From contig NZ_AZMV01000002.1 in the NCBI RefSeq assembly GCF_000522505.1, positions 186,177-250,176 on the forward strand: 64,000 bases of DNA. Direction: 5' to 3'. The stretch comes from Bifidobacterium moukalabense DSM 27321 (GTDB taxonomy: Bacteria > Actinomycetota > Actinomycetes > Actinomycetales > Bifidobacteriaceae). A model generated the notes under the pieces. That model was given only the letters and a program-made list of their open reading frames with translations, was not told the origin of the DNA and made no database searches. Both the position numbers and the translations under genes were made by a program. Below are positions 1 through 64,000 of the stretch, in pieces; positions within the stretch are counted from its first letter, which is position 1, and each line of letters begins with the position of its first letter.

Positions 1-1003
1 GCCAGCTGAGCTTACGCACCTCGCCGGGGCGCTTGACCTTGCAGAACGGGAACCAGTTCTGCTGGTTCGGGGTCTGTTCCATCAGCATGAACGGCTTGTT
101 GCCGCCGATGCCGCGCATCAGGTCATGACACATGGCGGTGAAGCTCGGCAGGGTGTCCATGCCCGGGTAGTTGTCCCAGCTGACCACGTCCATCTCCTTG
201 GCCCACTCGAAGTAATCGAGGTCCTTGAACGTGCCCATGAGATTGGTGGTGATCGGCGTGGCCGCATCGTATTCACGAATCGCATCACGTTCGTTCACAT
301 AGCATGCGAGCTGCGCCTGGCTTTGGAAGCGGCGGTAGTCCATCTGCAGGCCGGAGACCACGCACTTAGCGTCGCTGATGCCGTCGCCGTAGTTGACCGG
401 CGGCACCACGTCGGCCCAATCGGTGATGGTGTGGCTCCAGAAGTTCGCGCACCACGCCTGGTTGAGCGCTTCGACGGTACCGTACTTGGCCTTGAGCCAT
501 TCGCGGAAGGCGGCCGCACACTGATCGCAGTAGCACAGGCCGCCGCCTCCGCCGTATTCGTTGCACACATGCCAGTTCACGAGGCCCGGAGTGCCGGTGT
601 AGCGTTCGGCCACATGTGCGGCGAGCGCGCGGGACACTTCGCGGAAGTACGGCGAGGTCGGGCAGAAGTTGTGCCGGCCTCCGAACACGTGGCGGGTGCC
701 GCTCTGTTCGGTACGAATCACTTCAGGGTGCAGACGCACCATCCAGCCAGGCAAGGCCGCGGTGCCGGTGGCCATCACGATGTTGAAATCGTGCTTGACG
801 AGCAGCGCGACGATGTTGTCGAGCATGGTGAAGTCGTAGCGATCCTCGGCCGGCTGCAGCAGCGCCCACGAGAACACGTTGATGGTGACTTCGTTGATAT
901 AGGCGTCTTCGAGCATTTCGATGTCATGCTCCCAGGTCTCCTCCGGCCACTGTTCCGGGTTCCAATCGCCGCCGAACAGGAAGTGGTCATAGATCGGTTT
1001 CAT
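1..1003 (-). CDS. GH42 beta-galactosidase (3' end cut by window edge)
   Basis: Intracellular family 42 beta-galactosidase; at least 334 residues are visible and the C-terminus lies beyond base 1. The N-terminus FLFGGDWNPEQWP is typical of GH42. The acid/base Glu is in WHVCNEYG (E149), and the Cys cluster CYCDQC plus FCPTS matches the zinc site found in many GH42 enzymes. There is no signal peptide. ATG at 1003 is preceded by AAGGAG (7 nt spacing). It is the last visible gene of the operon that starts near 14.4 kb, 57 bp after the GH43 gene. In this context it would remove beta-1,2-galactose from xyloglucan side chains after defucosylation; that substrate is inferred, since bifidobacterial GH42 enzymes vary widely in linkage preference. 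Confidence 0.93.
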   Translation of the reverse strand, partial: MKPIYDHFLFGGDWNPEQWPEETWEHDIEMLEDAYINEVTINVFSWALLQPAEDRYDFTMLDNIVALLVKHDFNIVMATGTAALPGWMVRLHPEVIRTEQSGTRHVFGGRHNFCPTSPYFREVSRALAAHVAERYTGTPGLVNWHVCNEYGGGGGLCYCDQCAAAFREWLKAKYGTVEALNQAWCANFWSHTITDWADVVPPVNYGDGISDAKCVVSGLQMDYRRFQSQAQLACYVNERDAIREYDAATPITTNLMGTFKDLDYFEWAKEMDVVSWDNYPGMDTLPSFTAMCHDLMRGIGGNKPFMLMEQTPNQQNWFPFCKVKRPGEVRKLSW

Positions 1004-1059
1004 CAGGGTCTCCTTCTTCAGACTGAATCTCGTACGTTTTCACTTGGCAACAATTGCCG

Positions 1060-2571
1060 TTACTCATCGGCAACGCCGGTACCTGCCTGATAGTGCACTT
1101 CGGTGAAATCGACGACGCCGACACCGTGCGCATAGATACCAAGCAAGATTCCGGTGAATCCTCCAGCGTTGGTGAAGCTCAGTACTTTGCCGGGAGCCTT
1201 GCCGAGCGTAGTTTCGTCGGAAGAAGTACCGACGGCGAAGGCGTAGCCGTAATCGTCACCCCGAACGATAAGCCGTACCGGTCCGCCCGCTGGTACATGC
1301 ACATCGCCGACCCGTGATATCAGACCAGCATTGTGCACGATCGCATCGATTGCGACGGTATCGGCTTCGACGGAATGCACTGAGATGGTCATATAGTGGT
1401 CGGCGTTCGCATAAATCGCGATGCCGGCAGTTCCGGAGACGAGTTGCGTCGGATCGGCGATGGTCGCCGTAAACGCACAACGGAAATCGGTCTGCCGAGT
1501 GCCGATCATCGGCGCTCCCGCCTTCAAACCGAAATCCTGTTGCGCGGCCGTGACGGTGATATGCGAGCCCGCATCATTCATCGTAAAGCGATGTGCCTTG
1601 TCGATGCTCGGTGTGATCCATGCGATCTCACGCTCCAAAGCCTCGCCACAACCGTTGAGAGGGCAATCGTAGGACTGGTCGGCAAGGTCGGGCCAACCAT
1701 CCTTCCACGTGAACCACACCCCATACGGTTCACGGCCAAGCCAGCCTTGGGCAGGATACTCGTCGTTGTTGCGCGTGCCATGGAACACCATCAGGGTTCG
1801 CTCGGTGTCGAAATGGGCGCAATCGCAGTGTCCGATGGCCTGTAAGGTCAAATGTGTGCTGCGGTTGGTGATCAGTGGATTGCCCGGATACATCTCGTAC
1901 GGCCCGGTCGGACTGGACGAGCGGGCGATGTTCTCCATGTGTCCGGATTCCGTACCACCTTCGGCCCACATGAGATAGTATGTGTCGCCTCGCTTGTACA
2001 TGTGCGGGCCTTCCGGATTCGATCCGGTGATGCCTCCGCAGATACGCTGACGTTTGGTCAGCACGGTTCCTGTGGTGACATCGATGCGTGACAGGTAGAT
2101 TCCCGCGGGTTCACATTCACCATTGTCGTCCGGCTCGGAACCTTCGTTGCCGCAGATGTAGACCGAACCGTCGTCATCAAAGAACAGGCTGGGGTCAATG
2201 CCCGGCCATCCCTCCACCCAGATCGGATCGGACCATCCGTTATGCGGATCGTCGGTGGTGAGGATCATGTTGCCTTTGTTGACGTTGGTGACAATCAGAT
2301 AGTATCGGCCGCCATGGTAGCGCAACGTCGGTGCGTAGATGCCTTGGCTGTTACCCATGAATTCATAGGGGAACTGGGACTCCCTGTCCATTGCGTTGCC
2401 GATGTGCCGCCAATGCTCGCCGTCGGTGCTTTCGAACACAGGCAGGCCCGGAAAGAATTCGAAGGAGCTGTTGACCATGTAATACGTACCCTGAGGGGTT
2501 TCGCAGATAGTCGGATCCGGATGAAAGCCTGACGCGATACGCTTGGCTTCGATAACGTTGAAAAGGGTCAT
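1060..2571 (-). CDS. GH43 beta-xylosidase / alpha-L-arabinofuranosidase
   Basis: A 503-residue cytoplasmic GH43 enzyme: a five-bladed propeller domain (about 1-310) followed by a beta-sandwich domain (about 330-500). The three catalytic acids are visible: base D19 in SGFHPDP, D126 in GIDPSLF, and acid E187 in SNPEGPH. The length and C-terminal sandwich fit the beta-xylosidase/arabinofuranosidase subfamilies related to GH43_11/12. The ATG at 2571 has only a weak ribosome site (GAAAG). It lies 30 bp after the GH5 gene. In this operon it could remove arabinose from arabinosylated xyloglucan or terminal beta-xylose; the sequence does not decide which. Confidence 0.88.
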   Translation of the reverse strand: MTLFNVIEAKRIASGFHPDPTICETPQGTYYMVNSSFEFFPGLPVFESTDGEHWRHIGNAMDRESQFPYEFMGNSQGIYAPTLRYHGGRYYLIVTNVNKGNMILTTDDPHNGWSDPIWVEGWPGIDPSLFFDDDGSVYICGNEGSEPDDNGECEPAGIYLSRIDVTTGTVLTKRQRICGGITGSNPEGPHMYKRGDTYYLMWAEGGTESGHMENIARSSSPTGPYEMYPGNPLITNRSTHLTLQAIGHCDCAHFDTERTLMVFHGTRNNDEYPAQGWLGREPYGVWFTWKDGWPDLADQSYDCPLNGCGEALEREIAWITPSIDKAHRFTMNDAGSHITVTAAQQDFGLKAGAPMIGTRQTDFRCAFTATIADPTQLVSGTAGIAIYANADHYMTISVHSVEADTVAIDAIVHNAGLISRVGDVHVPAGGPVRLIVRGDDYGYAFAVGTSSDETTLGKAPGKVLSFTNAGGFTGILLGIYAHGVGVVDFTEVHYQAGTGVADE

Positions 2572-2601
2572 TGCAGGGAACTTTCTTCGTTGGAGGTTGT
2601 G

Positions 2602-3693
2602 TTATCGCGCTGCCGACATGGCGTGCGCCTCTTGGTAGATGGCTTCGATCTCGGGATCGAAGAAACGGCCGGTTTCGCGATCGAGAAAGCGCATTTCCTT
2701 GGTGGAGGTGTCCCATAGGATCGGGCAGGAGCCGTTGGCTAGCGCGCAGCGGATGACGGTACGCAGCCATCTGATGTTGCTGTCGTGATCCTTGTGGTCG
2801 ATGGGTTCGGTCAGAAGGCCGTACTCGCCGACGATCACAGGAATGCCATTGTCGATGAAACGCGCCTTCTGTTTGGCGAAGTCCGCTTCGACTGCGGCCA
2901 CCTCCTCGTCGCTACCCCATTCGTCGATCGGCGTGCACCAGTCGCTGTCATGTTCGGCGAGCACGAATTCGGCAGGCGAGTAGTAGTGGATCGACACAAT
3001 CAGATGATCGTCGATGACGTCTTTCGGCAGCCGGAAGCGCTCGTTGCAGGTCAGTGCGGTGTCGGTGTTGTAACCGGGGATCAGAAGGAACCGGTCGGCA
3101 TTGTTGCCGCCGGAGGTACGCACGATATCGACAAACAGTTGGTTCAGCCGATTGAGCAGTTCGTAGGCAGTGTCTTGGTGGGCGGCGTGCGGAAAGCAGA
3201 TCTCATTGCCGCCTTCGAAGATCAGATGATGGTCGTAGTCGTGGAATCGTTCCGCGATCTGATGCCACAGTGCGGAAAAACGAGAGCAGACGCCCGGATA
3301 GTCCTCGCTGGCGGTGCGGATCCAACCGAACGGGCCATTGCCGCCATCGTGGTGTACGTCGACGATTACGTTCAGTCCGGCATCATAGCTCCAGTCGACG
3401 GCACGCTGCACGGCGTCCATCCATACCGTGTCGACGTCGCCGGTGTTCGGATTCTGCCAGTCTTTCCATGTAACGGGAATACGAATGGTGCCGAAACCTG
3501 CCTTCTTGACGAAGAAGGCGCATTCGCGGGTGAACGGTTTGTTGAACCACAGCCGCTGCTGGTCTTCGGGCGTCCACACTCCCCCGGTGGTGATCCTTAT
3601 GTTGCGCTCATCGTTCAGCGGAACCGGGTCGAAGGTGTTGCCCAGATTCCAGCCGAGACCGAGATCGCGCACAAATTCAAGTGCTGTGGTCAT
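2602..3693 (-). CDS. GH5 endo-beta-1,4-glucanase-like enzyme, cytoplasmic
   Basis: A 363-residue single-domain GH5 protein. It opens with LGLGWNLGNTFDP as in endoglucanases of the GH5_4 type. The acid/base E164 is in FEGGNEI and the nucleophile E290 in PVIVGEYG. VDVHHDGG and SIHYYSP are other family blocks. It has no signal peptide, binding module or anchor, so it should act on imported oligosaccharides, not on polymer. The start ATG at 3693 was chosen over an upstream start at 3726 because AGAAGAGGCG lies just before it. It sits between the alpha-xylosidase and GH43 genes. Given those neighbours, cutting the glucan backbone of xyloglucan oligosaccharides is the most likely job. A mannan or mixed-linkage glucan substrate cannot be excluded. 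Confidence 0.85.
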   Translation of the reverse strand: MTTALEFVRDLGLGWNLGNTFDPVPLNDERNIRITTGGVWTPEDQQRLWFNKPFTRECAFFVKKAGFGTIRIPVTWKDWQNPNTGDVDTVWMDAVQRAVDWSYDAGLNVIVDVHHDGGNGPFGWIRTASEDYPGVCSRFSALWHQIAERFHDYDHHLIFEGGNEICFPHAAHQDTAYELLNRLNQLFVDIVRTSGGNNADRFLLIPGYNTDTALTCNERFRLPKDVIDDHLIVSIHYYSPAEFVLAEHDSDWCTPIDEWGSDEEVAAVEADFAKQKARFIDNGIPVIVGEYGLLTEPIDHKDHDSNIRWLRTVIRCALANGSCPILWDTSTKEMRFLDRETGRFFDPEIEAIYQEAHAMSAAR

Positions 3694-3839
3694 TCGTCGC
3701 CTCTTCTCGCCATACAAAACTCCCACTGGCGGGAGCGGCCGCGCGTTCGCGCGGCTGAAGGTGGCCTCTACGATGCAAAGCCACCCTCAGCTAGGCCCTT
3801 CGACCTGTCAGTCTCACCAGCGGGAGACAGGTTTTCACA
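3694..3839 (-). other. Intercistronic gap with several hairpins
   Basis: The gap between the GH31 stop and the GH5 start contains three inverted repeats. GCTGAAGGTGGC at 3753-3764 pairs with GCCACCCTCAGC at 3780-3791. CCGCGCG-TT-CGCGCGG lies near 3739-3754. GACCTGTC near 3803 pairs with GACAGGTT near 3826. There is no T-run, so these look like mRNA-processing or stability hairpins, not terminators. Confidence 0.5.
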
Positions 3840-5870
3840 TCACACGTGCAGCGGATCGGTGCCCGGGCGTGCCAGCACCGGCAGGGTGTGGTAGTCGTAC
3901 TGCTCGGTGTACCACTTGCCCGGTTCGTAGGCGGTGCCGGTGATGATGTTGGTCCAGGCCTGGCCGGTGCCGTCGTCCGGCACATAGAAGCGGGCCACGC
4001 CATCCTCGCGGAATACCGGGGCGACCAGCAGGTCATCGCCCAGCATGTACTGGGTGTCGATGTCTTCGCAGGTCGGGTCGTCCGGGAATTCGAGCACCAT
4101 GGCACGCATCATCGGAACGCCTGTCTCGTGCGTCTCCTGAGCCATCTTGAGCAGGTACGGCTTGAGCTGCAGCTTGAGCTCGGTGAACTCGCGGGCCACG
4201 TCGACGGCCTCGTCGCCATACAGCCACGGCACCTTGTAGGCAGTGGAGCCGTGGTAGCGGGAGTGGGAGCTCAACAGGCCGAACTGCGTCCAACGCTTGT
4301 ACAGGTCCGGGCTCGCCTGATCCTCGAAGCCGGCGATGTCGTGGCTCCAGTAGCCGAAGCCGGACATGCCGAAGCTCAGGCCGGCACGCAGGGATTCCGC
4401 CATGGACGGGTAGTTGGAGGAGCAGTCGCCGCCCCAATGCACCGGGAACTGCTGGCCGCCCACGGTTGCGGAACGGGCGAACAGAATGGCCTGATCGGCG
4501 CCCTTGGTTTCGACGAGTACGTCATAGACGGCCTTGTTGTACAGGTAGGTGTAGTAGTTGTGCATCAGTTCCGGATCGGAACCGTCATAATACTTGACGC
4601 CCTCGGTCGGGATGCGTTCGCCGAAGTCGGTCTTGAAGCAGTCGACGCCCATGGCCACGAGCTTCTTCAGGTAGCCCTGGTACCACTCGGTGGCCTCCGG
4701 GTTGGTGAAGTCGACGACGGCCATGCCGGCCTGCCACTTGTCCCACTGCCACACGGAGCCGTCTTCGTTCTTGATGAAGTAGCCGTTCCTGGCGCCTTCC
4801 TCGAACAGCGGGGACTTCTGGCCGATGTAGGAGTTGATCCACACGCAGATCTTCAGGCCGCGGTCATGCAGCTTCTTGAGCAAACCTTCCGGATCCGGGA
4901 ACTTGGACTTGTCCCACTCGAAGTTGCACCATTCGAGTTCCTTCATCCAACGGCAGTCGAAGTGGAATACGGACAGTGGAATGTTGCGCTCGGCCATGCC
5001 GTCGACGAACTCGAGCACGGTCTTCTCGTCGTAGTCGGTGGTGAAGGAGGTGGACAGCCACAGGCCATAGCTCCAATCCGGAACCAGCGGGGCCTTGCCG
5101 GTCAGGTCGGTGTAGGTGTTGAGGATCACCTTGAGATCCTCGCCGCCGATCACGGAGTAGCTCATCTCTTCGCCCGGCACGGAGAACTGCACGCGGGAGA
5201 CCTTCTCGGAGCCGACCTCGAAGCTGACCTTGCCCGGATTGTCGACGAACAGGCCGTACTTCCTGTTGGACAGGTAGAACGGGATGTTCTTGTAGGCCTG
5301 CTCGGTGCCGGTGCCGCCGTCCTCGTTCCAGATGTCGACGGTCTGGCCGTTCTTGATGAAGTTGGTGAAGCGTTCGCCCAAGCCGTAGATCTTCTCGCCC
5401 ACGCCGAGGTCGAGCTGTTCGCTCACGTGCAGACGGCCTTCCGGATCGGTGACGAGGCCCTTGGCACGCCAGCCGGAGTGCGCGATGACCTTGCCGTCGT
5501 ACAAGTACTTGAAGTCGATGGTCTCACCCTTGGCGATTTCGAGGGTCAGGCGGCCGGAGGTGAAGGTCCACTTGTCGTCGGTCTCGCTGATTTCAACGTC
5601 CGGATCGGTTTCGTTCAAGCCGAACTTCGGGCAGTTGCTGCGATCCTTCCTGAAGTTGATCAGCTTGGTGGTGATCACGTCTTCGCGCGGCGAGGTGACC
5701 TCGATGGTCAGGATGCCGCCGTCGAGCGTCATGCCGGCGTTGTAGATCGGAGAGCCGAACGGGCAGAACAGGGTAAGCTTCTTCGGCTCGATGTTGGCAG
5801 TATAGATGTTCGCTGCGTACTTGACGCTGAAACCATCCTTGACGAGCCAGCCGCCGTTGAGGAACTTCAT
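3840..5870 (-). CDS. yicI: GH31 alpha-xylosidase, YicI type
   Basis: A 676-residue cytoplasmic alpha-xylosidase that releases xylose from the non-reducing end of isoprimeverose and xyloglucan oligosaccharides. The match to E. coli YicI is close: GLGERFTNF, WQWDKWQAG, nucleophile D415 in CFKTDFGER, acid D482 in PVHWGGD, SSHSRYHGS, and MRAMVLEFPDDP. The active-site loop reads HFDCRWMKELEWCNFEWD; YicI has Phe where this has Arg307 (recalled, not aligned). The start ATG at 5870 was chosen because AAAGGAG precedes it by 6 nt; an upstream in-frame start at 5933 lacks this. It is followed by the GH5 gene. It is the strongest single marker that the operon handles xyloglucan. Confidence 0.95.
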   Translation of the reverse strand: MKFLNGGWLVKDGFSVKYAANIYTANIEPKKLTLFCPFGSPIYNAGMTLDGGILTIEVTSPREDVITTKLINFRKDRSNCPKFGLNETDPDVEISETDDKWTFTSGRLTLEIAKGETIDFKYLYDGKVIAHSGWRAKGLVTDPEGRLHVSEQLDLGVGEKIYGLGERFTNFIKNGQTVDIWNEDGGTGTEQAYKNIPFYLSNRKYGLFVDNPGKVSFEVGSEKVSRVQFSVPGEEMSYSVIGGEDLKVILNTYTDLTGKAPLVPDWSYGLWLSTSFTTDYDEKTVLEFVDGMAERNIPLSVFHFDCRWMKELEWCNFEWDKSKFPDPEGLLKKLHDRGLKICVWINSYIGQKSPLFEEGARNGYFIKNEDGSVWQWDKWQAGMAVVDFTNPEATEWYQGYLKKLVAMGVDCFKTDFGERIPTEGVKYYDGSDPELMHNYYTYLYNKAVYDVLVETKGADQAILFARSATVGGQQFPVHWGGDCSSNYPSMAESLRAGLSFGMSGFGYWSHDIAGFEDQASPDLYKRWTQFGLLSSHSRYHGSTAYKVPWLYGDEAVDVAREFTELKLQLKPYLLKMAQETHETGVPMMRAMVLEFPDDPTCEDIDTQYMLGDDLLVAPVFREDGVARFYVPDDGTGQAWTNIITGTAYEPGKWYTEQYDYHTLPVLARPGTDPLHV

Positions 5871-5897
5871 ACATTGCTCCTTTGCATTGATCGGATT

Positions 5898-5939
5898 CCG
5901 TCTTTGGAAGGCCGGTCGTGGTCGGCCCTCCAAAGACGG
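5898..5939 (-). repeat. Intercistronic hairpin between GH3 and GH31 genes
   Basis: A 17-bp arm at 5898-5914 pairs with 5923-5939 (one mismatch) around a 8-nt loop. On the minus transcript it is followed by AATCCG, not by U residues, so read-through into the alpha-xylosidase gene is expected. It may stabilise the upstream message or act as a partial attenuator. Confidence 0.6.
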
Positions 5940-5983
5940 TTTGTTATTTCATTTTACCTTATTGATAAGTTTATAGATAAGCG

Positions 5984-8113
5984 CTATGCGACACGTCCGG
6001 AAAGACGGATATCTTCAACCGAATCACCCACGAACACGTTTGCCGCCGGCGCAAGGGCGTAGGCTTCGGATTCGTTGGACCAGTAGCGCAGTGCCTTGGC
6101 GACGGGCATCGTCACGGTGACTTCACGGGACTCGCCGGCAGCCAGTTCGACTTTGGCGAAGCCCTTGAGCTCCTTGGCCGGGCGATCCTCGCCGGTGCCC
6201 TCAAGGCCGAGATACACCTGGGCGACCGCCTTGCCGGCGCGGCCCCCGGTGTTCTCGACGGTGAAGGTGGCACGGATCTCATCGCCCACATGGCGCACGT
6301 CAATGCCGTGATAGGCGAAGCTCGTATAGCTCAGTCCATGGCCGAACGGGAAGAGCACCGGAATCCGCCTGGTATCGAAATAGCGGTACCCCACGTAGAT
6401 GTCTTCCGTGTAGTCGACGTGGCCTTCGAGACCGAAGGTGCCGATCTTATGCGCGGGTTCGTCGGCGAGCGCTATCGGGAAGGTTTCCGGCAGATGGCCG
6501 CTCGGATTCACGCGCCCCAGCAGTACCTCGGCCAGCGCGGTGCCGGATTCGCAGCCCGCATACCAGTTCCACACGATGGTCTTGGCCTTGCCGGCCCACG
6601 GCATCTCGACCGGAGAGCCGGCCACAAAGACAAGAATTGTGTTCGAATCGGCCTCAAGCAGCGCTTCGATCAACTCGTCCTGGCCGTACGGCAAGCGCAT
6701 GTCGGTGCGATCGCGACCTTCCAGGTCATGTTCATGGTCAAGGCCGCCGACGAAGATCACCGGATTCCCGGCGTCGGCGTACTCGCGGGCCTTGGCCACG
6801 GCCTCCTCACGCAGCACCTTGGCCCGCCCTTCGTCCTTGGCATCGGAGCCCTTGGAGTTTTCAAGGCTCTCCTCCTGCCAGGACTCGTCCTGGTTGACCT
6901 GTTTGGCGTCGTATCCGAGTACATATTCGATGTCGACATTGCCGCCAAGCTCGCCGTTGAGGCCCAGCAGAGGCGAAACCTCATGCAACGCCTTGATCAC
7001 GGCCGAGCCGCCACCGTTCGAGTGGATGCGGTCGGCGTTCGCGCCGATGACCAGCAGTCGGGTCATCTTCGTCTCGTCAAGCGGCAGCAGACCCTCATCG
7101 TTCTTGAGCAGAATGATGGATTCGCGCGCGACATCCAGTGCCTTTGCGGCATGGCCAAGGCTTGCGTAACGCCCCGGCTTGCGGTTCGCGCGGGCATCGC
7201 CCAGCATGTGCAACGCATCCATGACGGCGATCACGCGCTCGACCTTCACGTCGATGTCGCCTTCCCTGACCTCACCGGCCTCCACGGCCTTCTTCAGCGG
7301 TTCCGCAAAGTAGTATTCGTCGAAATTCGGCGTCACCGACATCTCGACGTCCATACCGACTTCGGCGCTGGCCTTGGTGTCGCGCACGGCGCTCCAATCG
7401 GAAACGACGAAACCATCGAAGCCGTATTCACCGCGCAGAATGTCGTCAAGCAGCTGCCTGTGTTCGCAGCACTTGGTGCCGTTGACGAGATTGTAAGCGC
7501 CCATGACGGAGAGCACGCCGCCATCCTGCACCGCCGCCTCGAAAGCCGGCAGGTAGATTTCGCGCAATGCCCGCTCGCTTACGCTCTCGTCAACGTCAAG
7601 TCGGTCGGTCTCCTGGCTGTTGACCGCATAGTGCTTCGCGCAGGCGGCCACGTCGGATTCCTGCACGCCCTGGATGTAGGCTACGCCCTGTACGGAGGTC
7701 AGTACCGGATCCTCGCTCATGTATTCGAAGTTGCGTCCGCATAGCGGGCTGCGTTTGATGTTGATGGAGGGGCCGAGAATCACGTCTTTGCCGCGGCCAC
7801 GCGCCTCCTCGCCAAGCACCTCGCCGGTCGCGCGGGCCAGATCAGGGTTCCAGGTGGAGGCGACGGCCGAGCCGGAAGGCAGGTAGGTCACGTAGTCGCG
7901 GGTGTTGTACAGCGGCGCCCAGTTGTCGTTATGCAGTTCGGCGCGAGGACCCATCGGACCGTCGTCCATCTTGAGGGACGGAATGCCCAGCCGTTCGGCA
8001 CCGCCGTTACGGAACAGGCCCGCGGCGTGCACGATGGCGATCTTCTCGCCCAACGTGAGTTTGGCGGTCAGGTCCTTGGCCAGAGCCTTGTTGGCTTCGG
8101 TGATTACGGTCAT
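5984..8113 (-). CDS. GH3 beta-glucosidase
   Basis: A 709-residue cytoplasmic GH3 enzyme with the usual order: TIM barrel (about 1-320), alpha/beta sandwich (about 350-560) and fibronectin-like C-terminal domain (about 620-700). The nucleophile D239 is in GFVVSDW, and KHYAVNSQETDR holds the substrate-binding KH block. No signal peptide. The ATG at 8113 follows GAAGGAAG. It would remove terminal beta-1,4-glucose from oligosaccharides once the alpha-xylosidase has unmasked them. GH3 members also include beta-xylosidases, so exact specificity is inferred from context. Confidence 0.93.
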   Translation of the reverse strand: MTVITEANKALAKDLTAKLTLGEKIAIVHAAGLFRNGGAERLGIPSLKMDDGPMGPRAELHNDNWAPLYNTRDYVTYLPSGSAVASTWNPDLARATGEVLGEEARGRGKDVILGPSINIKRSPLCGRNFEYMSEDPVLTSVQGVAYIQGVQESDVAACAKHYAVNSQETDRLDVDESVSERALREIYLPAFEAAVQDGGVLSVMGAYNLVNGTKCCEHRQLLDDILRGEYGFDGFVVSDWSAVRDTKASAEVGMDVEMSVTPNFDEYYFAEPLKKAVEAGEVREGDIDVKVERVIAVMDALHMLGDARANRKPGRYASLGHAAKALDVARESIILLKNDEGLLPLDETKMTRLLVIGANADRIHSNGGGSAVIKALHEVSPLLGLNGELGGNVDIEYVLGYDAKQVNQDESWQEESLENSKGSDAKDEGRAKVLREEAVAKAREYADAGNPVIFVGGLDHEHDLEGRDRTDMRLPYGQDELIEALLEADSNTILVFVAGSPVEMPWAGKAKTIVWNWYAGCESGTALAEVLLGRVNPSGHLPETFPIALADEPAHKIGTFGLEGHVDYTEDIYVGYRYFDTRRIPVLFPFGHGLSYTSFAYHGIDVRHVGDEIRATFTVENTGGRAGKAVAQVYLGLEGTGEDRPAKELKGFAKVELAAGESREVTVTMPVAKALRYWSNESEAYALAPAANVFVGDSVEDIRLSGRVA

Positions 8114-8182
8114 GTTCTCTTCCTTCTTCGTTTCCTTCAGTCGCTGGTCTGACTGTGGGTGGTCGTTATGCTGTTCTTCCCA

Positions 8183-9676
8183 TCAGCCGACGGTTATCTT
8201 GAACCCGATCGGCAGCCCCTTCTGGTCGGGTTCCCTCGGCAACGGAGAAATCTCCAAGGCTTCGTCGCCGCGGCGGAACCGCACAGATCCCGCCCCAAGC
8301 TGCTCCACTGATGCGACGATGCCGTTGAACGGCGGTTTGATGCCGTCGTGATACGCGGCGAATGTCGACATCGTAAGTGTTTCACAAGATGTTTCATGAT
8401 TATCCGCGATATCGTCGGGATTCAGGCAGAAGGCGTAGATCGCACCGTTTTTCGTAGTAAATCGCCAATCGGCGGCCGTCCATGCAGTCGGTTGCTGATC
8501 GGCGAACATGCCCTCGGCCTGCTTCGTCGGGCCTTCCTGCGTAAGTCTCCATGGACGGGTGCCGTAGATGCCCTCGCCGTTCGCACGCAGCCAATCACCG
8601 ATGCCGAGCAACAGCTCACGATCGTGGTCGGCGATCGAACCGTCCGCACGCGGGCCGACATTCAGCAGCAGATTGCCGTTCTTCGACACCGCATCGATCA
8701 ACGAGACGATCAGCTCGGCGAGCGTCTTGTAATCCAACGAATTCGTATAGCACCACGAATTGCGGGCGATTGCGGTATCCGTCTGCCAGGCGAACGGCGT
8801 CGCATCGGCGAAGCCGCCGCGCTCCACATCGACGATGCCCGCGCCCCAGGCGAGACCGTCATACTTGTAGCAGATCGAAACGTTCCGGCCCCACTGTACG
8901 CCGCGGTTGTAGTAGAAGGCGACCAGCTTCCTCATGTACGGCTTGAACGACTCGTGCTGCACCCACCAATCGAAATACAGCAGTTCCGGCCGGTAGTTGT
9001 CGATGATCTCGCAGACGCGCAGCAGCCAATCCTCCAGATATTCGGCACTCGGCGCGGGAGTGCTGTGAATGTCGAATTCGTTCGGTTCGGGCATGGCCGG
9101 CCAATAGAAATCGCCCTTCTGCAACGGCTCCTTGATATCGGAGTCGAAGTCCTTGCCATGGCCCATGAACCACCAATGTTCGGCGCGATGGTTCGAGGTG
9201 GCGAAATGCAGTCCGTGGGCGCACGTGGCGTCGCGCAGCTCCCCCAGCACGTCGCGGTGCGGACCGGTTTCGAAGGTGTTCCAATGCGACAGTTCGCTAC
9301 GGTACATCTGGTAGCCGTCATGGTGTTCGGAAACCGGGAAGTAGTAGCGCGCGCCGGCGGCGGCGAACAGATCGAGCCACTCGTCCGCGTCGAACCGTTC
9401 GGCGGTGAACATCGGGATGAAATCCTTGTACCCGAACCTGTTCTGCGGGCCATAGGCGCTCACGTGGTGCTCGAACTCCGGGTATCCCTCGATGTACATG
9501 TTGCGCGAATACCATTCATTGCGGTATTCGGGAACGGTGTAGAGCCCCCAATGCGTGAAGATGCCGAATTTGGCGTCGTTGAACCATGCCGGGGTCGGAG
9601 CCTGGCTCAACGACTCCCAGGTGTCGGCATAGGGACCGGAGGCGATGACCGCCTCGACGGTGTTCATATCAATCAT
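8183..9676 (-). CDS. GH29 alpha-L-fucosidase
   Basis: A 497-residue GH29 enzyme without signal peptide. FGIFTHWGLYTVPEYRNEW is the family N-terminal signature; the nucleophile is D236 in ELLYFDWW, and NLLLNVGPRADG is a conserved block. The start at 9676 overlaps the end of the esterase gene by 8 bp and is 9 nt from AGGA; a second ATG at 9667 is possible. Translational coupling with the esterase is therefore likely. In the operon it would remove alpha-1,2-fucose from galactose of fucosylated xyloglucan. Its subfamily (A, relaxed, or B, 1,3/1,4-specific) cannot be told by eye. Confidence 0.92.
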   Translation of the reverse strand: MIDMNTVEAVIASGPYADTWESLSQAPTPAWFNDAKFGIFTHWGLYTVPEYRNEWYSRNMYIEGYPEFEHHVSAYGPQNRFGYKDFIPMFTAERFDADEWLDLFAAAGARYYFPVSEHHDGYQMYRSELSHWNTFETGPHRDVLGELRDATCAHGLHFATSNHRAEHWWFMGHGKDFDSDIKEPLQKGDFYWPAMPEPNEFDIHSTPAPSAEYLEDWLLRVCEIIDNYRPELLYFDWWVQHESFKPYMRKLVAFYYNRGVQWGRNVSICYKYDGLAWGAGIVDVERGGFADATPFAWQTDTAIARNSWCYTNSLDYKTLAELIVSLIDAVSKNGNLLLNVGPRADGSIADHDRELLLGIGDWLRANGEGIYGTRPWRLTQEGPTKQAEGMFADQQPTAWTAADWRFTTKNGAIYAFCLNPDDIADNHETSCETLTMSTFAAYHDGIKPPFNGIVASVEQLGAGSVRFRRGDEALEISPLPREPDQKGLPIGFKITVG

Positions 9677-10343
9677 CAAACGTAGTCCTGTTCCAATCGA
9701 AGCCCACGGCCTGACACCATGCACGGGCAATGATCATCGCGCCGCGCTCGTACGGATGCACACGATCTTGGCTGGCCAAGCATCCGTGCAGCTGGGTGAG
9801 CCAATGATCCGCGGCCGCCTGCGTATCGACGAAAATCGCGCCATGGCGTTCGGCCACGCGCTTGGACGCAGCCGCGAATTCCTCAACCTTGGCGCGCATG
9901 GCATCCTGTGGGTTCGGCTCGAACATGAACGGACGCATGACGATGACCCCCTTAAGATTCGGCGCACCCTGTTTCACGCGTTCAATAAGCTCGTCATAGA
10001 TACGCTCGTAAGTTTCCACGGTGTTGAGGCGAGCCTGCCACAGCGGACCGTCGAAATAACGCCAGGCGTCATTCACTCCGATCATGATGGACACATAGTC
10101 CGGATTCATGTCGATGACGTCACTCTGCCAGCGTTCAGACATGTCGACGATATCGTTGCCGTTGATGCCTTCATTGATGGTGCACAATGCCTTATCCGGA
10201 TATACGGCCGTAAGAAGATTATGCAATGTGTTGACATACCCATGCCCATAACCCCAGCCTCCGGGGATAGCAGTACGGTCGCGGTCGGCGTCCGTGATGG
10301 AATCACCTACGAAAACAATGCGTGAGTACTTTTGGAAAATCAA
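9669..10343 (-). CDS. SGNH/GDSL-type esterase, probable glycan O-acetyl esterase (TTG start)
   Basis: A 224-residue cytoplasmic SGNH hydrolase. Block I is FVGDSIT with nucleophile S15, the block II Gly is in INEGINGND, block III is MIGVNDAW, and the Asp-His pair is in DRVHP near the C-terminus. The reading frame starts at TTG (10343), 7 nt after AAAGGA; no better start was seen. It is the first enzyme gene after the binding-protein gene, across a hairpin. Xyloglucan galactose is often O-acetylated, so deacetylation of imported oligosaccharides is a reasonable role. Close relatives act on acetylxylan or rhamnogalacturonan, so the substrate is not proven. Confidence 0.85.
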   Translation of the reverse strand: MIFQKYSRIVFVGDSITDADRDRTAIPGGWGYGHGYVNTLHNLLTAVYPDKALCTINEGINGNDIVDMSERWQSDVIDMNPDYVSIMIGVNDAWRYFDGPLWQARLNTVETYERIYDELIERVKQGAPNLKGVIVMRPFMFEPNPQDAMRAKVEEFAAASKRVAERHGAIFVDTQAAADHWLTQLHGCLASQDRVHPYERGAMIIARAWCQAVGFDWNRTTFDD

Positions 10344-10426
10344 CTTTGATTCCTTTGTGTCATACGGCGTTGTAGTAGCGCTCGGTTCATATAAACGGTC
10401 GGATTGACGGGCTGGCAGGTAAAGAA

Positions 10427-10477
10427 AGGCGGGGCGCCAGATACCGGTTCAGCACATCTGGCGCCCCGCCTCTTTTT
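10427..10477 (-). terminator. Strong hairpin after the solute-binding-protein gene
   Basis: A 16-bp perfect stem (10427-10442 with 10456-10471) with a 13-nt loop. On the minus strand it is followed by TTCTTTACC, and on the plus strand by CTTTTTG. It lies between the lipoprotein gene and the esterase gene of the same operon. It probably gives more binding-protein message than enzyme message, rather than complete termination. Confidence 0.7.
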
Positions 10478-10512
10478 GTTATTTGGATTGCGTGATGGGG
10501 ACTAACGCCTCA

Positions 10513-12297
10513 TCACTCGGAGGAATCGGAGCCGGAGGACTTCTCCTTGTTCTGATACTCCTTCAGAATGTTCTTACGGGCCTTGTCCTGATCCTTGGCG
10601 TTCTTCATGTCGACCTTCAGCACGGAGTCGATGTCCAGGCCATTGACGGTCTTGACCATCTCGTTGAAGATCTTTTCGCATTCGGACTCGGAGCTGGCGA
10701 AGGACGCCTTCCAAGAAGAGTTGACGATCTCGGTCTTGATGGAACCACGTAGCGTTGAGATCTGGGAATTCTCCTCCGGCTGGACATAACTGGAACCCGC
10801 ACCGACGAGCAACATGTCATTGTTCTCCAAGTATTCCATGGTGGTGGAGGCACCCATATGCTCCTGCCAGTCCTTGTTCAACGGGTTCTGGTTGGCCTTC
10901 TCGATCTCACTTGGCCACATGACCGGGTTATAGGTGTAGCCAGTATCTGGATCGATGTCGTTCACGGTCACAGTGGTGAAGTTCAGAGCGGAGATACCGT
11001 CGGAGTAGGAGCCACCGCCCCACTCTTCCGGCACATTCTTGGATTCGCCGGAGAGTACCGAGGAACCGAATTCGGTCAGAACCGGCTTGCCGTCCTTGAT
11101 CTCCCAATTCAGACCCTTCGGACCAGCGGCGCCGCCGGTCTGGTTGGAGGAATCATAGACACCTTCCGGAGAGTACAGCCAATTGATGAACTTGACCAGA
11201 CGTTGCTTGTTCTTAGCTTTGGAGCCCAGAGCAATCATAGTCTTGTCGCCACGAGGAGCGGCGCCGTATGAGAAGATCTTCATATCCTTGAGCGGAGCCA
11301 GCATGAAGCCCTTACCCTCGGCCTTATTGGCATTGGTGTTGTAGGCCGCCTGTCCAAGCCACGGCCAGAAGGAGAAGAGCACCTTGCCGTTCTTGTACTT
11401 GGAGTTCATGGTGTCGTAGTTCTGGGTGGTGGATTCCGGATCGACGATACCGGCACGGTTGGCGGCATTGAAGAACTTGATCACGCGCTCGTAGATGCCG
11501 TTCTTCTTGGTGATGGATTCGAAGTCGGAACCGTCACCCTTGGCCAGTACGAAGCCGACTTCATCATAGCCATAGAAGCAGGTCGGCTGCTTGGCGTTAT
11601 TCATCATGTTGCCATCCCAGTCCTTGAACAGGGACATGGCATAGATGTCATCGGAGCCGGACTCTTCGCGAGCCTTGTCCTGCATCTGCTTGAGCACCGG
11701 GATGAGATCCTCGAGAGTGTCGATTTCCGGGTAGCCGATTTCCTTGTACAAATCCCAACGTAGGTACGGACCGAAGGTCGGCTCGAGGCCTTCGGACGGC
11801 TGATCGGGGGTCAGGGTGTCGACTACGGACGCCGGAATGCCCCACACACCGGACTTCTGACCGATCTGCTCGTTGACGTAATCAGTGGCATCCTTGTACT
11901 TGTTGATGTACTTCATGCCCTTGAGATACGGGGTCATATCCTCAATTAGACCGGACTTGACAAGCTTGGCGCCTTTACCGGTATCGTAGCCGTAAATCAC
12001 GATGTCGCCCAGATTGCCCGCGGCCGCACGGGTATCGAACAGCGTGCTGCCACCGCCGGCAACGTTCGGGGCCACGATGTTGAGCTTAATATTGAACTTA
12101 TCCTTGATGATCTTGGCGAACCAGCCTTTTTGCTCACCCTGATAGTTCGCCAGACCATCGAAGACCTCAACGGTCATCAGAGAGTTGTCATCCTTTTCGG
12201 CGGCGGTGGTGCTGCCGGATCCTCCGCAGGCGGAGAGCGACATCATTGCCGCAAGCGTCACTGCCGCGGCAATGGTTACCTTCTTTTTGAGGGACAT
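10513..12297 (-). CDS. ABC-transporter solute-binding lipoprotein, LplA type
   Basis: A 594-residue family 1 solute-binding protein. The N-terminus MSLKKKVTIAAAVT is followed by lipobox LSAC (Cys about 24), so it should be a lipid-anchored extracellular receptor. It is longer than MalE-type proteins, as expected for the LplA/YtcQ group used for large oligosaccharides. The last residues are a charged, Ser-rich tail. ATG at 12297 follows AAGGAAGG. It works with the two permeases upstream; no ATPase is encoded nearby, so a shared MsmK-like ATPase is expected. By context it should capture decorated xyloglucan oligosaccharides. Confidence 0.92.
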   Translation of the reverse strand: MSLKKKVTIAAAVTLAAMMSLSACGGSGSTTAAEKDDNSLMTVEVFDGLANYQGEQKGWFAKIIKDKFNIKLNIVAPNVAGGGSTLFDTRAAAGNLGDIVIYGYDTGKGAKLVKSGLIEDMTPYLKGMKYINKYKDATDYVNEQIGQKSGVWGIPASVVDTLTPDQPSEGLEPTFGPYLRWDLYKEIGYPEIDTLEDLIPVLKQMQDKAREESGSDDIYAMSLFKDWDGNMMNNAKQPTCFYGYDEVGFVLAKGDGSDFESITKKNGIYERVIKFFNAANRAGIVDPESTTQNYDTMNSKYKNGKVLFSFWPWLGQAAYNTNANKAEGKGFMLAPLKDMKIFSYGAAPRGDKTMIALGSKAKNKQRLVKFINWLYSPEGVYDSSNQTGGAAGPKGLNWEIKDGKPVLTEFGSSVLSGESKNVPEEWGGGSYSDGISALNFTTVTVNDIDPDTGYTYNPVMWPSEIEKANQNPLNKDWQEHMGASTTMEYLENNDMLLVGAGSSYVQPEENSQISTLRGSIKTEIVNSSWKASFASSESECEKIFNEMVKTVNGLDIDSVLKVDMKNAKDQDKARKNILKEYQNKEKSSGSDSSE

Positions 12298-12420
12298 TGC
12301 GTCCTTCCTTTCTCTATTTCCTTTGATTTGCAGGGATAGGGATTGAGATTGCGGGGACGGTTCGACTGACAGGTCTATCCGGCCCCACGATGGTTATGAG
12401 GAGTATTGGTCCGTTACGAA

Positions 12421-13353
12421 TCAGCCCTTGACAGCTCCGAGCATCATGCCCTTGACGAAGAAGCGCTGGAAGAACGGATATACGAATAGGATCGGGAGCA
12501 CTACAATCACGGAGACTGTCATACGAATCGAGGTAGGCGTCTGCTGTGTTGCGAGGGCCGCCACGTTCATGGCGCTGCCTGCGCTTGCTCTCACCGAGGC
12601 GGCCAGTGCATTCGCTTGGTTGATGTAGGTATAGAGCACGTACTGCAACGAGTAGAGCTTGGAATCCGTCATGTAGATCAAGGTGTCCTGGAAGGAGTTC
12701 CACTGGCCGACGGCGGAGAAAATGCCGACGGTCGCCAGAATCGGGGCCATCATTGGCAAAACGATCTTCCAGAAGATCGTCAGGGTGCCAGCACCGTCCA
12801 TTTCGGCTGCTTCCTGCAGGGAGGAGGGGATGGACTCGACGAATGTCTTGACCAGGATGATATTGAACGGCTGAACAATGGCCGGCAAGATATAGACCCA
12901 GAAGTTGTTGGTCAGATGCAGGTTCTTCATGGTGATGAACATCGGGATCAGGCCTGCGTTGAAGTACATGGTGATCACGATGAAGCGGTACCAGAACTTA
13001 CGGTGCCACATCTTCTCCTGGGTGAACATGAAGCCGAGGAACGCACTGGCAATCACGGTGAGCACAGTGCCGATGACGGTACGGGCCACGGAGATAAAGG
13101 CCGAGGTGGTCAGGCCACTCAGCGCGAAGACCTGCTTATAGTTTTCCCAATGGATGCCTTGCGGCCACCAGTTGACTTGACCCGCTGCGGAGGCGTTGTT
13201 GCTGGAAATCGAGTTGATGATCAGGTAGTAGAACGGGTAAACGCAGACGAACGCGAACGCAAGGAAGAAGATAATGTTGAAGACATTGTAGACTTCTTCA
13301 CCCTTGGTGCGCCTCATAGCCGGCGCAATGCCCTGCTTGATTTTCTTTGCCAT
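12421..13353 (-). CDS. ABC-transporter permease, LplC/YtcP type
   Basis: A 310-residue inner-membrane permease with about six transmembrane helices. The cytoplasmic EAA loop that docks the ATPase reads EAAEMDGAGTLTIFWKIVLP. The C-terminus FFVKGMMLGAVKG is typical of carbohydrate-uptake permeases of the CUT1 group. The start follows AAGGAAGCAATC. It lies 24 bp after the LplB-type gene and 123 bp before the lipoprotein gene, and forms the importer of the putative xyloglucan system. Confidence 0.93.
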   Translation of the reverse strand: MAKKIKQGIAPAMRRTKGEEVYNVFNIIFFLAFAFVCVYPFYYLIINSISSNNASAAGQVNWWPQGIHWENYKQVFALSGLTTSAFISVARTVIGTVLTVIASAFLGFMFTQEKMWHRKFWYRFIVITMYFNAGLIPMFITMKNLHLTNNFWVYILPAIVQPFNIILVKTFVESIPSSLQEAAEMDGAGTLTIFWKIVLPMMAPILATVGIFSAVGQWNSFQDTLIYMTDSKLYSLQYVLYTYINQANALAASVRASAGSAMNVAALATQQTPTSIRMTVSVIVVLPILFVYPFFQRFFVKGMMLGAVKG

Positions 13354-13377
13354 GATTGCTTCCTTACTCTTTCCTCA

Positions 13378-14328
13378 TCAGACGATTGACACGCCGCGGG
13401 TACGCTTGGACAGCCAGTTCACAACAATCAACAGGCCGACGCTGACTAGCGACTTCAGCATGGAAATTGCGGTTGCATACGATAGGGAGTTGTTGCCCAT
13501 ACCGACGTTGTACACATACAGGTCAAGAACTTGGATGTGCTTGGTATTGAAGGCGTTCTGGAACACGAAGTACTGGTCCATGCCGTTGTTCAGGAAGTTG
13601 GAGATCGACAGCATCAGCAACACGAAGTAGGTCGGCAGCAGTTGCGGGATGGTGACGTGGATGATCTGCTGGAAGCGGTTCGCACCGTCCACCTGAGCGG
13701 CCTCATACAGCTCCGGATCGATGCCCGCGATGCCCGCGAGGTACATGATGGAGCCCCAGCCGAGCCCCTTCCACAGGCCCCACAGCAGCATCTTCAGCCA
13801 AGTATGCGAGTCGGAATCAAGAAACTTGATCGGCTCACTGATGATGTGCAGGTTCTGCAGCAGCTCGTTGAACATACCAGTAGTGGAGAACATGGCGAAG
13901 GCCACTGCGTAGACCAGAACCCAGGAGATGAAGTTCGGCAGCGTGGTCAGCGTCTGAATGAGGTTCCTGAACCACTTGGCGCGGATCTCATTCAACGCGA
14001 TGGCGAAGAATAGCGGGAAGAACGAGGTGAGGATGTTCAGGCCGGACATGGCGAAAGTGTTGATGAGCACCTGACCAATGGTTTGAAGCTGTGCCGGGTT
14101 CTGCACCATCATCTTGAACCACTGCAAACCGACGAATTCGCTCTGCGACAGCGGAATCGGCGGTTGGTAGTCATAGAATGCATAAATCCAGCCGAACAGC
14201 GGGAGGTAGCTGAACAGCACGGACAGAATCAAAAACGGCGAAATCAATAGGAACAACTTGAACCCATGGCGCCTCCTGTCGCTTTGTTGCTTACTCAGCT
14301 TTTCGGCCTTGCGTGCCGCTCTCCGCAT
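13378..14328 (-). CDS. ABC-transporter permease, LplB type; N-terminus apparently frameshifted at an A8 run
   Basis: A 316-residue permease with six predicted helices and EAA loop EAAQVDGANRFQQIIHVTIP. The ATG at 14328 has no ribosome site: it directly follows a run of A. A perfect site, AAAGGAGG, lies farther upstream in front of ATGATG at 14411-14416. That upstream frame runs in frame +1 relative to this gene into the A8 run (14327-14334 as T8 on the plus strand) and stops at 14291. Removing one A would join them into a 345-residue protein beginning MMQSQEGMES. Either the run is slippery or phase variable, or the upstream frame is translated and coupled to this ATG, or the base call is wrong. 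Confidence 0.85.
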   Translation of the reverse strand: MRRAARKAEKLSKQQSDRRRHGFKLFLLISPFLILSVLFSYLPLFGWIYAFYDYQPPIPLSQSEFVGLQWFKMMVQNPAQLQTIGQVLINTFAMSGLNILTSFFPLFFAIALNEIRAKWFRNLIQTLTTLPNFISWVLVYAVAFAMFSTTGMFNELLQNLHIISEPIKFLDSDSHTWLKMLLWGLWKGLGWGSIMYLAGIAGIDPELYEAAQVDGANRFQQIIHVTIPQLLPTYFVLLMLSISNFLNNGMDQYFVFQNAFNTKHIQVLDLYVYNVGMGNNSLSYATAISMLKSLVSVGLLIVVNWLSKRTRGVSIV

Positions 14329-14416
14329 TTTTTTTATCGGAAAGCGTCACAGCGCCTGCACTACTGCCATCAGCAGATGTCACCACGCTCTCCATTCCCT
14401 CTTGCGACTGCATCAT
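14291..14416 (-). CDS. Short upstream frame carrying the likely original N-terminus of the LplB-type permease
   Basis: A 41-codon frame with the best ribosome site of the operon (AAAGGAGG, ATGATG). It encodes MMQSQEGMES...VTLSDKK up to the A8 run, and then 12 out-of-frame codons to a TAA. It overlaps the annotated permease start by 38 bp. The first 29 codons look like the polar N-terminal tail that many LplB permeases carry before the first helix. Confidence 0.55.
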   Translation of the reverse strand: MMQSQEGMESVVTSADGSSAGAVTLSDKKNAESGTQGRKAE

Positions 14417-14499
14417 TCCTCCTTTGGTTCGGCGATGCATCCGATGGACCCCCTTCAGGAACGCAACACTTCCTCGATGTCATTCCATCTGGTAACCTT

Positions 14500-14523
14500 C
14501 TTATTTATTGTTTAATAAATAAG
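14500..14523. promoter_or_regulatory. AT-rich 24-bp palindrome, candidate operator
   Basis: Perfect 10-bp arms CTTATTTATT and AATAAATAAG flank GTTT. It lies just downstream of the predicted start site of the transporter operon and upstream of the divergent DUF624 gene, a good place for a repressor. It is unlike the LacI-type boxes elsewhere in the window, and no regulator gene is next to it. Confidence 0.5.
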
Positions 14524-14535
14524 CTGTTAGGAGCT

Positions 14536-14564
14536 ATAGTATATTCGTCTTACTAACTTGTCAA
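14536..14564 (-). promoter_or_regulatory. Probable sigma-A promoter of the xyloglucan operon
   Basis: On the minus strand TTGACA (14564-14559), 17 bp, then TACTAT (14541-14536); an alternative -10 is TATACT with a 15-bp spacer. The expected start site is near 14529, giving a leader of about 113 nt before the ribosome site at about 14420. Confidence 0.6.
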
Positions 14565-14618
14565 TTCAGCGTGCCTAACGGCGGGTATGCTTGAAATATC
14601 AACGAAAACGGAGGTCTA

Positions 14619-15281
14619 ATGCACTACAACCCCAATAGCCCCGTATGGCAGTTTATCTCGCTCTGCCTACGGTATTTCATCCTGAATCTGTTCTTCCTAA
14701 TCTCTATCATCCCAATCGTAACCATCGGGCCGGCCAGAGCCGCCCTATATAGCACGGTGTTTGCCTTCAGCGACAACAACGACATTAACCTCGGTCGTGA
14801 ATACATCAAACGTTTCAAAGGTGAATTCAAGCGAGGCGTCGGTTCCTCCGTCATCTTCGTGACGCTGATCGCCGCAATTGTATTCGCCACCGTATTCTGG
14901 AACGCGCTTGACACCAACGCCGCTTACGTAGCACTACCGATTCTCATCATTTTTGGGGTGCTCACATTCCTGACTTTCGAGTACTACTATCCGCTTCAGG
15001 CACGCTACGAGAACACCTTCCGGCGGACGCTACGCAACTCCTTCATGATGCCTTGGGCCTGTTTCGGATACACGCTCGGCATCCTTGCCATCGACGTAGC
15101 TGCAGGCGCGATCTTTGCGTTCACGCCATACCTGCGATTCCTGTTCGTCCTGCTCGGCTTCGCATGGCTAGCCTACGCCAAATCGCTACTCTACCTGCGG
15201 GCGTTCCAGCGCGCCAGCGGCGACCCGAATACGCCACGGGAAAAGCCAGACTATTCAATGCCCAGTGCTTCCATCCAATAA
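14619..15281 (+). CDS. YesL/DUF624 family membrane protein
   Basis: A 220-residue integral membrane protein with about five hydrophobic segments. The family blocks are the N-terminal WQFISLCLRYFILNLFFLI, the central FKGEFKRG, and YYYPLQARYENTFRRTLRNS. YesL-type proteins of unknown biochemical function are found next to LplABC/YesOPQ-type oligosaccharide importers in Firmicutes and Actinobacteria. Here it is divergent from such an importer and shares its control region. The ribosome site is GGAGG. A role in assembly or regulation of the importer is a guess from synteny. Confidence 0.85.
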   Translation: MHYNPNSPVWQFISLCLRYFILNLFFLISIIPIVTIGPARAALYSTVFAFSDNNDINLGREYIKRFKGEFKRGVGSSVIFVTLIAAIVFATVFWNALDTNAAYVALPILIIFGVLTFLTFEYYYPLQARYENTFRRTLRNSFMMPWACFGYTLGILAIDVAAGAIFAFTPYLRFLFVLLGFAWLAYAKSLLYLRAFQRASGDPNTPREKPDYSMPSASIQ

Positions 15282-15729
15282 CCATGCTCGAAAAACCGGT
15301 CAGGGCTCCCATCCGTTGGATGATTCTAGTCACAGACCTTGTCGACGGCTTCGCCATCCCCCTACAACCACTCACTCAACGTAGTTCCGGACGGATGAAC
15401 TGGATTTGTTAAGCCGAAACGACGTTCAGCCTCGCTTAGCGGCTTTCTAGTAAGAACATTAGCGCATAACCAAACATAGGAAGCCGCGCCAAAGTCACTT
15501 GGCGCGGCTTCAATCCAAGAATTCCGCTATGACAACACCGCCCAGCCCTCTGGAACGATCACAATCTCCCGAATCCAAGTCACACAGCGAATGTACGTCC
15601 GTCGGAGCTGAAGAACCTTATACCACCCGTCTTGCGGGCGGAGAAGACAACGGAGGAACCGTCCGTTTCGGTCACAATGGTTTCAGTGGCATTTACACCG
15701 CTCAGGAACACGGAGACTCCCGCCACCAA
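15282..15729. other. Convergent intergenic region with a 12-bp hairpin and a coding-like remnant
   Basis: AAGCCGCGCCAA (15481-15492) pairs with TTGGCGCGGCTT (15499-15510); it could end transcription from both sides although it lacks a T-run. On the minus strand, bases 15729-15580 continue the GH172 frame past its TGA for 49 more codons (LVAGVSVFLSG...SSDGRTFAV) to a second TGA, with G/C-biased third positions. No other gene is seen here. Confidence 0.5.
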
Positions 15730-16875
15730 TCACCGCGGCTGGCGGAAGTGCCGATCGCCAATCGGCGCGAACGGCGCATGGGGCTCAAGCTGATACCAGT
15801 AGGCCACCGAGGCGACATCGTCCTGGCGTTCGAAATTGCCGGCCTCTTCGGTGCCGATCTGCTGCCATTCAACACGCAGGTCGGAATCGAAATAAATCGG
15901 ATCGGGAATGTGCCAACGGTACAGACCGCGCGTCACCGGCGTATTGATGTCCCAATAGGCGCTCTCACGATTCGCGGCGAGTTGCTGCGAATAGAACGGG
16001 AACCCTAGATATGGGCCGGTGAACGTCCGTTCGCTCATATGGCCGTTCCCATCGAAGTCGGCGAAGCTCCATGCGCCGCCGAAATAGTCCTCCGCACCGG
16101 TGCTGCACCAGGTCGGGTACCGGTCGTCGCCATCGATATACATCTTGAACTCGCCCTCGCCCCACCAACGGCTTTCGAGCGCGGTCAGCGCCAGATAGGT
16201 GCCGACGTAGGCGCCGCGGCCGTGCACGCCGTCGAGCACCACATAGTCGCGCGCAAGTTCCGTGACCCGCTCGCGCCGCCACTGCGCATGGAAGCGCATC
16301 GCATCAGCCGGCAGCCCGTCGTATTCGGTGTAGTCGATCTGGTAGAAGAAGGCCGGTACATCCTCGTTATGATCGTTGCGCAACACGATGCGCGCATGTT
16401 CGAACGGCATGGCGAAGTAGCAGTTGAAACCACGATTGGGCACCACCATGATCGGAATGGAGTTGATGCGGCAGGCCTGCGCGTGGCCGCAACAGAAGAA
16501 GTCGCCGATCGGGCATTGCACGGAGGGCGATTCCTCACCGTCCCAATAGCATTCGAGAATGAGATTACGCAGCACGTTCGGGCCGGTAGGCGACGTTCGG
16601 TCGGTTACCGTCATCCAGATATGGCGGATCACACCGGGGCCGTCGACGTCCATCAGCGTTACGGATTCGCCGGCCTTGACGGTCTGGATGCAGGGGCTGC
16701 CCTTGCGTGAGGGGCCGAGTTTGCTGGCTGCAGTCGCGGCCGTACCTTTGCCGCCGGTCGGATTCTCCGCGTTCACGCAGCGGGTGCGGCCATGGTTCGT
16801 GGCGAGCGCCAACGCATCCAATGCGTTGTGTCCGAAGCCTGCGGCACCGAAGCCGATAGTGGTCGGATCTATCAT
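15730..16875 (-). CDS. GH172 (DUF2961) glycoside hydrolase
   Basis: A 381-residue cytoplasmic enzyme of the family founded on a bifidobacterial difructose dianhydride I synthase/hydrolase; other members are alpha-D-arabinofuranosidases. Family blocks: GVIRHIWMTV, CPIGDFFCCGH, RWWGEGEFKMYIDGD (E240, E242), and CSTGAEDYFGGAWSF (E262). The last two segments hold the catalytic glutamates in known members, as I recall. No signal peptide. The ATG at 16875 follows AAAGGAG. It is downstream of a dedicated importer and LacI gene, so the substrate is probably an imported fructo- or arabinofuranoside, which the sequence cannot identify. Confidence 0.9.
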   Translation of the reverse strand: MIDPTTIGFGAAGFGHNALDALALATNHGRTRCVNAENPTGGKGTAATAASKLGPSRKGSPCIQTVKAGESVTLMDVDGPGVIRHIWMTVTDRTSPTGPNVLRNLILECYWDGEESPSVQCPIGDFFCCGHAQACRINSIPIMVVPNRGFNCYFAMPFEHARIVLRNDHNEDVPAFFYQIDYTEYDGLPADAMRFHAQWRRERVTELARDYVVLDGVHGRGAYVGTYLALTALESRWWGEGEFKMYIDGDDRYPTWCSTGAEDYFGGAWSFADFDGNGHMSERTFTGPYLGFPFYSQQLAANRESAYWDINTPVTRGLYRWHIPDPIYFDSDLRVEWQQIGTEEAGNFERQDDVASVAYWYQLEPHAPFAPIGDRHFRQPR

Positions 16876-16976
16876 GATTGCTCCTTTGGAGGGGTTGGCG
16901 CATCACATGCCGTTATCAACTGCATTGAGACCCTTCTGCATATGGTGCGCCAGTTATGTTTCCTGCGGCTATCGCC

Positions 16977-17855
16977 TTACTTGACCGCACCAGCGGTGAT
17001 GCCCTGCGACAGCTTACGTTGGAAGATGATGAAGAAGATGATGGTCGGGATGATGCTCAGCAACGATGCCGAAGCCAATGTGGTCGCCTCCATTGTACGC
17101 TGCCCCTGCAGGGTGGCAAGTGCCAGTGGAATGGTCTGCACGTCATCGCCCATGAGGAAGGCCATCGGAATCATGTATTCATTCCAAGTCCACACGAAGA
17201 AGAACACGAACAGCACGCTGATGGTCGACCAAGAGATGGGCAATACCACCTTGCGCAGAATCTGCCATCTGGAGGCGCCGTCAATCGCCGCCGCTTCCAG
17301 AATGGCCTGCGGGAACGTGCCGTACACAGAGGAAAGCAGATACGTTCCGTAAGCGCTTTGGATGATGGTGAAGATGATGATGATCGCCAGTTTGGTGTTA
17401 TATAGGCCAACCTGCTTGAACATGGTGTACAGCGGGTAGAGCAGCGCTTCCTGCGGCATCATGTTGGCGAGCATGATGGCCAGTACGATCCACGTGTTGC
17501 CTTTGACTTTGCCAATGCCCAGCGCGAAGGAGTTGAGCACGGACAACACCACGGCAGCGACGGCAACAACCAGCGAGATGACGAGGCTGTTCCAGAATTT
17601 GAGTGGGAACTTCGTGGTGGTCCAGAAGGAAACGATGCCTTCCATGGTGAAGTGTTTCGGTAGGGAGAGCGGGCCGGCGGCATTGTAGTCGGCGGAGGTC
17701 TTGAATGCGTTGACGGTCAAGACCAGCAGTGGGAACAGTACCAGCAGAGCGGCCACGATCAGCAGGATCAGTGTGATCCAGTCTCCGGTTGAGCGAACAT
17801 GTTGCGTTTTCTTTGAGGCCTTGCGTGCGGCGGCCGCGGACATTGTTTGGGTCAT
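16977..17855 (-). CDS. CUT1 ABC-transporter permease, MalG type
   Basis: A 292-residue permease with six predicted helices. The EAA loop is EAAAIDGASRWQILRKVVLP, and the C-terminus KLSQGITAGAVK is typical of MalG-like subunits. A charged N-terminal tail (MTQTMSAAAARKASKKTQ) precedes the first helix. The start follows AAAGGTGG. It lies 16 bp after the MalF-type gene and 101 bp before the GH172 gene, forming the importer of the GH172 system. Confidence 0.92.
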   Translation of the reverse strand: MTQTMSAAAARKASKKTQHVRSTGDWITLILLIVAALLVLFPLLVLTVNAFKTSADYNAAGPLSLPKHFTMEGIVSFWTTTKFPLKFWNSLVISLVVAVAAVVLSVLNSFALGIGKVKGNTWIVLAIMLANMMPQEALLYPLYTMFKQVGLYNTKLAIIIIFTIIQSAYGTYLLSSVYGTFPQAILEAAAIDGASRWQILRKVVLPISWSTISVLFVFFFVWTWNEYMIPMAFLMGDDVQTIPLALATLQGQRTMEATTLASASLLSIIPTIIFFIIFQRKLSQGITAGAVK

Positions 17856-17871
17856 GGTTCCACCTTTGCTT

Positions 17872-18810
17872 TCAGACGAGTTCCTTTTCGACGCGCTTCT
17901 GCACGATCGTGAACACGATGGAGAACACGATGATGACCGCAGTCAGCGCAGTGGAGATCGCAGCACCGTAGCCGACTTGCTGCACCTGGAAGAATTGGTT
18001 GTAGGAGTAGTACGACGGCACTGTGGTTGCGGTGCCGGGGCCGCCTTTGGTCAGCAGGTAGACCGGGGCGAAGGTCTTCAGAGCACCAATGGTGGCTGTG
18101 AGGATGACCACCAGCAATTCGGGGATGATGGACGGCAGGGTGACCACGCGGAATTTTTGCCACCAGTTGGCACCGTCGAGCCCTGCCGCTTCGTACAGTT
18201 CGGGATCGACTCGCTGCAGGCCGGACATGAAGATGACGATCGGATAGCCGAGCTGAATCCACACGAGGATGAACATAAGCACCGGCAGTGCGCTATCGGG
18301 ACTGCCGAGCCAGTTATGCTGCAGGAATCCCAACCCAAGTTTGGAAAGCAGGGCGTTGACCGCACCGTCTTCCGGGCGGAAAATCCAACCCATGATGATC
18401 GCCGCGACTGCGACCGGCAGTAATTGCGGAAGGTAGAACAGCGCGCGCAGGAAAGAAGCCATCTTGCCGCCGAACTTCTTCTGAATCACATCCGTGAGCA
18501 AAGAGGAGATGAACAGGCCGAGAATGGTCGGAATGACCACTATGGCGACGATAATCCAGAACGAGTTGGCAAAGGAAATCCAGAATGTGGAGTCGGAGAA
18601 CAGTCGCTGCCAGTTCTTCAGGCCCACCCACTTGACCGGGCCCACTCCGCGCCAGCGAGTGAAGCTCAGATAGATGTTCCATACGAACGGAATCACAACG
18701 ATGATAAGCAGGCCGAGTAGGCCCGGAATGAGATACGGCACGAATTTTGCGGAGCGGCTGCCGGGAAGCCTTGACATCGAGATGCCTCCGCGCTTGGTCT
18801 TGTGCGACAT
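17872..18810 (-). CDS. CUT1 ABC-transporter permease, MalF type
   Basis: A 312-residue permease, first helix at about 23-45, with EAA loop EAAGLDGANWWQKFRVVTLP and the family block LLTKGGPGTATTVPSYYSYN. The ATG at 18810 follows AAAGGATCC. It pairs with the MalG-type subunit immediately downstream and the lipoprotein gene upstream, from which it is separated by a hairpin. Confidence 0.92.
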   Translation of the reverse strand: MSHKTKRGGISMSRLPGSRSAKFVPYLIPGLLGLLIIVVIPFVWNIYLSFTRWRGVGPVKWVGLKNWQRLFSDSTFWISFANSFWIIVAIVVIPTILGLFISSLLTDVIQKKFGGKMASFLRALFYLPQLLPVAVAAIIMGWIFRPEDGAVNALLSKLGLGFLQHNWLGSPDSALPVLMFILVWIQLGYPIVIFMSGLQRVDPELYEAAGLDGANWWQKFRVVTLPSIIPELLVVILTATIGALKTFAPVYLLTKGGPGTATTVPSYYSYNQFFQVQQVGYGAAISTALTAVIIVFSIVFTIVQKRVEKELV

Positions 18811-18846
18811 TACAGGATCCTTTTGATGAAGATTGATGTATTGCAG

Positions 18847-18874
18847 GTGTGGCCCGCCCGCAAACGGGCCACAC
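18847..18874 (-). repeat. Intercistronic hairpin between binding-protein and permease genes
   Basis: GTGTGGCCCG (18847-18856) pairs perfectly with CGGGCCACAC (18865-18874) around an 8-nt loop. There is no T-run on the minus strand. It probably protects the upstream lipoprotein message or attenuates the permease genes. Confidence 0.65.
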
Positions 18875-18915
18875 CGATGGTTGGTTACCGAACGATGCGC
18901 CGGCCTGATTGCGCC

Positions 18916-20223
18916 TTAGTTGTTCTTGACACCCATGTCCTCGACACCGGTGTCATACTTCTCGTGGATGTTCTTCAACACGTCGGCTGGCTTCTTGGTG
19001 CCGTTGACCAGTTCCTGGAAGGCTGCAGGCACTGCGTCGGTAAGGTTGGAGGCCGCATAATCCGGATAGTAGCTAAGCTTGCCCTCGTCAGCGTAGGATG
19101 CGTACTCCTCAATCATGGCCTTGCTCTTTTCGTCCGTGATCTTGTCGGTATCGGCGGCGACTGGAATGCCTCCCGCATTGCCGAGGAAGTTCTGCACGTC
19201 TTCGGAGAGCACATAGTCGATGAACTTGGCGGACAGATCCTTATGATGCGACTTTTCGGGAATCACTAACAGGTTGCCGGCACAGCCGATGGCGAAGTTG
19301 GATTCCGGCATGACGGCGGCGTCCCAGTCGAAGGAGGTGATTTGCTTGACGAAGCGACCTTGGTTCCAGGTGCCGGTCTGGTAGATCGGATACTCGCCCT
19401 TGATGAAGGCCTGCGTAGTGTCTTCAGCCTTCATACCGGTCGCATTGCGGGAAATGAAGCCCTTGTCGAGCCATTCGTTGATGGTGTTGACGGAGGAGGT
19501 CAGAGTCTTGGAATTCCAGTCGACATCGCTTTTATACAACTGCCAGTTGTCGATGAACTTGGAGTCGGCGTTCTTGGAGACAAGCTGCCACCACAGCCAC
19601 ATCACGCCGTATTCCTGCGCGTCGGCAGCGATTGGAGTTACGCCGGCATCGACGAATTTCTGGCATACGTCCACGAATTCATCGTAAGTGGTTGGGATTT
19701 CAAGACCGTACTTGGCAAAGAGGTCCTTATTGTAGTAGACACGTTGGAATTCGGCGTAGCTGGTCATGCCGTACCAAGTATCGCCATCCATGATGCCGCT
19801 CTCATCGTACTTGGCAACAGCCGCGTTCGCACCGGTCACCTTCTTGTCCCAGCCATACTGGGAGACATAATCGCCGAGATCGGTGAGCAGGCCCATGGTG
19901 GAGAGCACACCAGCGGAACCATTGCCACGATTGGATTCCATAAGATCCGGCGCTTCGTCGGAGTTCAGGAACTGGCTACCGTTCTGGGCAATCTGTGTGA
20001 AGGATTTGCGTTCGAACTTGATCTTGACTCCGGTTTCCTTTTCAAAGGCTTCCGCGGCACGCTTCCACGCTTGGGTCTGGCCGGCATCATCCTCTTCGTA
20101 ATACCAGAATGACAGGCTGTCCGGCTTCTCCTCGTCCTGCGCATTATCACTGCCGCATGCAGCGAGAGAGGTCAGCGACAGTGCTGCGATGGCCATAGTG
20201 GCCAGTCCTCTTTTGATATTCAT
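18916..20223 (-). CDS. ABC-transporter solute-binding lipoprotein (GH172 system)
   Basis: A 435-residue family 1 sugar-binding lipoprotein. It begins MNIKRGLATMAIAALSLTSL with lipobox LAAC, then a short Asp/Glu-rich linker and SLSFWYYEEDDAG at the start of the mature domain. The ATG at 20223 was chosen over an upstream frame extension because AAGGAGAA lies 6 nt before it. It delivers substrate to the two permeases downstream. Two LacI-type operators lie upstream. Confidence 0.92.
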   Translation of the reverse strand: MNIKRGLATMAIAALSLTSLAACGSDNAQDEEKPDSLSFWYYEEDDAGQTQAWKRAAEAFEKETGVKIKFERKSFTQIAQNGSQFLNSDEAPDLMESNRGNGSAGVLSTMGLLTDLGDYVSQYGWDKKVTGANAAVAKYDESGIMDGDTWYGMTSYAEFQRVYYNKDLFAKYGLEIPTTYDEFVDVCQKFVDAGVTPIAADAQEYGVMWLWWQLVSKNADSKFIDNWQLYKSDVDWNSKTLTSSVNTINEWLDKGFISRNATGMKAEDTTQAFIKGEYPIYQTGTWNQGRFVKQITSFDWDAAVMPESNFAIGCAGNLLVIPEKSHHKDLSAKFIDYVLSEDVQNFLGNAGGIPVAADTDKITDEKSKAMIEEYASYADEGKLSYYPDYAASNLTDAVPAAFQELVNGTKKPADVLKNIHEKYDTGVEDMGVKNN

Positions 20224-20284
20224 TTCTTTTCTCCTTATTTTCCTTCCGGGGCGCCTTCCTTGCAACGCTCCAAAAATATGATTG

Positions 20285-20299
20285 TTGAAACGTTTCGAC
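20285..20299. promoter_or_regulatory. LacI-family operator O1 (GH172 system)
   Basis: TTGAAACGTTTCGAC with core GAAACGTTTC, 62 bp upstream of the lipoprotein start. The same core recurs three more times around this regulator. Confidence 0.8.
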
Positions 20300-20359
20300 A
20301 CTGTGTATGGGGACTCTCTTCAGACGGGCCGTTACAGCTGTCAGTCGACGTCGGTCATT

Positions 20360-20376
20360 ATTGAAACGTTTCGATT
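20360..20376. promoter_or_regulatory. LacI-family operator O2 (GH172 system)
   Basis: ATTGAAACGTTTCGATT, centred about 76 bp from O1. Two sites this far apart would allow looping by a tetrameric or paired LacI dimer. Confidence 0.8.
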
Positions 20377-20419
20377 GTGCCTATGAAGTTATGCTGTTCA
20401 CACCGAAGACTTCGCCGTT

Positions 20420-21472
20420 TTACCGTGAAGCCACCTTCAGTGCCCTTTCGCCGGGACTTATCTCGGCAACGGAACCGCGGAGTTTCACTGCGGGAGCCTC
20501 AAGCTCGACGTCACCCTTGATCTTGGCACCTTCCTCAATTGCCGAAACTAAGAGTCCCATGGCCTGTGAGCACAGCTTCTCCGGCATGACTGGCATCTCG
20601 GTAATCGGCCGCGACATCAATTCGCCGTCGAAATACGTACCGCACGACAGCACCGAAATATCTTCCGGCACCGACAGTCCAGCGCCCGATAACTCCTGCA
20701 GTACCCGATTGAGCACATTGGCGTTGGCCTGATTGATTATCGCCGTCGGACGATTCTCATCAGCAAAGGTCTCTCGCACAAAACGGGTCGCGTCGAAACG
20801 GTCATCCTCATATCGCGAGGATTCAACAACTGTCATGCCACGTTCCTTTGCACGCGCCAGCATGCTCTCGCGAAAGATCACAACATACCCGGAGCTCCGC
20901 TCGTAATCGGACTCATTGTTGCGCAGGAACACAACCTTACGATGACCTTTGTCGAATAGAAGATCAACCGCCTTGCGACCGGCTTCGGCGAAATCGATAT
21001 CGATGCAGGCGCAGCCCTCATGCACTGACGGATAGCCAATGGCCACACAAGGTTTGGAGAAGTTGCCGGATGCAGCCGCACGCTCATCATCCTGTTCGAC
21101 GTCAAGTAGTACCACGCCATCAACCAAGTTGCTTTGCGTCACGCGACGGATGTCATTCACTGCATCCGGGCCGGTCAGCAACAGCACATCATAGCCGGCA
21201 TTCCTTGCAGCCCACGCGGTGTGCAAAAAGTAGGCGTTATATTTAGCCTGATTGATATCGCCACGAATCGGTGCGCTCAATGCGATGACCTGCGACCGTA
21301 TACCACGCATCTTGCGAGCGCTGGCGTCCGGGGTGTACCCAAGCTTCTCCACCGCCGCCATGACCTTGTCGGCCGTCTTGGTGGAAATCGAACGCTTACC
21401 GGAAAGCGCATATGAGACGGTGCTGACGGACACCCCCGCCTCACGGGCCACATCTTTGATGCCTGCCACCAT
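20420..21472 (-). CDS. LacI-family transcriptional regulator of the GH172 system
   Basis: A 350-residue regulator with an N-terminal LacI helix-turn-helix (IKDVAREAGVSVSTVSYALSGKR) and a periplasmic-binding-protein-like sensor domain (about 60-340). The ATG at 21472 is 5 nt after GGGAGG; starts at 21475 and farther upstream are less well placed. It lies upstream of the binding-protein gene in the same direction. Operators with the GAAACGTTTC core flank it on both sides, so it should repress the transport/GH172 operon and itself until the substrate or a product binds. Confidence 0.93.
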   Translation of the reverse strand: MVAGIKDVAREAGVSVSTVSYALSGKRSISTKTADKVMAAVEKLGYTPDASARKMRGIRSQVIALSAPIRGDINQAKYNAYFLHTAWAARNAGYDVLLLTGPDAVNDIRRVTQSNLVDGVVLLDVEQDDERAAASGNFSKPCVAIGYPSVHEGCACIDIDFAEAGRKAVDLLFDKGHRKVVFLRNNESDYERSSGYVVIFRESMLARAKERGMTVVESSRYEDDRFDATRFVRETFADENRPTAIINQANANVLNRVLQELSGAGLSVPEDISVLSCGTYFDGELMSRPITEMPVMPEKLCSQAMGLLVSAIEEGAKIKGDVELEAPAVKLRGSVAEISPGERALKVASR

Positions 21473-21591
21473 CATCGCCTCCCTCGGCATCGGCGCTCTT
21501 GACACCGTTCTTCAAATCCCTCAGCACAGCAACGTGCCGAATCCATATCAATATCCCGACAAACCCTCGATTCCCGTAATCGAATCGTTTC

Positions 21592-21606
21592 GTCGAAACG
21601 TTTCAC
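21592..21606. promoter_or_regulatory. LacI-family operator O3
   Basis: GTCGAAACGTTTCAC, upstream of the LacI gene, consistent with autoregulation. Confidence 0.75.
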
Positions 21607-21631
21607 TAATCATAACTCTAAACAGAGGGTA

Positions 21632-21648
21632 TGTCAAACGTTTCGATA
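21632..21648. promoter_or_regulatory. LacI-family operator O4
   Basis: TGTCAAACGTTTCGATA, about 41 bp (four helical turns) from O3, so both can be bound on the same DNA face. Confidence 0.75.
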
Positions 21649-21926
21649 CGCTACATGTCGCAATGAAATCAAGTCCCAAAATACTGTGGCGGCTTCGGGT
21701 TCGATGCACACCAGAAAAGATTGAACAGACACAGAGACAAACCCCTAACATGGTTCTGGCCGATCAGGGTTCCGTCCTCGAGACCCTCCGAACCGAAGCG
21801 AAGATTGACGGATTGTGCAGATTTGCCACCCTTCGCACCGCCCACAGTGTTGTATTAGAGCCGCGCTGGTAGGCTTTGGCCTTGGTCCATACACCCGTAT
21901 GTCCAAGAACTCACAGAGAGAACTCC

Positions 21927-22604
21927 ATGGGAATCATTAACTTCTTCGTCAACCTGCTCAAGGACCCGCGCACCGCGATTGCCAGCTGGATCGCCATGGG
22001 CGTCGCCCCGACGCTTGGATTCATCTTCCTCATCGTCTTCGTCGAGACGGGCGTGGTGTTCTTCCCCTTCCTTCCAGGCGACTCGCTGCTGTTCGCAGCC
22101 GGCTTTTTCGCCGCACCCGACGCCAAGACCGGCGTCTCCGCCCTGCCGCTGTTCGCACTGCTGCCGGTTGTCTGGTGCGCACCGATCATCGGCGATCAGT
22201 GCAACTACTGGATCGGCCATTTCTTCGGCCGCCGCATCATCGAATCCGGCAAGGTCAAGGCCATGACGCCGGAGCGCATCGCCAAGACGGAAGCCATGAT
22301 CGACAAGTGGGGTCCGCTGGCCGTGTTCCTCGGCCGCTTCTTCCCGTTCATCCGCACGTTCATGCCGTTCATTTCCGGTATTTCCGGCATGCGCTGGAGC
22401 CGGTTCACGCCGTTCTCCGTGCTCGGCGGCCTGTGCTGGTCCACCCTGTTCACGCTGCTTGGCTACTTCTTCGGCGGCATTCCGGCCGTGCAGAAGCACT
22501 TCGAACTGGTGATCATCGCGATTCTCGTGCTGTCGCTGATTCCGACGATCGTAGGCCTGCTCAAGGCCAAGTTCGGCAAGAAGGCTCCGGCTACCGAAGC
22601 CTGA
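21927..22604 (+). CDS. DedA-family membrane protein
   Basis: A 225-residue integral membrane protein of the DedA/SNARE-associated family, thought to act in lipid flipping and membrane homeostasis. Visible blocks: ETGVVFFPFLPGDSLLFAAG, GDQCNYWIGHFFGRR, and FLGRFFPFIRTFMPFISG with the conserved Arg residues. C-terminal helix about 190-212. The start ATG at 21927 is chosen for the family N-terminus (MGIINFFVNLL), though its ribosome site is weak (AGAGAG). A longer frame from 21876 looks artificial. Monocistronic. Confidence 0.92.
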   Translation: MGIINFFVNLLKDPRTAIASWIAMGVAPTLGFIFLIVFVETGVVFFPFLPGDSLLFAAGFFAAPDAKTGVSALPLFALLPVVWCAPIIGDQCNYWIGHFFGRRIIESGKVKAMTPERIAKTEAMIDKWGPLAVFLGRFFPFIRTFMPFISGISGMRWSRFTPFSVLGGLCWSTLFTLLGYFFGGIPAVQKHFELVIIAILVLSLIPTIVGLLKAKFGKKAPATEA

Positions 22605-22767
22605 CAGGCATAATCATCCCCAGCCATCGTTTCGGGTGGGCAGCGAATCGGGAGATTTTTGCCGCTCGCCCGAAAGGTATCGCAACACGCGAACGTGCAG
22701 AATTGCGTTCGTACACACTTCGTACTAGAGTTCTGAGAGTTGCCCTGCGAAGCAAGGTAACATCCAA

Positions 22768-22840
22768 GGGGCTGTAGCTCAGTTGGTAGAGCGCTTCGTT
22801 CGCATCGAAGAGGTCGCGGTTTCGACTACCGTCAGCTCCA
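22768..22840 (+). tRNA. tRNA-Ala (anticodon CGC)
   Basis: A 73-nt cloverleaf. The acceptor GGGGCTG pairs with CAGCTCC (one G-T), the D arm is GCTC/GAGC, and the anticodon stem CTTCG/CGAAG has loop TTCGCAT, reading CGC. The T arm is GCGGT/ACCGT with loop TTCGACT. Discriminator A at 22840; CCA is not encoded. It would read GCG alanine codons. Confidence 0.95.
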
Positions 22841-22843
22841 CGA

Positions 22844-22880
22844 AAGCCCGCTGCATTCATTCCACCGCAGCGGGCTTTTT
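22844..22880 (+). terminator. Rho-independent terminator of tRNA-Ala
   Basis: AAGCCCGCTGC (22844-22854) pairs with GCAGCGGGCTT (22867-22877), followed by TTT; it begins 4 nt after the tRNA. Confidence 0.9.
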
Positions 22881-22968
22881 GATTTCCATATTGTGAGGCG
22901 TCTTCTCAGGGCTTGTTTCCAGTCACCGATGCCTCAGTGCGATGACTCTTCTTGGGGGCCGGCCGGAT

Positions 22969-23676
22969 TCACGCACCGACGCGCTGGCGTACATAGGCGT
23001 CGAGCGTAGCGGCGGTGATGCCGTCATATCCCTTGATCGATGCGAATTGCGGACCGTTCGAATTGTCGAGCTGCATGAAACCGGTCTGACCGAGCGTGGT
23101 GGCACCGGAGGCGACGGCGGAACGCAGGCCGCTCATCGAGTCCTCAATCGCAATGCAGTACCGCATATTCTCCGGCGCGATGCCAAGGCGACGGCCTGCT
23201 TCCAGGTACGGTTCCGGCGACGGCTTCTTCGCAACGTCATCATCACCGCACACAAATCCGGCGAACGCTCCGGCCGGTGCCTGATCGACCAGATTCTGCG
23301 CAAGATGGCGGGGCGACGTCGTCACCAACATCGACGGCACACCGGCGGCAATCAGCGAGCGCAGCACATCCCCCACACCGTCGATCCAGGGAATCCTTTC
23401 GAATTCCTTCTGCGCGACATAATCGATCATGCCTTTGCCGATCTCCTCGATCGACAGCTGGCAACCATGCTCCACCATGCGGCGTGCGACTTCCGGCACC
23501 GGCGTACCGGAACACTGCCAAGCCAGATCCTCATCCCAATACCCGCCATGCGCGGCCGCGATCTTCAGCTCGCTCTCGTGCCAGTACGGCTCGGAATCGA
23601 TCAGCGTGCCGTCCATGTCCCAGAATACGGCCTTGAGCAGCAGGCCGTCATTGCCCGCACCATTCGAAACAGTCAT
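22969..23676 (-). CDS. HAD-superfamily hydrolase, beta-phosphoglucomutase-like
   Basis: A 235-residue cytoplasmic haloacid-dehalogenase phosphatase. Motif I FWDMDGTLIDSEP (nucleophile and acid Asp), motif II MLVTTSP, motif III Lys in DVAKKPSPEPY, motif IV CIAIEDS. The helical cap between motifs I and II places it with sugar-phosphate phosphatases and beta-phosphoglucomutases. ATG at 23676 follows AAGGGAAGG. Its phosphorylated substrate is not evident. Confidence 0.9.
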   Translation of the reverse strand: MTVSNGAGNDGLLLKAVFWDMDGTLIDSEPYWHESELKIAAAHGGYWDEDLAWQCSGTPVPEVARRMVEHGCQLSIEEIGKGMIDYVAQKEFERIPWIDGVGDVLRSLIAAGVPSMLVTTSPRHLAQNLVDQAPAGAFAGFVCGDDDVAKKPSPEPYLEAGRRLGIAPENMRYCIAIEDSMSGLRSAVASGATTLGQTGFMQLDNSNGPQFASIKGYDGITAATLDAYVRQRVGA

Positions 23677-23801
23677 GATATTCCTTCCCTTGGTACCACG
23701 ACTATTTCAGCAGACCAGCGAGACCATGCGCTGTATGCATAATCACGATCAAAAGCACCGGCGCCTCGTCGGATCCATGCTTGAAAACGGGCATACTGAA
23801 A

Positions 23802-23838
23802 CGTTCCGCAGGGCGATCACCCTGCGGAACGTTCGCGC
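23802..23838 (-). terminator. Hairpin terminator of the small HTH gene
   Basis: CGTTCCGCAGGG (23802-23813) pairs with CCCTGCGGAACG (23820-23831), a 12-bp perfect stem. On the minus strand it is followed by TTTCAG. It lies 22 bp beyond the stop of the HTH gene. Confidence 0.7.
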
Positions 23839-23852
23839 CCGATACTCTCCGA

Positions 23853-24146
23853 CTACTCTTCCGTGTCGCCGTTCTCTTCCGCGCCGCCTTGCTCCTGCTC
23901 GGCCTTCGCGGCATCCTCCGCCTTCCAGCGGGCGATGCAACGTTCCACGCGCTTGTATCCGATGATCTTCGGATCAAGCCCGGCCTCGCGGAAAATCGCC
24001 GCGGGCGAGCCGCCTTCGGCATATCGCCTCATGCAGTCGTCACGGAATTCCTTCGAATAGCAAATGCGATACTGGGTGACCGATTCCACGGCATCCAGAG
24101 TCCCGAGATATTTCCGGGTCTTGGCGGTGAACGCAACTCTTGGCAC
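23853..24146 (-). CDS. Small helix-turn-helix protein (GTG start)
   Basis: A 97-residue protein. The middle, YSKEFRDDCMRRYAEGG and SPAAIFREAGLDPKIIG, resembles the helix-turn-helix of transposase OrfA/homeodomain-like proteins, and the C-terminal third is an Ala/Glu-rich charged helix ending GGAEENGDTEE. Frame start is GTG at 24146, 7 nt after AGGAG. There is no OrfB, inverted terminal repeat or target duplication nearby, so it looks like a domesticated DNA-binding protein. A palindrome about 85 bp upstream could be its own operator. Function unknown. Confidence 0.8.
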   Translation of the reverse strand: MPRVAFTAKTRKYLGTLDAVESVTQYRICYSKEFRDDCMRRYAEGGSPAAIFREAGLDPKIIGYKRVERCIARWKAEDAAKAEQEQGGAEENGDTEE

Positions 24147-24230
24147 TGTTCGCTCCTAACTCCTCGTTCCACACACCGTAAGGTCGCCCATCCCCCGAAT
24201 CTGTTTCGGGAAAATCGAACTATATTCTAC

Positions 24231-24244
24231 GAATCAAATGATTC
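24231..24244. promoter_or_regulatory. Palindrome upstream of the small HTH gene
   Basis: GAATCA-AA-TGATTC, a 6-2-6 dyad in an AT-rich patch 85-98 bp upstream of the GTG start; possible operator. Confidence 0.35.
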
Positions 24245-24343
24245 ATCGTAAGAAAAACAGTCGAAATACGGATAATCACTATTATTTCTCACAATAACGA
24301 CATCATGTCGAATAGTAAAGTCTGCTTTGACACACTATATGAC

Positions 24344-24381
24344 AAAACTGGGCATTCCCCCTATCGGGTATGCCCAGTTTT
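24344..24381 (-). terminator. Terminator of the dnaK operon
   Basis: AAAACTGGGCAT (24344-24355) pairs with ATGCCCAGTTTT (24370-24381); the arm itself supplies the U-run on the minus strand (CCAGTTTTGTC). It is 30 bp beyond the hspR stop. Confidence 0.85.
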
Positions 24382-24410
24382 GAATGTTTTTCGAGAGTTT
24401 TATGTCAACC

Positions 24411-24974
24411 TCAATGAACTCCCCAAATCACCACGGATTTGGATTCCGCATTGTCATCCGGCTCCCGTCGCCCGGCCGGCAGTTCGCGTGTGTCGACATG
24501 AATCTGACGCCGCCACATGCGGGCCCTGCGGGAACGCTTGATCTCCACGATTCCACCGTCCGCATCCGCCGCGAACACACTGGAACCTGCCGGTTTGCGC
24601 AACCGCTCCACCTGCCGGCGCAGCTCACGGTTCTCCTCTTCAAGTTCGAGGATCCGCGTGACTCCAGCCAGGTTGATGCCCTCTTCCTGACTGAGCTGCT
24701 GCGCCTGTGCGAGGCGGAAGATGTCCCGCAGCGAATACCGACGGGCGCCACCCTCCGTGCGCTGCGGTATGACCAGTCCAAGACGATCATATTGACGCAG
24801 CGTCTGCGGATGCACGTTCGCCAGCTCGGCGGCACGACCGACCGTGAACACAGGCAGTTCGATGTCGAAACCGACCTCGTCGGCACCGTCCAGATCAGCC
24901 CTGCCGGCCACGATCGCGACGGCGCACATTGCGTACAGCCGGCGAGTCTGCTGCGCTACGCGTGACCGCACCAT
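24411..24974 (-). CDS. hspR: HspR, MerR-family heat-shock repressor
   Basis: A 187-residue regulator. The MerR-type DNA-binding domain begins at about residue 39 (LPVFTVGRAAELANVHPQTL, then LRQYDRLGLVIPQRTEGGARRYS), followed by a coiled segment (LELEEENRELRRQVERLRK). It binds HAIR sites and represses dnaK until chaperone is titrated; in actinobacteria DnaK is its co-repressor. It is the last gene of dnaK-grpE-dnaJ-hspR, 5 bp after dnaJ. The N-terminal 36 residues before the domain are unusual and the true start could be internal. Two HAIR sites lie upstream of dnaK. Confidence 0.95.
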   Translation of the reverse strand: MVRSRVAQQTRRLYAMCAVAIVAGRADLDGADEVGFDIELPVFTVGRAAELANVHPQTLRQYDRLGLVIPQRTEGGARRYSLRDIFRLAQAQQLSQEEGINLAGVTRILELEEENRELRRQVERLRKPAGSSVFAADADGGIVEIKRSRRARMWRRQIHVDTRELPAGRREPDDNAESKSVVIWGVH

Positions 24975-24979
24975 CGTAC

Positions 24980-26008
24980 TCAGCGCTCCTTGGCGAGCCC
25001 GTCGGCGAAATCACCACATGCCTTGTCAAACTCCTTCGCGGCACGTTTGACCGCAAGACCCGGCTTGTCGGGGATGCGTATCTCCACGCGACCGATCAGA
25101 TCGCCGTTACTGCGCGGATTGGCAACGCCCTTGCCGGAGATGCGCACTTCGGTACCGCTCGAGGAGCCTGCCGGCACCTTAAAGGTGACTTCGTTGCCGT
25201 CGATGTCCCTGGCACTCACCTTCGCACCGGCGACGGCCTGTCCGACCGTAATCGGCAGGTCCATGACGATGTCGCGCTTGCGCATGGTGAACTTCGGGTC
25301 TTCGACGACGGAAATCTGCAGGTACAGATCGCCGTTCTTGCCGCCGTTGCGCCCCGGCTTGCCCTTGCCGGCAAGACGGATCTTCTGACCGTCCTTCACA
25401 CCGGCGGGGATGTGCGTCTTGAACTTCTTGCCACCGGCGCTCAGGGACACCGTCGCGCCCTTGATCGCCTGGCGGAAGGTCAGGTTGATCTTGGAATTGC
25501 GATCCTCGCCATCCTCAGGCTGCGGTGCGGCCTGCTCGTAGGCGCCATAGGGGCCACCCGCGCCAGCACCATATGCGCCCGCACCTTGGCCTGCGGCACC
25601 ACCGAACATCGAGAAGATGTCATTGAGATTCGGATTGCCTCCGCTGGTCTGAAAACGGATGCGCGATCCGTTGCCGCCCATGCCGGAGCCACCGAACATC
25701 GATCCGAAGATGTCGGAGAAACCGCTCGCGTCGAAGCCGTCTGCGCCGGAACCGCCGGCGAAGCGCGCGCCACCCATGCCGAACTGGCGGATGGCATCGT
25801 ACTTTTGACGGTTCTCCTTGTTGCTCAGCACGTCGTACGCCTCGGAGATGTCCTTGAACTTCTCCTCGGCCTCCTTGGTCTTGTTCAGATCAGGATGGTA
25901 CTTGCGCGCCAGCTTGCGGTACGCCTTGGTGATTTCGTCGTCGGTGGCCTCCTTGGAGACACCGAGGACCTTGTAGAAGTCTTTGCTCAGCCATTCATTC
26001 TCAGCCAT
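24980..26008 (-). CDS. dnaJ: DnaJ co-chaperone, type II (no zinc finger)
   Basis: A 342-residue J-protein that stimulates DnaK ATP hydrolysis. J domain at about 9-75 with HPD at 38-40; a Gly/Phe-rich region (about 80-160, several FGG and GAG runs); then C-terminal substrate-binding domains I and II (about 170-330). No CxxCxGxG repeats are present, so it is the zinc-finger-less form often paired with dnaK in actinobacteria, a zinc-finger form being encoded elsewhere as a rule. ATG at 26008 follows AAAGGAGG. Third gene of the HspR operon. Confidence 0.95.
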
Positions 26009-26038
26009 GATGTGCCTCCTTTCGTGAGGTAGCTGACT

Positions 26039-26686
26039 TTAGTCCTGCGGGGAAGCCACGACCACGCGGGCCGCGCGAATCACACGGTCGCCGATGCGGT
26101 AGCCCGCCTCGACCACGGTATCGACGGTTTCCTTTTCGGCGGTCGGATCCGGCTTGTGCAGGATCGCATCGTGCCTGGTCGGGTCGAAGTCCTCGCCTTT
26201 TTCGCCGAACTTCTCGACGCCGAACTTCTCGAAGGCCTTGTCGATTTTCGTGGCGACGGCCTTGAAGGAATCATCCATTTCGCTGTGCTCACGGATGCGG
26301 TCGATGTCGTCAAGGGCCGGCAGCAGCGCGGTGAGCACGTCGATGATGCCGTGCTGGCGGAAGCGATCCTGCTCCTTCTTCGCGCGATTGCGGAAGTTGA
26401 TGAATTCCGCACGCTCACGCTGGAGGGCCTCAAGATATTCCGCGGCCTCCTTCTTGGCCTGGCCCAGCGGGGTCAGGGTTTCGGCGTCGGCGTCCGTGGC
26501 GTTTTCAGCGGCGGCGGAAGCCTCGGCCTGCGCCGAGGCGGCCGCCGTATCGGCAGCGGCCGCCTCGGGGGCACCGGCGGCAGCGTCATCAGCCGCCGGG
26601 CCGGTGCCGGAGGGAGCGGTCTGCCCGGACAGGTCGTCCATGTCGGGCAGATCGTTCAGATACTCGTCCTTGTTGAAGTCGGACAT
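26039..26686 (-). CDS. grpE: GrpE nucleotide-exchange factor
   Basis: A 215-residue dimeric exchange factor for DnaK. An acidic, Ala-rich disordered N-terminus (about 1-75) leads to the long coiled-coil helix (KKEAAEYLEALQRERAEFIN) and the beta domain near the C-terminus with YRIGDRVIRAARVVVA. It starts 2 bp after the dnaK stop, so translation is probably coupled. Second gene of the operon. Confidence 0.96.
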   Translation of the reverse strand: MSDFNKDEYLNDLPDMDDLSGQTAPSGTGPAADDAAAGAPEAAAADTAAASAQAEASAAAENATDADAETLTPLGQAKKEAAEYLEALQRERAEFINFRNRAKKEQDRFRQHGIIDVLTALLPALDDIDRIREHSEMDDSFKAVATKIDKAFEKFGVEKFGEKGEDFDPTRHDAILHKPDPTAEKETVDTVVEAGYRIGDRVIRAARVVVASPQD

Positions 26687-26688
26687 GA

Positions 26689-28563
<1,875 letters not shown>

Positions 28564-28652
28564 AACTTATCTCCTTTGCAAACTAGGTTCGCTGTTCGTT
28601 TTTTTCGTTCTTCGCTCGAGTTCCGGATTGCCGTCTCTCGTGCTTTCCAAAA

Positions 28653-28673
28653 CTTGAGCCTACACCACTCAAC
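28653..28673. promoter_or_regulatory. HAIR/HspR operator, proximal
   Basis: CTTGAGC-N7-ACTCAAC, close to the HAIR consensus CTTGAGT-N7-ACTCAAG, 90 bp upstream of dnaK. Confidence 0.9.
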
Positions 28674-28713
28674 TTTTAATCGCAAGTTATTATTCCCGGA
28701 ATCACAAAAAAAT

Positions 28714-28734
28714 CTTGAGTACATCTCACTCAAC
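28714..28734. promoter_or_regulatory. HAIR/HspR operator, distal
   Basis: CTTGAGT-N7-ACTCAAC, centred 61 bp (about six turns) from the proximal site, so both lie on the same helix face. Confidence 0.9.
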
Positions 28735-28751
28735 TTTGCCTATCCCACTCA

Positions 28752-28898
28752 ATCTGCCGACGCTCCCACCCATCTCACCGTCGGCGGATTGGGAATGCTC
28801 CAAACCACCGACGCTCAGCAGGCCCCAGCGTCGGCAGATACAGAAAATACCCCAAGCCGCCGATGCTCAGAGGGCCCTAAGCGTCGGCGGTTTGGGGG
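28752..28898 (-). terminator. Three consecutive hairpins after the phosphatase gene
   Basis: Three stem-loops built on the core CCGCCGACGCT and its complement: about 28752-28796, 28800-28838 and 28850-28897. The last has CCCCAAGCCGCCGATGCT pairing with AGCGTCGGCGGTTTGGGG and on the minus strand is followed by TATTTTC, so it is the likely terminator of the phosphatase gene. The other two are imperfect copies between it and the dnaK promoter. Confidence 0.7.
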
Positions 28899-28918
28899 GA
28901 ATGGATGAACGACCCGGA

Positions 28919-31012
28919 TCAGCGAGTGATCTTCGCAGTCTTGACGATCATCGCGATGGCAACCAGCACGGCCACGGCCAGCGCCACCGCGGCGACAGCG
29001 GTGCCAGTTTTGCCCAGCGGCGAAACATTCGATTCGGCGCCGGTGGCGGCGGTCGCATCGACCTTGCCGGAGGTGATGGTGCCGTCGCCCTTGTTGCCGG
29101 CATCCGTGTTCTTGCCGGCAGAGGCGGAGGATGCGGCCGGAGCCTGGAATTCGCCGGAATCATACGTCACACCGGACTGGCGGCCGTTCACACTCAGCGT
29201 ATAGGTTTCGCCTTCCTTCATGCCGTCGAGCGCAATGTCGGTGATCTGCGCGGTCTTGACGCGCACACCCGAGACCGGAGTGGAGGAATCGGAGGCGGCC
29301 ACGACATTGCCGGAGGCATCCTTCAGCTCGTAGGAAAGCACCGCATCGCCGTTGAATCCCGTAGCTTCAGCCACGTACTTGCCGTCCTTGAGCTTGACCG
29401 AGACGGTGGCGTCCTTCGACAGCGCATTCTGCTGGTCGGTGGTGGTGGCCAGACCAAGCGCACCGGCGATGGTGTAGAAGTTATCGGTCTGGTCGCTCAG
29501 GCCGACCACACGCTGCGCACCGGGTCCGGAGGCTGCGATGCGCAGCTGGGTGCCGGTGTGGGACATGTCGCCGCCGTTGTAGCCGCCATCCTCGTCGCGG
29601 GAGTCGTTTTCGGCGGTGCCGTAGGAGACGACCATATTGTTGCCATCGGCGGTCTTGAGCACGGTGGAGAGCGCGTAGGCCGGCTGGGAGTTGAGAATCT
29701 GCGAAGTGTGCGCGTGATCGGCGGTAACGATCACCAGAGTGTTGGAGAGGTCGACGTTCTGCAGCACATAGGAGATGGCCTGATCGAAGTCATCGGTCTC
29801 GCCGATCTGACCGCAGGCGTTGCCGGCATGGTCCTGCTTGTCGATCGAAGCGCCCTCGATCTGCAGGAAGAAGCCGTTGGACTGGCTGGCCGGGTTCGCA
29901 TTAAGCAGTTCGAGAGCCTTCTTGGACATGTCCTTGAGCGAGGAGCCCTGGTTGCCGAGCCACTGGTCATTCACCGTGCATACGGTCGGATTGGCATCCT
30001 TGGCCGGATCCTTGGCGGTGGCCTTCGACGCGTTGAACTTGGTCGGCATGTTGCCGTCGCTCATCAGGGCGAGCACCGGCTGGCCTTCCTTGTATTCGAG
30101 CGCGTTCATGGCCGCCGGATCGTTTTCGACGGTCTGGTAGCCCATTTCCTTGGCCTGCTCCCACACGGTCTTACCCGCATATTCACCGCCCTGCACGGTC
30201 TGGCGGAAGTACTTGGAACCACCACCGATGGTCACATCGGCACGGGTGTCGAGCAGCTGCTCGGAGATGGAACCGATGCCGCCGTTCTCCTTGAGCTGGC
30301 TGGCCAGGCAACGCTTCAGCGCGTCATTGGAGGAGCCGTCGGTCTTGCCTTGCGGGCCATAGCAGCCGCGTTCGGTGGAATGCGATTCCAGCACCGCCGG
30401 GGTGGCGTCCTGGATTTCCGCGGTGGTCACGTTGCCGGTCGCCTTGCCGGCGGCCTTCGCGAGTTCGAAAAGATTGAGCTGCGGATTGCCGTACACGTCG
30501 ACATCCACGGCGTTGTTGTAGGTCTTGGTACCGGTGGCCCAGGCGGAGCCGGATGCGGAGGAGTCGGTAACGTCGGTGAGCTTGCCGGGATTCGAATTGG
30601 CCTTCAGATTACCCTTGCCGTCCTTGCCGACGGCACTGTCGGAGCTGTTGGAGCCGAGCGAGAAGGTCGTGTACTGGCCGGTGCCGACCTCCACGTCGTC
30701 GAGGGCACCGGGCTGCCCGACTGCGTCAAGCCCGTCGAAATGGCCGTTGGCGCCCTTGAGATAGTCGCGCGCCACGGTGATTTCGGAATCGCCCATACCA
30801 TCGCCGATGAACAGGACGACGTTCTTGGCGGTCTTGTTGCCGATTGCGGCGATGCGCTGCGCACCGCCGTGCTGGGCCAGTTCGGCCACGGACTTGCCGT
30901 TCGGGCTGTAGGTGGATGCGCTATCGGCGAGCGCCGGTACGGCGAGCGCGCCGAGCGTGGCGACGGAGGCGAACGCCGCGACGGCGCCCTTGAGAGCCTT
31001 GTGCTTGCTCAT
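28919..31012 (-). CDS. phoA: Secreted, membrane-anchored alkaline phosphatase
   Basis: A 697-residue extracellular phosphomonoesterase. Signal peptide about 1-29 (MSKHKALKGAVAAFASVATL, cut after PALA). Metal and active-site blocks: FIGDGMGDSE (D71), DSSASGSAW with nucleophile S151, IEGASIDKQDH, VTADHAHTS, DMSHTGTQ. After the catalytic domain comes a beta-rich region (about 540-630), an Ala/Ser/Gly linker and a C-terminal hydrophobic segment with KTAKITR. PLGKTG before this segment resembles a degenerate sortase signal. ATG at 31012 was chosen for the signal peptide; the ribosome site is AAGAAG. It should release phosphate at the cell surface. Confidence 0.93.
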   Translation of the reverse strand: MSKHKALKGAVAAFASVATLGALAVPALADSASTYSPNGKSVAELAQHGGAQRIAAIGNKTAKNVVLFIGDGMGDSEITVARDYLKGANGHFDGLDAVGQPGALDDVEVGTGQYTTFSLGSNSSDSAVGKDGKGNLKANSNPGKLTDVTDSSASGSAWATGTKTYNNAVDVDVYGNPQLNLFELAKAAGKATGNVTTAEIQDATPAVLESHSTERGCYGPQGKTDGSSNDALKRCLASQLKENGGIGSISEQLLDTRADVTIGGGSKYFRQTVQGGEYAGKTVWEQAKEMGYQTVENDPAAMNALEYKEGQPVLALMSDGNMPTKFNASKATAKDPAKDANPTVCTVNDQWLGNQGSSLKDMSKKALELLNANPASQSNGFFLQIEGASIDKQDHAGNACGQIGETDDFDQAISYVLQNVDLSNTLVIVTADHAHTSQILNSQPAYALSTVLKTADGNNMVVSYGTAENDSRDEDGGYNGGDMSHTGTQLRIAASGPGAQRVVGLSDQTDNFYTIAGALGLATTTDQQNALSKDATVSVKLKDGKYVAEATGFNGDAVLSYELKDASGNVVAASDSSTPVSGVRVKTAQITDIALDGMKEGETYTLSVNGRQSGVTYDSGEFQAPAASSASAGKNTDAGNKGDGTITSGKVDATAATGAESNVSPLGKTGTAVAAVALAVAVLVAIAMIVKTAKITR

Positions 31013-31187
31013 ATGTTCTTCTTTCTTCTGCACGCGGAACCTTTCCGCGCCATATGTTGCGGAACCTTGCGTTTCCATCGCCCACGCTAAACGCCAAAAA
31101 CCAACGCAGTTCAATTCGCACCTCAACGGCAGATGAATTCTGGGCACGTCAAGGTGAACTCTCCCCTAACGACGCAAATGGGTCTGC

Positions 31188-31222
31188 GATCCCCTTGTTA
31201 CGAGGATGGTCGCGGACCCATT
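31188..31222 (-). terminator. Hairpin terminator after the GH31 gene
   Basis: ATGGGTCTGCGA (31188-31199) pairs with TCGCGGACCCAT (31210-31221) with one T-G pair; on the minus strand CCCATTTGCG follows. It is 68 bp beyond the GH31 stop. Confidence 0.55.
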
Positions 31223-31289
31223 GTCTTCTTGTCTGTGTGGATTGGGCGCCAGTTCGCCATACATGGTGGCCAGCCCGCAGCATGCATAA

Positions 31290-33839
31290 TTAGCCGCGCA
31301 ACAGAATCTCCTCCAAGACGCCGTTTACCGCGTCGGGCATGCCGTATGCGACGAACGGTTCCTTGCTGAAGCGTGGTTTGCTGTCGAGCGTACGCAAGGC
31401 GCCAACCGCTCGGACGCCTTGTTCTCGGATTGCCTGTAACGCATGCTCTTTGGTGATATACGGCATCTGTGCATGTAGCAGCGCATCAAGTACATCCTTG
31501 TCAATCGGATTATCCGCGACGGACAAACCTTTTGGAACGGCGACACTCAGCCGAGCAGTTGAAGGCACGTCATGTACGGCGACGGACAGGCTCAGCGTCT
31601 GTTCATCGTACGCAATCTCAGCCGTCTCGCAGGCGATGCCGTTGATGGTAACCTGCAGTTCGCCGGTCCCAACCGGCGAGACGCCACGGAACACAATCGT
31701 CCAATCGCGTCGTTCCGGCACGGATTCGACGGCTCCGTCAACCGGTGAAATCTCGAACCGACTGCCGCCTGATCCGGTAGCGTCACCATCCTTGGCACTA
31801 TCAGCAATGTCGGCACGCCAATCGAACGTCATCATCGTATCCGCGATATGCGCACGTCTCGCGCAGGATACGATTCCGTCATCCTCACGCAACGTGAAAG
31901 TTCCGTCCGCACCGGGGAAAACCAGCACGTGCAGGACCGAGGGATTGCGAAGGTCGTTGACATCGTCACCGGTTGCAAGTTCCTGCAACGGAATGATGCC
32001 ACCCGCTTTAGCGAACACAGGTGTGCGGTCAAGCGCGCGCCACACTTCAAGTCGCCGCCCGGACGCGTTATCGGAGACATAGCGCCGTCCATCGAAGAAG
32101 TCGTACCATTCGCCTTGCGGCAACCATGCTTCAGTCCTGCCACGCTGTGCCGTCGGATCGTCATCGGTCACGATGGGTGCCACCAGCAGTTCGGTACCGA
32201 ATCGGAATTCGTCTGGCACTTCGTAGGCTTGCGGATTGTTCGGTTCGCTCCAATACATCGGTTCGACCAGCGGCCGTCCGTCAAGCGCCGCACGATAGTT
32301 CATCGTGTACAAGTACGGCAGCAGCATATGGCGCAGTCTCAGTGAGGCGACCATGGCCGCATGCACATCGCCGGAAAAGTTCCATGGCTCCTTGCCGGTG
32401 AACGGCGAGCTGCTTGAATGCAGGCGGTTAATCGGGCTGAAGGTGCCCAACTGGTACCAACGGACCTCTAGATGTTCATTACGGTAGCCACACATATGCC
32501 CACCGATGTCATGACTCCACCAGCCATAGCCGATGTTCGATGCGGTCGCGGTGAAATATGGCTGGAATTGCAATGACTCCCATGTGACGATGGTGTCGCC
32601 GGAGAAGCCTACCGGATAGCGATGCGAACCGGGACCGGCGTAACGGGAGAAGGTCAATGGCCAGCGGCCGTCGCGCCCGGAGTCTAGGTAGTGCATGTGA
32701 TTGAGCACCCACAGCGGGTCAAGTCCCGGTTGCCGGGTCACACCGCCCTGTTGCCAGTCGAGCCACCAGAAGTCGACGCCCTCATCTTCCATACGGTGAT
32801 GCATGCCGAGATATGCATCGACGAAGTCCGGATTGGTCAGGTCGAATTCCGCAGCCTCCCCGGTCGTGGGGTCAATGCCGACACGTTTGGCGACCGTTTC
32901 GTAATCGTCCTCGTACGCACGTATGCCGTCGCGAGGATGCACGTTCAATGTGGCCTTCAGCCCGCGTTCGTGCAGACTGCGCAGAAATGCACAATGATCC
33001 GGGAATAGCTGACTGTTCCACGAATAGCCGGTCCAGCCGGAACCATATTTCGGATTCACGTCATCGACACGATGCCAATCCATATCGATGACCGACGTGG
33101 TGAACGGGATACCCTCATTCTTGAAACGATCCATCAGTTCCAGGTATTCCGTCTGCGTGTAACGGTAGTAGCGACTCCACCAGTTGCCAAGCGCATAGCG
33201 CGGCAGCAACGGGGTCGGTCCAGCCAGCGTATAGAAGTCCTGCACAGCTTCGATGTAACGACGCCCGTATCCGAAGAAATAGATGTCGGTTTCCGCATGA
33301 TCTCTTGGCCTAACCCAAGTGCCGAGCGGATTCGTCTTGCCGTCGACCTCATCGGCCTCGACGATGACGTTCGATCCGGAATCATCGATTACAGCCCAAC
33401 CGTCACGTGAGAGTACACCGTCATCCAACGCGATTTCGCCATCAGCCTCGTCGAGTGTACGCGCGGTACCTTTGAGATTATGCAGAGACGCATCGCCGTA
33501 ATGCCAAGTATTGAACTGAGTATCGGAGACGCCTTTGACGACGATGCTCAGCCCTTCCTTGCTGAACGGTTTGCCGTCGTAGGTCAGGTAGAGTGCAGGG
33601 GTATCGACGATGAGCAGCCCGTTACGATGCGTTACGGTGAATTCCGGATCGGCTCCAAAGTCGCGATTGACGGCCATCTGCGTCAACCGATCCTCAAACT
33701 CGCCTGAATCGGACCATTCGAGCCGAATGAGGGATTCAGTGAGGATGCCGATCCTCCAATGCTCGCCCTGTAGGACTGTCGCGTCGCGCATGCACGGTTG
33801 TGCATTACGTACATAGTCGATGAATACGTTGCTTGTCAT
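31290..33839 (-). CDS. GH31 alpha-glucosidase-like enzyme
   Basis: An 849-residue cytoplasmic GH31 protein, longer and only distantly like the YicI-type enzyme in this window. N-terminal beta-sandwich (about 1-215), barrel with nucleophile D361 in DFWWLDWQQGG and acid D415 in GFSGDTIVTW, then YGWWSHDIGGH and C-terminal sandwich domains. The ATG at 33839 was preferred to a GTG at 33863 that would overlap the permease gene more. It is the last gene of an importer operon (lipoprotein, two permeases, GH31) opposite a LacI gene. An alpha-glucoside is the likely substrate, but GH31 also covers alpha-galactosidases, alpha-xylosidases and others. Confidence 0.9.
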   Translation of the reverse strand: MTSNVFIDYVRNAQPCMRDATVLQGEHWRIGILTESLIRLEWSDSGEFEDRLTQMAVNRDFGADPEFTVTHRNGLLIVDTPALYLTYDGKPFSKEGLSIVVKGVSDTQFNTWHYGDASLHNLKGTARTLDEADGEIALDDGVLSRDGWAVIDDSGSNVIVEADEVDGKTNPLGTWVRPRDHAETDIYFFGYGRRYIEAVQDFYTLAGPTPLLPRYALGNWWSRYYRYTQTEYLELMDRFKNEGIPFTTSVIDMDWHRVDDVNPKYGSGWTGYSWNSQLFPDHCAFLRSLHERGLKATLNVHPRDGIRAYEDDYETVAKRVGIDPTTGEAAEFDLTNPDFVDAYLGMHHRMEDEGVDFWWLDWQQGGVTRQPGLDPLWVLNHMHYLDSGRDGRWPLTFSRYAGPGSHRYPVGFSGDTIVTWESLQFQPYFTATASNIGYGWWSHDIGGHMCGYRNEHLEVRWYQLGTFSPINRLHSSSSPFTGKEPWNFSGDVHAAMVASLRLRHMLLPYLYTMNYRAALDGRPLVEPMYWSEPNNPQAYEVPDEFRFGTELLVAPIVTDDDPTAQRGRTEAWLPQGEWYDFFDGRRYVSDNASGRRLEVWRALDRTPVFAKAGGIIPLQELATGDDVNDLRNPSVLHVLVFPGADGTFTLREDDGIVSCARRAHIADTMMTFDWRADIADSAKDGDATGSGGSRFEISPVDGAVESVPERRDWTIVFRGVSPVGTGELQVTINGIACETAEIAYDEQTLSLSVAVHDVPSTARLSVAVPKGLSVADNPIDKDVLDALLHAQMPYITKEHALQAIREQGVRAVGALRTLDSKPRFSKEPFVAYGMPDAVNGVLEEILLRG

Positions 33840-33852
33840 GGTGTTTCCCACT

Positions 33853-34674
33853 TTACTTGCCACTGCCAGTCGCGATGCCGGCGATGAACTGCTTCTGGAA
33901 GATCATGTAGACGATGATTACCGGCACGATGGCCAGTGAGGTGGCCGCGAACAGTCCGCCGTAATCAGTGCCGTACTGGCCGTTAAAAGCCTTCAATCCA
34001 ACGGCGAGCAGCTGCTTTTTCTCATCAGTGATCATAAGGAACGGCCACAGGTAGTCTTCCCAGTTCCACAGGAACGTGAATATCGCCAATGCTGCGATGG
34101 TATTGTGGCTCATCGGCAGGATGATGCTGTGGAAGATTCTGGTTTCGGAAGCACCGTCGAGTTTAGCGGCTTCAATCAGCTCATCGGAGATGCCGGAGAT
34201 GGATTGGCGGAACAGGAAGATGCCGAACGCGCTTATCATGCCAGGCAATACGAGGGACGTGTAGGTGTCTTGCAAACCCCAGTTGGTGAACATCTCGTAC
34301 TGCGGAATGATGGTTACGGCCCATGGGATCATCATGGTGCTCATGACGACGCCGAAAAGCAGGTTACGGCCACGGAAGCGCATTTTGGAAAACACGTAGC
34401 CGAGCACGGCACTGGTATAAATCGCGATACCGGTTTTCAGACCCGCTACGACCAGAGAGTTGATGAACAAGCGCAGGAAATTGAATTTTTCCTGGATACT
34501 CACATAGTTGGCAAGTGTGGATGGCTTGGGGAACAGCCCTCCGGTCACCTTGACGATCTCGCTGTTCGGTGCAAATGACGAGATAAACATCCAGATGAAA
34601 GGAACGATGGTGATAAGGGCGACGACGAACAATAACGCAGTGAGGATGATGCCGCCGATTCTGCGATTTTTCAT
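33853..34674 (-). CDS. CUT1 ABC-transporter permease, MalG type (GH31 system)
   Basis: A 273-residue permease, six predicted helices, EAA loop EAAKLDGASETRIFHSIILP. The C-terminus is QKQFIAGIATGSGK. Its start overlaps the end of the MalF-type gene by 4 bp (ATGA), implying translational coupling; it ends 14 bp before the GH31 start. Confidence 0.93.
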   Translation of the reverse strand: MKNRRIGGIILTALLFVVALITIVPFIWMFISSFAPNSEIVKVTGGLFPKPSTLANYVSIQEKFNFLRLFINSLVVAGLKTGIAIYTSAVLGYVFSKMRFRGRNLLFGVVMSTMMIPWAVTIIPQYEMFTNWGLQDTYTSLVLPGMISAFGIFLFRQSISGISDELIEAAKLDGASETRIFHSIILPMSHNTIAALAIFTFLWNWEDYLWPFLMITDEKKQLLAVGLKAFNGQYGTDYGGLFAATSLAIVPVIIVYMIFQKQFIAGIATGSGK

Positions 34675-35558
34675 GCCAGGTCCTCCGAATCTCCCGAAAT
34701 CTTGAACATGATGAGGGTCAGCACGCCGGTAAAGAGGAAGAGGATGACCGCCTGCGCCGACGCGACTCCGAAGTTATATTTCTGGAATGCCTGATCGAAG
34801 ATGAGATAGCTGATGGTGTAGGTCGATGTTCCCGGCCCGCCTTCGGTCATAACGAGAATCTGCACATATGCCTGCAGATAGCTGATAAGCGACGTGATGA
34901 CGATGAATAAGGTGGTTGATTTAAGTAGTGGCAGAGTGATTTTAAAGAAAATCTGCACTGAATTAGCCCCATCGATGGCGGCTGCCTCATAGACATCGCG
35001 CGGCAGATTCATCAGACCAGCCAAATACAGAACAGTAGCGTAGCCGAAATCCTTCCAGATGGTCATAATGATGATTGCGGGCATGGCCCACTTGGTGTCA
35101 TGCAGCCAGTTGATATCAAGTCCAGTGACTTTGTCCACCATGCCAAACTGCGGATCGAACATCCACATCCACACGAAAGAAACCGCAACGAGCGGGGTGA
35201 TGGTCGGCATATAGAATAAGCCACGCAACGTGTCCTTGCATTTGACGAGTTTGGCGCTCAGCAGCAACGCCAGCCCCAGGCCCAACACAATGCGAAAGAC
35301 AGTGGATACTCCCGCGAACACCGCCGTGTTCCACATGGAACTCCAGAAAAGCTTATCGGTCAGAATTTGTTTGAAGTTGTCGAAACCGACCCAGTCATAG
35401 GTACCGACCAAAGGATTCCAGTCATGCAAGCTGCCGGCAAACGCCTTGATGATCGGATAGGCTAGGAATACGGCGAAGTAGACCACCAAGAAGGTGACCG
35501 CCATGTTACGTAGGGTGAAAATCCTTGACAGTAGAGATTCACCGTTCTTGTTCTTCAT
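34671..35558 (-). CDS. CUT1 ABC-transporter permease, MalF type (GH31 system)
   Basis: A 295-residue permease with first helix at about 15-35, EAA loop EAAAIDGANSVQIFFKITLP and the block MTEGGPGTSTYTISYLIF. The start follows AAAGAGGCGAG. It forms the channel together with the overlapping MalG-type subunit. Confidence 0.93.
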   Translation of the reverse strand: MKNKNGESLLSRIFTLRNMAVTFLVVYFAVFLAYPIIKAFAGSLHDWNPLVGTYDWVGFDNFKQILTDKLFWSSMWNTAVFAGVSTVFRIVLGLGLALLLSAKLVKCKDTLRGLFYMPTITPLVAVSFVWMWMFDPQFGMVDKVTGLDINWLHDTKWAMPAIIIMTIWKDFGYATVLYLAGLMNLPRDVYEAAAIDGANSVQIFFKITLPLLKSTTLFIVITSLISYLQAYVQILVMTEGGPGTSTYTISYLIFDQAFQKYNFGVASAQAVILFLFTGVLTLIMFKISGDSEDLA

Positions 35559-35636
35559 TGAATCTCGCCTCTTTATTGAGTTGAATCAGGCCGGTGTGCC
35601 AGTGCACTGTGCCGACATATGCTGTTTCTGAGAAAA

Positions 35637-35677
35637 ACAGCCGCGACGCGGAAGGAATGGGGCCGTGCCGCGGCTGT
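35637..35677 (-). repeat. Intercistronic hairpin between binding-protein and permease genes
   Basis: ACAGCCGCG (35637-35645) pairs with CGCGGCTGT (35669-35677); inner bases pair partly. No U-run on the minus strand. Its position, just after the lipoprotein gene, is the same as in the other importer operons. Confidence 0.6.
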
Positions 35678-35716
35678 AAATTGGGTGGGAATGGAAGGGA
35701 AGAGAACCGTCGATGG

Positions 35717-37105
35717 TTACTTATGTTCGTCGAAGTAGGCGTACTTGCTTTCCATCGAGGTGAAGTCTGAGCTCTTCATATCAGCATCCATCTGAGCCTG
35801 CGCTTCCTTGAGCGCTTTATCGATGGACATGCCATTCTGGAAGACGTTCTGGAAGGCGGTGGTGCCGCTGGATTCGACAGTGGACGGTGCCGGCCCCGGC
35901 CAGATCAGACGATCGACGCGCGGTTGGATGGCGGCCATGACCGGCTTGGAGAGGATGTCTTCGTCATCCTGAAGGGAAACCTTGGCAGGGAAGGAGTTGA
36001 GTTCGGCGACCGCTTCGCGAATGTAATCGTCGTTGGCGAGCAGGTACTTGATGAAGTCCTGAGCGACGGCCTGCTGCTCCTTGGTCTGGTTCTTATTGAT
36101 ACCCGGAGTGGATTCACCGTTGTAGCGATCGTAGGCAAACGGGGTGTCCGCAGAGAAGGTCGGAGTGGCGAAGACACCGTAGTCGATATCCGGATACTTC
36201 TCTTTGAGGGTTCCTTCCATATGGCCCCATGCGTAAATCATGGCGGACTGTCCATTGCCGAAGCTTTGGGTGTAGTCATTACCGAAATCGACGGATCCAA
36301 CCTTGTACTTGTCATACAGGTCCTTGAGGAACTGCATGTTCTCTTTGGTCACGTCGTTGTTGTAGTTGGCTTTCTCGCCATCGGAGCTGAACAGCAACTC
36401 GCCCTTTTGATAGTTCAGGCCCTGATAGATGGCACTGTAGGCGTCGCCGTTGAAATTGAAGCCGGCTTGGGTCATTTTGCCGCCGTCGGTCTTGGTGAGC
36501 TTCTGGGCGACTTGGATGAACTCGTCCCACGTCGTGGGGATGTCGGCATCGGTCAGTCCGGCCTCCTTCCATAGGGTCTTGTTGTAGTAGATGTTGCCGG
36601 TGTTGATGACGGAGTCGACGTATTTGACCTTACCGTTTTCATCCTCATGCACGGAGGCGGTGGAGTAGTCGGTTTCCAACGCCTCGGTATCAATGTCGTA
36701 ATCGGCCGCATACGGGCGAATCAAAGCGTCGTAGGAGTTGTGAATGTTGAAGACCGCCGGACCGTTCTTGCCCTTCAAGGCCAGCGGCAACTTGGTCCAG
36801 TAATCATCCCAGGAAACGTTCACCGTCTTGATGGTGACGTTCGGATAGATTTTCATGTAGGATTCGATCATCTTGTAGACCGGATCGGTCCCCTTGGACC
36901 CCCAGCTCCAGTATTCGATCTGAATCGGCTTGCCGTCGTTGACCAGATGGTTGGGGTCATAGGTGATGGTCTTGCCCATGACGTCAAGCCCTTTGTCGGC
37001 TTTGGTATCGGTGGTGCCGGAACCGGTGGTGCCACCGCCGCATGCCGCCAGCCCAACGATGCTCATAGCCGCCACTGCCGCCGCAATGCTCTTTTTGAAC
37101 CTCAT
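35717..37105 (-). CDS. ABC-transporter solute-binding lipoprotein (GH31 system)
   Basis: A 462-residue family 1 sugar-binding lipoprotein. MRFKKSIAAAVAAMSIVG is followed by lipobox LAAC and a Gly/Thr linker; the mature domain starts near IQIEYWSWGSKGTDP. The ATG at 37105 follows AAGGAGAG; an in-frame extension to 37177 has no ribosome site. It should bind the oligosaccharide that the downstream GH31 enzyme splits. Confidence 0.92.
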   Translation of the reverse strand: MRFKKSIAAAVAAMSIVGLAACGGGTTGSGTTDTKADKGLDVMGKTITYDPNHLVNDGKPIQIEYWSWGSKGTDPVYKMIESYMKIYPNVTIKTVNVSWDDYWTKLPLALKGKNGPAVFNIHNSYDALIRPYAADYDIDTEALETDYSTASVHEDENGKVKYVDSVINTGNIYYNKTLWKEAGLTDADIPTTWDEFIQVAQKLTKTDGGKMTQAGFNFNGDAYSAIYQGLNYQKGELLFSSDGEKANYNNDVTKENMQFLKDLYDKYKVGSVDFGNDYTQSFGNGQSAMIYAWGHMEGTLKEKYPDIDYGVFATPTFSADTPFAYDRYNGESTPGINKNQTKEQQAVAQDFIKYLLANDDYIREAVAELNSFPAKVSLQDDEDILSKPVMAAIQPRVDRLIWPGPAPSTVESSGTTAFQNVFQNGMSIDKALKEAQAQMDADMKSSDFTSMESKYAYFDEHK

Positions 37106-37202
37106 GTCTCTCCTTACGTCTTCGTAAGCCTTCATTTGCCCTAGCGGACAGGCAACAGCATACGACAAGGGTTTCATATTGACAATTCAGTCTTTTTATA
37201 AA

Positions 37203-37225
37203 TGTAACCGGTTTCATTTGAAACC
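37203..37225. promoter_or_regulatory. Overlapping LacI-type operator and palindrome
   Basis: TGTAACCGGTTTCA (37203-37216) matches the LacI-family pattern and overlaps a perfect 7-2-7 dyad GGTTTCA-TT-TGAAACC (37210-37225). AAACCCTTTTCATT follows and recurs at about 37284. It lies between the divergent lipoprotein and LacI genes, so it probably controls both. Confidence 0.7.
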
Positions 37226-37375
37226 CTTTTCATTGTAACAATGTGAGCGTACACATCATGCAATGATACGGCGTGTCGAACTAAAACCCTTTTCATTCTT
37301 TTTCATTTATGCAATAATAGAGAGATAAACGCGATGCTAGGCTAAAACAAGCATCACGAATCATTCGGAGGCACC

Positions 37376-38392
37376 ATGAAGGCGAGTATCGGCGACGTAG
37401 CGCTCAAAGCCGGCGTATCCAACGCGACGGTCTCACGCACCTTCGCACACCCTGAGCAGGTATCCGAAGCAACTCGAATCAAAGTGCAGGCCGCAGCCGA
37501 TGCGTTGAATTTCAGCATCTCCCGATCGGCAGGAATTCTCAAATCAGGACGCACCTACCGTGTTGCACTGTTAATCGGCAGCCATGCCATCGAATGGTTC
37601 ACCGCGGAGATCATCGCCGGTCTTAACGACGTATTACGCGACGCCGGCTACGATCTCGTCATCTACCCCATCGAAGGGACCGAGGCACGCGATGCATTCT
37701 TCGAGGAACTTCCCGTACGCAACAATGCAGACGCCGTGTTTGTATCCTCTTTCGGTATCAGTCCAGACGAGGTGAAACGTCTCGGCACCGCCAAAATACC
37801 GATTGTCGGAGTCAACACCACCAGCGAGGGCTTCGATGCGACTGTCGGCATCGATGACAAGGAAGGCATTAAACTCATCGTGCGGCACCTTGCCAAACTA
37901 GGGCATCGCAATCTTCTGTACCTCTACGAGAGCTTCTCTTCCACGCTCGGCTTCAGTTCATACAACCGCATCACTGGATTCCAAGAAGCCTGCAACACCA
38001 TAGATGGCATGAATGCACGCACATTGGCCGTGCAGAAGAACGACAACATTATCGATGCCGCGATCTCCGAAATGATGGCGCAGGATAATCCGCCAACGGC
38101 TTTATGTTTCCATCAGGATTCACAAGCCATCCCGCTGTTTTTCCGTCTTCAACGAAGCGGGCTATCCATCCCATTGGATATTTCCGTGACCGGTTTCGAC
38201 GACAGTACATTCGCCGAAGAGGCTGAACTGACCACCGTCCGGCAAAAGCCATATGACATGGCCGTCGCCGCAGCAAAAAAGGCACTGGACCTGATTGAGG
38301 GACGGCCCGTTTCTGAACCGTTCGAAATCTTCCCAGTTCAACTGCAGGTACGCAGTTCGACTGCGAATCCACGGACTACACCCCTATTGTAG
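37376..38392 (+). CDS. LacI-family transcriptional regulator (GH31 system)
   Basis: A 338-residue regulator: helix-turn-helix IGDVALKAGVSNATVSRTFAH, hinge ALNFSISRSAGILKSG, then the sugar-sensing domain. It is divergent from the GH31-importer operon and shares its control region. It is clearly paralogous to the LacI genes at 39.8 and 57.4 kb, with the same hinge and ELPVRNNADAVFVSSFGI-like block. The start ATG at 37376 follows CGGAGG. Confidence 0.93.
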   Translation: MKASIGDVALKAGVSNATVSRTFAHPEQVSEATRIKVQAAADALNFSISRSAGILKSGRTYRVALLIGSHAIEWFTAEIIAGLNDVLRDAGYDLVIYPIEGTEARDAFFEELPVRNNADAVFVSSFGISPDEVKRLGTAKIPIVGVNTTSEGFDATVGIDDKEGIKLIVRHLAKLGHRNLLYLYESFSSTLGFSSYNRITGFQEACNTIDGMNARTLAVQKNDNIIDAAISEMMAQDNPPTALCFHQDSQAIPLFFRLQRSGLSIPLDISVTGFDDSTFAEEAELTTVRQKPYDMAVAAAKKALDLIEGRPVSEPFEIFPVQLQVRSSTANPRTTPLL

Positions 38393-38395
38393 GCT

Positions 38396-38417
38396 TGGTC
38401 GTCTTCACAGACGACCA
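38396..38417 (+). terminator. Hairpin after the LacI gene
   Basis: TGGTCGTCT-TCAC-AGACGACCA, a 9-bp perfect stem with a tetraloop, 3 bp after the stop; no T-run follows, so termination is uncertain. The remaining sequence up to the TSUP gene shows nothing else. Confidence 0.5.
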
Positions 38418-38634
38418 TCCGCCCCGTCTCAGGCATTACGTGACCAGTTGCCGGAGTCAATACAGATGTCAAAGCCATTTATGCCAGCGACAATGAGCTC
38501 GATGGCGTTTCACACACCGTTTCACAGATCCCTGCATGGAAGTGGATGTTGCAGCGCCAATGATCTCGTGTGCCACTCCGCACCGATCCTAGCAAAACCC
38601 ACGCATGACCGTTCCCGCATAGCACGCATAGCCT

Positions 38635-39483
38635 TCACGATGCACGAGTGGCCCTGATCGCCACGAAGAGGCTGCGCACAAGCAGCATGCCCAGATAGCA
38701 GGCGAACATGATGGAACCGACACGCGGTGAGACCGCGCCGGCGATCCATGTGCCGAAGGGCGTGGTCAGTGCGGCTATGATGCCGATGATCAGCCCGGCC
38801 TTGATGTGCACCAGCTTACGTTTCATATTCGCCACGCTGGTGGTGATCGAGTTCGGGAACATGGCGAGCAGCGAAGTGCCACGCGCGATCAGATCGGATG
38901 CCCCGAACAGCATCGACAACGCCGGCACGGCCAACGCGCCGCCACCGATACCCAGAAGTCCGGCCAAAATGCCGATGACCACACCCAGCAGCACCAGCCC
39001 GATACCCGTCGCCACACTCATGGAGATCCGCTGGTCCCGCGACGGCGTGAAGATCACCTGATTAACCGTCACGAATATCAAAAACACCACGAATACCCAT
39101 CGCAGCACAAGCTCCGGCAGCCGCGACAGCAGCCAGCTGCCCAACTGTCCGCCGGCGAACATGCCGGCGAACAGCAGCACGGCTGCGATCCAGTCGACAT
39201 TGCCGTTATGTGCGTAAGAGATCACGCCGGAAATCGACGTTGGCACGATTGCCAGCATGGAGGTCGCAGCCGCATGGCGTTGCGACAGTCCGAGCCATAC
39301 CAGCGCGGGCACGATCACCGTACCGCCGCCGATGCCGAACATGCCTGACAACAGCCCGACGATCATGCCGACGATCACCAGCACCACCATGCCGCGCGGC
39401 GATTCATCCAGCCCACTCGGGTCCGGTCCGAACAGCCGATCCGCCTTCGTCGGCAATGCCGGCCCATTCACTTCATCGCCCAC
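38635..39483 (-). CDS. TSUP-family (TauE/SafE) membrane transporter
   Basis: A 282-residue membrane protein of the sulfite/organosulfur exporter superfamily. Two related halves each carry a GxxxGIGGG block (GLLSGMFGIGGGTVIVPALV and LAGLLGIGGGALAVPAL), as usual for this family, with about eight helices. I chose GTG at 39483 because GGAGGGAGG lies 7 nt upstream; the ATG farther upstream would translate through a long hairpin. Its N-terminal 30 residues are soluble. The transported anion cannot be inferred here. Confidence 0.88.
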   Translation of the reverse strand: MGDEVNGPALPTKADRLFGPDPSGLDESPRGMVVLVIVGMIVGLLSGMFGIGGGTVIVPALVWLGLSQRHAAATSMLAIVPTSISGVISYAHNGNVDWIAAVLLFAGMFAGGQLGSWLLSRLPELVLRWVFVVFLIFVTVNQVIFTPSRDQRISMSVATGIGLVLLGVVIGILAGLLGIGGGALAVPALSMLFGASDLIARGTSLLAMFPNSITTSVANMKRKLVHIKAGLIIGIIAALTTPFGTWIAGAVSPRVGSIMFACYLGMLLVRSLFVAIRATRAS

Positions 39484-39638
39484 CTTGCAGCCTCCCTCCG
39501 GGACTACGCCCGATACTACAAGAATCGGCCACCGTTCACCCGCCATCGGCCATTCCTTCAAATCGGAACCACGATGCCAAGCCAGCCTTATGCGAGAAAC
39601 CGGTAATGACACACGTATCTTTTCTTGGATTGATTCAT

Positions 39639-39696
39639 GGTTTTCCCGATCCGCCGACGCCGAGGCCTCGCTCGGCGTCGGCGGATCGGGAAAACC
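39639..39696. repeat. 26-bp perfect hairpin
   Basis: Arms 39639-39664 and 39671-39696 are exact complements around the 6-nt loop GCCTCG. The arm contains CCGATCCGCCGACGCCGAG, sharing the core CCGCCGACGC with the hairpins after the phosphatase gene. It lies 54 bp beyond the LacI stop (39751) and should terminate or protect that message. Confidence 0.85.
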
Positions 39697-39750
39697 AGAG
39701 TCCAATTCAAAGCACGCAGGCACACGAGATGGAACGGATAAGGAGGAAGA

Positions 39751-40779
39751 CTACTGATCGCCGCCATATACGGAATCGGTGCCGCGCAGCACCAACTGGG
39801 CGCGGATCACCTCATGCGGGGCCTCCAGAGAATCCCCTGCGATCAGCTTCATGGCCTTGTGCGCGGCAAGACGCCCCATGGCGAATGGATCCTGACGCAT
39901 GGTGGTCAGATTCACCGTGTCGGCGTACGGCGAATCGTCGAATCCGATAATCGAGAAGTCGCGTGGCGTACGGTGCCCGTAGCGATCAAGCTTCAGCACC
40001 AATGGGATGGCCATCATATCGGTCTGGCAGCAGATCGCGTCGGGAAACTCGTCCAGCGCCAGCAATGCCGTCAGCGCCGAATCCGCAAATGTCTTGCCAC
40101 GCGGAACGGCGAGCACCTGCCATGTGAACTGATGCGTGGCCTCGGCCATCTTGCAGGCGCGAATGAAACCCTGCCCCCGGGCATCAATGGAGGAATTGAT
40201 CGAGTCGATCGCCTCGGAGCATACGTATACGAGATTCTTGTGCCCCAAACTGATCAGATGCTGCGCGGCGGTGAACATGCCGGCTTCGTCATCAATGCTG
40301 ATGGTAGCGTCGAAACCCGCCGCGGAGGGCGTGTTGATGCCGATGATCGGCACATGGATTCGCTTGAGCTGCTCGACCTCCTGCGGCTCGATGGCGAACG
40401 ACGCCACGAACACGGCGTCGACGTTACGGCGTACCGGCAGGTTGGTGAAGAAGTCACGGCGGTTCTCGGCCGTGTCGATGTGCTGGAACAGGGAGATATC
40501 GTAGCCCGCCTCATGCATCACGGCATTGATGCCCGCGAATACTTCGGTGTTGAACCAGCTGGTGATCTCCTCGTTCATGAGCAGTGCCACACGGTACGTC
40601 TGCCCGGATTTCAGCGAGGTTGCGGAGCGGGAAATGTTGAAGTCCAATCTATCGGCCGTTTCCAACACCTTGCGCCTGGTGCGCTCGGAAACGAGCTCGG
40701 GGCGTGTGAATGCGCGCGAGACCGTCGAGATCGACACTCCAGCGGCTTTGGCCACCTCACGAATGCCAGCCTTGTCCAT
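39751..40779 (-). CDS. LacI-family regulator, probable maltose regulator
   Basis: A 342-residue LacI protein: helix-turn-helix IREVAKAAGVSISTVSRAFTR, hinge RLDFNISRSATSLKSG, effector domain to the C-terminus. The ATG at 40779 follows AAAGGGG; the longer frame to 40869 has no ribosome site. It lies downstream of the malEFG-pullulanase operon in the same direction, with an operator-like TGCGAACGTTGTCA in front. The similarity to the regulator at 57.4 kb and the spread of AACGTT-type boxes through the maltose genes suggest that one or both control them. Confidence 0.9.
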   Translation of the reverse strand: MDKAGIREVAKAAGVSISTVSRAFTRPELVSERTRRKVLETADRLDFNISRSATSLKSGQTYRVALLMNEEITSWFNTEVFAGINAVMHEAGYDISLFQHIDTAENRRDFFTNLPVRRNVDAVFVASFAIEPQEVEQLKRIHVPIIGINTPSAAGFDATISIDDEAGMFTAAQHLISLGHKNLVYVCSEAIDSINSSIDARGQGFIRACKMAEATHQFTWQVLAVPRGKTFADSALTALLALDEFPDAICCQTDMMAIPLVLKLDRYGHRTPRDFSIIGFDDSPYADTVNLTTMRQDPFAMGRLAAHKAMKLIAGDSLEAPHEVIRAQLVLRGTDSVYGGDQ

Positions 40780-40871
40780 ATCAGCCCCTTTGCAACTTAC
40801 GGCATCACCATCGCGTCCACCATGGACGCATGATGGCGACAACACCCCTTTTGACACTGATTCCATCATAC

Positions 40872-40885
40872 TGCGAACGTTGTCA
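40872..40885. promoter_or_regulatory. LacI-type operator upstream of the 39.8-kb LacI gene
   Basis: TGCGAACGTTGTCA, with the same central AACGTT as the maltose-gene boxes; autoregulation is likely. Confidence 0.6.
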
Positions 40886-40962
40886 AAATTGAACCAGTAT
40901 TTCAGGAATCCCTATGGATTGAAAGTCCCCTGTGACCTTTGCGAATCGCCGTCACATACGGA

Positions 40963-41757
40963 TCACGCCGCCACCGCGCACACCAGCAGCAGGACCGGAT
41001 ACAGCGCATAGAACACCCACTTGTCCCACGCATGCCTGTACCCAAGCCTGCCATTATGGAAATGCGTGAACAGCACACCGAAACCCGGCGCGATCATCAT
41101 CACCGCACCGAACAGACCGGCGGTAAGCATCATCGTGTTCTCATGCTTGCGCATCAGGGCGAAGATCAGCACGAAACCAAGCGTCACCGCCCCCAGGCTC
41201 ATCAGATGCTGGCGCAATCCGACGCGCAGCAGCAGATCCCATAGAAGACCGATCAGCGCCACCGCGACGGAAAACACCCAACGTACGGCGCCCTGATAGC
41301 GTTCGGCGATCCAATCGAGCAATGCCAGCACCACAAATGCCACGAACAGGCCGAACACGGGATTCTGCGAACCCAAGTCGAACACACGCCCCGAAGTGGC
41401 CATGTCGTACGGCACTTCGCAGACCAACGCCAGCACGAACAGCTCCGTGCCGTATATCACCCGGCTATGCGTGCGCCCATACCCTCGCACCAGCAGCCAG
41501 GCGTAAATCGGCACCGCGCACCACGACACCACTTCGCACAGCACCATCGCGGTCAATGAACCCATATCGTTTGTGTCCGAGCCGAATAGCAACGGCACGA
41601 GCGTGGTACTCGCCGCGGAAAGAAGCAGGAAGAAACCGCCGATCATTTTCAGCCCGAACGTGGTCAGGCCACGCCCGCGCCGCCTCCTGCGTGCGCCGGC
41701 GAAACCGATCTGCTCGGTGCTGTCGTTTCCTTCGCCGTGCTCGGCGTATCCTTTCAT
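40963..41757 (-). CDS. TraX-family membrane protein
   Basis: A 264-residue membrane protein with about eight hydrophobic segments. TraX family marks are LTTFGLKMIGGFFLLLSA at the first helix, ELFVLALVCEVPYDMATSG and QNPVFGLFVAF. TraX was named for pilin acetylation on the F plasmid; chromosomal relatives are poorly understood and may be acyltransferases. ATG at 41757 is 6 nt after GAGGAGG. It is the last gene of malE-malF-malG-pullulanase-HAD-TraX, 11 bp after the HAD gene, an odd place for it. There are no conjugation genes nearby. Confidence 0.8.
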   Translation of the reverse strand: MKGYAEHGEGNDSTEQIGFAGARRRRRGRGLTTFGLKMIGGFFLLLSAASTTLVPLLFGSDTNDMGSLTAMVLCEVVSWCAVPIYAWLLVRGYGRTHSRVIYGTELFVLALVCEVPYDMATSGRVFDLGSQNPVFGLFVAFVVLALLDWIAERYQGAVRWVFSVAVALIGLLWDLLLRVGLRQHLMSLGAVTLGFVLIFALMRKHENTMMLTAGLFGAVMMIAPGFGVLFTHFHNGRLGYRHAWDKWVFYALYPVLLLVCAVAA

Positions 41758-41768
41758 GGCCATCCTCC

Positions 41769-42566
41769 TCAGGCGTTCAGCACGTAGTCAAGCAATCCTT
41801 CATAGTCCGCTCCCTTGAACGAACATACCGCATGGCGCGAAACGGCCGGATCATGCGTCGGTGATATTTCCGTACGGAAATACGCGCCGTCGATGCCGGC
41901 CGCGGCGGCGCCGACAATGTCGTTGGTCTCGTCGTTGCCGACCATAAGCGACTGTTCGGCGGTGACGAGCTCGCGGTCGAGCGCCAACATGTACAGGTCG
42001 CGCGCAGGCTTGCGAATGCCCTCCTCGCTGGAGATGATCACATCGTCGAGCGCTTCGGCGAGCCCCGTCATCTCCAGCTCGGGCCGGGTATAGCAGGATT
42101 GCGCGTTGCTCAGCAGCACCACGCGCACGCCGGCCTTCCGCATTCGCCCGATCATATCGAGCGCCCCCTGGTAGAGGCGGATCATGCCGGTGCTGCCCTG
42201 GCGGAACGCCCAAGCCGCCTGCGCCGCCGCCTGCGGGAGCGGCAGAATCCGTTCGACTTCATCGGCTTGGTCGATCAGCAACGAACGATAGACCGGAAGG
42301 ATATCGAACTCCCTCCAGTCGTCCCGCACGGCGCTGCGATTGGCCTGACGCAGCATCTCACTCGCCTCGAGCCGGGCAAAGCGGTCACGCAACGCCTCCA
42401 CCGATTCGTATTCGACGCCAAGATCCCGCAGCTTTTCATACAGCGCCCGCCAGGCGGCCGTGGACCGCTCATCGGTCCGTATGTCGATCAACGTGCCATA
42501 CAGATCGAAGAACACCACTTCATAACGAGGCTTCCCCGTTACCGACGTGCGTACCGCATCTTTCAT
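41769..42566 (-). CDS. HAD-superfamily hydrolase
   Basis: A 265-residue HAD phosphatase. Motif I is FFDLYGTLIDI (nucleophile Asp; the usual +2 acid Asp of DxDGT is Tyr here, as in several dehalogenase/2-haloacid-like members), motif II VVLLSNAQ, motif III Lys in GIRKPARDLY, motif IV VGNDETND. A helical cap lies between motifs I and II. ATG at 42566 follows AAAGGACGG. It is 28 bp after the pullulanase gene and probably handles a sugar phosphate or a damaged metabolite. Confidence 0.87.
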   Translation of the reverse strand: MKDAVRTSVTGKPRYEVVFFDLYGTLIDIRTDERSTAAWRALYEKLRDLGVEYESVEALRDRFARLEASEMLRQANRSAVRDDWREFDILPVYRSLLIDQADEVERILPLPQAAAQAAWAFRQGSTGMIRLYQGALDMIGRMRKAGVRVVLLSNAQSCYTRPELEMTGLAEALDDVIISSEEGIRKPARDLYMLALDRELVTAEQSLMVGNDETNDIVGAAAAGIDGAYFRTEISPTHDPAVSRHAVCSFKGADYEGLLDYVLNA

Positions 42567-42594
42567 GATCCGTCCTTTCGTCATGGCGCCCACT

Positions 42595-44643
42595 TCAGCG
42601 GAGCCGCCAGATTGCAAACGTATGCGGCGGCACCACGATATAGTCGCCGTCGCCCGCATCGATCGTGATGCCCATCTGGTCGGAACTCAACACGGCGCAC
42701 CACCGTTTGCCGCCCCAACCATCCCCCGCAACCGCGATATCCGCGATGTTGATGGCGATCGGCGTATTCTCGGGATTGGCGAAAACCGCATACCCGTTGA
42801 TGCGGAACACCAGCTCGTCCCCCGGTGTGGTGACGATCATGCGTTGTGCATCGAACCAGTCGGGATTCTCCTTGCGCAATGCGATCAGACGGGCGTAGTA
42901 GTCGACCATGCCGCGCATCTGATAGGCATGGTTCCAATCAAGCCAGTTGAGTTCGCGGGAGGAATCATAGGAATCCTCGTTGCCGTATTTGGTGCGCGCG
43001 AATTCCTCTCCGGAGAGCATGAACGGTATGCCTGCGGAGGTCAGCACGATGCCGGCCGCCATACGGTTCGCCGCCATGATGCGCTTTATCGCGGCGCGCT
43101 CCTCGTCATTCGAGGGCCGGGCGTCGTAGATGCCGGCAGTGACGGCGGCTCTGGCGACGGCCGACGATTCGACCCTGTCGGAGCCATTTGCGGCCGCCAC
43201 GGAGGCCGCGGCCTCACCTCGTATGCTCGCACACAGCTTATCCCACAGCGTCAGGTCATCGTGCGCCGAAACGTACTGTACGATCTGGCCAGCCTCGCCT
43301 TCCGGCCGCGGCGAGGTGCGCCACGCGTTCACGGCCTGGCGGATCCTACGCGCGGTGGCATGCTCGCCGCCGTTCACAAAGCCCGGACGGTTCGAATAGA
43401 ACACATGGCCCTTGATGGTGTCGCGCGTGGCGTCGCAGAAGTGGCCGATGCGATCGTCCAGCAGATGTAGGCCCTTCTTGTCGGCCAGCACGGTACCCGG
43501 CAACGGTGCGGAGGCCCCGGCCGCCCATGGTTCGCCATACATGATGATGTCCCTGCCACGCTCCGGAATCTCGTCCAGGGCGGCGCGCACGGCGTTCATG
43601 GTGTCGACGTCGATCAGGCCCATCAGGTCGAACCGGAAACCGTCGATGTGGTATTCGCGCGCCCAGTACGTCACGGATTCCACTACGAAACGGCGAAACA
43701 TCGCGCGTTCGGTGGCCATGTCGCAGCCGCAGCCGGAACCGTTGGCGAGCGCCCCGTTGGGCTTGCGCCGCAGGAAGTATTCCGGCACGGAACGCTCGAA
43801 CCAGTTGTCAGGCGAGAACATGTGGTTATAGACCACGTCCATGATCACTTTGAGCCCGGCGTCGTGCAACGCCTGCACCATCTGCTTGCATTCGCGGATG
43901 CGCACGGCCCCGTCATACGGATCGGTCGCGTACGAGCCTTCCGGAACGTTGAAGTTAACCGGATCGTAGCCCCAGTTGTAGCGATTGCAGGTGGTTTCGT
44001 CCACGGAGCCATAGTCGTACAGCGGCATCAGCTGCACCGCCGTGACGCCGAGTCGTTTCAGATAGGCGACGCCCGTCGGAAAATCGGGATGGCCGTCCAG
44101 CGAAGTGTCGGAATCGGTAAAGGCAAGGTACCTGCCGCGATGGGACCGCGGGAATCCGCCCGCCGGATCATTGCTGAAGTCGCCGACGTGCGTCTCCCAC
44201 ACGATCGTCTGCGAAAGAGGCGTCTCAGGCGTACGGTCATGATCCCACCCCTCGGGATCGGTGCGAGGCAGGTCGACCACCATGCTGCGTCGGCCGTTTA
44301 CGCCAGCCGCACGCGCCCAGGGATCCGCGACGCGATCGACCGATCCGCATTCGCGATGAATCAGAAAATCGTAGTAGACGCCATGCTTGTTGTCCGCAAA
44401 ATCATAGACCCATGAACCATCCGTCTCCGGGCACATCGGGTATTGCCCGATCAACGCGTCACCGCGTTCATCCATGGAACCGTGTGTGAACAGTCTCAGC
44501 GTCACCTTATCGGCCGTAGGAGCCCAGAGTGCAAACTGGGTGCCGGCAGACGTGACCACGGCACCCAGTTGCCGTTCCAGACACAGCGGGAACGGTTCGG
44601 CAACGCTCGTATTCGGCTGTTCGTAGCTGGTTACGAGCGTCAT
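42595..44643 (-). CDS. GH13 type I pullulanase / debranching enzyme
   Basis: A 682-residue cytoplasmic GH13 protein with an N-terminal CBM48-like domain (about 25-125, FALWAPTADKVTLRLF). Pullulanase signature YNWGYDP is present. GH13 regions: DVVYNH, GFRFDLMG (nucleophile Asp), IMYGEPW (acid Glu), and YVSAHDD. It hydrolyses alpha-1,6 links in imported branched maltodextrins. No signal peptide, so it is not the large extracellular amylopullulanase. It begins 4 bp after malG and belongs to the malEFG operon. Confidence 0.92.
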   Translation of the reverse strand: MTLVTSYEQPNTSVAEPFPLCLERQLGAVVTSAGTQFALWAPTADKVTLRLFTHGSMDERGDALIGQYPMCPETDGSWVYDFADNKHGVYYDFLIHRECGSVDRVADPWARAAGVNGRRSMVVDLPRTDPEGWDHDRTPETPLSQTIVWETHVGDFSNDPAGGFPRSHRGRYLAFTDSDTSLDGHPDFPTGVAYLKRLGVTAVQLMPLYDYGSVDETTCNRYNWGYDPVNFNVPEGSYATDPYDGAVRIRECKQMVQALHDAGLKVIMDVVYNHMFSPDNWFERSVPEYFLRRKPNGALANGSGCGCDMATERAMFRRFVVESVTYWAREYHIDGFRFDLMGLIDVDTMNAVRAALDEIPERGRDIIMYGEPWAAGASAPLPGTVLADKKGLHLLDDRIGHFCDATRDTIKGHVFYSNRPGFVNGGEHATARRIRQAVNAWRTSPRPEGEAGQIVQYVSAHDDLTLWDKLCASIRGEAAASVAAANGSDRVESSAVARAAVTAGIYDARPSNDEERAAIKRIMAANRMAAGIVLTSAGIPFMLSGEEFARTKYGNEDSYDSSRELNWLDWNHAYQMRGMVDYYARLIALRKENPDWFDAQRMIVTTPGDELVFRINGYAVFANPENTPIAINIADIAVAGDGWGGKRWCAVLSSDQMGITIDAGDGDYIVVPPHTFAIWRLR

Positions 44644-44647
44644 TGCG

Positions 44648-45547
44648 TTATCCCTTCACGGAACCCGCCATGGATTCCTGGTAGAAGCGTTGCATCAGGA
44701 TGAACAGGATGGCGATCGGAATGGAGATCACGACCGCCGCCGCCGCGAAGCGGGCATACCAGTTCTGGATGTATTCCTTCTGCAGCATGAGCCACAGACC
44801 CAATGCCACGGTGTAGTTGGACTGCGTACGGCAGATCACCTTGGCCATGACGAAGTCGAGCCACGGACCCAGGAAGCCGATGATGGCCTGGTAGACGATC
44901 ATGGGCTTGCAGATCGGGATGATGATCTTGTAGAACACCTGGAACCGGGTGCAGCCGTCGAGCAGCGCGGCCTCGTCAAGCGAGGTCGGAATGGTGTCCA
45001 TGTAGCCCTTCATCACATAGAAGCCCGCACCGGTGCCGGCCGAGTAGACCAGAATCAGGGCGACGATGGTCATGTTGCCATCGGCCAGACCCATGGCCTT
45101 AAGGATGAAGTAGATGGCGGTGACCGCCATGATGCTCGGGAACATGCCCAGAATCAGCACGACGTTCATGAAGGTCTTGCGTACGCGGAAGCGCATGCGG
45201 CTCATGCAGTACGCCACGGACAGCACGAAGATCACCGAGATGACGCAGGTGAAGCACGCGATGATGAAGGTGGTCGTGAACATCTTCGGGAAGTTCAGCA
45301 CGTTACGGTCGGTGAACAGCACCTTGTAGTTCTCGAGCGTCCATTCCTTCGGGAAGAAGCTGCTGGTGTACGGCGCGGTGTTCTTGTTGAACGATTCCGC
45401 GAACACCCACACGATCGGAACGAGCCAGATGACGGCCAAGACGGCCAGGAACAGATGGGCCGCGATGTCACCGACGATGCGGCGCTTCTTCTGGTCGTGC
45501 AGAAAGCCGTGGCTCTCGACCGCGGCTGCGGAGTTATTGTTGCTCAT
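44648..45547 (-). CDS. malG: Maltose/maltodextrin ABC-transporter permease MalG
   Basis: A 299-residue permease, six helices, EAA loop EAALLDGCTRFQVFYKIIIP, C-terminus QRFYQESMAGSVKG. It starts inside the end of malF (4-bp overlap) and is followed directly by the pullulanase gene. It forms the maltodextrin channel with MalF. Confidence 0.93.
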   Translation of the reverse strand: MSNNNSAAAVESHGFLHDQKKRRIVGDIAAHLFLAVLAVIWLVPIVWVFAESFNKNTAPYTSSFFPKEWTLENYKVLFTDRNVLNFPKMFTTTFIIACFTCVISVIFVLSVAYCMSRMRFRVRKTFMNVVLILGMFPSIMAVTAIYFILKAMGLADGNMTIVALILVYSAGTGAGFYVMKGYMDTIPTSLDEAALLDGCTRFQVFYKIIIPICKPMIVYQAIIGFLGPWLDFVMAKVICRTQSNYTVALGLWLMLQKEYIQNWYARFAAAAVVISIPIAILFILMQRFYQESMAGSVKG

Positions 45548-46836
45548 CGGAATGCCTCCTCATTCTTGTAGGAGCCGGAATTGCGGTAGGTGATCAGCGA
45601 GACCACGGCCAGCACGATGAAGGTCATGATGCCGATGACGGCACCGAGGTTGTAATCCTGCTTGTCGACGGTCAGCTTGTACAGCCAGGTGATCAACAGG
45701 TCGGTCTTGCCCGCGGAGTCGCCCAATGGCGTCGGATCGCCGGCGGACAACAGGTAGATCACGTTGAAGTTGTTCACGTTGCCGGTGAAGGTGGTGATCA
45801 GGTACGGGGTCAGCACGAAGATGATATACGGCATGGTGATCTTCGTGAAGATCTGCCACCAGTTGGCGCCGTCGATCTTCGCCGCCTCATACTGGTCGGC
45901 CGGGATGTTCTGCAGAATGCCGGTGATCTGCATGATGGTGTACGGGATGCCGACCCACAGATTGATCACGATGACGGTGACGCGGGCCCACGTGGCGTTC
46001 GTGAAGAACGGCAGCGGGTCGGTGATCCAACCCCATGTCTGCAACATGCGGTTGACCGCGCCCTGCGGCTGGAGCATGGTGTGCATGACCAGCAGGGACA
46101 CGAATTGCGGCACCGCGATCGACATGGAGAAGCACGCACGCCAGAAGCCCTTGCCGCGAGTGGTCTTGCGGTTGATGATCATGGCTACGAACATGCCGAG
46201 GAAGAAGTTCAGGAATGTGGCGAAGAACGCCCACACCAGGGTCCAGATCAGCACCCGGACGAACAGTCCGGCGTTGACGGTGCCGCCGCTGTTGGAGAAT
46301 ACGGTGGCGAAGTTCTTCAGGCCGACCCAGTCGAAAAGGATCAGATTCTTATGGTCGTAGCTGGTGAACGCCATGGAAATCATGAAGATCAACGGCAGCA
46401 CGGTGAAGACCGCGATGCCCAGCGTAGGCAGGAACATCAGCAGCAGATGCGCCTTGGCATCGAGCAGCTCGTGCACGTCGTCCATGAAGCTCGGCGCCTT
46501 GCCGTTCTCCTGCATCTGGACCTGGGACTTGTAGGCCGCGCGCACGGATAGGACCCACAGGCCCACGAAGGCGACGCAGATCACGATGGAGCACACGCCG
46601 TATAGCAGGATGACCACGGAGCGATCAGGCTCGACATACTGCCAGAAGCCATCAACGAGCTCCTTGCCGCCCTTGTTCTCTCCAAGGCTCGGGATCTTGG
46701 ACAGGTACCCTATGCCGTTGGTGAACATGTATACGAAGAATGCGACCTCCAAGGCCAGCATGGCAATGCCCTTGACATACTGCTTGCGGACGATGTTGCC
46801 CAGACCGAACACGATTGCGGAAAGCTTGGTGAACAC
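45544..46836 (-). CDS. malF: Maltose/maltodextrin ABC-transporter permease MalF; N-terminus apparently frameshifted at a C7 run
   Basis: A 430-residue permease of the long MalF type: two N-terminal helices (about 25-90), a soluble segment, and six core helices with EAA loop EAAKIDGANWWQIFTKITMP. This frame starts at GTG (46836). Upstream, in the same frame, PSPYTVKAALTKGD is clearly coding, and before it in another frame lies MTAITLSPREMKRRRKQGAD after AGAGAGG. Taking one C from the C7 run near 46877-46883 would fuse them into a 467-residue protein. So the gene is either phase variable or slippage dependent, truncated with re-initiation at the GTG (AAAGG is 4 nt before it), or miscalled. Confidence 0.87.
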   Translation of the reverse strand: MFTKLSAIVFGLGNIVRKQYVKGIAMLALEVAFFVYMFTNGIGYLSKIPSLGENKGGKELVDGFWQYVEPDRSVVILLYGVCSIVICVAFVGLWVLSVRAAYKSQVQMQENGKAPSFMDDVHELLDAKAHLLLMFLPTLGIAVFTVLPLIFMISMAFTSYDHKNLILFDWVGLKNFATVFSNSGGTVNAGLFVRVLIWTLVWAFFATFLNFFLGMFVAMIINRKTTRGKGFWRACFSMSIAVPQFVSLLVMHTMLQPQGAVNRMLQTWGWITDPLPFFTNATWARVTVIVINLWVGIPYTIMQITGILQNIPADQYEAAKIDGANWWQIFTKITMPYIIFVLTPYLITTFTGNVNNFNVIYLLSAGDPTPLGDSAGKTDLLITWLYKLTVDKQDYNLGAVIGIMTFIVLAVVSLITYRNSGSYKNEEAFR

Positions 46837-46837
46837 G

Positions 46838-46948
46838 TCACCTTTGGTCAGTGCCGCCTTTACCGTATACGGCGATGGGGGGGACGTAATCAGCGCCTTG
46901 CTTCCGGCGGCGCTTCATCTCCCTGGGGGAAAGAGTTATTGCTGTCAT
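46838..46948 (-). CDS. Short upstream frame carrying the likely original MalF N-terminus
   Basis: A 36-codon frame beginning MTAITLSPREMKRRRKQGAD with ribosome site AGAGAGG 8 nt before its ATG. After the C7 run it reads 12 or so out-of-frame codons and ends at a TGA (46838-46840) one base before the GTG start of the malF body, a layout that permits termination-reinitiation. The basic tail before the membrane segment is normal for bifidobacterial MalF. Confidence 0.6.
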   Translation of the reverse strand: MTAITLSPREMKRRRKQGADYVPPIAVYGKGGTDQR

Positions 46949-47177
46949 TTCGACCGCCTCTCTGATTGAAAACGAACCATCTCATACATGGGAGCGGACC
47001 TACTTCGTCGCGCTTCATTGTGCGAAAGATCCGCGCTTACATGAAAAGACCTTGCTCCCCGGGCAAGGGGAAGGAGAGTTGAAAAACCTTGTCCGGGAAT
47101 GCAAAGTACGCAGAAGGAGCGAGCCATTGTGCCGAAATCACGGGAGGCATCATGGCTCGCAATGCCTCCGGTACGGC

Positions 47178-47209
47178 CGGTGGTCGGCGAACGAGTCCGC
47201 CGGCCACCG
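47178..47209 (-). repeat. Intercistronic hairpin between malE and malF
   Basis: Arms 47178-47189 and 47198-47209 pair over 12 bp with one mismatch around an 8-nt loop. There is no U-run. The 300 bp between malE and the malF upstream frame (46949-47247) hold no other gene; a second weaker inverted repeat (CCTTG...CAAGG) lies near 47048-47067. Confidence 0.6.
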
Positions 47210-47247
47210 CGGTATTCAGTTATCGCTTACAGTCCGCCGTCACCGAA

Positions 47248-48486
47248 TCACTTGGCGATGGTGCCCTTGGCCTGGTCGACCCAGTCCTGGTACTTGGAGG
47301 CGGCGTTGTCCTTGGTGATTTCCTTGTTGACCAGGGCCTTGCCGAAGGTTTCGGCCGGAGTCCACCAGTCGTTCATGCCGGCCAGGCCGGACTGCAGGAT
47401 TGCGGTGTTGGCCATGGTGTCGGCCTGGGCCTGTGCCGCAATGTCATCCTTGGTGAGATCGGCCAGGGACTTGTCGGTCGGCGGGATGGAGCGCATCTCA
47501 TAGTGCAGCTTCTGGGATTCGGTGGAGCCGAGGTATGCTGCGAACTGGGCTGCGGCCTTGGTGTTCTTGGCGTTCGGGTTGTAGGCGGCGGCCTTGGTGG
47601 CGGCGAAGGACTTCATCTGCTTCTTCTGACCGTTCACGGTGAAGGTCGGCAGCTGGGTGGCGGCGTAGTTGTCTCCCAGAGCTTCCTGGACGTCCTTGGC
47701 GGACCAGGTGCCGGAGAAGAGCACGTCGGCGGAGCCGTCCTTGATGGCGGCCAGACCGGAGGCGCCGTCATCGTCGCTGAAGTTCGGGTTGGCGACCACG
47801 TCGACCAGATAGGATGTGATGTCGGCGCCATCCTTCGGGAAGACCATGCCGGCCTTCTCGTCGGTGCCGTTCTTGCCGAACAGGGTCAGTCCGTCGAAGA
47901 AGCCTCCGATGTACCAGGAGTTGGACATCGGGAAGGTGACCTTGGCCTTGGCGAGCATGGCGTCGAAGTCCTTGGCCTCATCCGCGCTGATCTTGGACTT
48001 GTTGTAGTACATGAACCAGGTGTTGTCGGTGTACGGCACGCCGTACAGCTTGCCGTCGGTGCCGGTGACGGAGTTGATTTCCAGATCGCCGTTCTGCTCC
48101 TTGACCTGCTTCTCGGCGTCGGTGCCCAGCTGGCCGATGCCACCCTGCTCGATGAGGGTGCCCAACTGATCGGAAGCGAACATGTAGACGTCGGCGGCGG
48201 AGGCCGGATCGGTGGCGACGTTCTTGGAGGCGTCGCCTTCGGAGACGACATCGTTCTTCCAGGTGATCTTGTACTCCGGATGCGCCTTGGTGAAGTTCTC
48301 TTCGACCTTGCCCAGCCAATTGGAGTCCTTGGCCTGATCTTCCTGCGGGGCCCACACGCTCAGCGTGACGTCCTCGGTACCCGAAGAGCCCGAAGAGCTG
48401 TTGCTGCCGGAGCCGCATGCCGCAAGCGGCACCAGCATGGAGACAGCGGCCGTCAGTCCGATAGCCTTCTTCCAATCGATCTTCAT
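47248..48486 (-). CDS. malE: Maltose/maltodextrin-binding lipoprotein MalE
   Basis: A 412-residue binding lipoprotein. MKIDWKKAIGLTAAVSMLV with lipobox LAAC, a Ser/Gly linker, then VTLSVWAPQEDQAKDSNWLG at the mature start, typical of actinobacterial MalE, and GKLYGVPYTDNTWFMYYNK. The ATG at 48486 follows AAAGGAAG. It delivers maltodextrins to MalFG. Its promoter carries a LacI operator. Confidence 0.94.
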   Translation of the reverse strand: MKIDWKKAIGLTAAVSMLVPLAACGSGSNSSSGSSGTEDVTLSVWAPQEDQAKDSNWLGKVEENFTKAHPEYKITWKNDVVSEGDASKNVATDPASAADVYMFASDQLGTLIEQGGIGQLGTDAEKQVKEQNGDLEINSVTGTDGKLYGVPYTDNTWFMYYNKSKISADEAKDFDAMLAKAKVTFPMSNSWYIGGFFDGLTLFGKNGTDEKAGMVFPKDGADITSYLVDVVANPNFSDDDGASGLAAIKDGSADVLFSGTWSAKDVQEALGDNYAATQLPTFTVNGQKKQMKSFAATKAAAYNPNAKNTKAAAQFAAYLGSTESQKLHYEMRSIPPTDKSLADLTKDDIAAQAQADTMANTAILQSGLAGMNDWWTPAETFGKALVNKEITKDNAASKYQDWVDQAKGTIAK

Positions 48487-48631
48487 TGATCTTCCTTTCC
48501 TCACATAACCTATGTTCCTTCAACACGGCCGGTATCAAGCGTTCGCTCAAGCTCTGCATACGTTCACATCATCGTTTCGCGGATAATTGCTGTCCGTCTT
48601 TGGAGCCACCGGGAGTGTGTCAGTGATTGAC

Positions 48632-48661
48632 ACTATAGCATAGTTCTGCCAACGTTTGCAA
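48632..48661 (-). promoter_or_regulatory. malE promoter with overlapping LacI operator
   Basis: On the minus strand TTGCAA (48661-48656), 18 bp, TATAGT (48637-48632) with an extended TGC before the -10. The operator TGCCAACGTTTGCA (48647-48660) covers the -35 and lies 66 bp before the divergent GH13 gene, so it can control both. Confidence 0.7.
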
Positions 48662-48725
48662 TTTTGGGATAAGATATTTTCAGCAACATCAGTCAGACCG
48701 CATCCCTTCAAGGAGGCGCAGCACC

Positions 48726-50336
48726 ATGGCTTCCCGCCCGACGTACCCCCGACCGGCATGGCTCGACGCCGCCGTGTTCTATGAAATCTACCCCCAATCC
48801 TTCGCCGATGCGAACGGTGACGGCATCGGAGACATCGCCGGGATCATCTCCCGGCTGGATTACATCCAGGACCTTGGGTGCAATGCGATTTGGCTGAATC
48901 CATGTTTCGACTCCCCCTTCAAGGATGCCGGCTATGACGTACGCGACTACAAACTCGTAGCCCCCCGATACGGTACGAACGACGATCTGATCGAATTGTT
49001 CCACGAGGCTCACGGGCGCGGCATGCACATCCTGCTCGACCTGGTCCCCGGGCACACCAGCGAAGAGCACGAATGGTTCCGCCGCAGCGCCGAAGCCGGG
49101 CGCAACGAGTATTCCGATCGGTACATCTGGACGGATTCGTGGATCGCAGGCGGCGACGGACTGCCGTTCATCGGCGGCGAATCGCCACGCAACGGCACCT
49201 ACATCCTGAATTTCTTCAAATGCCAGCCGGCGCTCAACTATGGATTCGCCCACCCGAAACATGCCTGGCAGCAACCCGCCCTGGGACCGGACGCACTCGC
49301 CACCGCCGACGCGATGGTCGATGTCATGCGCTTCTGGCTGTCCTGCGGCGCCGACGGCTTCCGCGTGGACATGGCCGACAGCCTCGTCAAGCACGACGAT
49401 GACGGCAAGCCCTACACGATCCGCACCTGGCAGTATATGTTCTCGAAAATCCGCCCGGAGTTTCCCGAGGCCGCGTTCGTATCGGAATGGGGGCGTCCAT
49501 ACGAAAGCCTTGAAGCCGGTTTCGATATGGATTTCTACCTGGATTGGCGCTGGGACGGCATTGCGAACGGCTACAACATGCTGTTGCGCAACGTTGACGA
49601 TCCGTTAAGCCGCGATGGCGACCTGAGCTATTTCAACGCGGATTCCGGCACGCCGATCGCCTCGTTCCTGGAGCAATACGAACCGCAGCTGCGCGACGCC
49701 GAACGGCTGGGAGGCATGTTCGACCTCATCACCTGCAATCATGACACCGCGCGCATCGCACCGCGGCTGAGCGAACGCGAGATCGCGTTGGCCTACTGCA
49801 CGCTATTCACCCTGCCGGGAGCACCGTTCCTGTATTACGGCGACGAGATCGGCATGCGATACCTGCCCCTACCCACCCTTGAAGGGGGCTATGTGCGTAC
49901 CGGCTCACGCACGCCGATGCAGTGGGGTGAGGCAGGTTTGGCTGGGTTAGGAGCCGACGCCTGCGCAAACCCGGGCAATGGGACCTCCGCCTACCTGCCG
50001 GTCGACCCGTCCGGCGATGCGCCGACCGTCGTCGATTCGCGGGCACGCGACGATTCGCTATGGCACATCGTACGCAGTCTGCTCCATCTCAGAAACGAAA
50101 CCGAGGCGCTTCATGCAAGGGGTGCATTCACGGCACTGAGCCGCGGAAGACTGTTCGCATTCGTACGATCATCGGAATCGCAAAGGGTGATTATCGCCGT
50201 CAATCCGAGCCGGAACAGCGAACGTTTGCAACTGCCGGAAGGCGATTTCGCCGAGATCTTTCACATCGGCGACATCGAGGTATCCGATGATTCCCTGAAC
50301 ATGGGACTGCAAAGCTTCGCAATCTTATGCGGCTGA
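48726..50336 (+). CDS. GH13 alpha-glucosidase / alpha-amylase family enzyme
   Basis: A 536-residue cytoplasmic GH13 enzyme. Opening FYEIYPQSFADANGDGIGD is shared by oligo-1,6-glucosidase and trehalose-synthase-like groups. Region I reads LLDLVPGHTS, with Gly where Asn is usual; region II GFRVDMADS has the nucleophile; region III FVSEWG the acid Glu; region IV ITCNHDTAR. A short C-terminal beta domain ends at SFAILCG. ATG follows AAGGAGG. It is divergent from malE, shares its operator, and should act on imported maltodextrins. Its GH13 subfamily is not settled by eye. Confidence 0.87.
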   Translation: MASRPTYPRPAWLDAAVFYEIYPQSFADANGDGIGDIAGIISRLDYIQDLGCNAIWLNPCFDSPFKDAGYDVRDYKLVAPRYGTNDDLIELFHEAHGRGMHILLDLVPGHTSEEHEWFRRSAEAGRNEYSDRYIWTDSWIAGGDGLPFIGGESPRNGTYILNFFKCQPALNYGFAHPKHAWQQPALGPDALATADAMVDVMRFWLSCGADGFRVDMADSLVKHDDDGKPYTIRTWQYMFSKIRPEFPEAAFVSEWGRPYESLEAGFDMDFYLDWRWDGIANGYNMLLRNVDDPLSRDGDLSYFNADSGTPIASFLEQYEPQLRDAERLGGMFDLITCNHDTARIAPRLSEREIALAYCTLFTLPGAPFLYYGDEIGMRYLPLPTLEGGYVRTGSRTPMQWGEAGLAGLGADACANPGNGTSAYLPVDPSGDAPTVVDSRARDDSLWHIVRSLLHLRNETEALHARGAFTALSRGRLFAFVRSSESQRVIIAVNPSRNSERLQLPEGDFAEIFHIGDIEVSDDSLNMGLQSFAILCG

Positions 50337-50348
50337 GTATTCCTCACA

Positions 50349-50364
50349 TTGCAAACGTTCTGCA
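50349..50364. promoter_or_regulatory. LacI-type operator upstream of malQ
   Basis: TTGCAAACGTTCTGCA, an imperfect copy of the TTGCAAACGTTTGCAA palindrome. A related half site also lies within the 3' end of the GH13 gene (50220-50231). Confidence 0.6.
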
Positions 50365-50451
50365 TAGCAACCGCACCAAGTCAGTATGTCGAACATGACA
50401 CAATCATCATAAATCCATGTATTGCAACTATTTTCAGTACTGCAAAACTAT

Positions 50452-50466
50452 TTGAAAACGATAGCA
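50452..50466. promoter_or_regulatory. Second LacI-type operator upstream of malQ
   Basis: TTGAAAACGATAGCA, with the AACGAT-type core also seen before the alpha-glucosidase gene; 121 bp before the malQ start. Confidence 0.55.
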
Positions 50467-50586
50467 TAATATGGTACGGTAAATCACTGTAACGTCCGCC
50501 AGTGGCATCGTAGCCTGCCGGCACCCGACCAGACGGCATCGCCGCACCGTAGCAGATAGCACGCACGAAAGGGAGATCGAATCAGC

Positions 50587-52752
50587 ATGACAGCACCAAC
50601 GCAGCACACCGAAAGCGCCGAGCGTATCGCGCGCCCGCTTATCCAGCTGGCCAAGATCAACGGCATCTCCACCTCGTATATCGATCAGCTCGGCACCTAT
50701 GTGGAAATCCGCGACGAAGTACTCGTTTCCGTACTGGCCGCACTGGGCGTGGACGCCTCCACCGAACAAGCCATCGCCGATTCATATACCAGGGCCAGGC
50801 AGCGCATCGCCGACACGCTCATACCGTCGACCGTGGTGAAATTCATCGGCAGGCCGACCGCCGTCCCGATCCACGCCAAAGGCAATGATGTGACACTGCG
50901 CCTGCTGCTGGAAGATGGCACGCAATACCCCGGGAACCTGTGCATGCACCTGATTCCGCAGGATGACGGATCCCTGGACCTGGATCTGCCTGACGATATT
51001 CCCGTCGGCTACCATACCCTGCGCGTCAACGCGGGTGAGCTGCATGGCGAGGCGACGCTGATCTGCGCGCCGGCCCGCATCGAACTGCCGAAGGCCGTTG
51101 CCGAGAAACAGCGTTGGGGCTGGATGACGCAGCTGTATTCCGTGCGTTCCGCCGAATCATGGGGCGTAGGCGATTACGGCGATCTGCGAGACCTTCTGAA
51201 AGACGCCGCCGAGCAGTCACGCGCCGATTTCATGCTGATCAACCCGATACACGCGACCGCGCCGATCGAACCGCTCGAGCCTTCGCCGTACCTGCCGGAA
51301 TCCCGTCGATTCCTCAACGTCACCTATATTCGGCCGCAGGATATCGAGGAGTACGCCGATCTCGGCGAAGCCGATTCGGCGGAGGTCGAGCGTCTGCATG
51401 CCGAGGTGTCGCCGGCCAACGACGATCCGAATCCGATGGACATCAATTCCGCATGGTGGCATAAGCGCAAGGCCCTGCAGCTCGTATACGCGGTGCCGCG
51501 TTCCGCCGACCGCCAGTCGGCATTCGAAGCGTTCAAGGAGGCATCGGGCCCGGATCTGCGCGCATTCGCCGCATGGTCGGTGGCGTTCGAAGTATGGGGC
51601 GCCCCGTGGGATGGCACCTGGTTCGGCGAAACGAACCGCGATTCGCCCGAGGTGGCCGAACTGATGCGCGAACATGCCGATCTGATGGATTTCGAATGCT
51701 GGCTGCAGTGGATCGCCGCCGAGCAGGTGACCGCCGCGCAGCGCACCGCACGCGAATCCGGCATGGCGCTAGGGCTGGTGCAGGATATGGCTGTGGGCGT
51801 GCATGCATTGGGCGCCGACGTGTGGTGGAATCCGGAACGTTTTGCCGTCGGCAGCGTGACCGTAGGCTGCCCGCCCGACTTCTACAACCAACAGGGCCAG
51901 GATTGGGGCCAGCCACCATTCAATCCGAATTATCTGAAGAAAACCGGTTACGGCGTATACCGCGATATGGTGCACAACATGTTCTCGCGTGCGGGCGCGG
52001 TGCGCATCGACCATGTGCTGGGCCTGTTCCGCCTATGGTGGATTCCGCAGGGCGAGGGCGCAAAGGGCGGCGCGTATGTGACGTACGACTACGAGGCGAT
52101 GATAGCGATTCTCACCATCGAAGCCACACGCGCGAACGGTTTGGTGATCGGCGAGGATCTGGGCACCGTACCGGACTATGTACGTGCCGTGCTTGCCGAT
52201 CACGGACTGCTTGGCTGCACGGTGGAATGGTTCGCGCGCGTGGACGACTCCCCCAATGCGGGGGATCCCTATGCCGATCCCGCCACATACCGCAAATACG
52301 CACTGGCATCCGTCACTACGCATGACCTGCCGCCAACCGCCGGCTACCTCGAATTCGAACATGTGAAGCTGCGCGAGAGATTGCATCTGCTATCCGGTTC
52401 GGTCGAGGAGTTCCGGGCTTCCGCGATTGCGGAACGCCAGGCCATGCTCGATCGACTGGTGGAAAGCGGACTGATCACGCCGAACGTCGCCACCGATGTG
52501 GATGGGCATATCCAGGAAATCGTCGAGGCGATGCACAGAATGCTGCTCGGATCGCCGTCCGTGTTGCTGCAGGCCGCACTGGTCGACGGCGTGGGCGAGA
52601 CCCGTGCGCAGAACCAACCGGGCACTTCCAGCGAATACTCCAATTGGCGCGTACCGCTGGCCGGCCCCGACGGCAAGGTCGTCCACACCAATGAGGTGTT
52701 CGGCCTGCCGCGCGTCCAATCCCTCGCCGCCATCATGAACGGCGAAAAATAA
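50587..52752 (+). CDS. malQ: 4-alpha-glucanotransferase (amylomaltase), GH77
   Basis: A 721-residue cytoplasmic amylomaltase that disproportionates maltodextrins and releases glucose. An N-terminal extension (about 1-165) typical of actinobacterial MalQ precedes the GH77 domain, which begins WGWMTQLYSVRSAESWGVGD. Nucleophile Asp is in VRIDHVLGLF, acid Glu in IGEDLGTVPDYV, third Asp in THDLPPTAGYLE. Closing block NQPGTSSEYSNWRVPL. Start after GGGAG. It shares the maltose island with malEFG and two GH13 genes. Confidence 0.96.
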   Translation: MTAPTQHTESAERIARPLIQLAKINGISTSYIDQLGTYVEIRDEVLVSVLAALGVDASTEQAIADSYTRARQRIADTLIPSTVVKFIGRPTAVPIHAKGNDVTLRLLLEDGTQYPGNLCMHLIPQDDGSLDLDLPDDIPVGYHTLRVNAGELHGEATLICAPARIELPKAVAEKQRWGWMTQLYSVRSAESWGVGDYGDLRDLLKDAAEQSRADFMLINPIHATAPIEPLEPSPYLPESRRFLNVTYIRPQDIEEYADLGEADSAEVERLHAEVSPANDDPNPMDINSAWWHKRKALQLVYAVPRSADRQSAFEAFKEASGPDLRAFAAWSVAFEVWGAPWDGTWFGETNRDSPEVAELMREHADLMDFECWLQWIAAEQVTAAQRTARESGMALGLVQDMAVGVHALGADVWWNPERFAVGSVTVGCPPDFYNQQGQDWGQPPFNPNYLKKTGYGVYRDMVHNMFSRAGAVRIDHVLGLFRLWWIPQGEGAKGGAYVTYDYEAMIAILTIEATRANGLVIGEDLGTVPDYVRAVLADHGLLGCTVEWFARVDDSPNAGDPYADPATYRKYALASVTTHDLPPTAGYLEFEHVKLRERLHLLSGSVEEFRASAIAERQAMLDRLVESGLITPNVATDVDGHIQEIVEAMHRMLLGSPSVLLQAALVDGVGETRAQNQPGTSSEYSNWRVPLAGPDGKVVHTNEVFGLPRVQSLAAIMNGEK

Positions 52753-52772
52753 GTCCCATTTCACCGTGGTGT

Positions 52773-52818
52773 CGGTTCCATGAACTCCGCCCGTGGATAC
52801 GGGGAGTTCATGGAACCG
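52773..52818. terminator. Bidirectional hairpin between convergent genes
   Basis: CGGTTCCATGAACTCC (52773-52788) pairs exactly with GGAGTTCATGGAACCG (52803-52818), separated by 14 nt. It lies between malQ and the alpha-glucosidase gene, which converge here. Confidence 0.8.
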
Positions 52819-52845
52819 GCACCATAGATCAGGTCGCCAGACCAC

Positions 52846-54606
52846 TCAGCCGAGCAGCATCCAGACCGACGTGTCCTGCGGAAGCCTGCCGTCATCGGCC
52901 AGCGGGCCGGATGCGGCCACGGCCACACCGCCTTCCGGCAGTTCGACCGGTTCCGCCCCGAAATTCGTGACGGATACGAATCGTCGGCCCTTGGTGGCGG
53001 GGCGGGAATACGCGACCACCGCATCACCCATATCAAGCAGCTCGGCCGACGTATCGCCGGTGGCCGTCAGCACGGTCTGGCGCAATTTCAGCAGCTTGCG
53101 GTACAACGCCAGCATCGAACCGCCGTCGGCGGCCTGAACGTCAGCGGCACAATCCTTGAACCAAGCTGGCTGCGGCAGATGCGCGTCGGCAATGGCGGAA
53201 CCATCCGCATGCGAGACCGGTCCGAAACCGAACGTCGCGCCGGTGATGAAATCGCCGTTCCACGGGGCCGGCTCGCCGCAATCGTCGGCGTTCCATGGCA
53301 ACGGCACACGGCATCCGTCGCGGCCTTTATCGGTGAAATTGCGGCGCGTGTTGAACGGCGTGGGGTCCTCAAGACGATCCCACGGAATGTTCGCCACTTC
53401 GAACAAGCCCAGTTCCTCGCCCTGATACACATACACGGATCCCGGCAGGCCGATCTCCATAAGCGCGGCGGCACGGGCGCGACGGGTGCCCAGACCACGG
53501 TCCTCGGGGTAGGTGCCGCCGTCGCGGAGCAGCCAATCATGTGCGATCTGGTGGAAGGGCGCGCCTTTGACCTGCGGCAAGCCGTAACGGGATGGGCTGC
53601 GTGGCACATCGTGGTTGTTCATGACCCAGGTGGTGGTGGACCCATTGGTCTCGGCGGCCGCTTTCAGGCCGTCCGCGATGGCGCCGCGGAATTCGTCCGC
53701 GAACCAACCCGCTTCGGCGAATTCGAAGTTGAACACCTGTCCAAGCTCGTCGGTGGAGGCATACATATGCTGCGACTCGGCGCGCACCCAGGCCTCGCCT
53801 ACGGCGAAACGCGGCGGATCGTACTCGTTGAACACCCCGCGCCATTCGCGGTAGATCTCATGCACCTCCGGACGATCCCACAGCGGGCTCAGGCCATGCT
53901 CCGGCGGCAGCTGCATCTGTACCGCCATCGGGTCCATGTCGGCAAGCGGCACGGAATCGAGATCCTTCGCCAAACCGTGCGCCACGTCGATGCGGAAGCC
54001 GTCCGTACCATGGTCGGACCAGAATCGCAGGGTCTTTTTGAACTCCTCGTGCACGTCCGGATTCCTCCAGTTGAGGTCCGGCTGTTCCTTCGCGAACAGG
54101 TGCAGGTACCACTGGCCGTCATCCACCTGCTGCCAGGCCGGGCCGCCGAACAGCGACTGCCATTCGTTCGGCGGCAGTGCACCGTTCTCGCCACGGCCCT
54201 CGCGGAAAATGTAGCGGTCACGCGCGGACGATCCCCGGCCTGCGGCGAGCGCCTCGAGGAACATTTCATGCCTGTCCGCCGTATGATTCGGCACGATGTC
54301 GACGATCACCTTGATACCGGCCTGATGTGCGGCCGCAGCCATCGCATCGAAGTCATCCATGGTGCCAAGGCGCGGATCCACATCGCGATAGTCGATTACG
54401 TCGTAGCCGCCGTCGGCCAGATCGGAAGGGTAGAACGGCGACAGCCAGATCGCGTCGATGCCCAGTTCCTGCAGATAATCCATCTTTTCGGTGACGCCGG
54501 CGATGTCGCCCAATCCGTCGCCATTCACATCTTTGAAACTGCGCGGATAGATCTGATAGACCACCGCCTGCTTCCACCAATCGTCGTGCAGATTATTTGC
54601 AGTCAT
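52846..54606 (-). CDS. GH13 alpha-glucosidase
   Basis: A 586-residue cytoplasmic alpha-glucosidase. VVYQIYPRSFKDVNGDGLGD at the N-terminus; regions DIVPNHT, GFRIDVAHGL (nucleophile Asp), AVGEAW (acid Glu), and MNNHDVPR. EELGLFEV after region IV, and the overall sequence, fit the GH13 alpha-glucosidases common in bifidobacteria (active on maltose and other short alpha-glucosides). ATG at 54606 follows AAAGGGG. It is convergent with malQ; two LacI-type boxes lie just upstream. Confidence 0.92.
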   Translation of the reverse strand: MTANNLHDDWWKQAVVYQIYPRSFKDVNGDGLGDIAGVTEKMDYLQELGIDAIWLSPFYPSDLADGGYDVIDYRDVDPRLGTMDDFDAMAAAAHQAGIKVIVDIVPNHTADRHEMFLEALAAGRGSSARDRYIFREGRGENGALPPNEWQSLFGGPAWQQVDDGQWYLHLFAKEQPDLNWRNPDVHEEFKKTLRFWSDHGTDGFRIDVAHGLAKDLDSVPLADMDPMAVQMQLPPEHGLSPLWDRPEVHEIYREWRGVFNEYDPPRFAVGEAWVRAESQHMYASTDELGQVFNFEFAEAGWFADEFRGAIADGLKAAAETNGSTTTWVMNNHDVPRSPSRYGLPQVKGAPFHQIAHDWLLRDGGTYPEDRGLGTRRARAAALMEIGLPGSVYVYQGEELGLFEVANIPWDRLEDPTPFNTRRNFTDKGRDGCRVPLPWNADDCGEPAPWNGDFITGATFGFGPVSHADGSAIADAHLPQPAWFKDCAADVQAADGGSMLALYRKLLKLRQTVLTATGDTSAELLDMGDAVVAYSRPATKGRRFVSVTNFGAEPVELPEGGVAVAASGPLADDGRLPQDTSVWMLLG

Positions 54607-54638
54607 ACATGACCCCTTTCCAACTGCGATGCATCTAT

Positions 54639-54652
54639 GAAAACGATACCAT
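54639..54652. promoter_or_regulatory. LacI-type operator upstream of the alpha-glucosidase gene
   Basis: TGAAAACGATACCA, 33 bp before the gene, like the second box before malQ. Confidence 0.6.
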
Positions 54653-54695
54653 CAATCGTTTGCCGTACAGGTGCAAAATTACCGTATCATGAAGG

Positions 54696-54710
54696 TGACA
54701 ACGATTGCCA
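54696..54710. promoter_or_regulatory. LacI-type operator between the alpha-glucosidase and DUF624 genes
   Basis: TGACAACGATTGCCA, in the divergent control region; with the previous box it could control both genes. Confidence 0.55.
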
Positions 54711-54734
54711 GACTGTTCGGGTAGACTTGCGTCC

Positions 54735-55334
54735 ATGAGGTTTCTTTCACCCGATTCCGGCTTTATGCGGGGCCTGAGCGACGCCGTCGACGCGATCTGG
54801 ATCAACATTCTGATGCTGGTCACCAGCATCCCGATCATCACGATAGGCGCGGCGCTGGCGGCCGGCCACGACGCGGCCCGTAAGTCATTGGCCGGCGAGG
54901 GTACGGTGACGCGCAATTATTTCGCCGCGTTCCGTTCGAATTTCATCAAGGCGACCGGCTACTGGCTGATCTTCGGCATCACCGGCGCGGTCAGCGTCTA
55001 CTCGTGGATCGTGCTGCAGATCACACCGCTGCTGATTCCGAAATTCGCGCTGAGCATCGTATGGATCATCGGATTCGAGTGGATCTGGGCGTTGCAGGCG
55101 CGTTTTGAGAATTCGTTCCGTCGTACGCTGGGCAACGCGTTCGTTTTCGGCGTGAGCAACATCGGGCACACCTTGGCGCTGGCCGCCATCGATGCGGTGT
55201 TCGTGGCGCTGCTGATGGGCAGCTGGTTCTATATGCCGCAGGGCCTGTTTCTGTTGCTGATCCTCGGCTACGGCACCATGATCATGCTGCATGTCCCGAT
55301 TCTCGAGCATGTGTTCAGGCGGTACATCCATTGA
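54735..55334 (+). CDS. YesL/DUF624 family membrane protein, second copy
   Basis: A 199-residue integral membrane protein related to the one at 14.6 kb. It has the same blocks: AIWINILMLVTSIPIITIG, FRSNFIKATGYW, and WALQARFENSFRRTLGNAFV. Start ATG at 54735 (MRFLSPDSGFMRGLSDAV) has no good ribosome site. It is divergent from the alpha-glucosidase gene and converges with the second malFG pair. This again links the family with a sugar importer. Confidence 0.87.
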   Translation: MRFLSPDSGFMRGLSDAVDAIWINILMLVTSIPIITIGAALAAGHDAARKSLAGEGTVTRNYFAAFRSNFIKATGYWLIFGITGAVSVYSWIVLQITPLLIPKFALSIVWIIGFEWIWALQARFENSFRRTLGNAFVFGVSNIGHTLALAAIDAVFVALLMGSWFYMPQGLFLLLILGYGTMIMLHVPILEHVFRRYIH

Positions 55335-55339
55335 CGGAG

Positions 55340-55370
55340 GCTCCTGCCGGCAGGATCTGTCGGCAGGAGC
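55340..55370. terminator. Bidirectional hairpin between DUF624 and malG2
   Basis: GCTCCTGCCG (55340-55349) pairs with CGGCAGGAGC (55361-55370); an 11-nt loop. The genes on each side converge. Confidence 0.75.
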
Positions 55371-55385
55371 ACGAATCGGCTGGGA

Positions 55386-56228
55386 TCAGCCCTTCACCGC
55401 ACCCGCCATCACGCCTTTGACGATGTGCTTCTGGCAGACGAGGTAGAACACGATGATCGGAATGATCGCCATGACCAGGCAGGCCATCATCGCGCCCATA
55501 TCCACCGAACCGTAACCGCCCTTCAGGTACTGGATGGCCACGGAGATGGTCTTGTACTTGCCTAGGTCAAGGGTCAGGTACGGCAGCAGGTAGTCGTTCC
55601 AGATCCACATGGCCTGCAGAATCGCGACCGATACGATCGAGGGCTTCATGATGGGCACGACGATCTGGAAGAAGATACGCGGCACGGAGGCGCCGTCGAT
55701 CATCGCCGATTCCTCCAAGGACTGCGGAATGCCTTTGACCACGCCCGTGAAGATGAACACGGCCAGGCCGGCGCCGAAGCCCAGGTACACGAAGCACAGG
55801 CCCCATGGGGTGTTGAGCTTCAACATGTCGGCAAGCTTGGACAGCGTGAACATGACCATCTGGAACGGCACGATCATGTTGAACAGGAACAGCGTGTACA
55901 GAAGCTTGGCGGCCCAGTTATTCACACGCACGATCCACCACGCGCACATCGACGTGCACACCAGGATCAATACGACGGAACCGACCGTGATCAGCAGGGT
56001 CCATCCAAAGCTCGCGAAGAAATTCGTGGTTTCGACGCCGCGCGTGTAGTTCTCAAGCCCGACGAACGCCTTACCCGTCGGAATGGAGAACGCATTGCGC
56101 GAGATATATGCCTTCTGTTTGAAGGAGTTGATGAGCACCAGCACGATCGGGAAGACCCATGCCAGCGAAACGACCGTGAACAGCACGGTCCACAGTCCAC
56201 CGTGCCTGACCTTGTCTCCGGAGATCAT
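55386..56228 (-). CDS. CUT1 ABC-transporter permease, MalG type (second maltose-island system)
   Basis: A 280-residue permease with six helices. The EAA loop is EESAMIDGASVPRIFFQIVVP (here Glu-Ser replaces the usual Glu-Ala), and the end is KHIVKGVMAGAVKG. Its start overlaps the MalF-type gene by 4 bp. The cognate binding protein is probably the one at 58.7 kb on the other side of the LacI gene. Confidence 0.92.
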   Translation of the reverse strand: MISGDKVRHGGLWTVLFTVVSLAWVFPIVLVLINSFKQKAYISRNAFSIPTGKAFVGLENYTRGVETTNFFASFGWTLLITVGSVVLILVCTSMCAWWIVRVNNWAAKLLYTLFLFNMIVPFQMVMFTLSKLADMLKLNTPWGLCFVYLGFGAGLAVFIFTGVVKGIPQSLEESAMIDGASVPRIFFQIVVPIMKPSIVSVAILQAMWIWNDYLLPYLTLDLGKYKTISVAIQYLKGGYGSVDMGAMMACLVMAIIPIIVFYLVCQKHIVKGVMAGAVKG

Positions 56229-57079
56229 GCCTCCACCTCCCTGGAAGTCGTAAGTTTGTTCTGAATGATCGCGACCACGGCCACCAGGATGAAGAACAGC
56301 ACGGCCTTGGCCTGGCCGACGCCCTCCCAGCCCATGCGCCCGTAGAACGTGCGCGTGATGTTCATGGCCAGACCCTCCGACATGTTCGACGGAGCGCCGT
56401 TGGTCAGCGCAAGATTCTGGTCATACAGCTTGAATCCGTTGGTCACGCACAGGAACGAGCAGACGGTGATCGACGGCATCATCAACGGGATGATGATTTT
56501 GAACATGGTCTGCGATCCGGTCGCTCCGTCGACGGCCGCGGCCTCAAGCACATCGGTCGGCAAGGACTGCATACCCGCGATATAGATGATCATCATGTAG
56601 CCGATCTGCTGCCAGCACACCAGAATGACCAGGCCCCAGAAACCGTACGTGGCGCTGTATGTCAGTGCACGGCCCCAATGGGCGAGGATGCCGTTGAGCA
56701 GCAGCATCCAGATATAGCCCAGAATGATGCCGCCGATCAGGTTCGGCATGAAGAACACGGAACGGAAGATCGTCGAGCCCTTAATGGCCTTGGTAAGCAT
56801 ATATGCGATGGCGAAGGCGGCCACGTTGATCACGATGGTCGTCACGATGGTCAACGCCACGGAGAAGCCGAGCGCATGCAGGAATTCCTTATCCGCAAAC
56901 GCCTTCTGGTAGTTTTTGAGTCCCACGAACTCCGCGTCGGTAACGGTGGTGAACTTGCAGAAGCTCAAATAGATGCCCATGATGAACGGGATTACGAACC
57001 CGATGATGAACGCGGCGAACGTAGGCAATGCGAATAGCGCCCACCATTTCCGTATCGCCTTGCCAGCCATGCTGATCAT
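56225..57079 (-). CDS. CUT1 ABC-transporter permease, MalF type (second maltose-island system)
   Basis: A 284-residue permease; EAA loop EAAAVDGATGSQTMFKIIIP. The chosen ATG at 57079 (MISMAGKAIRKWWALFAL) has AGG 7 nt upstream, while the best site, AAGGAGG, is 16 nt away; 57070 or an upstream start is possible. Three LacI-type boxes lie in the 330 bp shared with the divergent LacI gene. Confidence 0.9.
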   Translation of the reverse strand: MISMAGKAIRKWWALFALPTFAAFIIGFVIPFIMGIYLSFCKFTTVTDAEFVGLKNYQKAFADKEFLHALGFSVALTIVTTIVINVAAFAIAYMLTKAIKGSTIFRSVFFMPNLIGGIILGYIWMLLLNGILAHWGRALTYSATYGFWGLVILVCWQQIGYMMIIYIAGMQSLPTDVLEAAAVDGATGSQTMFKIIIPLMMPSITVCSFLCVTNGFKLYDQNLALTNGAPSNMSEGLAMNITRTFYGRMGWEGVGQAKAVLFFILVAVVAIIQNKLTTSREVEA

Positions 57080-57228
57080 GCGTGCCTGCTTTCTTCCTCC
57101 TTGATCCCGCACCCACGTCAACGTGCCGCGGAATCCCTTTGCAATCATTGGCCCAAGTCGGAACGTCACTGCTCTGTTCGGTCTCGTATCAGGCGCTCAC
57201 TCGTCATGATAGATGGCATGACACAAAA

Positions 57229-57243
57229 TGTCAAACGTTGTCA
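57229..57243. promoter_or_regulatory. LacI-type operator a (malF2/LacI)
   Basis: TGTCAAACGTTGTCA, in the divergent region between malF2 and the LacI gene. Confidence 0.7.
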
Positions 57244-57268
57244 TTTTTACCTGTCTCCATTGATGGAT

Positions 57269-57283
57269 TCAGCAACGTTGTCA
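57269..57283. promoter_or_regulatory. LacI-type operator b (malF2/LacI)
   Basis: TCAGCAACGTTGTCA, 40 bp from operator a (four turns). Confidence 0.7.
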
Positions 57284-57341
57284 TATTGAAAATATCTCCT
57301 AATCTATTGCAATTCCAAGGAATATGGGTTACCAGAATTTC

Positions 57342-57357
57342 TTGCAAACGTTTGTAA
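57342..57357. promoter_or_regulatory. LacI-type operator c (malF2/LacI)
   Basis: TTGCAAACGTTTGTAA, the best match to a TTGCAAACGTTTGCAA palindrome in the window; 57 bp before the LacI start. Confidence 0.8.
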
Positions 57358-57413
57358 AACAACTTTTGCAGAATTTTGCAATACAGTATGCTGAACACTA
57401 AAGAGGTCAGTAT

Positions 57414-58424
57414 ATGAAAAGCAGTATTCAAGATGTGGCGCAACTCGCGCATGTGTCCATTTCGACGGTTTCGCGTTCGTTCACGCGCCCCGATCTGGTA
57501 TCGGCAGCCACCCGCGAGAAGGTGATGAAGGCGGCCGACGAGCTGAACTTCTCCATCTCCCGTTCCGCGGCGGCGCTGAAAACCGGCCGTGCATTGCGCA
57601 TCGCAGTACTGGTCTCCGGCAGACTCAACCTATGGTTCAGCTCATCCGTCGTGGAAGGCCTGAACCAGATCTTCCACGATGAAGGCTACGACATCTCCAT
57701 CTATCAGATGTCCAGCATCGAGGAACGCCGTGAGTTCTTCGACATGCTGCCGGTCCGCCGTAACGTCGATGCCGTGATCGTCATCTCCTTCGACATCGAC
57801 AGCAGCGAGATCAAGCAGCTCAAATCCGTGAACGTACCGATCATCGGCATCAACTCGGTCCAGCCGGAAGAACGCGGATTCGACGCGGCCGTACGCATCG
57901 ACGACAAGCAGGGCTCCGAGCTCGCCGCACGCCATCTGATGACGCTCGGGCACAAGGACATCGCCTACATCCGCACCGACCGCGACGTGACGCTGCACTT
58001 CAGCGTGCAAGGCCGCTTCGAATCGTTCATGGCGTGCTGCGAGGCCAACGGCGTCACGCCGCGCGTACTCGTCACCGACGAGGGCAAGAACAACATCAGC
58101 AAGGTCGTCACACAGCTGCTGAGCCTCGACCACATGCCGACGGCCATCGCCTGCCAGGAGGACGGCATCGCGGTGCCACTGCTGTTCCAGCTGGAGCGCA
58201 ACGGCTTCACCGTACCGAACGACATCTCCATCATCGGCTACGACGACAGCATCTACGCACGCGATCTCGGCCTGACCACCGTCCGCCAGACGCCGGTCGA
58301 GATGGCGCAGGAAGCCGCGCAGATGACGCTGGACCTCATCGAGAAGCGGCCGCTCGCCGAGCCGTTCAAAACGTTCCCCGCACAGTTGATCGTGCGCTCC
58401 ACCACCGCACGCCTGCACCGATGA
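57414..58424 (+). CDS. LacI-family transcriptional regulator, MalR-like
   Basis: A 336-residue regulator: helix-turn-helix IQDVAQLAHVSISTVSRSFTR, hinge LNFSISRSAAALKTG, then effector domain. Close paralogue of the LacI genes at 37.4 and 39.8 kb. It sits between malF2-malG2 and malE2, all with LacI boxes, so autoregulation and control of the second importer are likely. ATG follows AAAGAGG. Confidence 0.93.
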   Translation: MKSSIQDVAQLAHVSISTVSRSFTRPDLVSAATREKVMKAADELNFSISRSAAALKTGRALRIAVLVSGRLNLWFSSSVVEGLNQIFHDEGYDISIYQMSSIEERREFFDMLPVRRNVDAVIVISFDIDSSEIKQLKSVNVPIIGINSVQPEERGFDAAVRIDDKQGSELAARHLMTLGHKDIAYIRTDRDVTLHFSVQGRFESFMACCEANGVTPRVLVTDEGKNNISKVVTQLLSLDHMPTAIACQEDGIAVPLLFQLERNGFTVPNDISIIGYDDSIYARDLGLTTVRQTPVEMAQEAAQMTLDLIEKRPLAEPFKTFPAQLIVRSTTARLHR

Positions 58425-58486
58425 ACGATCATCCGCGTGTCCGCTGACATCGCCGCGAAAACGCCAGCGGACACGCACGAAAGCGA

Positions 58487-58529
58487 AAAGGCCGCCACCA
58501 CACGTCTGCACGATGTGGTGGCGGCCTTT
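58487..58529. terminator. Strong bidirectional terminator
   Basis: AAAGGCCGCCACCACA (58487-58502) pairs exactly with TGTGGTGGCGGCCTTT (58514-58529). On the minus strand TTTTCGC follows, and on the plus strand TTTCATC. It separates the convergent LacI and malE2 genes. Confidence 0.9.
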
Positions 58530-58650
58530 CATCTTCGCAACCGGCCACGGCCCAGGAGGAAAGGAAGTGCCTGCCGCGGCACGATTGTCAGTCATGCTCG
58601 GCTATGATGAACCTGACCGTTCGGTTTCGGCCGGATTCCAATGGCCGGGC

Positions 58651-59979
58651 TCAGTGGGCCGCATCGTATTCGGTCTTCCAACCATCCACGAATGCGGTCT
58701 TGACGGCATTCCAGTCACCGGTACCCTGAGCGTATTCAAGGAGAGCGGAGCCGACCTTGTTCTTCCACTCCTCGGACGGCATCATGGTGAAGTTCCAGGA
58801 GACGGCGGTCCTGCCGGAGTTCTGGTCTTCAACCGCGGCCTGGGTCAGGGGGTTGTCGCTCTTAACGTCGCTGAAGGTCTTGAACGGCGTGGTCAGGCCC
58901 ATGTCGGAGGAAATGGACTCGATGCCGTCATTGTCGGTGATGACCCACTTCAGGAAGTCCTTGGTGGCCTTCTTGTCGGCGTCGGAAGCCTTGTCGTTGA
59001 TGCACCAGTAGTTTTCGGAACCAGTGGCCAGACCCTGTTTCTCCTCGCCCTTGACGCCGATATAGATCGGAAGCATGCCGAGGGAATCGGCCTTCATGCC
59101 GTTCTTGCTCAGGTCGGACCATGCCCAGGTGCCGTTCTGGTAGAAGGCGGCCTCGCCCAGGGAGAATTCGGAGGTGGCGTCATCGCCGGTCTTGGAGCTC
59201 AGCTGAGTCGGCTCGGTGGTGGAGTCCTTGAGATACAGGTCGAAGATCTGCTTGTATTGCGGCAGATAGGTGCCCTTGATGGTCTCCGGCTGCTCGGTGA
59301 CCTTGTCTTCCTTGAACTCGTAATACAGCGGCAGATTGGCCAGATGGGTCTTGAAACGCCAATCGGAGCTGGAATCGAAACCGGCGGAGGTGAAGGCGCC
59401 CTTGATGCCAAGCTCGTCCTTCTTGGCCTGCATATCATCGGCGACGGCCTTCAGGGTGTCGAAGTTGTCGATGTCGTCGACGCTCTTGATCTTGGCACCG
59501 TCGGTGGCGATGTACTTGTTGAGGATGTCCTTGTTGTAGATGATGCCGTAGGTTTCCATGGCATACGGAACGCCGACGACCTTGTCTCCGTCCTTGAGTG
59601 CGACGGACTGGTCGATCAGTTCCTTGTACGGTTCGGTGTCGGACATGTCGGCGGTGTAGGACTTCCAATTCTGGTAGCCGACCGGGCCGTTGACCTGGAA
59701 CAGGGTCGGGGCTTCGCTCTTGGCGATTTCGGACTTCAGGGTCTGCTCGTAGGTGCCGGATGCGGCGGTCTGAACCTTGACCTCGACGCCGGTCTTCTTG
59801 GTGTACTTCTTGGCCAGGGCCTGCCAGGCGTCATTGGCCTCCGGCTTGAAGTTCAAGTAGTAGACCTTGCCTTTGCCGTCACTGGAGCTGGAACCCGAGC
59901 CGCACGCGGCAAGCGTGCCGACGGACATTGCTGCAATGGCAATCATGCCTACTGCCGCCTTGATAGTGCGATTCATCAT
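58651..59979 (-). CDS. ABC-transporter solute-binding lipoprotein, MalE type (second)
   Basis: A 442-residue binding lipoprotein: MMNRTIKAAVGMIAIAAMS, lipobox LAAC, Ser-rich linker, then KVYYLNFKPEANDAWQALAK at the mature start. ATG at 59979 (or 59976) follows AAAGG. It is separated from its probable permeases (55.4-57.1 kb) by the LacI gene on the other strand. LacI-type boxes upstream fit co-regulation. Confidence 0.92.
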   Translation of the reverse strand: MMNRTIKAAVGMIAIAAMSVGTLAACGSGSSSSDGKGKVYYLNFKPEANDAWQALAKKYTKKTGVEVKVQTAASGTYEQTLKSEIAKSEAPTLFQVNGPVGYQNWKSYTADMSDTEPYKELIDQSVALKDGDKVVGVPYAMETYGIIYNKDILNKYIATDGAKIKSVDDIDNFDTLKAVADDMQAKKDELGIKGAFTSAGFDSSSDWRFKTHLANLPLYYEFKEDKVTEQPETIKGTYLPQYKQIFDLYLKDSTTEPTQLSSKTGDDATSEFSLGEAAFYQNGTWAWSDLSKNGMKADSLGMLPIYIGVKGEEKQGLATGSENYWCINDKASDADKKATKDFLKWVITDNDGIESISSDMGLTTPFKTFSDVKSDNPLTQAAVEDQNSGRTAVSWNFTMMPSEEWKNKVGSALLEYAQGTGDWNAVKTAFVDGWKTEYDAAH

Positions 59980-60522
59980 CGAACCTTTCTCTTCCATTCC
60001 TGTCTTCCAGACATCCCGCTGGAAACATATCTTTCTCGAAGTTGCGTCTTCACGACTTCGGCATCCACCATTGTGCCGCATTTCTCAGCTTTTTGCAAAC
60101 GTAAGCAAAATGAGCTTCAGAAATGACGATCTTGCAGTATTGCGGATTTTTTGAAATCTCTTTATTTGCAATACTTTCCCAACGTTGATTACAATGAAAG
60201 CGTTTGCGACACACCGTTATCAAAGACCGCTTCATTCTCGTCGGATCCTGCAAAATCAGCTCAACTGAAGGCTTTTTTTCGGCATCGGTGTTCAGCAAAA
60301 AGCAAACGAATGCATAATCATGGAAGGCAAATCATCGGGCACCGGGCATGCATCGCGACGTTGGCGACACCCATCGTCCGATAGGTGGCACAACCCGTAC
60401 GGCATCGTCGATTATGCCGTACGGGTGTACTTACGACGGTCCTCCTCCGCTCCCGACCGCATCGAAGGCGCCCCTCGGGAACGGCACCTGCCGAAGGCGG
60501 AAGGAGCGCGCTACCTCAATAC
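59980..60522. other. Control region of malE2 and 3' region of the phosphatase gene
   Basis: No gene that I accept. LacI-type boxes: TTGCAAACGTAAGCAA (60093-60108) and TGAAAGCGTTTGCGA (60195-60209), plus a partial CCCAACGTTGATTACA near 60179. AGTATTGC (60136-60143) and GCAATACT (60168-60175) form an 8-bp dyad with a 24-bp spacer. A 13-bp hairpin, 60393-60405 with 60414-60426, lies about 100 bp beyond the histidine-phosphatase stop and may end its message. Confidence 0.55.
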
Positions 60523-61227
60523 CTAGCAGTTCCAGCGCTCTATGACGTTGTCGCCCTTATACTGGCTGAGGATGCAGTAATGCGCAGTGTCGAGCCGTAG
60601 CAGACGCGCGAAATGCGGATCGACGCCCAGCCACTGCGAGGTAAGGATGCGCAGAATGTGCGCATGGGCCACCAGCAGCACGTCATGACCGGCGTTCAGC
60701 AACGGCAGCACTTGTTCGATGGCATCCCGCGTCCGCGCAGCGACCTCCTCCACCGTCTCGCCCGGACCGTTATGCACCGGGACCTGCTCACCGGACGGCA
60801 TCGTCTCAATCCAATCGCCTTCCAATCCAGGATTCAACGAGCGAGGCCCATCACGCCACACATCCCACGCAAAACCGCTGGCCTCGCTGACCTGCTGACG
60901 CGTGCGGCCTTCGGCGCGACCGTAGTCCCATTCGGCGATTTCGGGCAGGATCTTGTGGTCGCCGTAGCCGGCAAGCGTTGCCGTCTGACGGGCGCGGCGA
61001 AGCGGACTCGCGAACATGCAGCCTGCGTCGAAACCATTCGGGAAGGCCGCGCGCAGGCGTTCCCCCGCCTCCTCGGCCTGTAGACGACCGGTCTCGGTCA
61101 GCGGAATATCGGTGCGGCCGGTGTGCTGGCCGGATTCGCTCCACACCGTCTGTCCATGGCGTAGCAGCACAAGACGTCCAGGCGCGGCAACGGAAGCATC
61201 CTTGCCTCCAAAATGATTTTCAGTCAT
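60523..61227 (-). CDS. Histidine-phosphatase / phosphoglycerate-mutase-like protein
   Basis: A 234-residue member of the histidine phosphatase superfamily. The phospho-acceptor His is in LLRHGQTVW (H24), the second conserved His in LLVAHAHILR, and Arg/Glu are in PLRRARQTA and IAEWDYGRAEG. It is closer to broad-specificity phosphatases (SixA/CobC/GpmB-like) than to glycolytic GpmA. No signal peptide. Substrate unknown. Monocistronic. Confidence 0.88.
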   Translation of the reverse strand: MTENHFGGKDASVAAPGRLVLLRHGQTVWSESGQHTGRTDIPLTETGRLQAEEAGERLRAAFPNGFDAGCMFASPLRRARQTATLAGYGDHKILPEIAEWDYGRAEGRTRQQVSEASGFAWDVWRDGPRSLNPGLEGDWIETMPSGEQVPVHNGPGETVEEVAARTRDAIEQVLPLLNAGHDVLLVAHAHILRILTSQWLGVDPHFARLLRLDTAHYCILSQYKGDNVIERWNC

Positions 61228-61365
61228 ATCCCTACTCTAGCCGACCTCACCCGCCAACCTTGGCACCCGTCCCACGTGTCTTTGGATCGCAGGTCCATTC
61301 CGCCGCCTGCTTCACCCGTCCAAATCGGGCGGAAAACAATCCGATCACGCACTACTATGGAGACC

Positions 61366-61734
61366 ATGAATGAAACACCAGACCTGGAATCCGGCGCAGA
61401 CCGTGCGGTAGCGGCCCTGCATAAAATCGACGAAAAGGTGAATGCCATGCGCAATCAGAGACTGAACGATCCCGATTCCTTCGGCGACAAGATCTTCAAA
61501 TTCGTCGTGCCTTCGCTGGCCGGACTGGTATTCGGCAAGATGTTCGAGATGGTGTGGAGGAAAAGCGTCGGCCGCAAGGCGACCCTTCCCGACGGCACCA
61601 CCGACGCACGCAAGGACACCACGCTCGGCATCGCCTTCGCCGTCATCTCCGCGGCCTTGGGCGCATTGGTCTCGCAACTGTCCGACCGCGGCTCCAAGGC
61701 CATCGTCAACCATCGTCACGCCAAGCGCAGGTAA
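61366..61734 (+). CDS. DUF4235 small membrane protein
   Basis: A 122-residue protein. A charged N-terminal half is followed by IFKFVVPSLAGLVFGKMFE (first membrane segment) and IAFAVISAALGALVSQLSDRG (second), ending in a basic tail, the pattern of the actinobacterial DUF4235 family. An alternative ATG is at 61357. Function unknown. It lies 38 bp before the nitroreductase gene. Confidence 0.8.
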   Translation: MNETPDLESGADRAVAALHKIDEKVNAMRNQRLNDPDSFGDKIFKFVVPSLAGLVFGKMFEMVWRKSVGRKATLPDGTTDARKDTTLGIAFAVISAALGALVSQLSDRGSKAIVNHRHAKRR

Positions 61735-61772
61735 CAAATTTTTCCTTGCGCAATCCTACGAAGCGGACGAGA

Positions 61773-62561
61773 ATGGATAGCATGAGCAATCTTCTTCATA
61801 ATGCCACTGTTGACACTCTGCTGGAGCGTCGTTCCATCCGCAAATTCAAGTCGAAGCCGCTGGGCGACGACGTGATCGAAACCCTCGAAACCGTTGCACA
61901 GCATGCGGCAAGCAGCCAGTTCCTCAACGACTGGTCCGCAATCCGCGTAACCGACCCTGCCGCCAAGAAGCGTCTCTCCGAAATCGGCGGCCAGCCGTAT
62001 ATTGCGACCGCACCGCTGCTGTACGTGTTCGTGCTTGATGAGCACCGCAATGCCGCCATCGCCTCCACGAAGGGCGTGGATACCGCTTCCGACGCGTTTA
62101 CGCTTAACGGTAGCTATCGGTACTCGCAGGCCCAGAACGACGCCGTACTGGCCCTGCATGCGATGGAGACCGCCGCATATTCGCTCGGTCTCGGTTGCGT
62201 GATTCTCGGCTCACTGCTGAACGATGTTCCGGCGCTGATCGATCTGCTGAATCTGCCGGAATACACCTATCCCGTATTGGGCCTTGCGATTGGCAAGCCG
62301 GATCAGGAACCCGCGGTCAAGCCGCGTATGCCGCGGTCGATGCAATTCTTTGAGAACGAGTATCCGGATAGCGACGAGACCGTGCTGTCCGGCTTGGCCG
62401 GGTTCGATGAGGCGGTGCATCAGTATTACGATTTGCGCAACGCCGACCGTCCGGTCGATGCCTTCAGTGATCAGATCGCATCCAATGCGGTCGATGAAGG
62501 TGTGAACGGCAAGACCGTGGCTCCGAACGCCAAACGTCAGGGTTTCCGCTTGGATCGCTAG
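61773..62561 (+). CDS. Nitroreductase-family flavoprotein
   Basis: A 262-residue NfsA/Frp-type FMN oxidoreductase. The FMN-binding RRSIRKFKSKPL is near residues 19-30, and ALHAMETAAYSLGLGCVILG is the dimer and cofactor segment; C-terminal GKPDQEPAVKPRMPRSM is typical. ATG GAT AGC ATG; start at 61773 or 61782. It would use NAD(P)H to reduce quinones or nitro compounds; the natural substrate is not known. Confidence 0.92.
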   Translation: MDSMSNLLHNATVDTLLERRSIRKFKSKPLGDDVIETLETVAQHAASSQFLNDWSAIRVTDPAAKKRLSEIGGQPYIATAPLLYVFVLDEHRNAAIASTKGVDTASDAFTLNGSYRYSQAQNDAVLALHAMETAAYSLGLGCVILGSLLNDVPALIDLLNLPEYTYPVLGLAIGKPDQEPAVKPRMPRSMQFFENEYPDSDETVLSGLAGFDEAVHQYYDLRNADRPVDAFSDQIASNAVDEGVNGKTVAPNAKRQGFRLDR

Positions 62562-62615
62562 TCTCGCTGCTCAAGCCTTCGGGACTGCATCCCTATCTTC
62601 ATACCACGATCATGA

Positions 62616-62656
62616 TTGCCCCGTCCGGTTGATCCGTCGGACGGGGCAAATGTTTT
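62616..62656 (+). terminator. Terminator of the nitroreductase gene
   Basis: TTGCCCCGTCCG (62616-62627) pairs with CGGACGGGGCAA (62638-62649); ATGTTTTTA follows. Confidence 0.9.
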
Positions 62657-62731
62657 TACGACTGATCGGCTATGCGCTCTTCATGCCAGGGATTCATGGG
62701 CGGGGATTGCGCTGAGATTGGATTCGAGCGG

Positions 62732-62989
62732 CTATTTTCTGCGGGGCTTATAGCCTTTCTTGCGGGAATGGGGCTTGAGCTGTTGATTGAACGGCACATA
62801 TGCGTAGCTGGATTGTGGATTGCGATGCGTCAGATGCCATGTTCCACAGAATTCGCAACGGTACACCCACAACTCAGTGCCGCGTTCACGCCAGCTTTGG
62901 TCGGCGGCTTGCTGAGCCGTTGCCTTGTCGTGATACATGATCTTATTCGACTCAGTGCAACGTTTGGGTACGAAATAGTGCATAAGCAT
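62732..62989 (-). CDS. Small protein with a CxxC-H motif
   Basis: An 85-residue protein. YRCEFCGTWHLTH suggests a minimal metal-binding knuckle with a further His, preceded by a helical segment (DKATAQQAADQSWRERG) and followed by a basic tail (SRKKGYKPRRK). Starts at 62989 or 62983. It resembles small conserved actinobacterial proteins of unknown function; a nucleic-acid-binding role is possible because of the basic tail. Confidence 0.7.
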   Translation of the reverse strand: MLMHYFVPKRCTESNKIMYHDKATAQQAADQSWRERGTELWVYRCEFCGTWHLTHRNPQSSYAYVPFNQQLKPHSRKKGYKPRRK

Positions 62990-63179
62990 TCAGTGTATCT
63001 ATGTGTTCGGATGTGCCGGCCCACAGGCCGGGGTGTTCCCCCATCGGTGGGCAGCGGGTGGGGTCGTGCGGGACACCGGAAAGGAAGGAGGGCAAAAGGC
63101 CACGCAAACACGCACAAGACCCCCTCCCCGGGAGCCCGCCGAAGGCCCCGGGGCCGGAGGGCAAGGGGCCGCCGACAAC

Positions 63180-63231
63180 GAAAAGGGACCCCTTCCCCGG
63201 GAGCCCGACAGGCTCGACCGGGGAAGGGGTC
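63180..63231 (-). terminator. rRNA operon terminator
   Basis: GGACCCCTTCCCCGG at 63186-63200 pairs with its complement at 63217-63231; an inner GAGCC/GGCTC stem extends it. On the minus strand TTTTCG follows. It is about 12 bp beyond the 5S 3' end. A second, similar GC-rich block with CCCGGGAGCCCG lies at 63115-63180. Confidence 0.9.
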
Positions 63232-63242
63232 CCAACGGTTGG

Positions 63243-63359
63243 ATGCGGCGGCGCGTTACTCTCCCACACCCTCCCGGGTGCAGTACCATCACCGTGCCAG
63301 GCCTTAGCTTCCGGGTTCGGAAAGGGACCGGGCGTCACACCTGGGCCATGGCCACCGCA
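63243..63359 (-). rRNA. rrf: 5S ribosomal RNA
   Basis: About 117 nt. The 5' strand TGCGGTGGC pairs with the 3' strand GCCGCCGCA; the conserved internal CCGAACCCGGAAGCTAAG is present. Ends are estimated from the terminal stem. It is followed by the terminator at 63180-63231. Confidence 0.93.
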
Positions 63360-63579
63360 AGACCAAAAACAACGGAACAGGAAACCATCACGGAAACCGT
63401 TCCGGCATACGCTCCAACCCCGCACGGGACTGGAACCCGTGGCGGTTTGGGAACCGGCTAGTAGACGCGAGGCAAAGCCCATCGTTTTATCGTATTCGTG
63501 ACCAATTCCGGCGCTATTGTCGCCTGGAACGATCCCGCAGCAGGAAAGACGCGGACCCGACCCAACCACAGGGGTCGGG

Positions 63580-64000
<421 letters not shown>

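Follow-up and report, generated by a model that had tools for sequence, protein, structure and literature searches.

The analysed window, a 64,000-nucleotide stretch of the Bifidobacterium moukalabense DSM 27321 genome (G000), carries an operon in which a Pfam profile search placed importer, esterase, GH29, GH3, GH31, GH5, GH43 and GH42 genes head to tail on the minus strand, in that order. Scores were strong throughout, in agreement with the operon proposed by a sequence-only reading of the same DNA. The run opens with ABC permease 1 in an LplB-like place (13378..14328; BPD_transp_1, 1.3e-20), permease 2 (12421..13353; BPD_transp_1, 1.4e-10) and a lipoprotein-like solute-binding protein of 594 aa (10513..12297). 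It continues with an SGNH esterase resembling acetyl xylan esterases (9669..10343; Lipase_GDSL_2, 6.4e-27), a GH29 of the alpha-L-fucosidase or alpha-L-galactosidase type (8183..9676; Alpha_L_fucos, 7.7e-96), a beta-glucosidase-like GH3 (5984..8113; Pfam GH3 domains, the C-terminal one at 1.7e-47) and a YicI-type GH31 of 676 aa (3840..5870; Pfam, 1.1e-98). A GH5 of the endo-glucanase/xyloglucanase type (2602..3726; Cellulase, 9.7e-46), a GH43 with a GH43_C2 domain, of the alpha-L-arabinofuranosidase or beta-xylosidase type (1060..2571; 1.6e-69 and 7.6e-18), and a GH42 beta-galactosidase (1..1003; Glyco_hydro_42, 3e-116) complete it. Gene order and families are established by sequence. The earlier gene list was right as to both, but GH42 is truncated by the window edge (the full gene, 675 aa, lies at L086:7153-9180 on contig C2), the next gene, beyond the window, encodes a ROK protein (L086:6162-7148, same contig; ROK, 5.4e-29), and the importer comes without an ATPase gene. 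By eye, no signal peptides were seen on the operon's enzymes. A divergent plus-strand gene for a DUF624 protein (14619..15281; 3.6e-11) adjoins the importer, and such a gene stands beside permease 1 in nine of ten named Bifidobacterium loci with the importer.

GH31 is the most firmly assigned enzyme. It scored 1156.7 bits against the NCBIfam alpha-xylosidase equivalog NF007940, whose cut-off is 606. Numbered from the MKFLNGG start at window position 5870 (the listed ORF extends to 5933), it retains D415 and D482, the YicI catalytic Asp pair, as first read from the sequence. The protein is therefore predicted to be a YicI-type alpha-xylosidase, strongly matching the E. coli enzyme, although its match stops at position 666 of the 771 in the model.

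GH29 cannot be assigned securely as a fucosidase. Its likely start at 9676, within a longer listed ORF reaching 9730, gives it an 8-base overlap with the SGNH gene. The best PDB matches were 7snk and 7ljj (about 1.6e-113), and the catalytic Asp, in its FDWW motif, aligns with that of 7snk; the closest solved relative is named an exo-alpha-L-galactosidase / alpha-L-fucosidase, from Phocaeicola plebeius. EntFuc is probably orthologous to the GH29 of E. gallinarum locus L024; it was tried on 2'-fucosyllactose and xyloglucan as well, with activity reported on pNP-fucose only. Of the sugar coverage first proposed, the assignment to xyloglucan oligosaccharides is supported and the fucose step through GH29 is insecure.

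The remaining enzymes matched several activities. GH5 had its best PDB match in 6xrk (1e-69), and its matches include the xyloglucanases 3zmr and 2jep, with beta-1,3-1,4-glucanases ranking above these. The beta-xylosidase 5z5d was the top match of GH43, followed by the xyloglucan enzymes BoGH43A and BoGH43B. For GH3 the best PDB match was 8va7 (5.7e-149) and the best NCBIfam model alpha-L-arabinopyranosidase, at a score far under its cut-off. The esterase matched LAE5 (1.1e-53) and acetyl xylan esterase (4.2e-52).

The binding protein had no Pfam match at E 0.001 and no sequence match in the PDB; its N-terminus looks lipobox-like by eye. Its AlphaFold model (mean pLDDT 88.3) matched AlgQ2-type binding proteins in a PDB fold search (E 2.9e-15, TM 0.56/0.66), the best folds being AlgQ2, FusA and Blon_2347, so that the modelled protein resembles AlgQ-type oligosaccharide binders. 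No ATPase gene was found among the operon's genes in the window and its flanks, and the ATPase must therefore come from elsewhere. A UgpC-type ATPase above its cut-off at G000:C8:19983-21104 would be a candidate to serve the importer.

A gene survey and a palindrome scan found no regulator or shared operator in the operon. The scan took as much as 350 bases of sequence upstream of the permease 1 gene at each of 17 loci, the window among them, and looked for perfect 14-mers and for 16-mers with one mismatched pair; palindromes appeared in five of the 17, the sole shared one in L008 and L010, and none in the window. Two nearby genes were rejected as regulators: a LacI gene (20420-21505) belongs with a neighbouring DUF2961 transporter cluster, and a PucR-type gene past the operon's end has the opposite orientation.

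Across Bifidobacterium, GH31, GH29 and permease 1 lay together in 24 of 112 genomes, or 24 of the 30 with a GH31 orthologue. The count excludes 29 of 59 GH31 matches, those at 51-59% identity, which were taken as a second, longer paralogue; it also excludes 8 of 33 GH29 matches (54-59%) and 4 of 30 permease matches (51-54%), none of which lay closer than 15 kb to a GH31 that was counted. The 30 GH31 entries include one truncated (G026) and one flagged with an internal stop (G018); those of GH29 include a fragment (G039) and four flagged with internal stops (G055, G032, G095 and G037). Permease 1 was present at 79% identity or more in 26 of the 112 genomes, and the operon's GH5, at 55% or more, in five.

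The closest relative of the locus is in G028, where the DNA is 91-92% identical. Where the window has a 141-bp junction (3698..3838; blastn of window 1-16000 against L087), G028 has 2793 bp containing a secreted-looking GH5-CBM_X2-CBM46 gene, and some other relatives also carry such an enzyme. An enzyme of this architecture acts on xyloglucan, and the activity of BlCel5B on beta-glucan exceeds that on xyloglucan (PMC4817029). The gene was not found in G000: the G028 GH5 as query recovered the operon's own GH5 only, with 8 of 13 first-look candidates scored. The search of G000 for a secreted xyloglucanase covered GH5, GH9 and GH44. PF00150 gave five hits, one of them the operon's GH5; the others, rejected as candidates for a secreted xyloglucanase, were a GH53 protein, a DUF5060/DUF5605 protein and two frames some 400 aa long in which a weak PF00150 match was the sole domain. 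GH9 gave no match, with controls detected in 2 of 14, and GH44 none, but there the controls went undetected as well, so that this negative carries no weight. The pathway had been called complete, which holds at most for imported oligosaccharides, given that no CBM46-type secreted GH5 was found in the genome and the ATPase must be encoded elsewhere.

In a midpoint-rooted GH31 tree of 57 sequences (L006-L060, L087 and the window), Bifidobacterium joins Lapidilactobacillus (100/99) and then Enterococcaceae (100/100); the tree excludes 25 further loci (L061-L085), two of which come from Actinomadura and Asanoa, and one of its branches, L019, was flagged as long. On these sequences transfer between phyla is likely, in whichever direction.

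Xyloglucan occurs commonly in fruit and vegetables. We consider it very probable that the operon imports and dismantles oligosaccharides of this glycan. The binding protein would capture branched oligosaccharides that other organisms release, and the two permeases would bring them in, powered by the ATPase encoded elsewhere. Inside, the esterase would strip acetyl groups, GH29 would cleave terminal L-fucose (or L-galactose), GH42 beta-1,2-galactose and GH43 any L-arabinose. Once the side-chain sugars are gone, GH31 would take the xylose on the non-reducing-end glucose and GH3 would then free the exposed glucose, the two presumably alternating; longer fragments may be cut by the cytoplasmic GH5, and the ROK protein is probably a kinase for one of the hexoses set free. 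This reading follows from the GH31 equivalog match with its Asp pair, the BoGH43A/B-like GH43, the xyloglucanase-matching GH5, the acetyl-xylan-esterase-like esterase and the oligosaccharide-binder-like model. It also draws on the co-location of GH31, GH29 and permease 1 across the genus, on the GH5-CBM_X2-CBM46 gene added in relatives, and on Ruminiclostridium cellulolyticum, which uses the same strategy with a cluster likewise lacking an ATPase gene. We counted against it the EntFuc result, the beta-xylosidase, glucanase and arabinopyranosidase matches of GH43, GH5 and GH3, the BlCel5B preference for beta-glucan, and the lack of a regulator or shared operator in the operon.

The matches of GH5 to 1,3-1,4-glucanases and of GH43 to a beta-xylosidase would also suit an operon for broader plant-wall oligosaccharides (cello- or mixed-linkage beta-glucan, arabino-xylo fragments), with xyloglucan one of several substrates. 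The GH5-CBM46 type also acts on beta-glucan and lichenan, and both GH5 and GH43 are accessory genes: of 30 loci, 5 have the first and 16 the second. Yet GH31 goes together with GH29 in the conserved core (25 of 30), and alpha-xylose together with terminal fucose indicates xyloglucan, which makes the broader range unlikely. Far less probable is an operon directed at host or algal glycans that carry fucose or L-galactose, with incidental plant-type enzymes: the Phocaeicola relative of GH29 fits it, but the operon's genes include no hexosaminidase or sulfatase, and an alpha-xylosidase would be useless. That import is limited to small products, for example isoprimeverose or cellobiose, which GH31 and GH3 could handle by themselves, is equally implausible, as the model's best structural matches are oligosaccharide binders and GH29, GH42, GH43, the esterase and GH5 would have no work.

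The xyloglucan reading places the operon beside known systems. The enzyme families of the Bacteroides ovatus xyloglucan locus, source of BoGH43A/B and BoGH5, overlap with those here; uptake there is SusCD-type, whereas the window has an ABC importer. In R. cellulolyticum, import of xyloglucan oligosaccharides followed by hydrolysis is proven, according to the text of PMC4780118, with ABC importer genes lacking an ATPase gene and cytoplasmic GH31, GH3 and GH42. In the window, too, GH31, GH3 and GH42 accompany the permeases and the binding protein, with no ATPase gene, and the esterase, GH29, GH43, GH5 and ROK come in addition. For R. cellulolyticum the same text also describes extracellular enzymes of the cellulosome and a two-component system. 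The window locus showed neither, and the genes seen on either side of the operon include no two-component system, so the operon may be said to work like the R. cellulolyticum system, not to be one.

The sequence-only reading knew of no well-described bifidobacterial locus of this composition. An XG-1 xyloglucan island is, however, already published as a prediction in the marmoset bifidobacteria MARM_A1, B. myosotis and B. hapali, where it combines genes for a beta-glucosidase, an alpha-xylosidase and an alpha-fucosidase, while the text of the paper leaves importer, esterase, GH43 and GH5 unnamed (PMC8406136). The corresponding families GH3, GH31 and GH29 are adjacent in the window, and the B. 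hapali locus L011 keeps the window's order from DUF624 through GH42 but lacks GH5. Growth of B. callitrichos on cranberry xyloglucans was slight (OD600 averaging 0.1557). With related islands already published, we see the locus as a good further example and not as a system of a new type; newly added are the ATPase-less operon, the GH5 difference at the G028 junction and the AlgQ-like model of the binding protein.

The bifidobacterial xyloglucan pathway that emerged from the literature searches made is the predicted XG-1 island; here a near-full enzyme set lies in one operon, and roughly one in five of the Bifidobacterium species sampled has the core. Tentatively, in bifidobacteria of animal guts a single GH5-CBM_X2-CBM46 gene might divide the carriers of this conserved import operon into those that degrade the polymer (G028 and at most four more) and those that scavenge oligosaccharides (the window genome and other carriers), around a core (importer, GH29, GH31, ROK) shared with Enterococcaceae and Lapidilactobacillus through inter-phylum transfer, with a GH29 that is perhaps unusual and no ordinary fucosidase. 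Because the sister genome has one extra secreted-looking enzyme, the contrast of polymer cutter and scavenger is directly testable, and if the split is true, G028 and the window genome would form a natural polymer-degrader and scavenger pair.

The candidate xyloglucan-oligosaccharide locus consists of ten tandem, co-directional genes on the minus strand, from window position 14328 to the first base (window on the contig, G000:C2:186177-250176). In transcription order they encode two ABC permeases, a binding protein, an SGNH esterase, GH29, GH3, GH31, GH5, GH43, and GH42, with all families but that of the binding protein assigned by Pfam; the sequence-only reading had seen this row correctly, and its xyloglucan interpretation is likely right. 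The GH42 gene is completed beyond the window edge (full length 675 aa), and a ROK-family ORF, with ROK as its sole Pfam domain, starts 4 bases after it, outside the window. Beyond the ROK ORF lie a PucR-type gene, which is divergent, and then genes for a CN-hydrolase and an aminotransferase. No signal peptide was visible by eye on the operon enzymes, and G+C was similar in window 1-14400 (58.3%) and in the whole window (58.5%). Adjoining the operon, 15730-21505 (minus strand) carries a DUF2961 protein, which we take to be GH172, two permeases, an SBP, and a LacI regulator, possibly a separate oligosaccharide-use locus; 42595-54606 groups several alpha-amylase-family genes with a MalQ-type 4-alpha-glucanotransferase.

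Across 112 Bifidobacterium genomes, 30 had a GH31 orthologue (at least 68% identity), one of them truncated. Within 15 kb of it, GH29 (in one case only a fragment) and permease 1 were each found in 25 of the 30 genomes and both together in 24; GH43 was found in 16, and the cytoplasmic GH5 and a larger GH5 in 5 each. These counts make the importer, GH29, and GH31 the core of the locus and GH5 and GH43 accessory. Both permeases, the binding protein, GH29, GH3, and GH31 occur together in loci of B. erythrocebi, B. amazonense, B. callitrichidarum, B. canis, B. felsineum, B. hapali, B. choerinum, B. oedipodis, B. bohemicum, and B. panos; two B. asteroides loci have GH31 without the other genes of this set. 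ROK homologues were present in eight of these ten Bifidobacterium loci (missing from L009 and L014) and, at 37-40% identity, near GH31 in seven of eight Lapidilactobacillus and Enterococcaceae loci (L019-L026). In the G030 locus, GH42 and the ROK gene are separated by a 930-aa frame that contains an InlB B-repeat domain (L092:16363-19155).

GH31 scored 1156.7 bits against the NCBIfam alpha-xylosidase equivalog (cut-off 606), although the match stops at 666 of the model's 771 positions. Its nearest solved structure is YicI, whose catalytic pair is present as the sequence-only reading had stated (Asp415, Asp482). A second GH31 gene in the window (31290-33863, minus strand; 857 aa) is 28% identical to it, and a longer paralogue (53-59% identical) lies ~9-11 kb from the operon GH31 in G028, G022, G062, G018, G027, and G042, on the importer side in those genomes where the permease was placed. 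GH43 matched beta-xylosidase 5z5d (3.9e-88) ahead of BoGH43A (8.5e-68) and BoGH43B (2.6e-63). The upper PDB matches of GH3 are mostly beta-glucosidases by name, and its best NCBIfam model, exo-alpha-L-arabinopyranosidase, scored 500.5 bits, below the cut-off of 1300. The esterase resembles acetyl xylan esterase by PDB sequence match, and the nearest PDB entry to GH42 is 3tts.

The weak link of the pathway is GH29, whose specificity is doubtful. Its nearest solved relatives are entries named alpha-L-fucosidase (7snk, Phocaeicola plebeius) and exo-alpha-L-galactosidase (7ljj, 7lnp). The Enterococcus gallinarum locus L024 resembles the window's in its permeases (64-71% identical), binding protein (50%), and GH29 (64% across 355 residues), and this GH29, probably an orthologue of EntFuc, has Asp236 and Glu285 at the positions reported for that enzyme. 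PMC10380807 reports EntFuc activity on pNP-fucose only, with negligible action on 2'-fucosyllactose; the substrates tried included xyloglucan.

Against solved structures, the operon GH5 matched 6xrk first, then 1,3-1,4-glucanases, with xyloglucanases 3zmr and 2jep slightly below; because of these matches it would probably fall in subfamily GH5_4. In the closest relative, G028, an 831-aa protein with GH5, CBM_X2, and CBM46 domains and a signal-like N-terminus (by eye) sits between GH31 and the cytoplasmic GH5. This junction spans 141 bp in the window vs 2793 bp in G028, with flanking DNA 91.2% and 92.1% identical. Searching the window's own genome with the larger GH5 returned only its cytoplasmic GH5 (8 of 13 first-look candidates scored), and the two genomes are a natural pair differing in the presence of the larger enzyme. 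Homologues (54-56% identity) occur in loci of G103, G018, G023, and G012; a domain scan confirmed the domain set in the G103, G018, and G012 copies, split across two frames in G012, and the G023 match begins at residue 213. BlCel5B, with GH5_4, Ig-like, and CBM46 modules, is given 34 U/mg on beta-glucan, 17.8 on lichenan, and 15.7 on xyloglucan in PMC4817029. Between GH31 and the larger GH5 of G018 lie two frames that overlap and carry Big_8- and SpaA-type domains (L089:11826-15577); together they are perhaps a single surface protein.

The 594-aa lipoprotein-like binding protein had no sequence match in Pfam or PDB. Its AlphaFold model, built on an alignment of 18 relatives (mean pLDDT 88.3), was closest by Foldseek against PDB to AlgQ2, and nearly as close to FusA and to the B. 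longum subsp. infantis protein Blon_2347; the TM-scores to AlgQ2 (0.56/0.66) are moderate, like those of the other best matches. Two binding-protein genes per locus occur in B. oedipodis (L013) and B. bohemicum (L014). No ATPase gene is among the operon genes; we infer that a UgpC-type ATPase scoring above its cut-off elsewhere in the genome (G000:C8:19983-21104) powers the importer. The Ruminiclostridium cellulolyticum cluster likewise lacks an ATPase gene (PMC4780118). There, xyloglucan oligosaccharides are imported and then hydrolysed in the cytosol, and a figure legend places alpha-fucosidase genes in related clusters; such a pathway is already shown in another phylum.

The earlier claim that no locus of such composition is well described in bifidobacteria has to be corrected: PMC8406136 predicts a xyloglucan island, XG-1, for MARM_A1, B. 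myosotis, and B. hapali. B. callitrichos is reported to grow slightly on cranberry xyloglucans (PMC6096940). In a search of literature outside subscription papers and preprints, none of the matches listed was a study in which a xyloglucan locus of bifidobacteria had been examined biochemically. The present analysis adds the spread over the genus, the pair of genomes with and without the larger GH5, the binding-protein fold, the ROK gene as an operon member, and the doubt over GH29 specificity.
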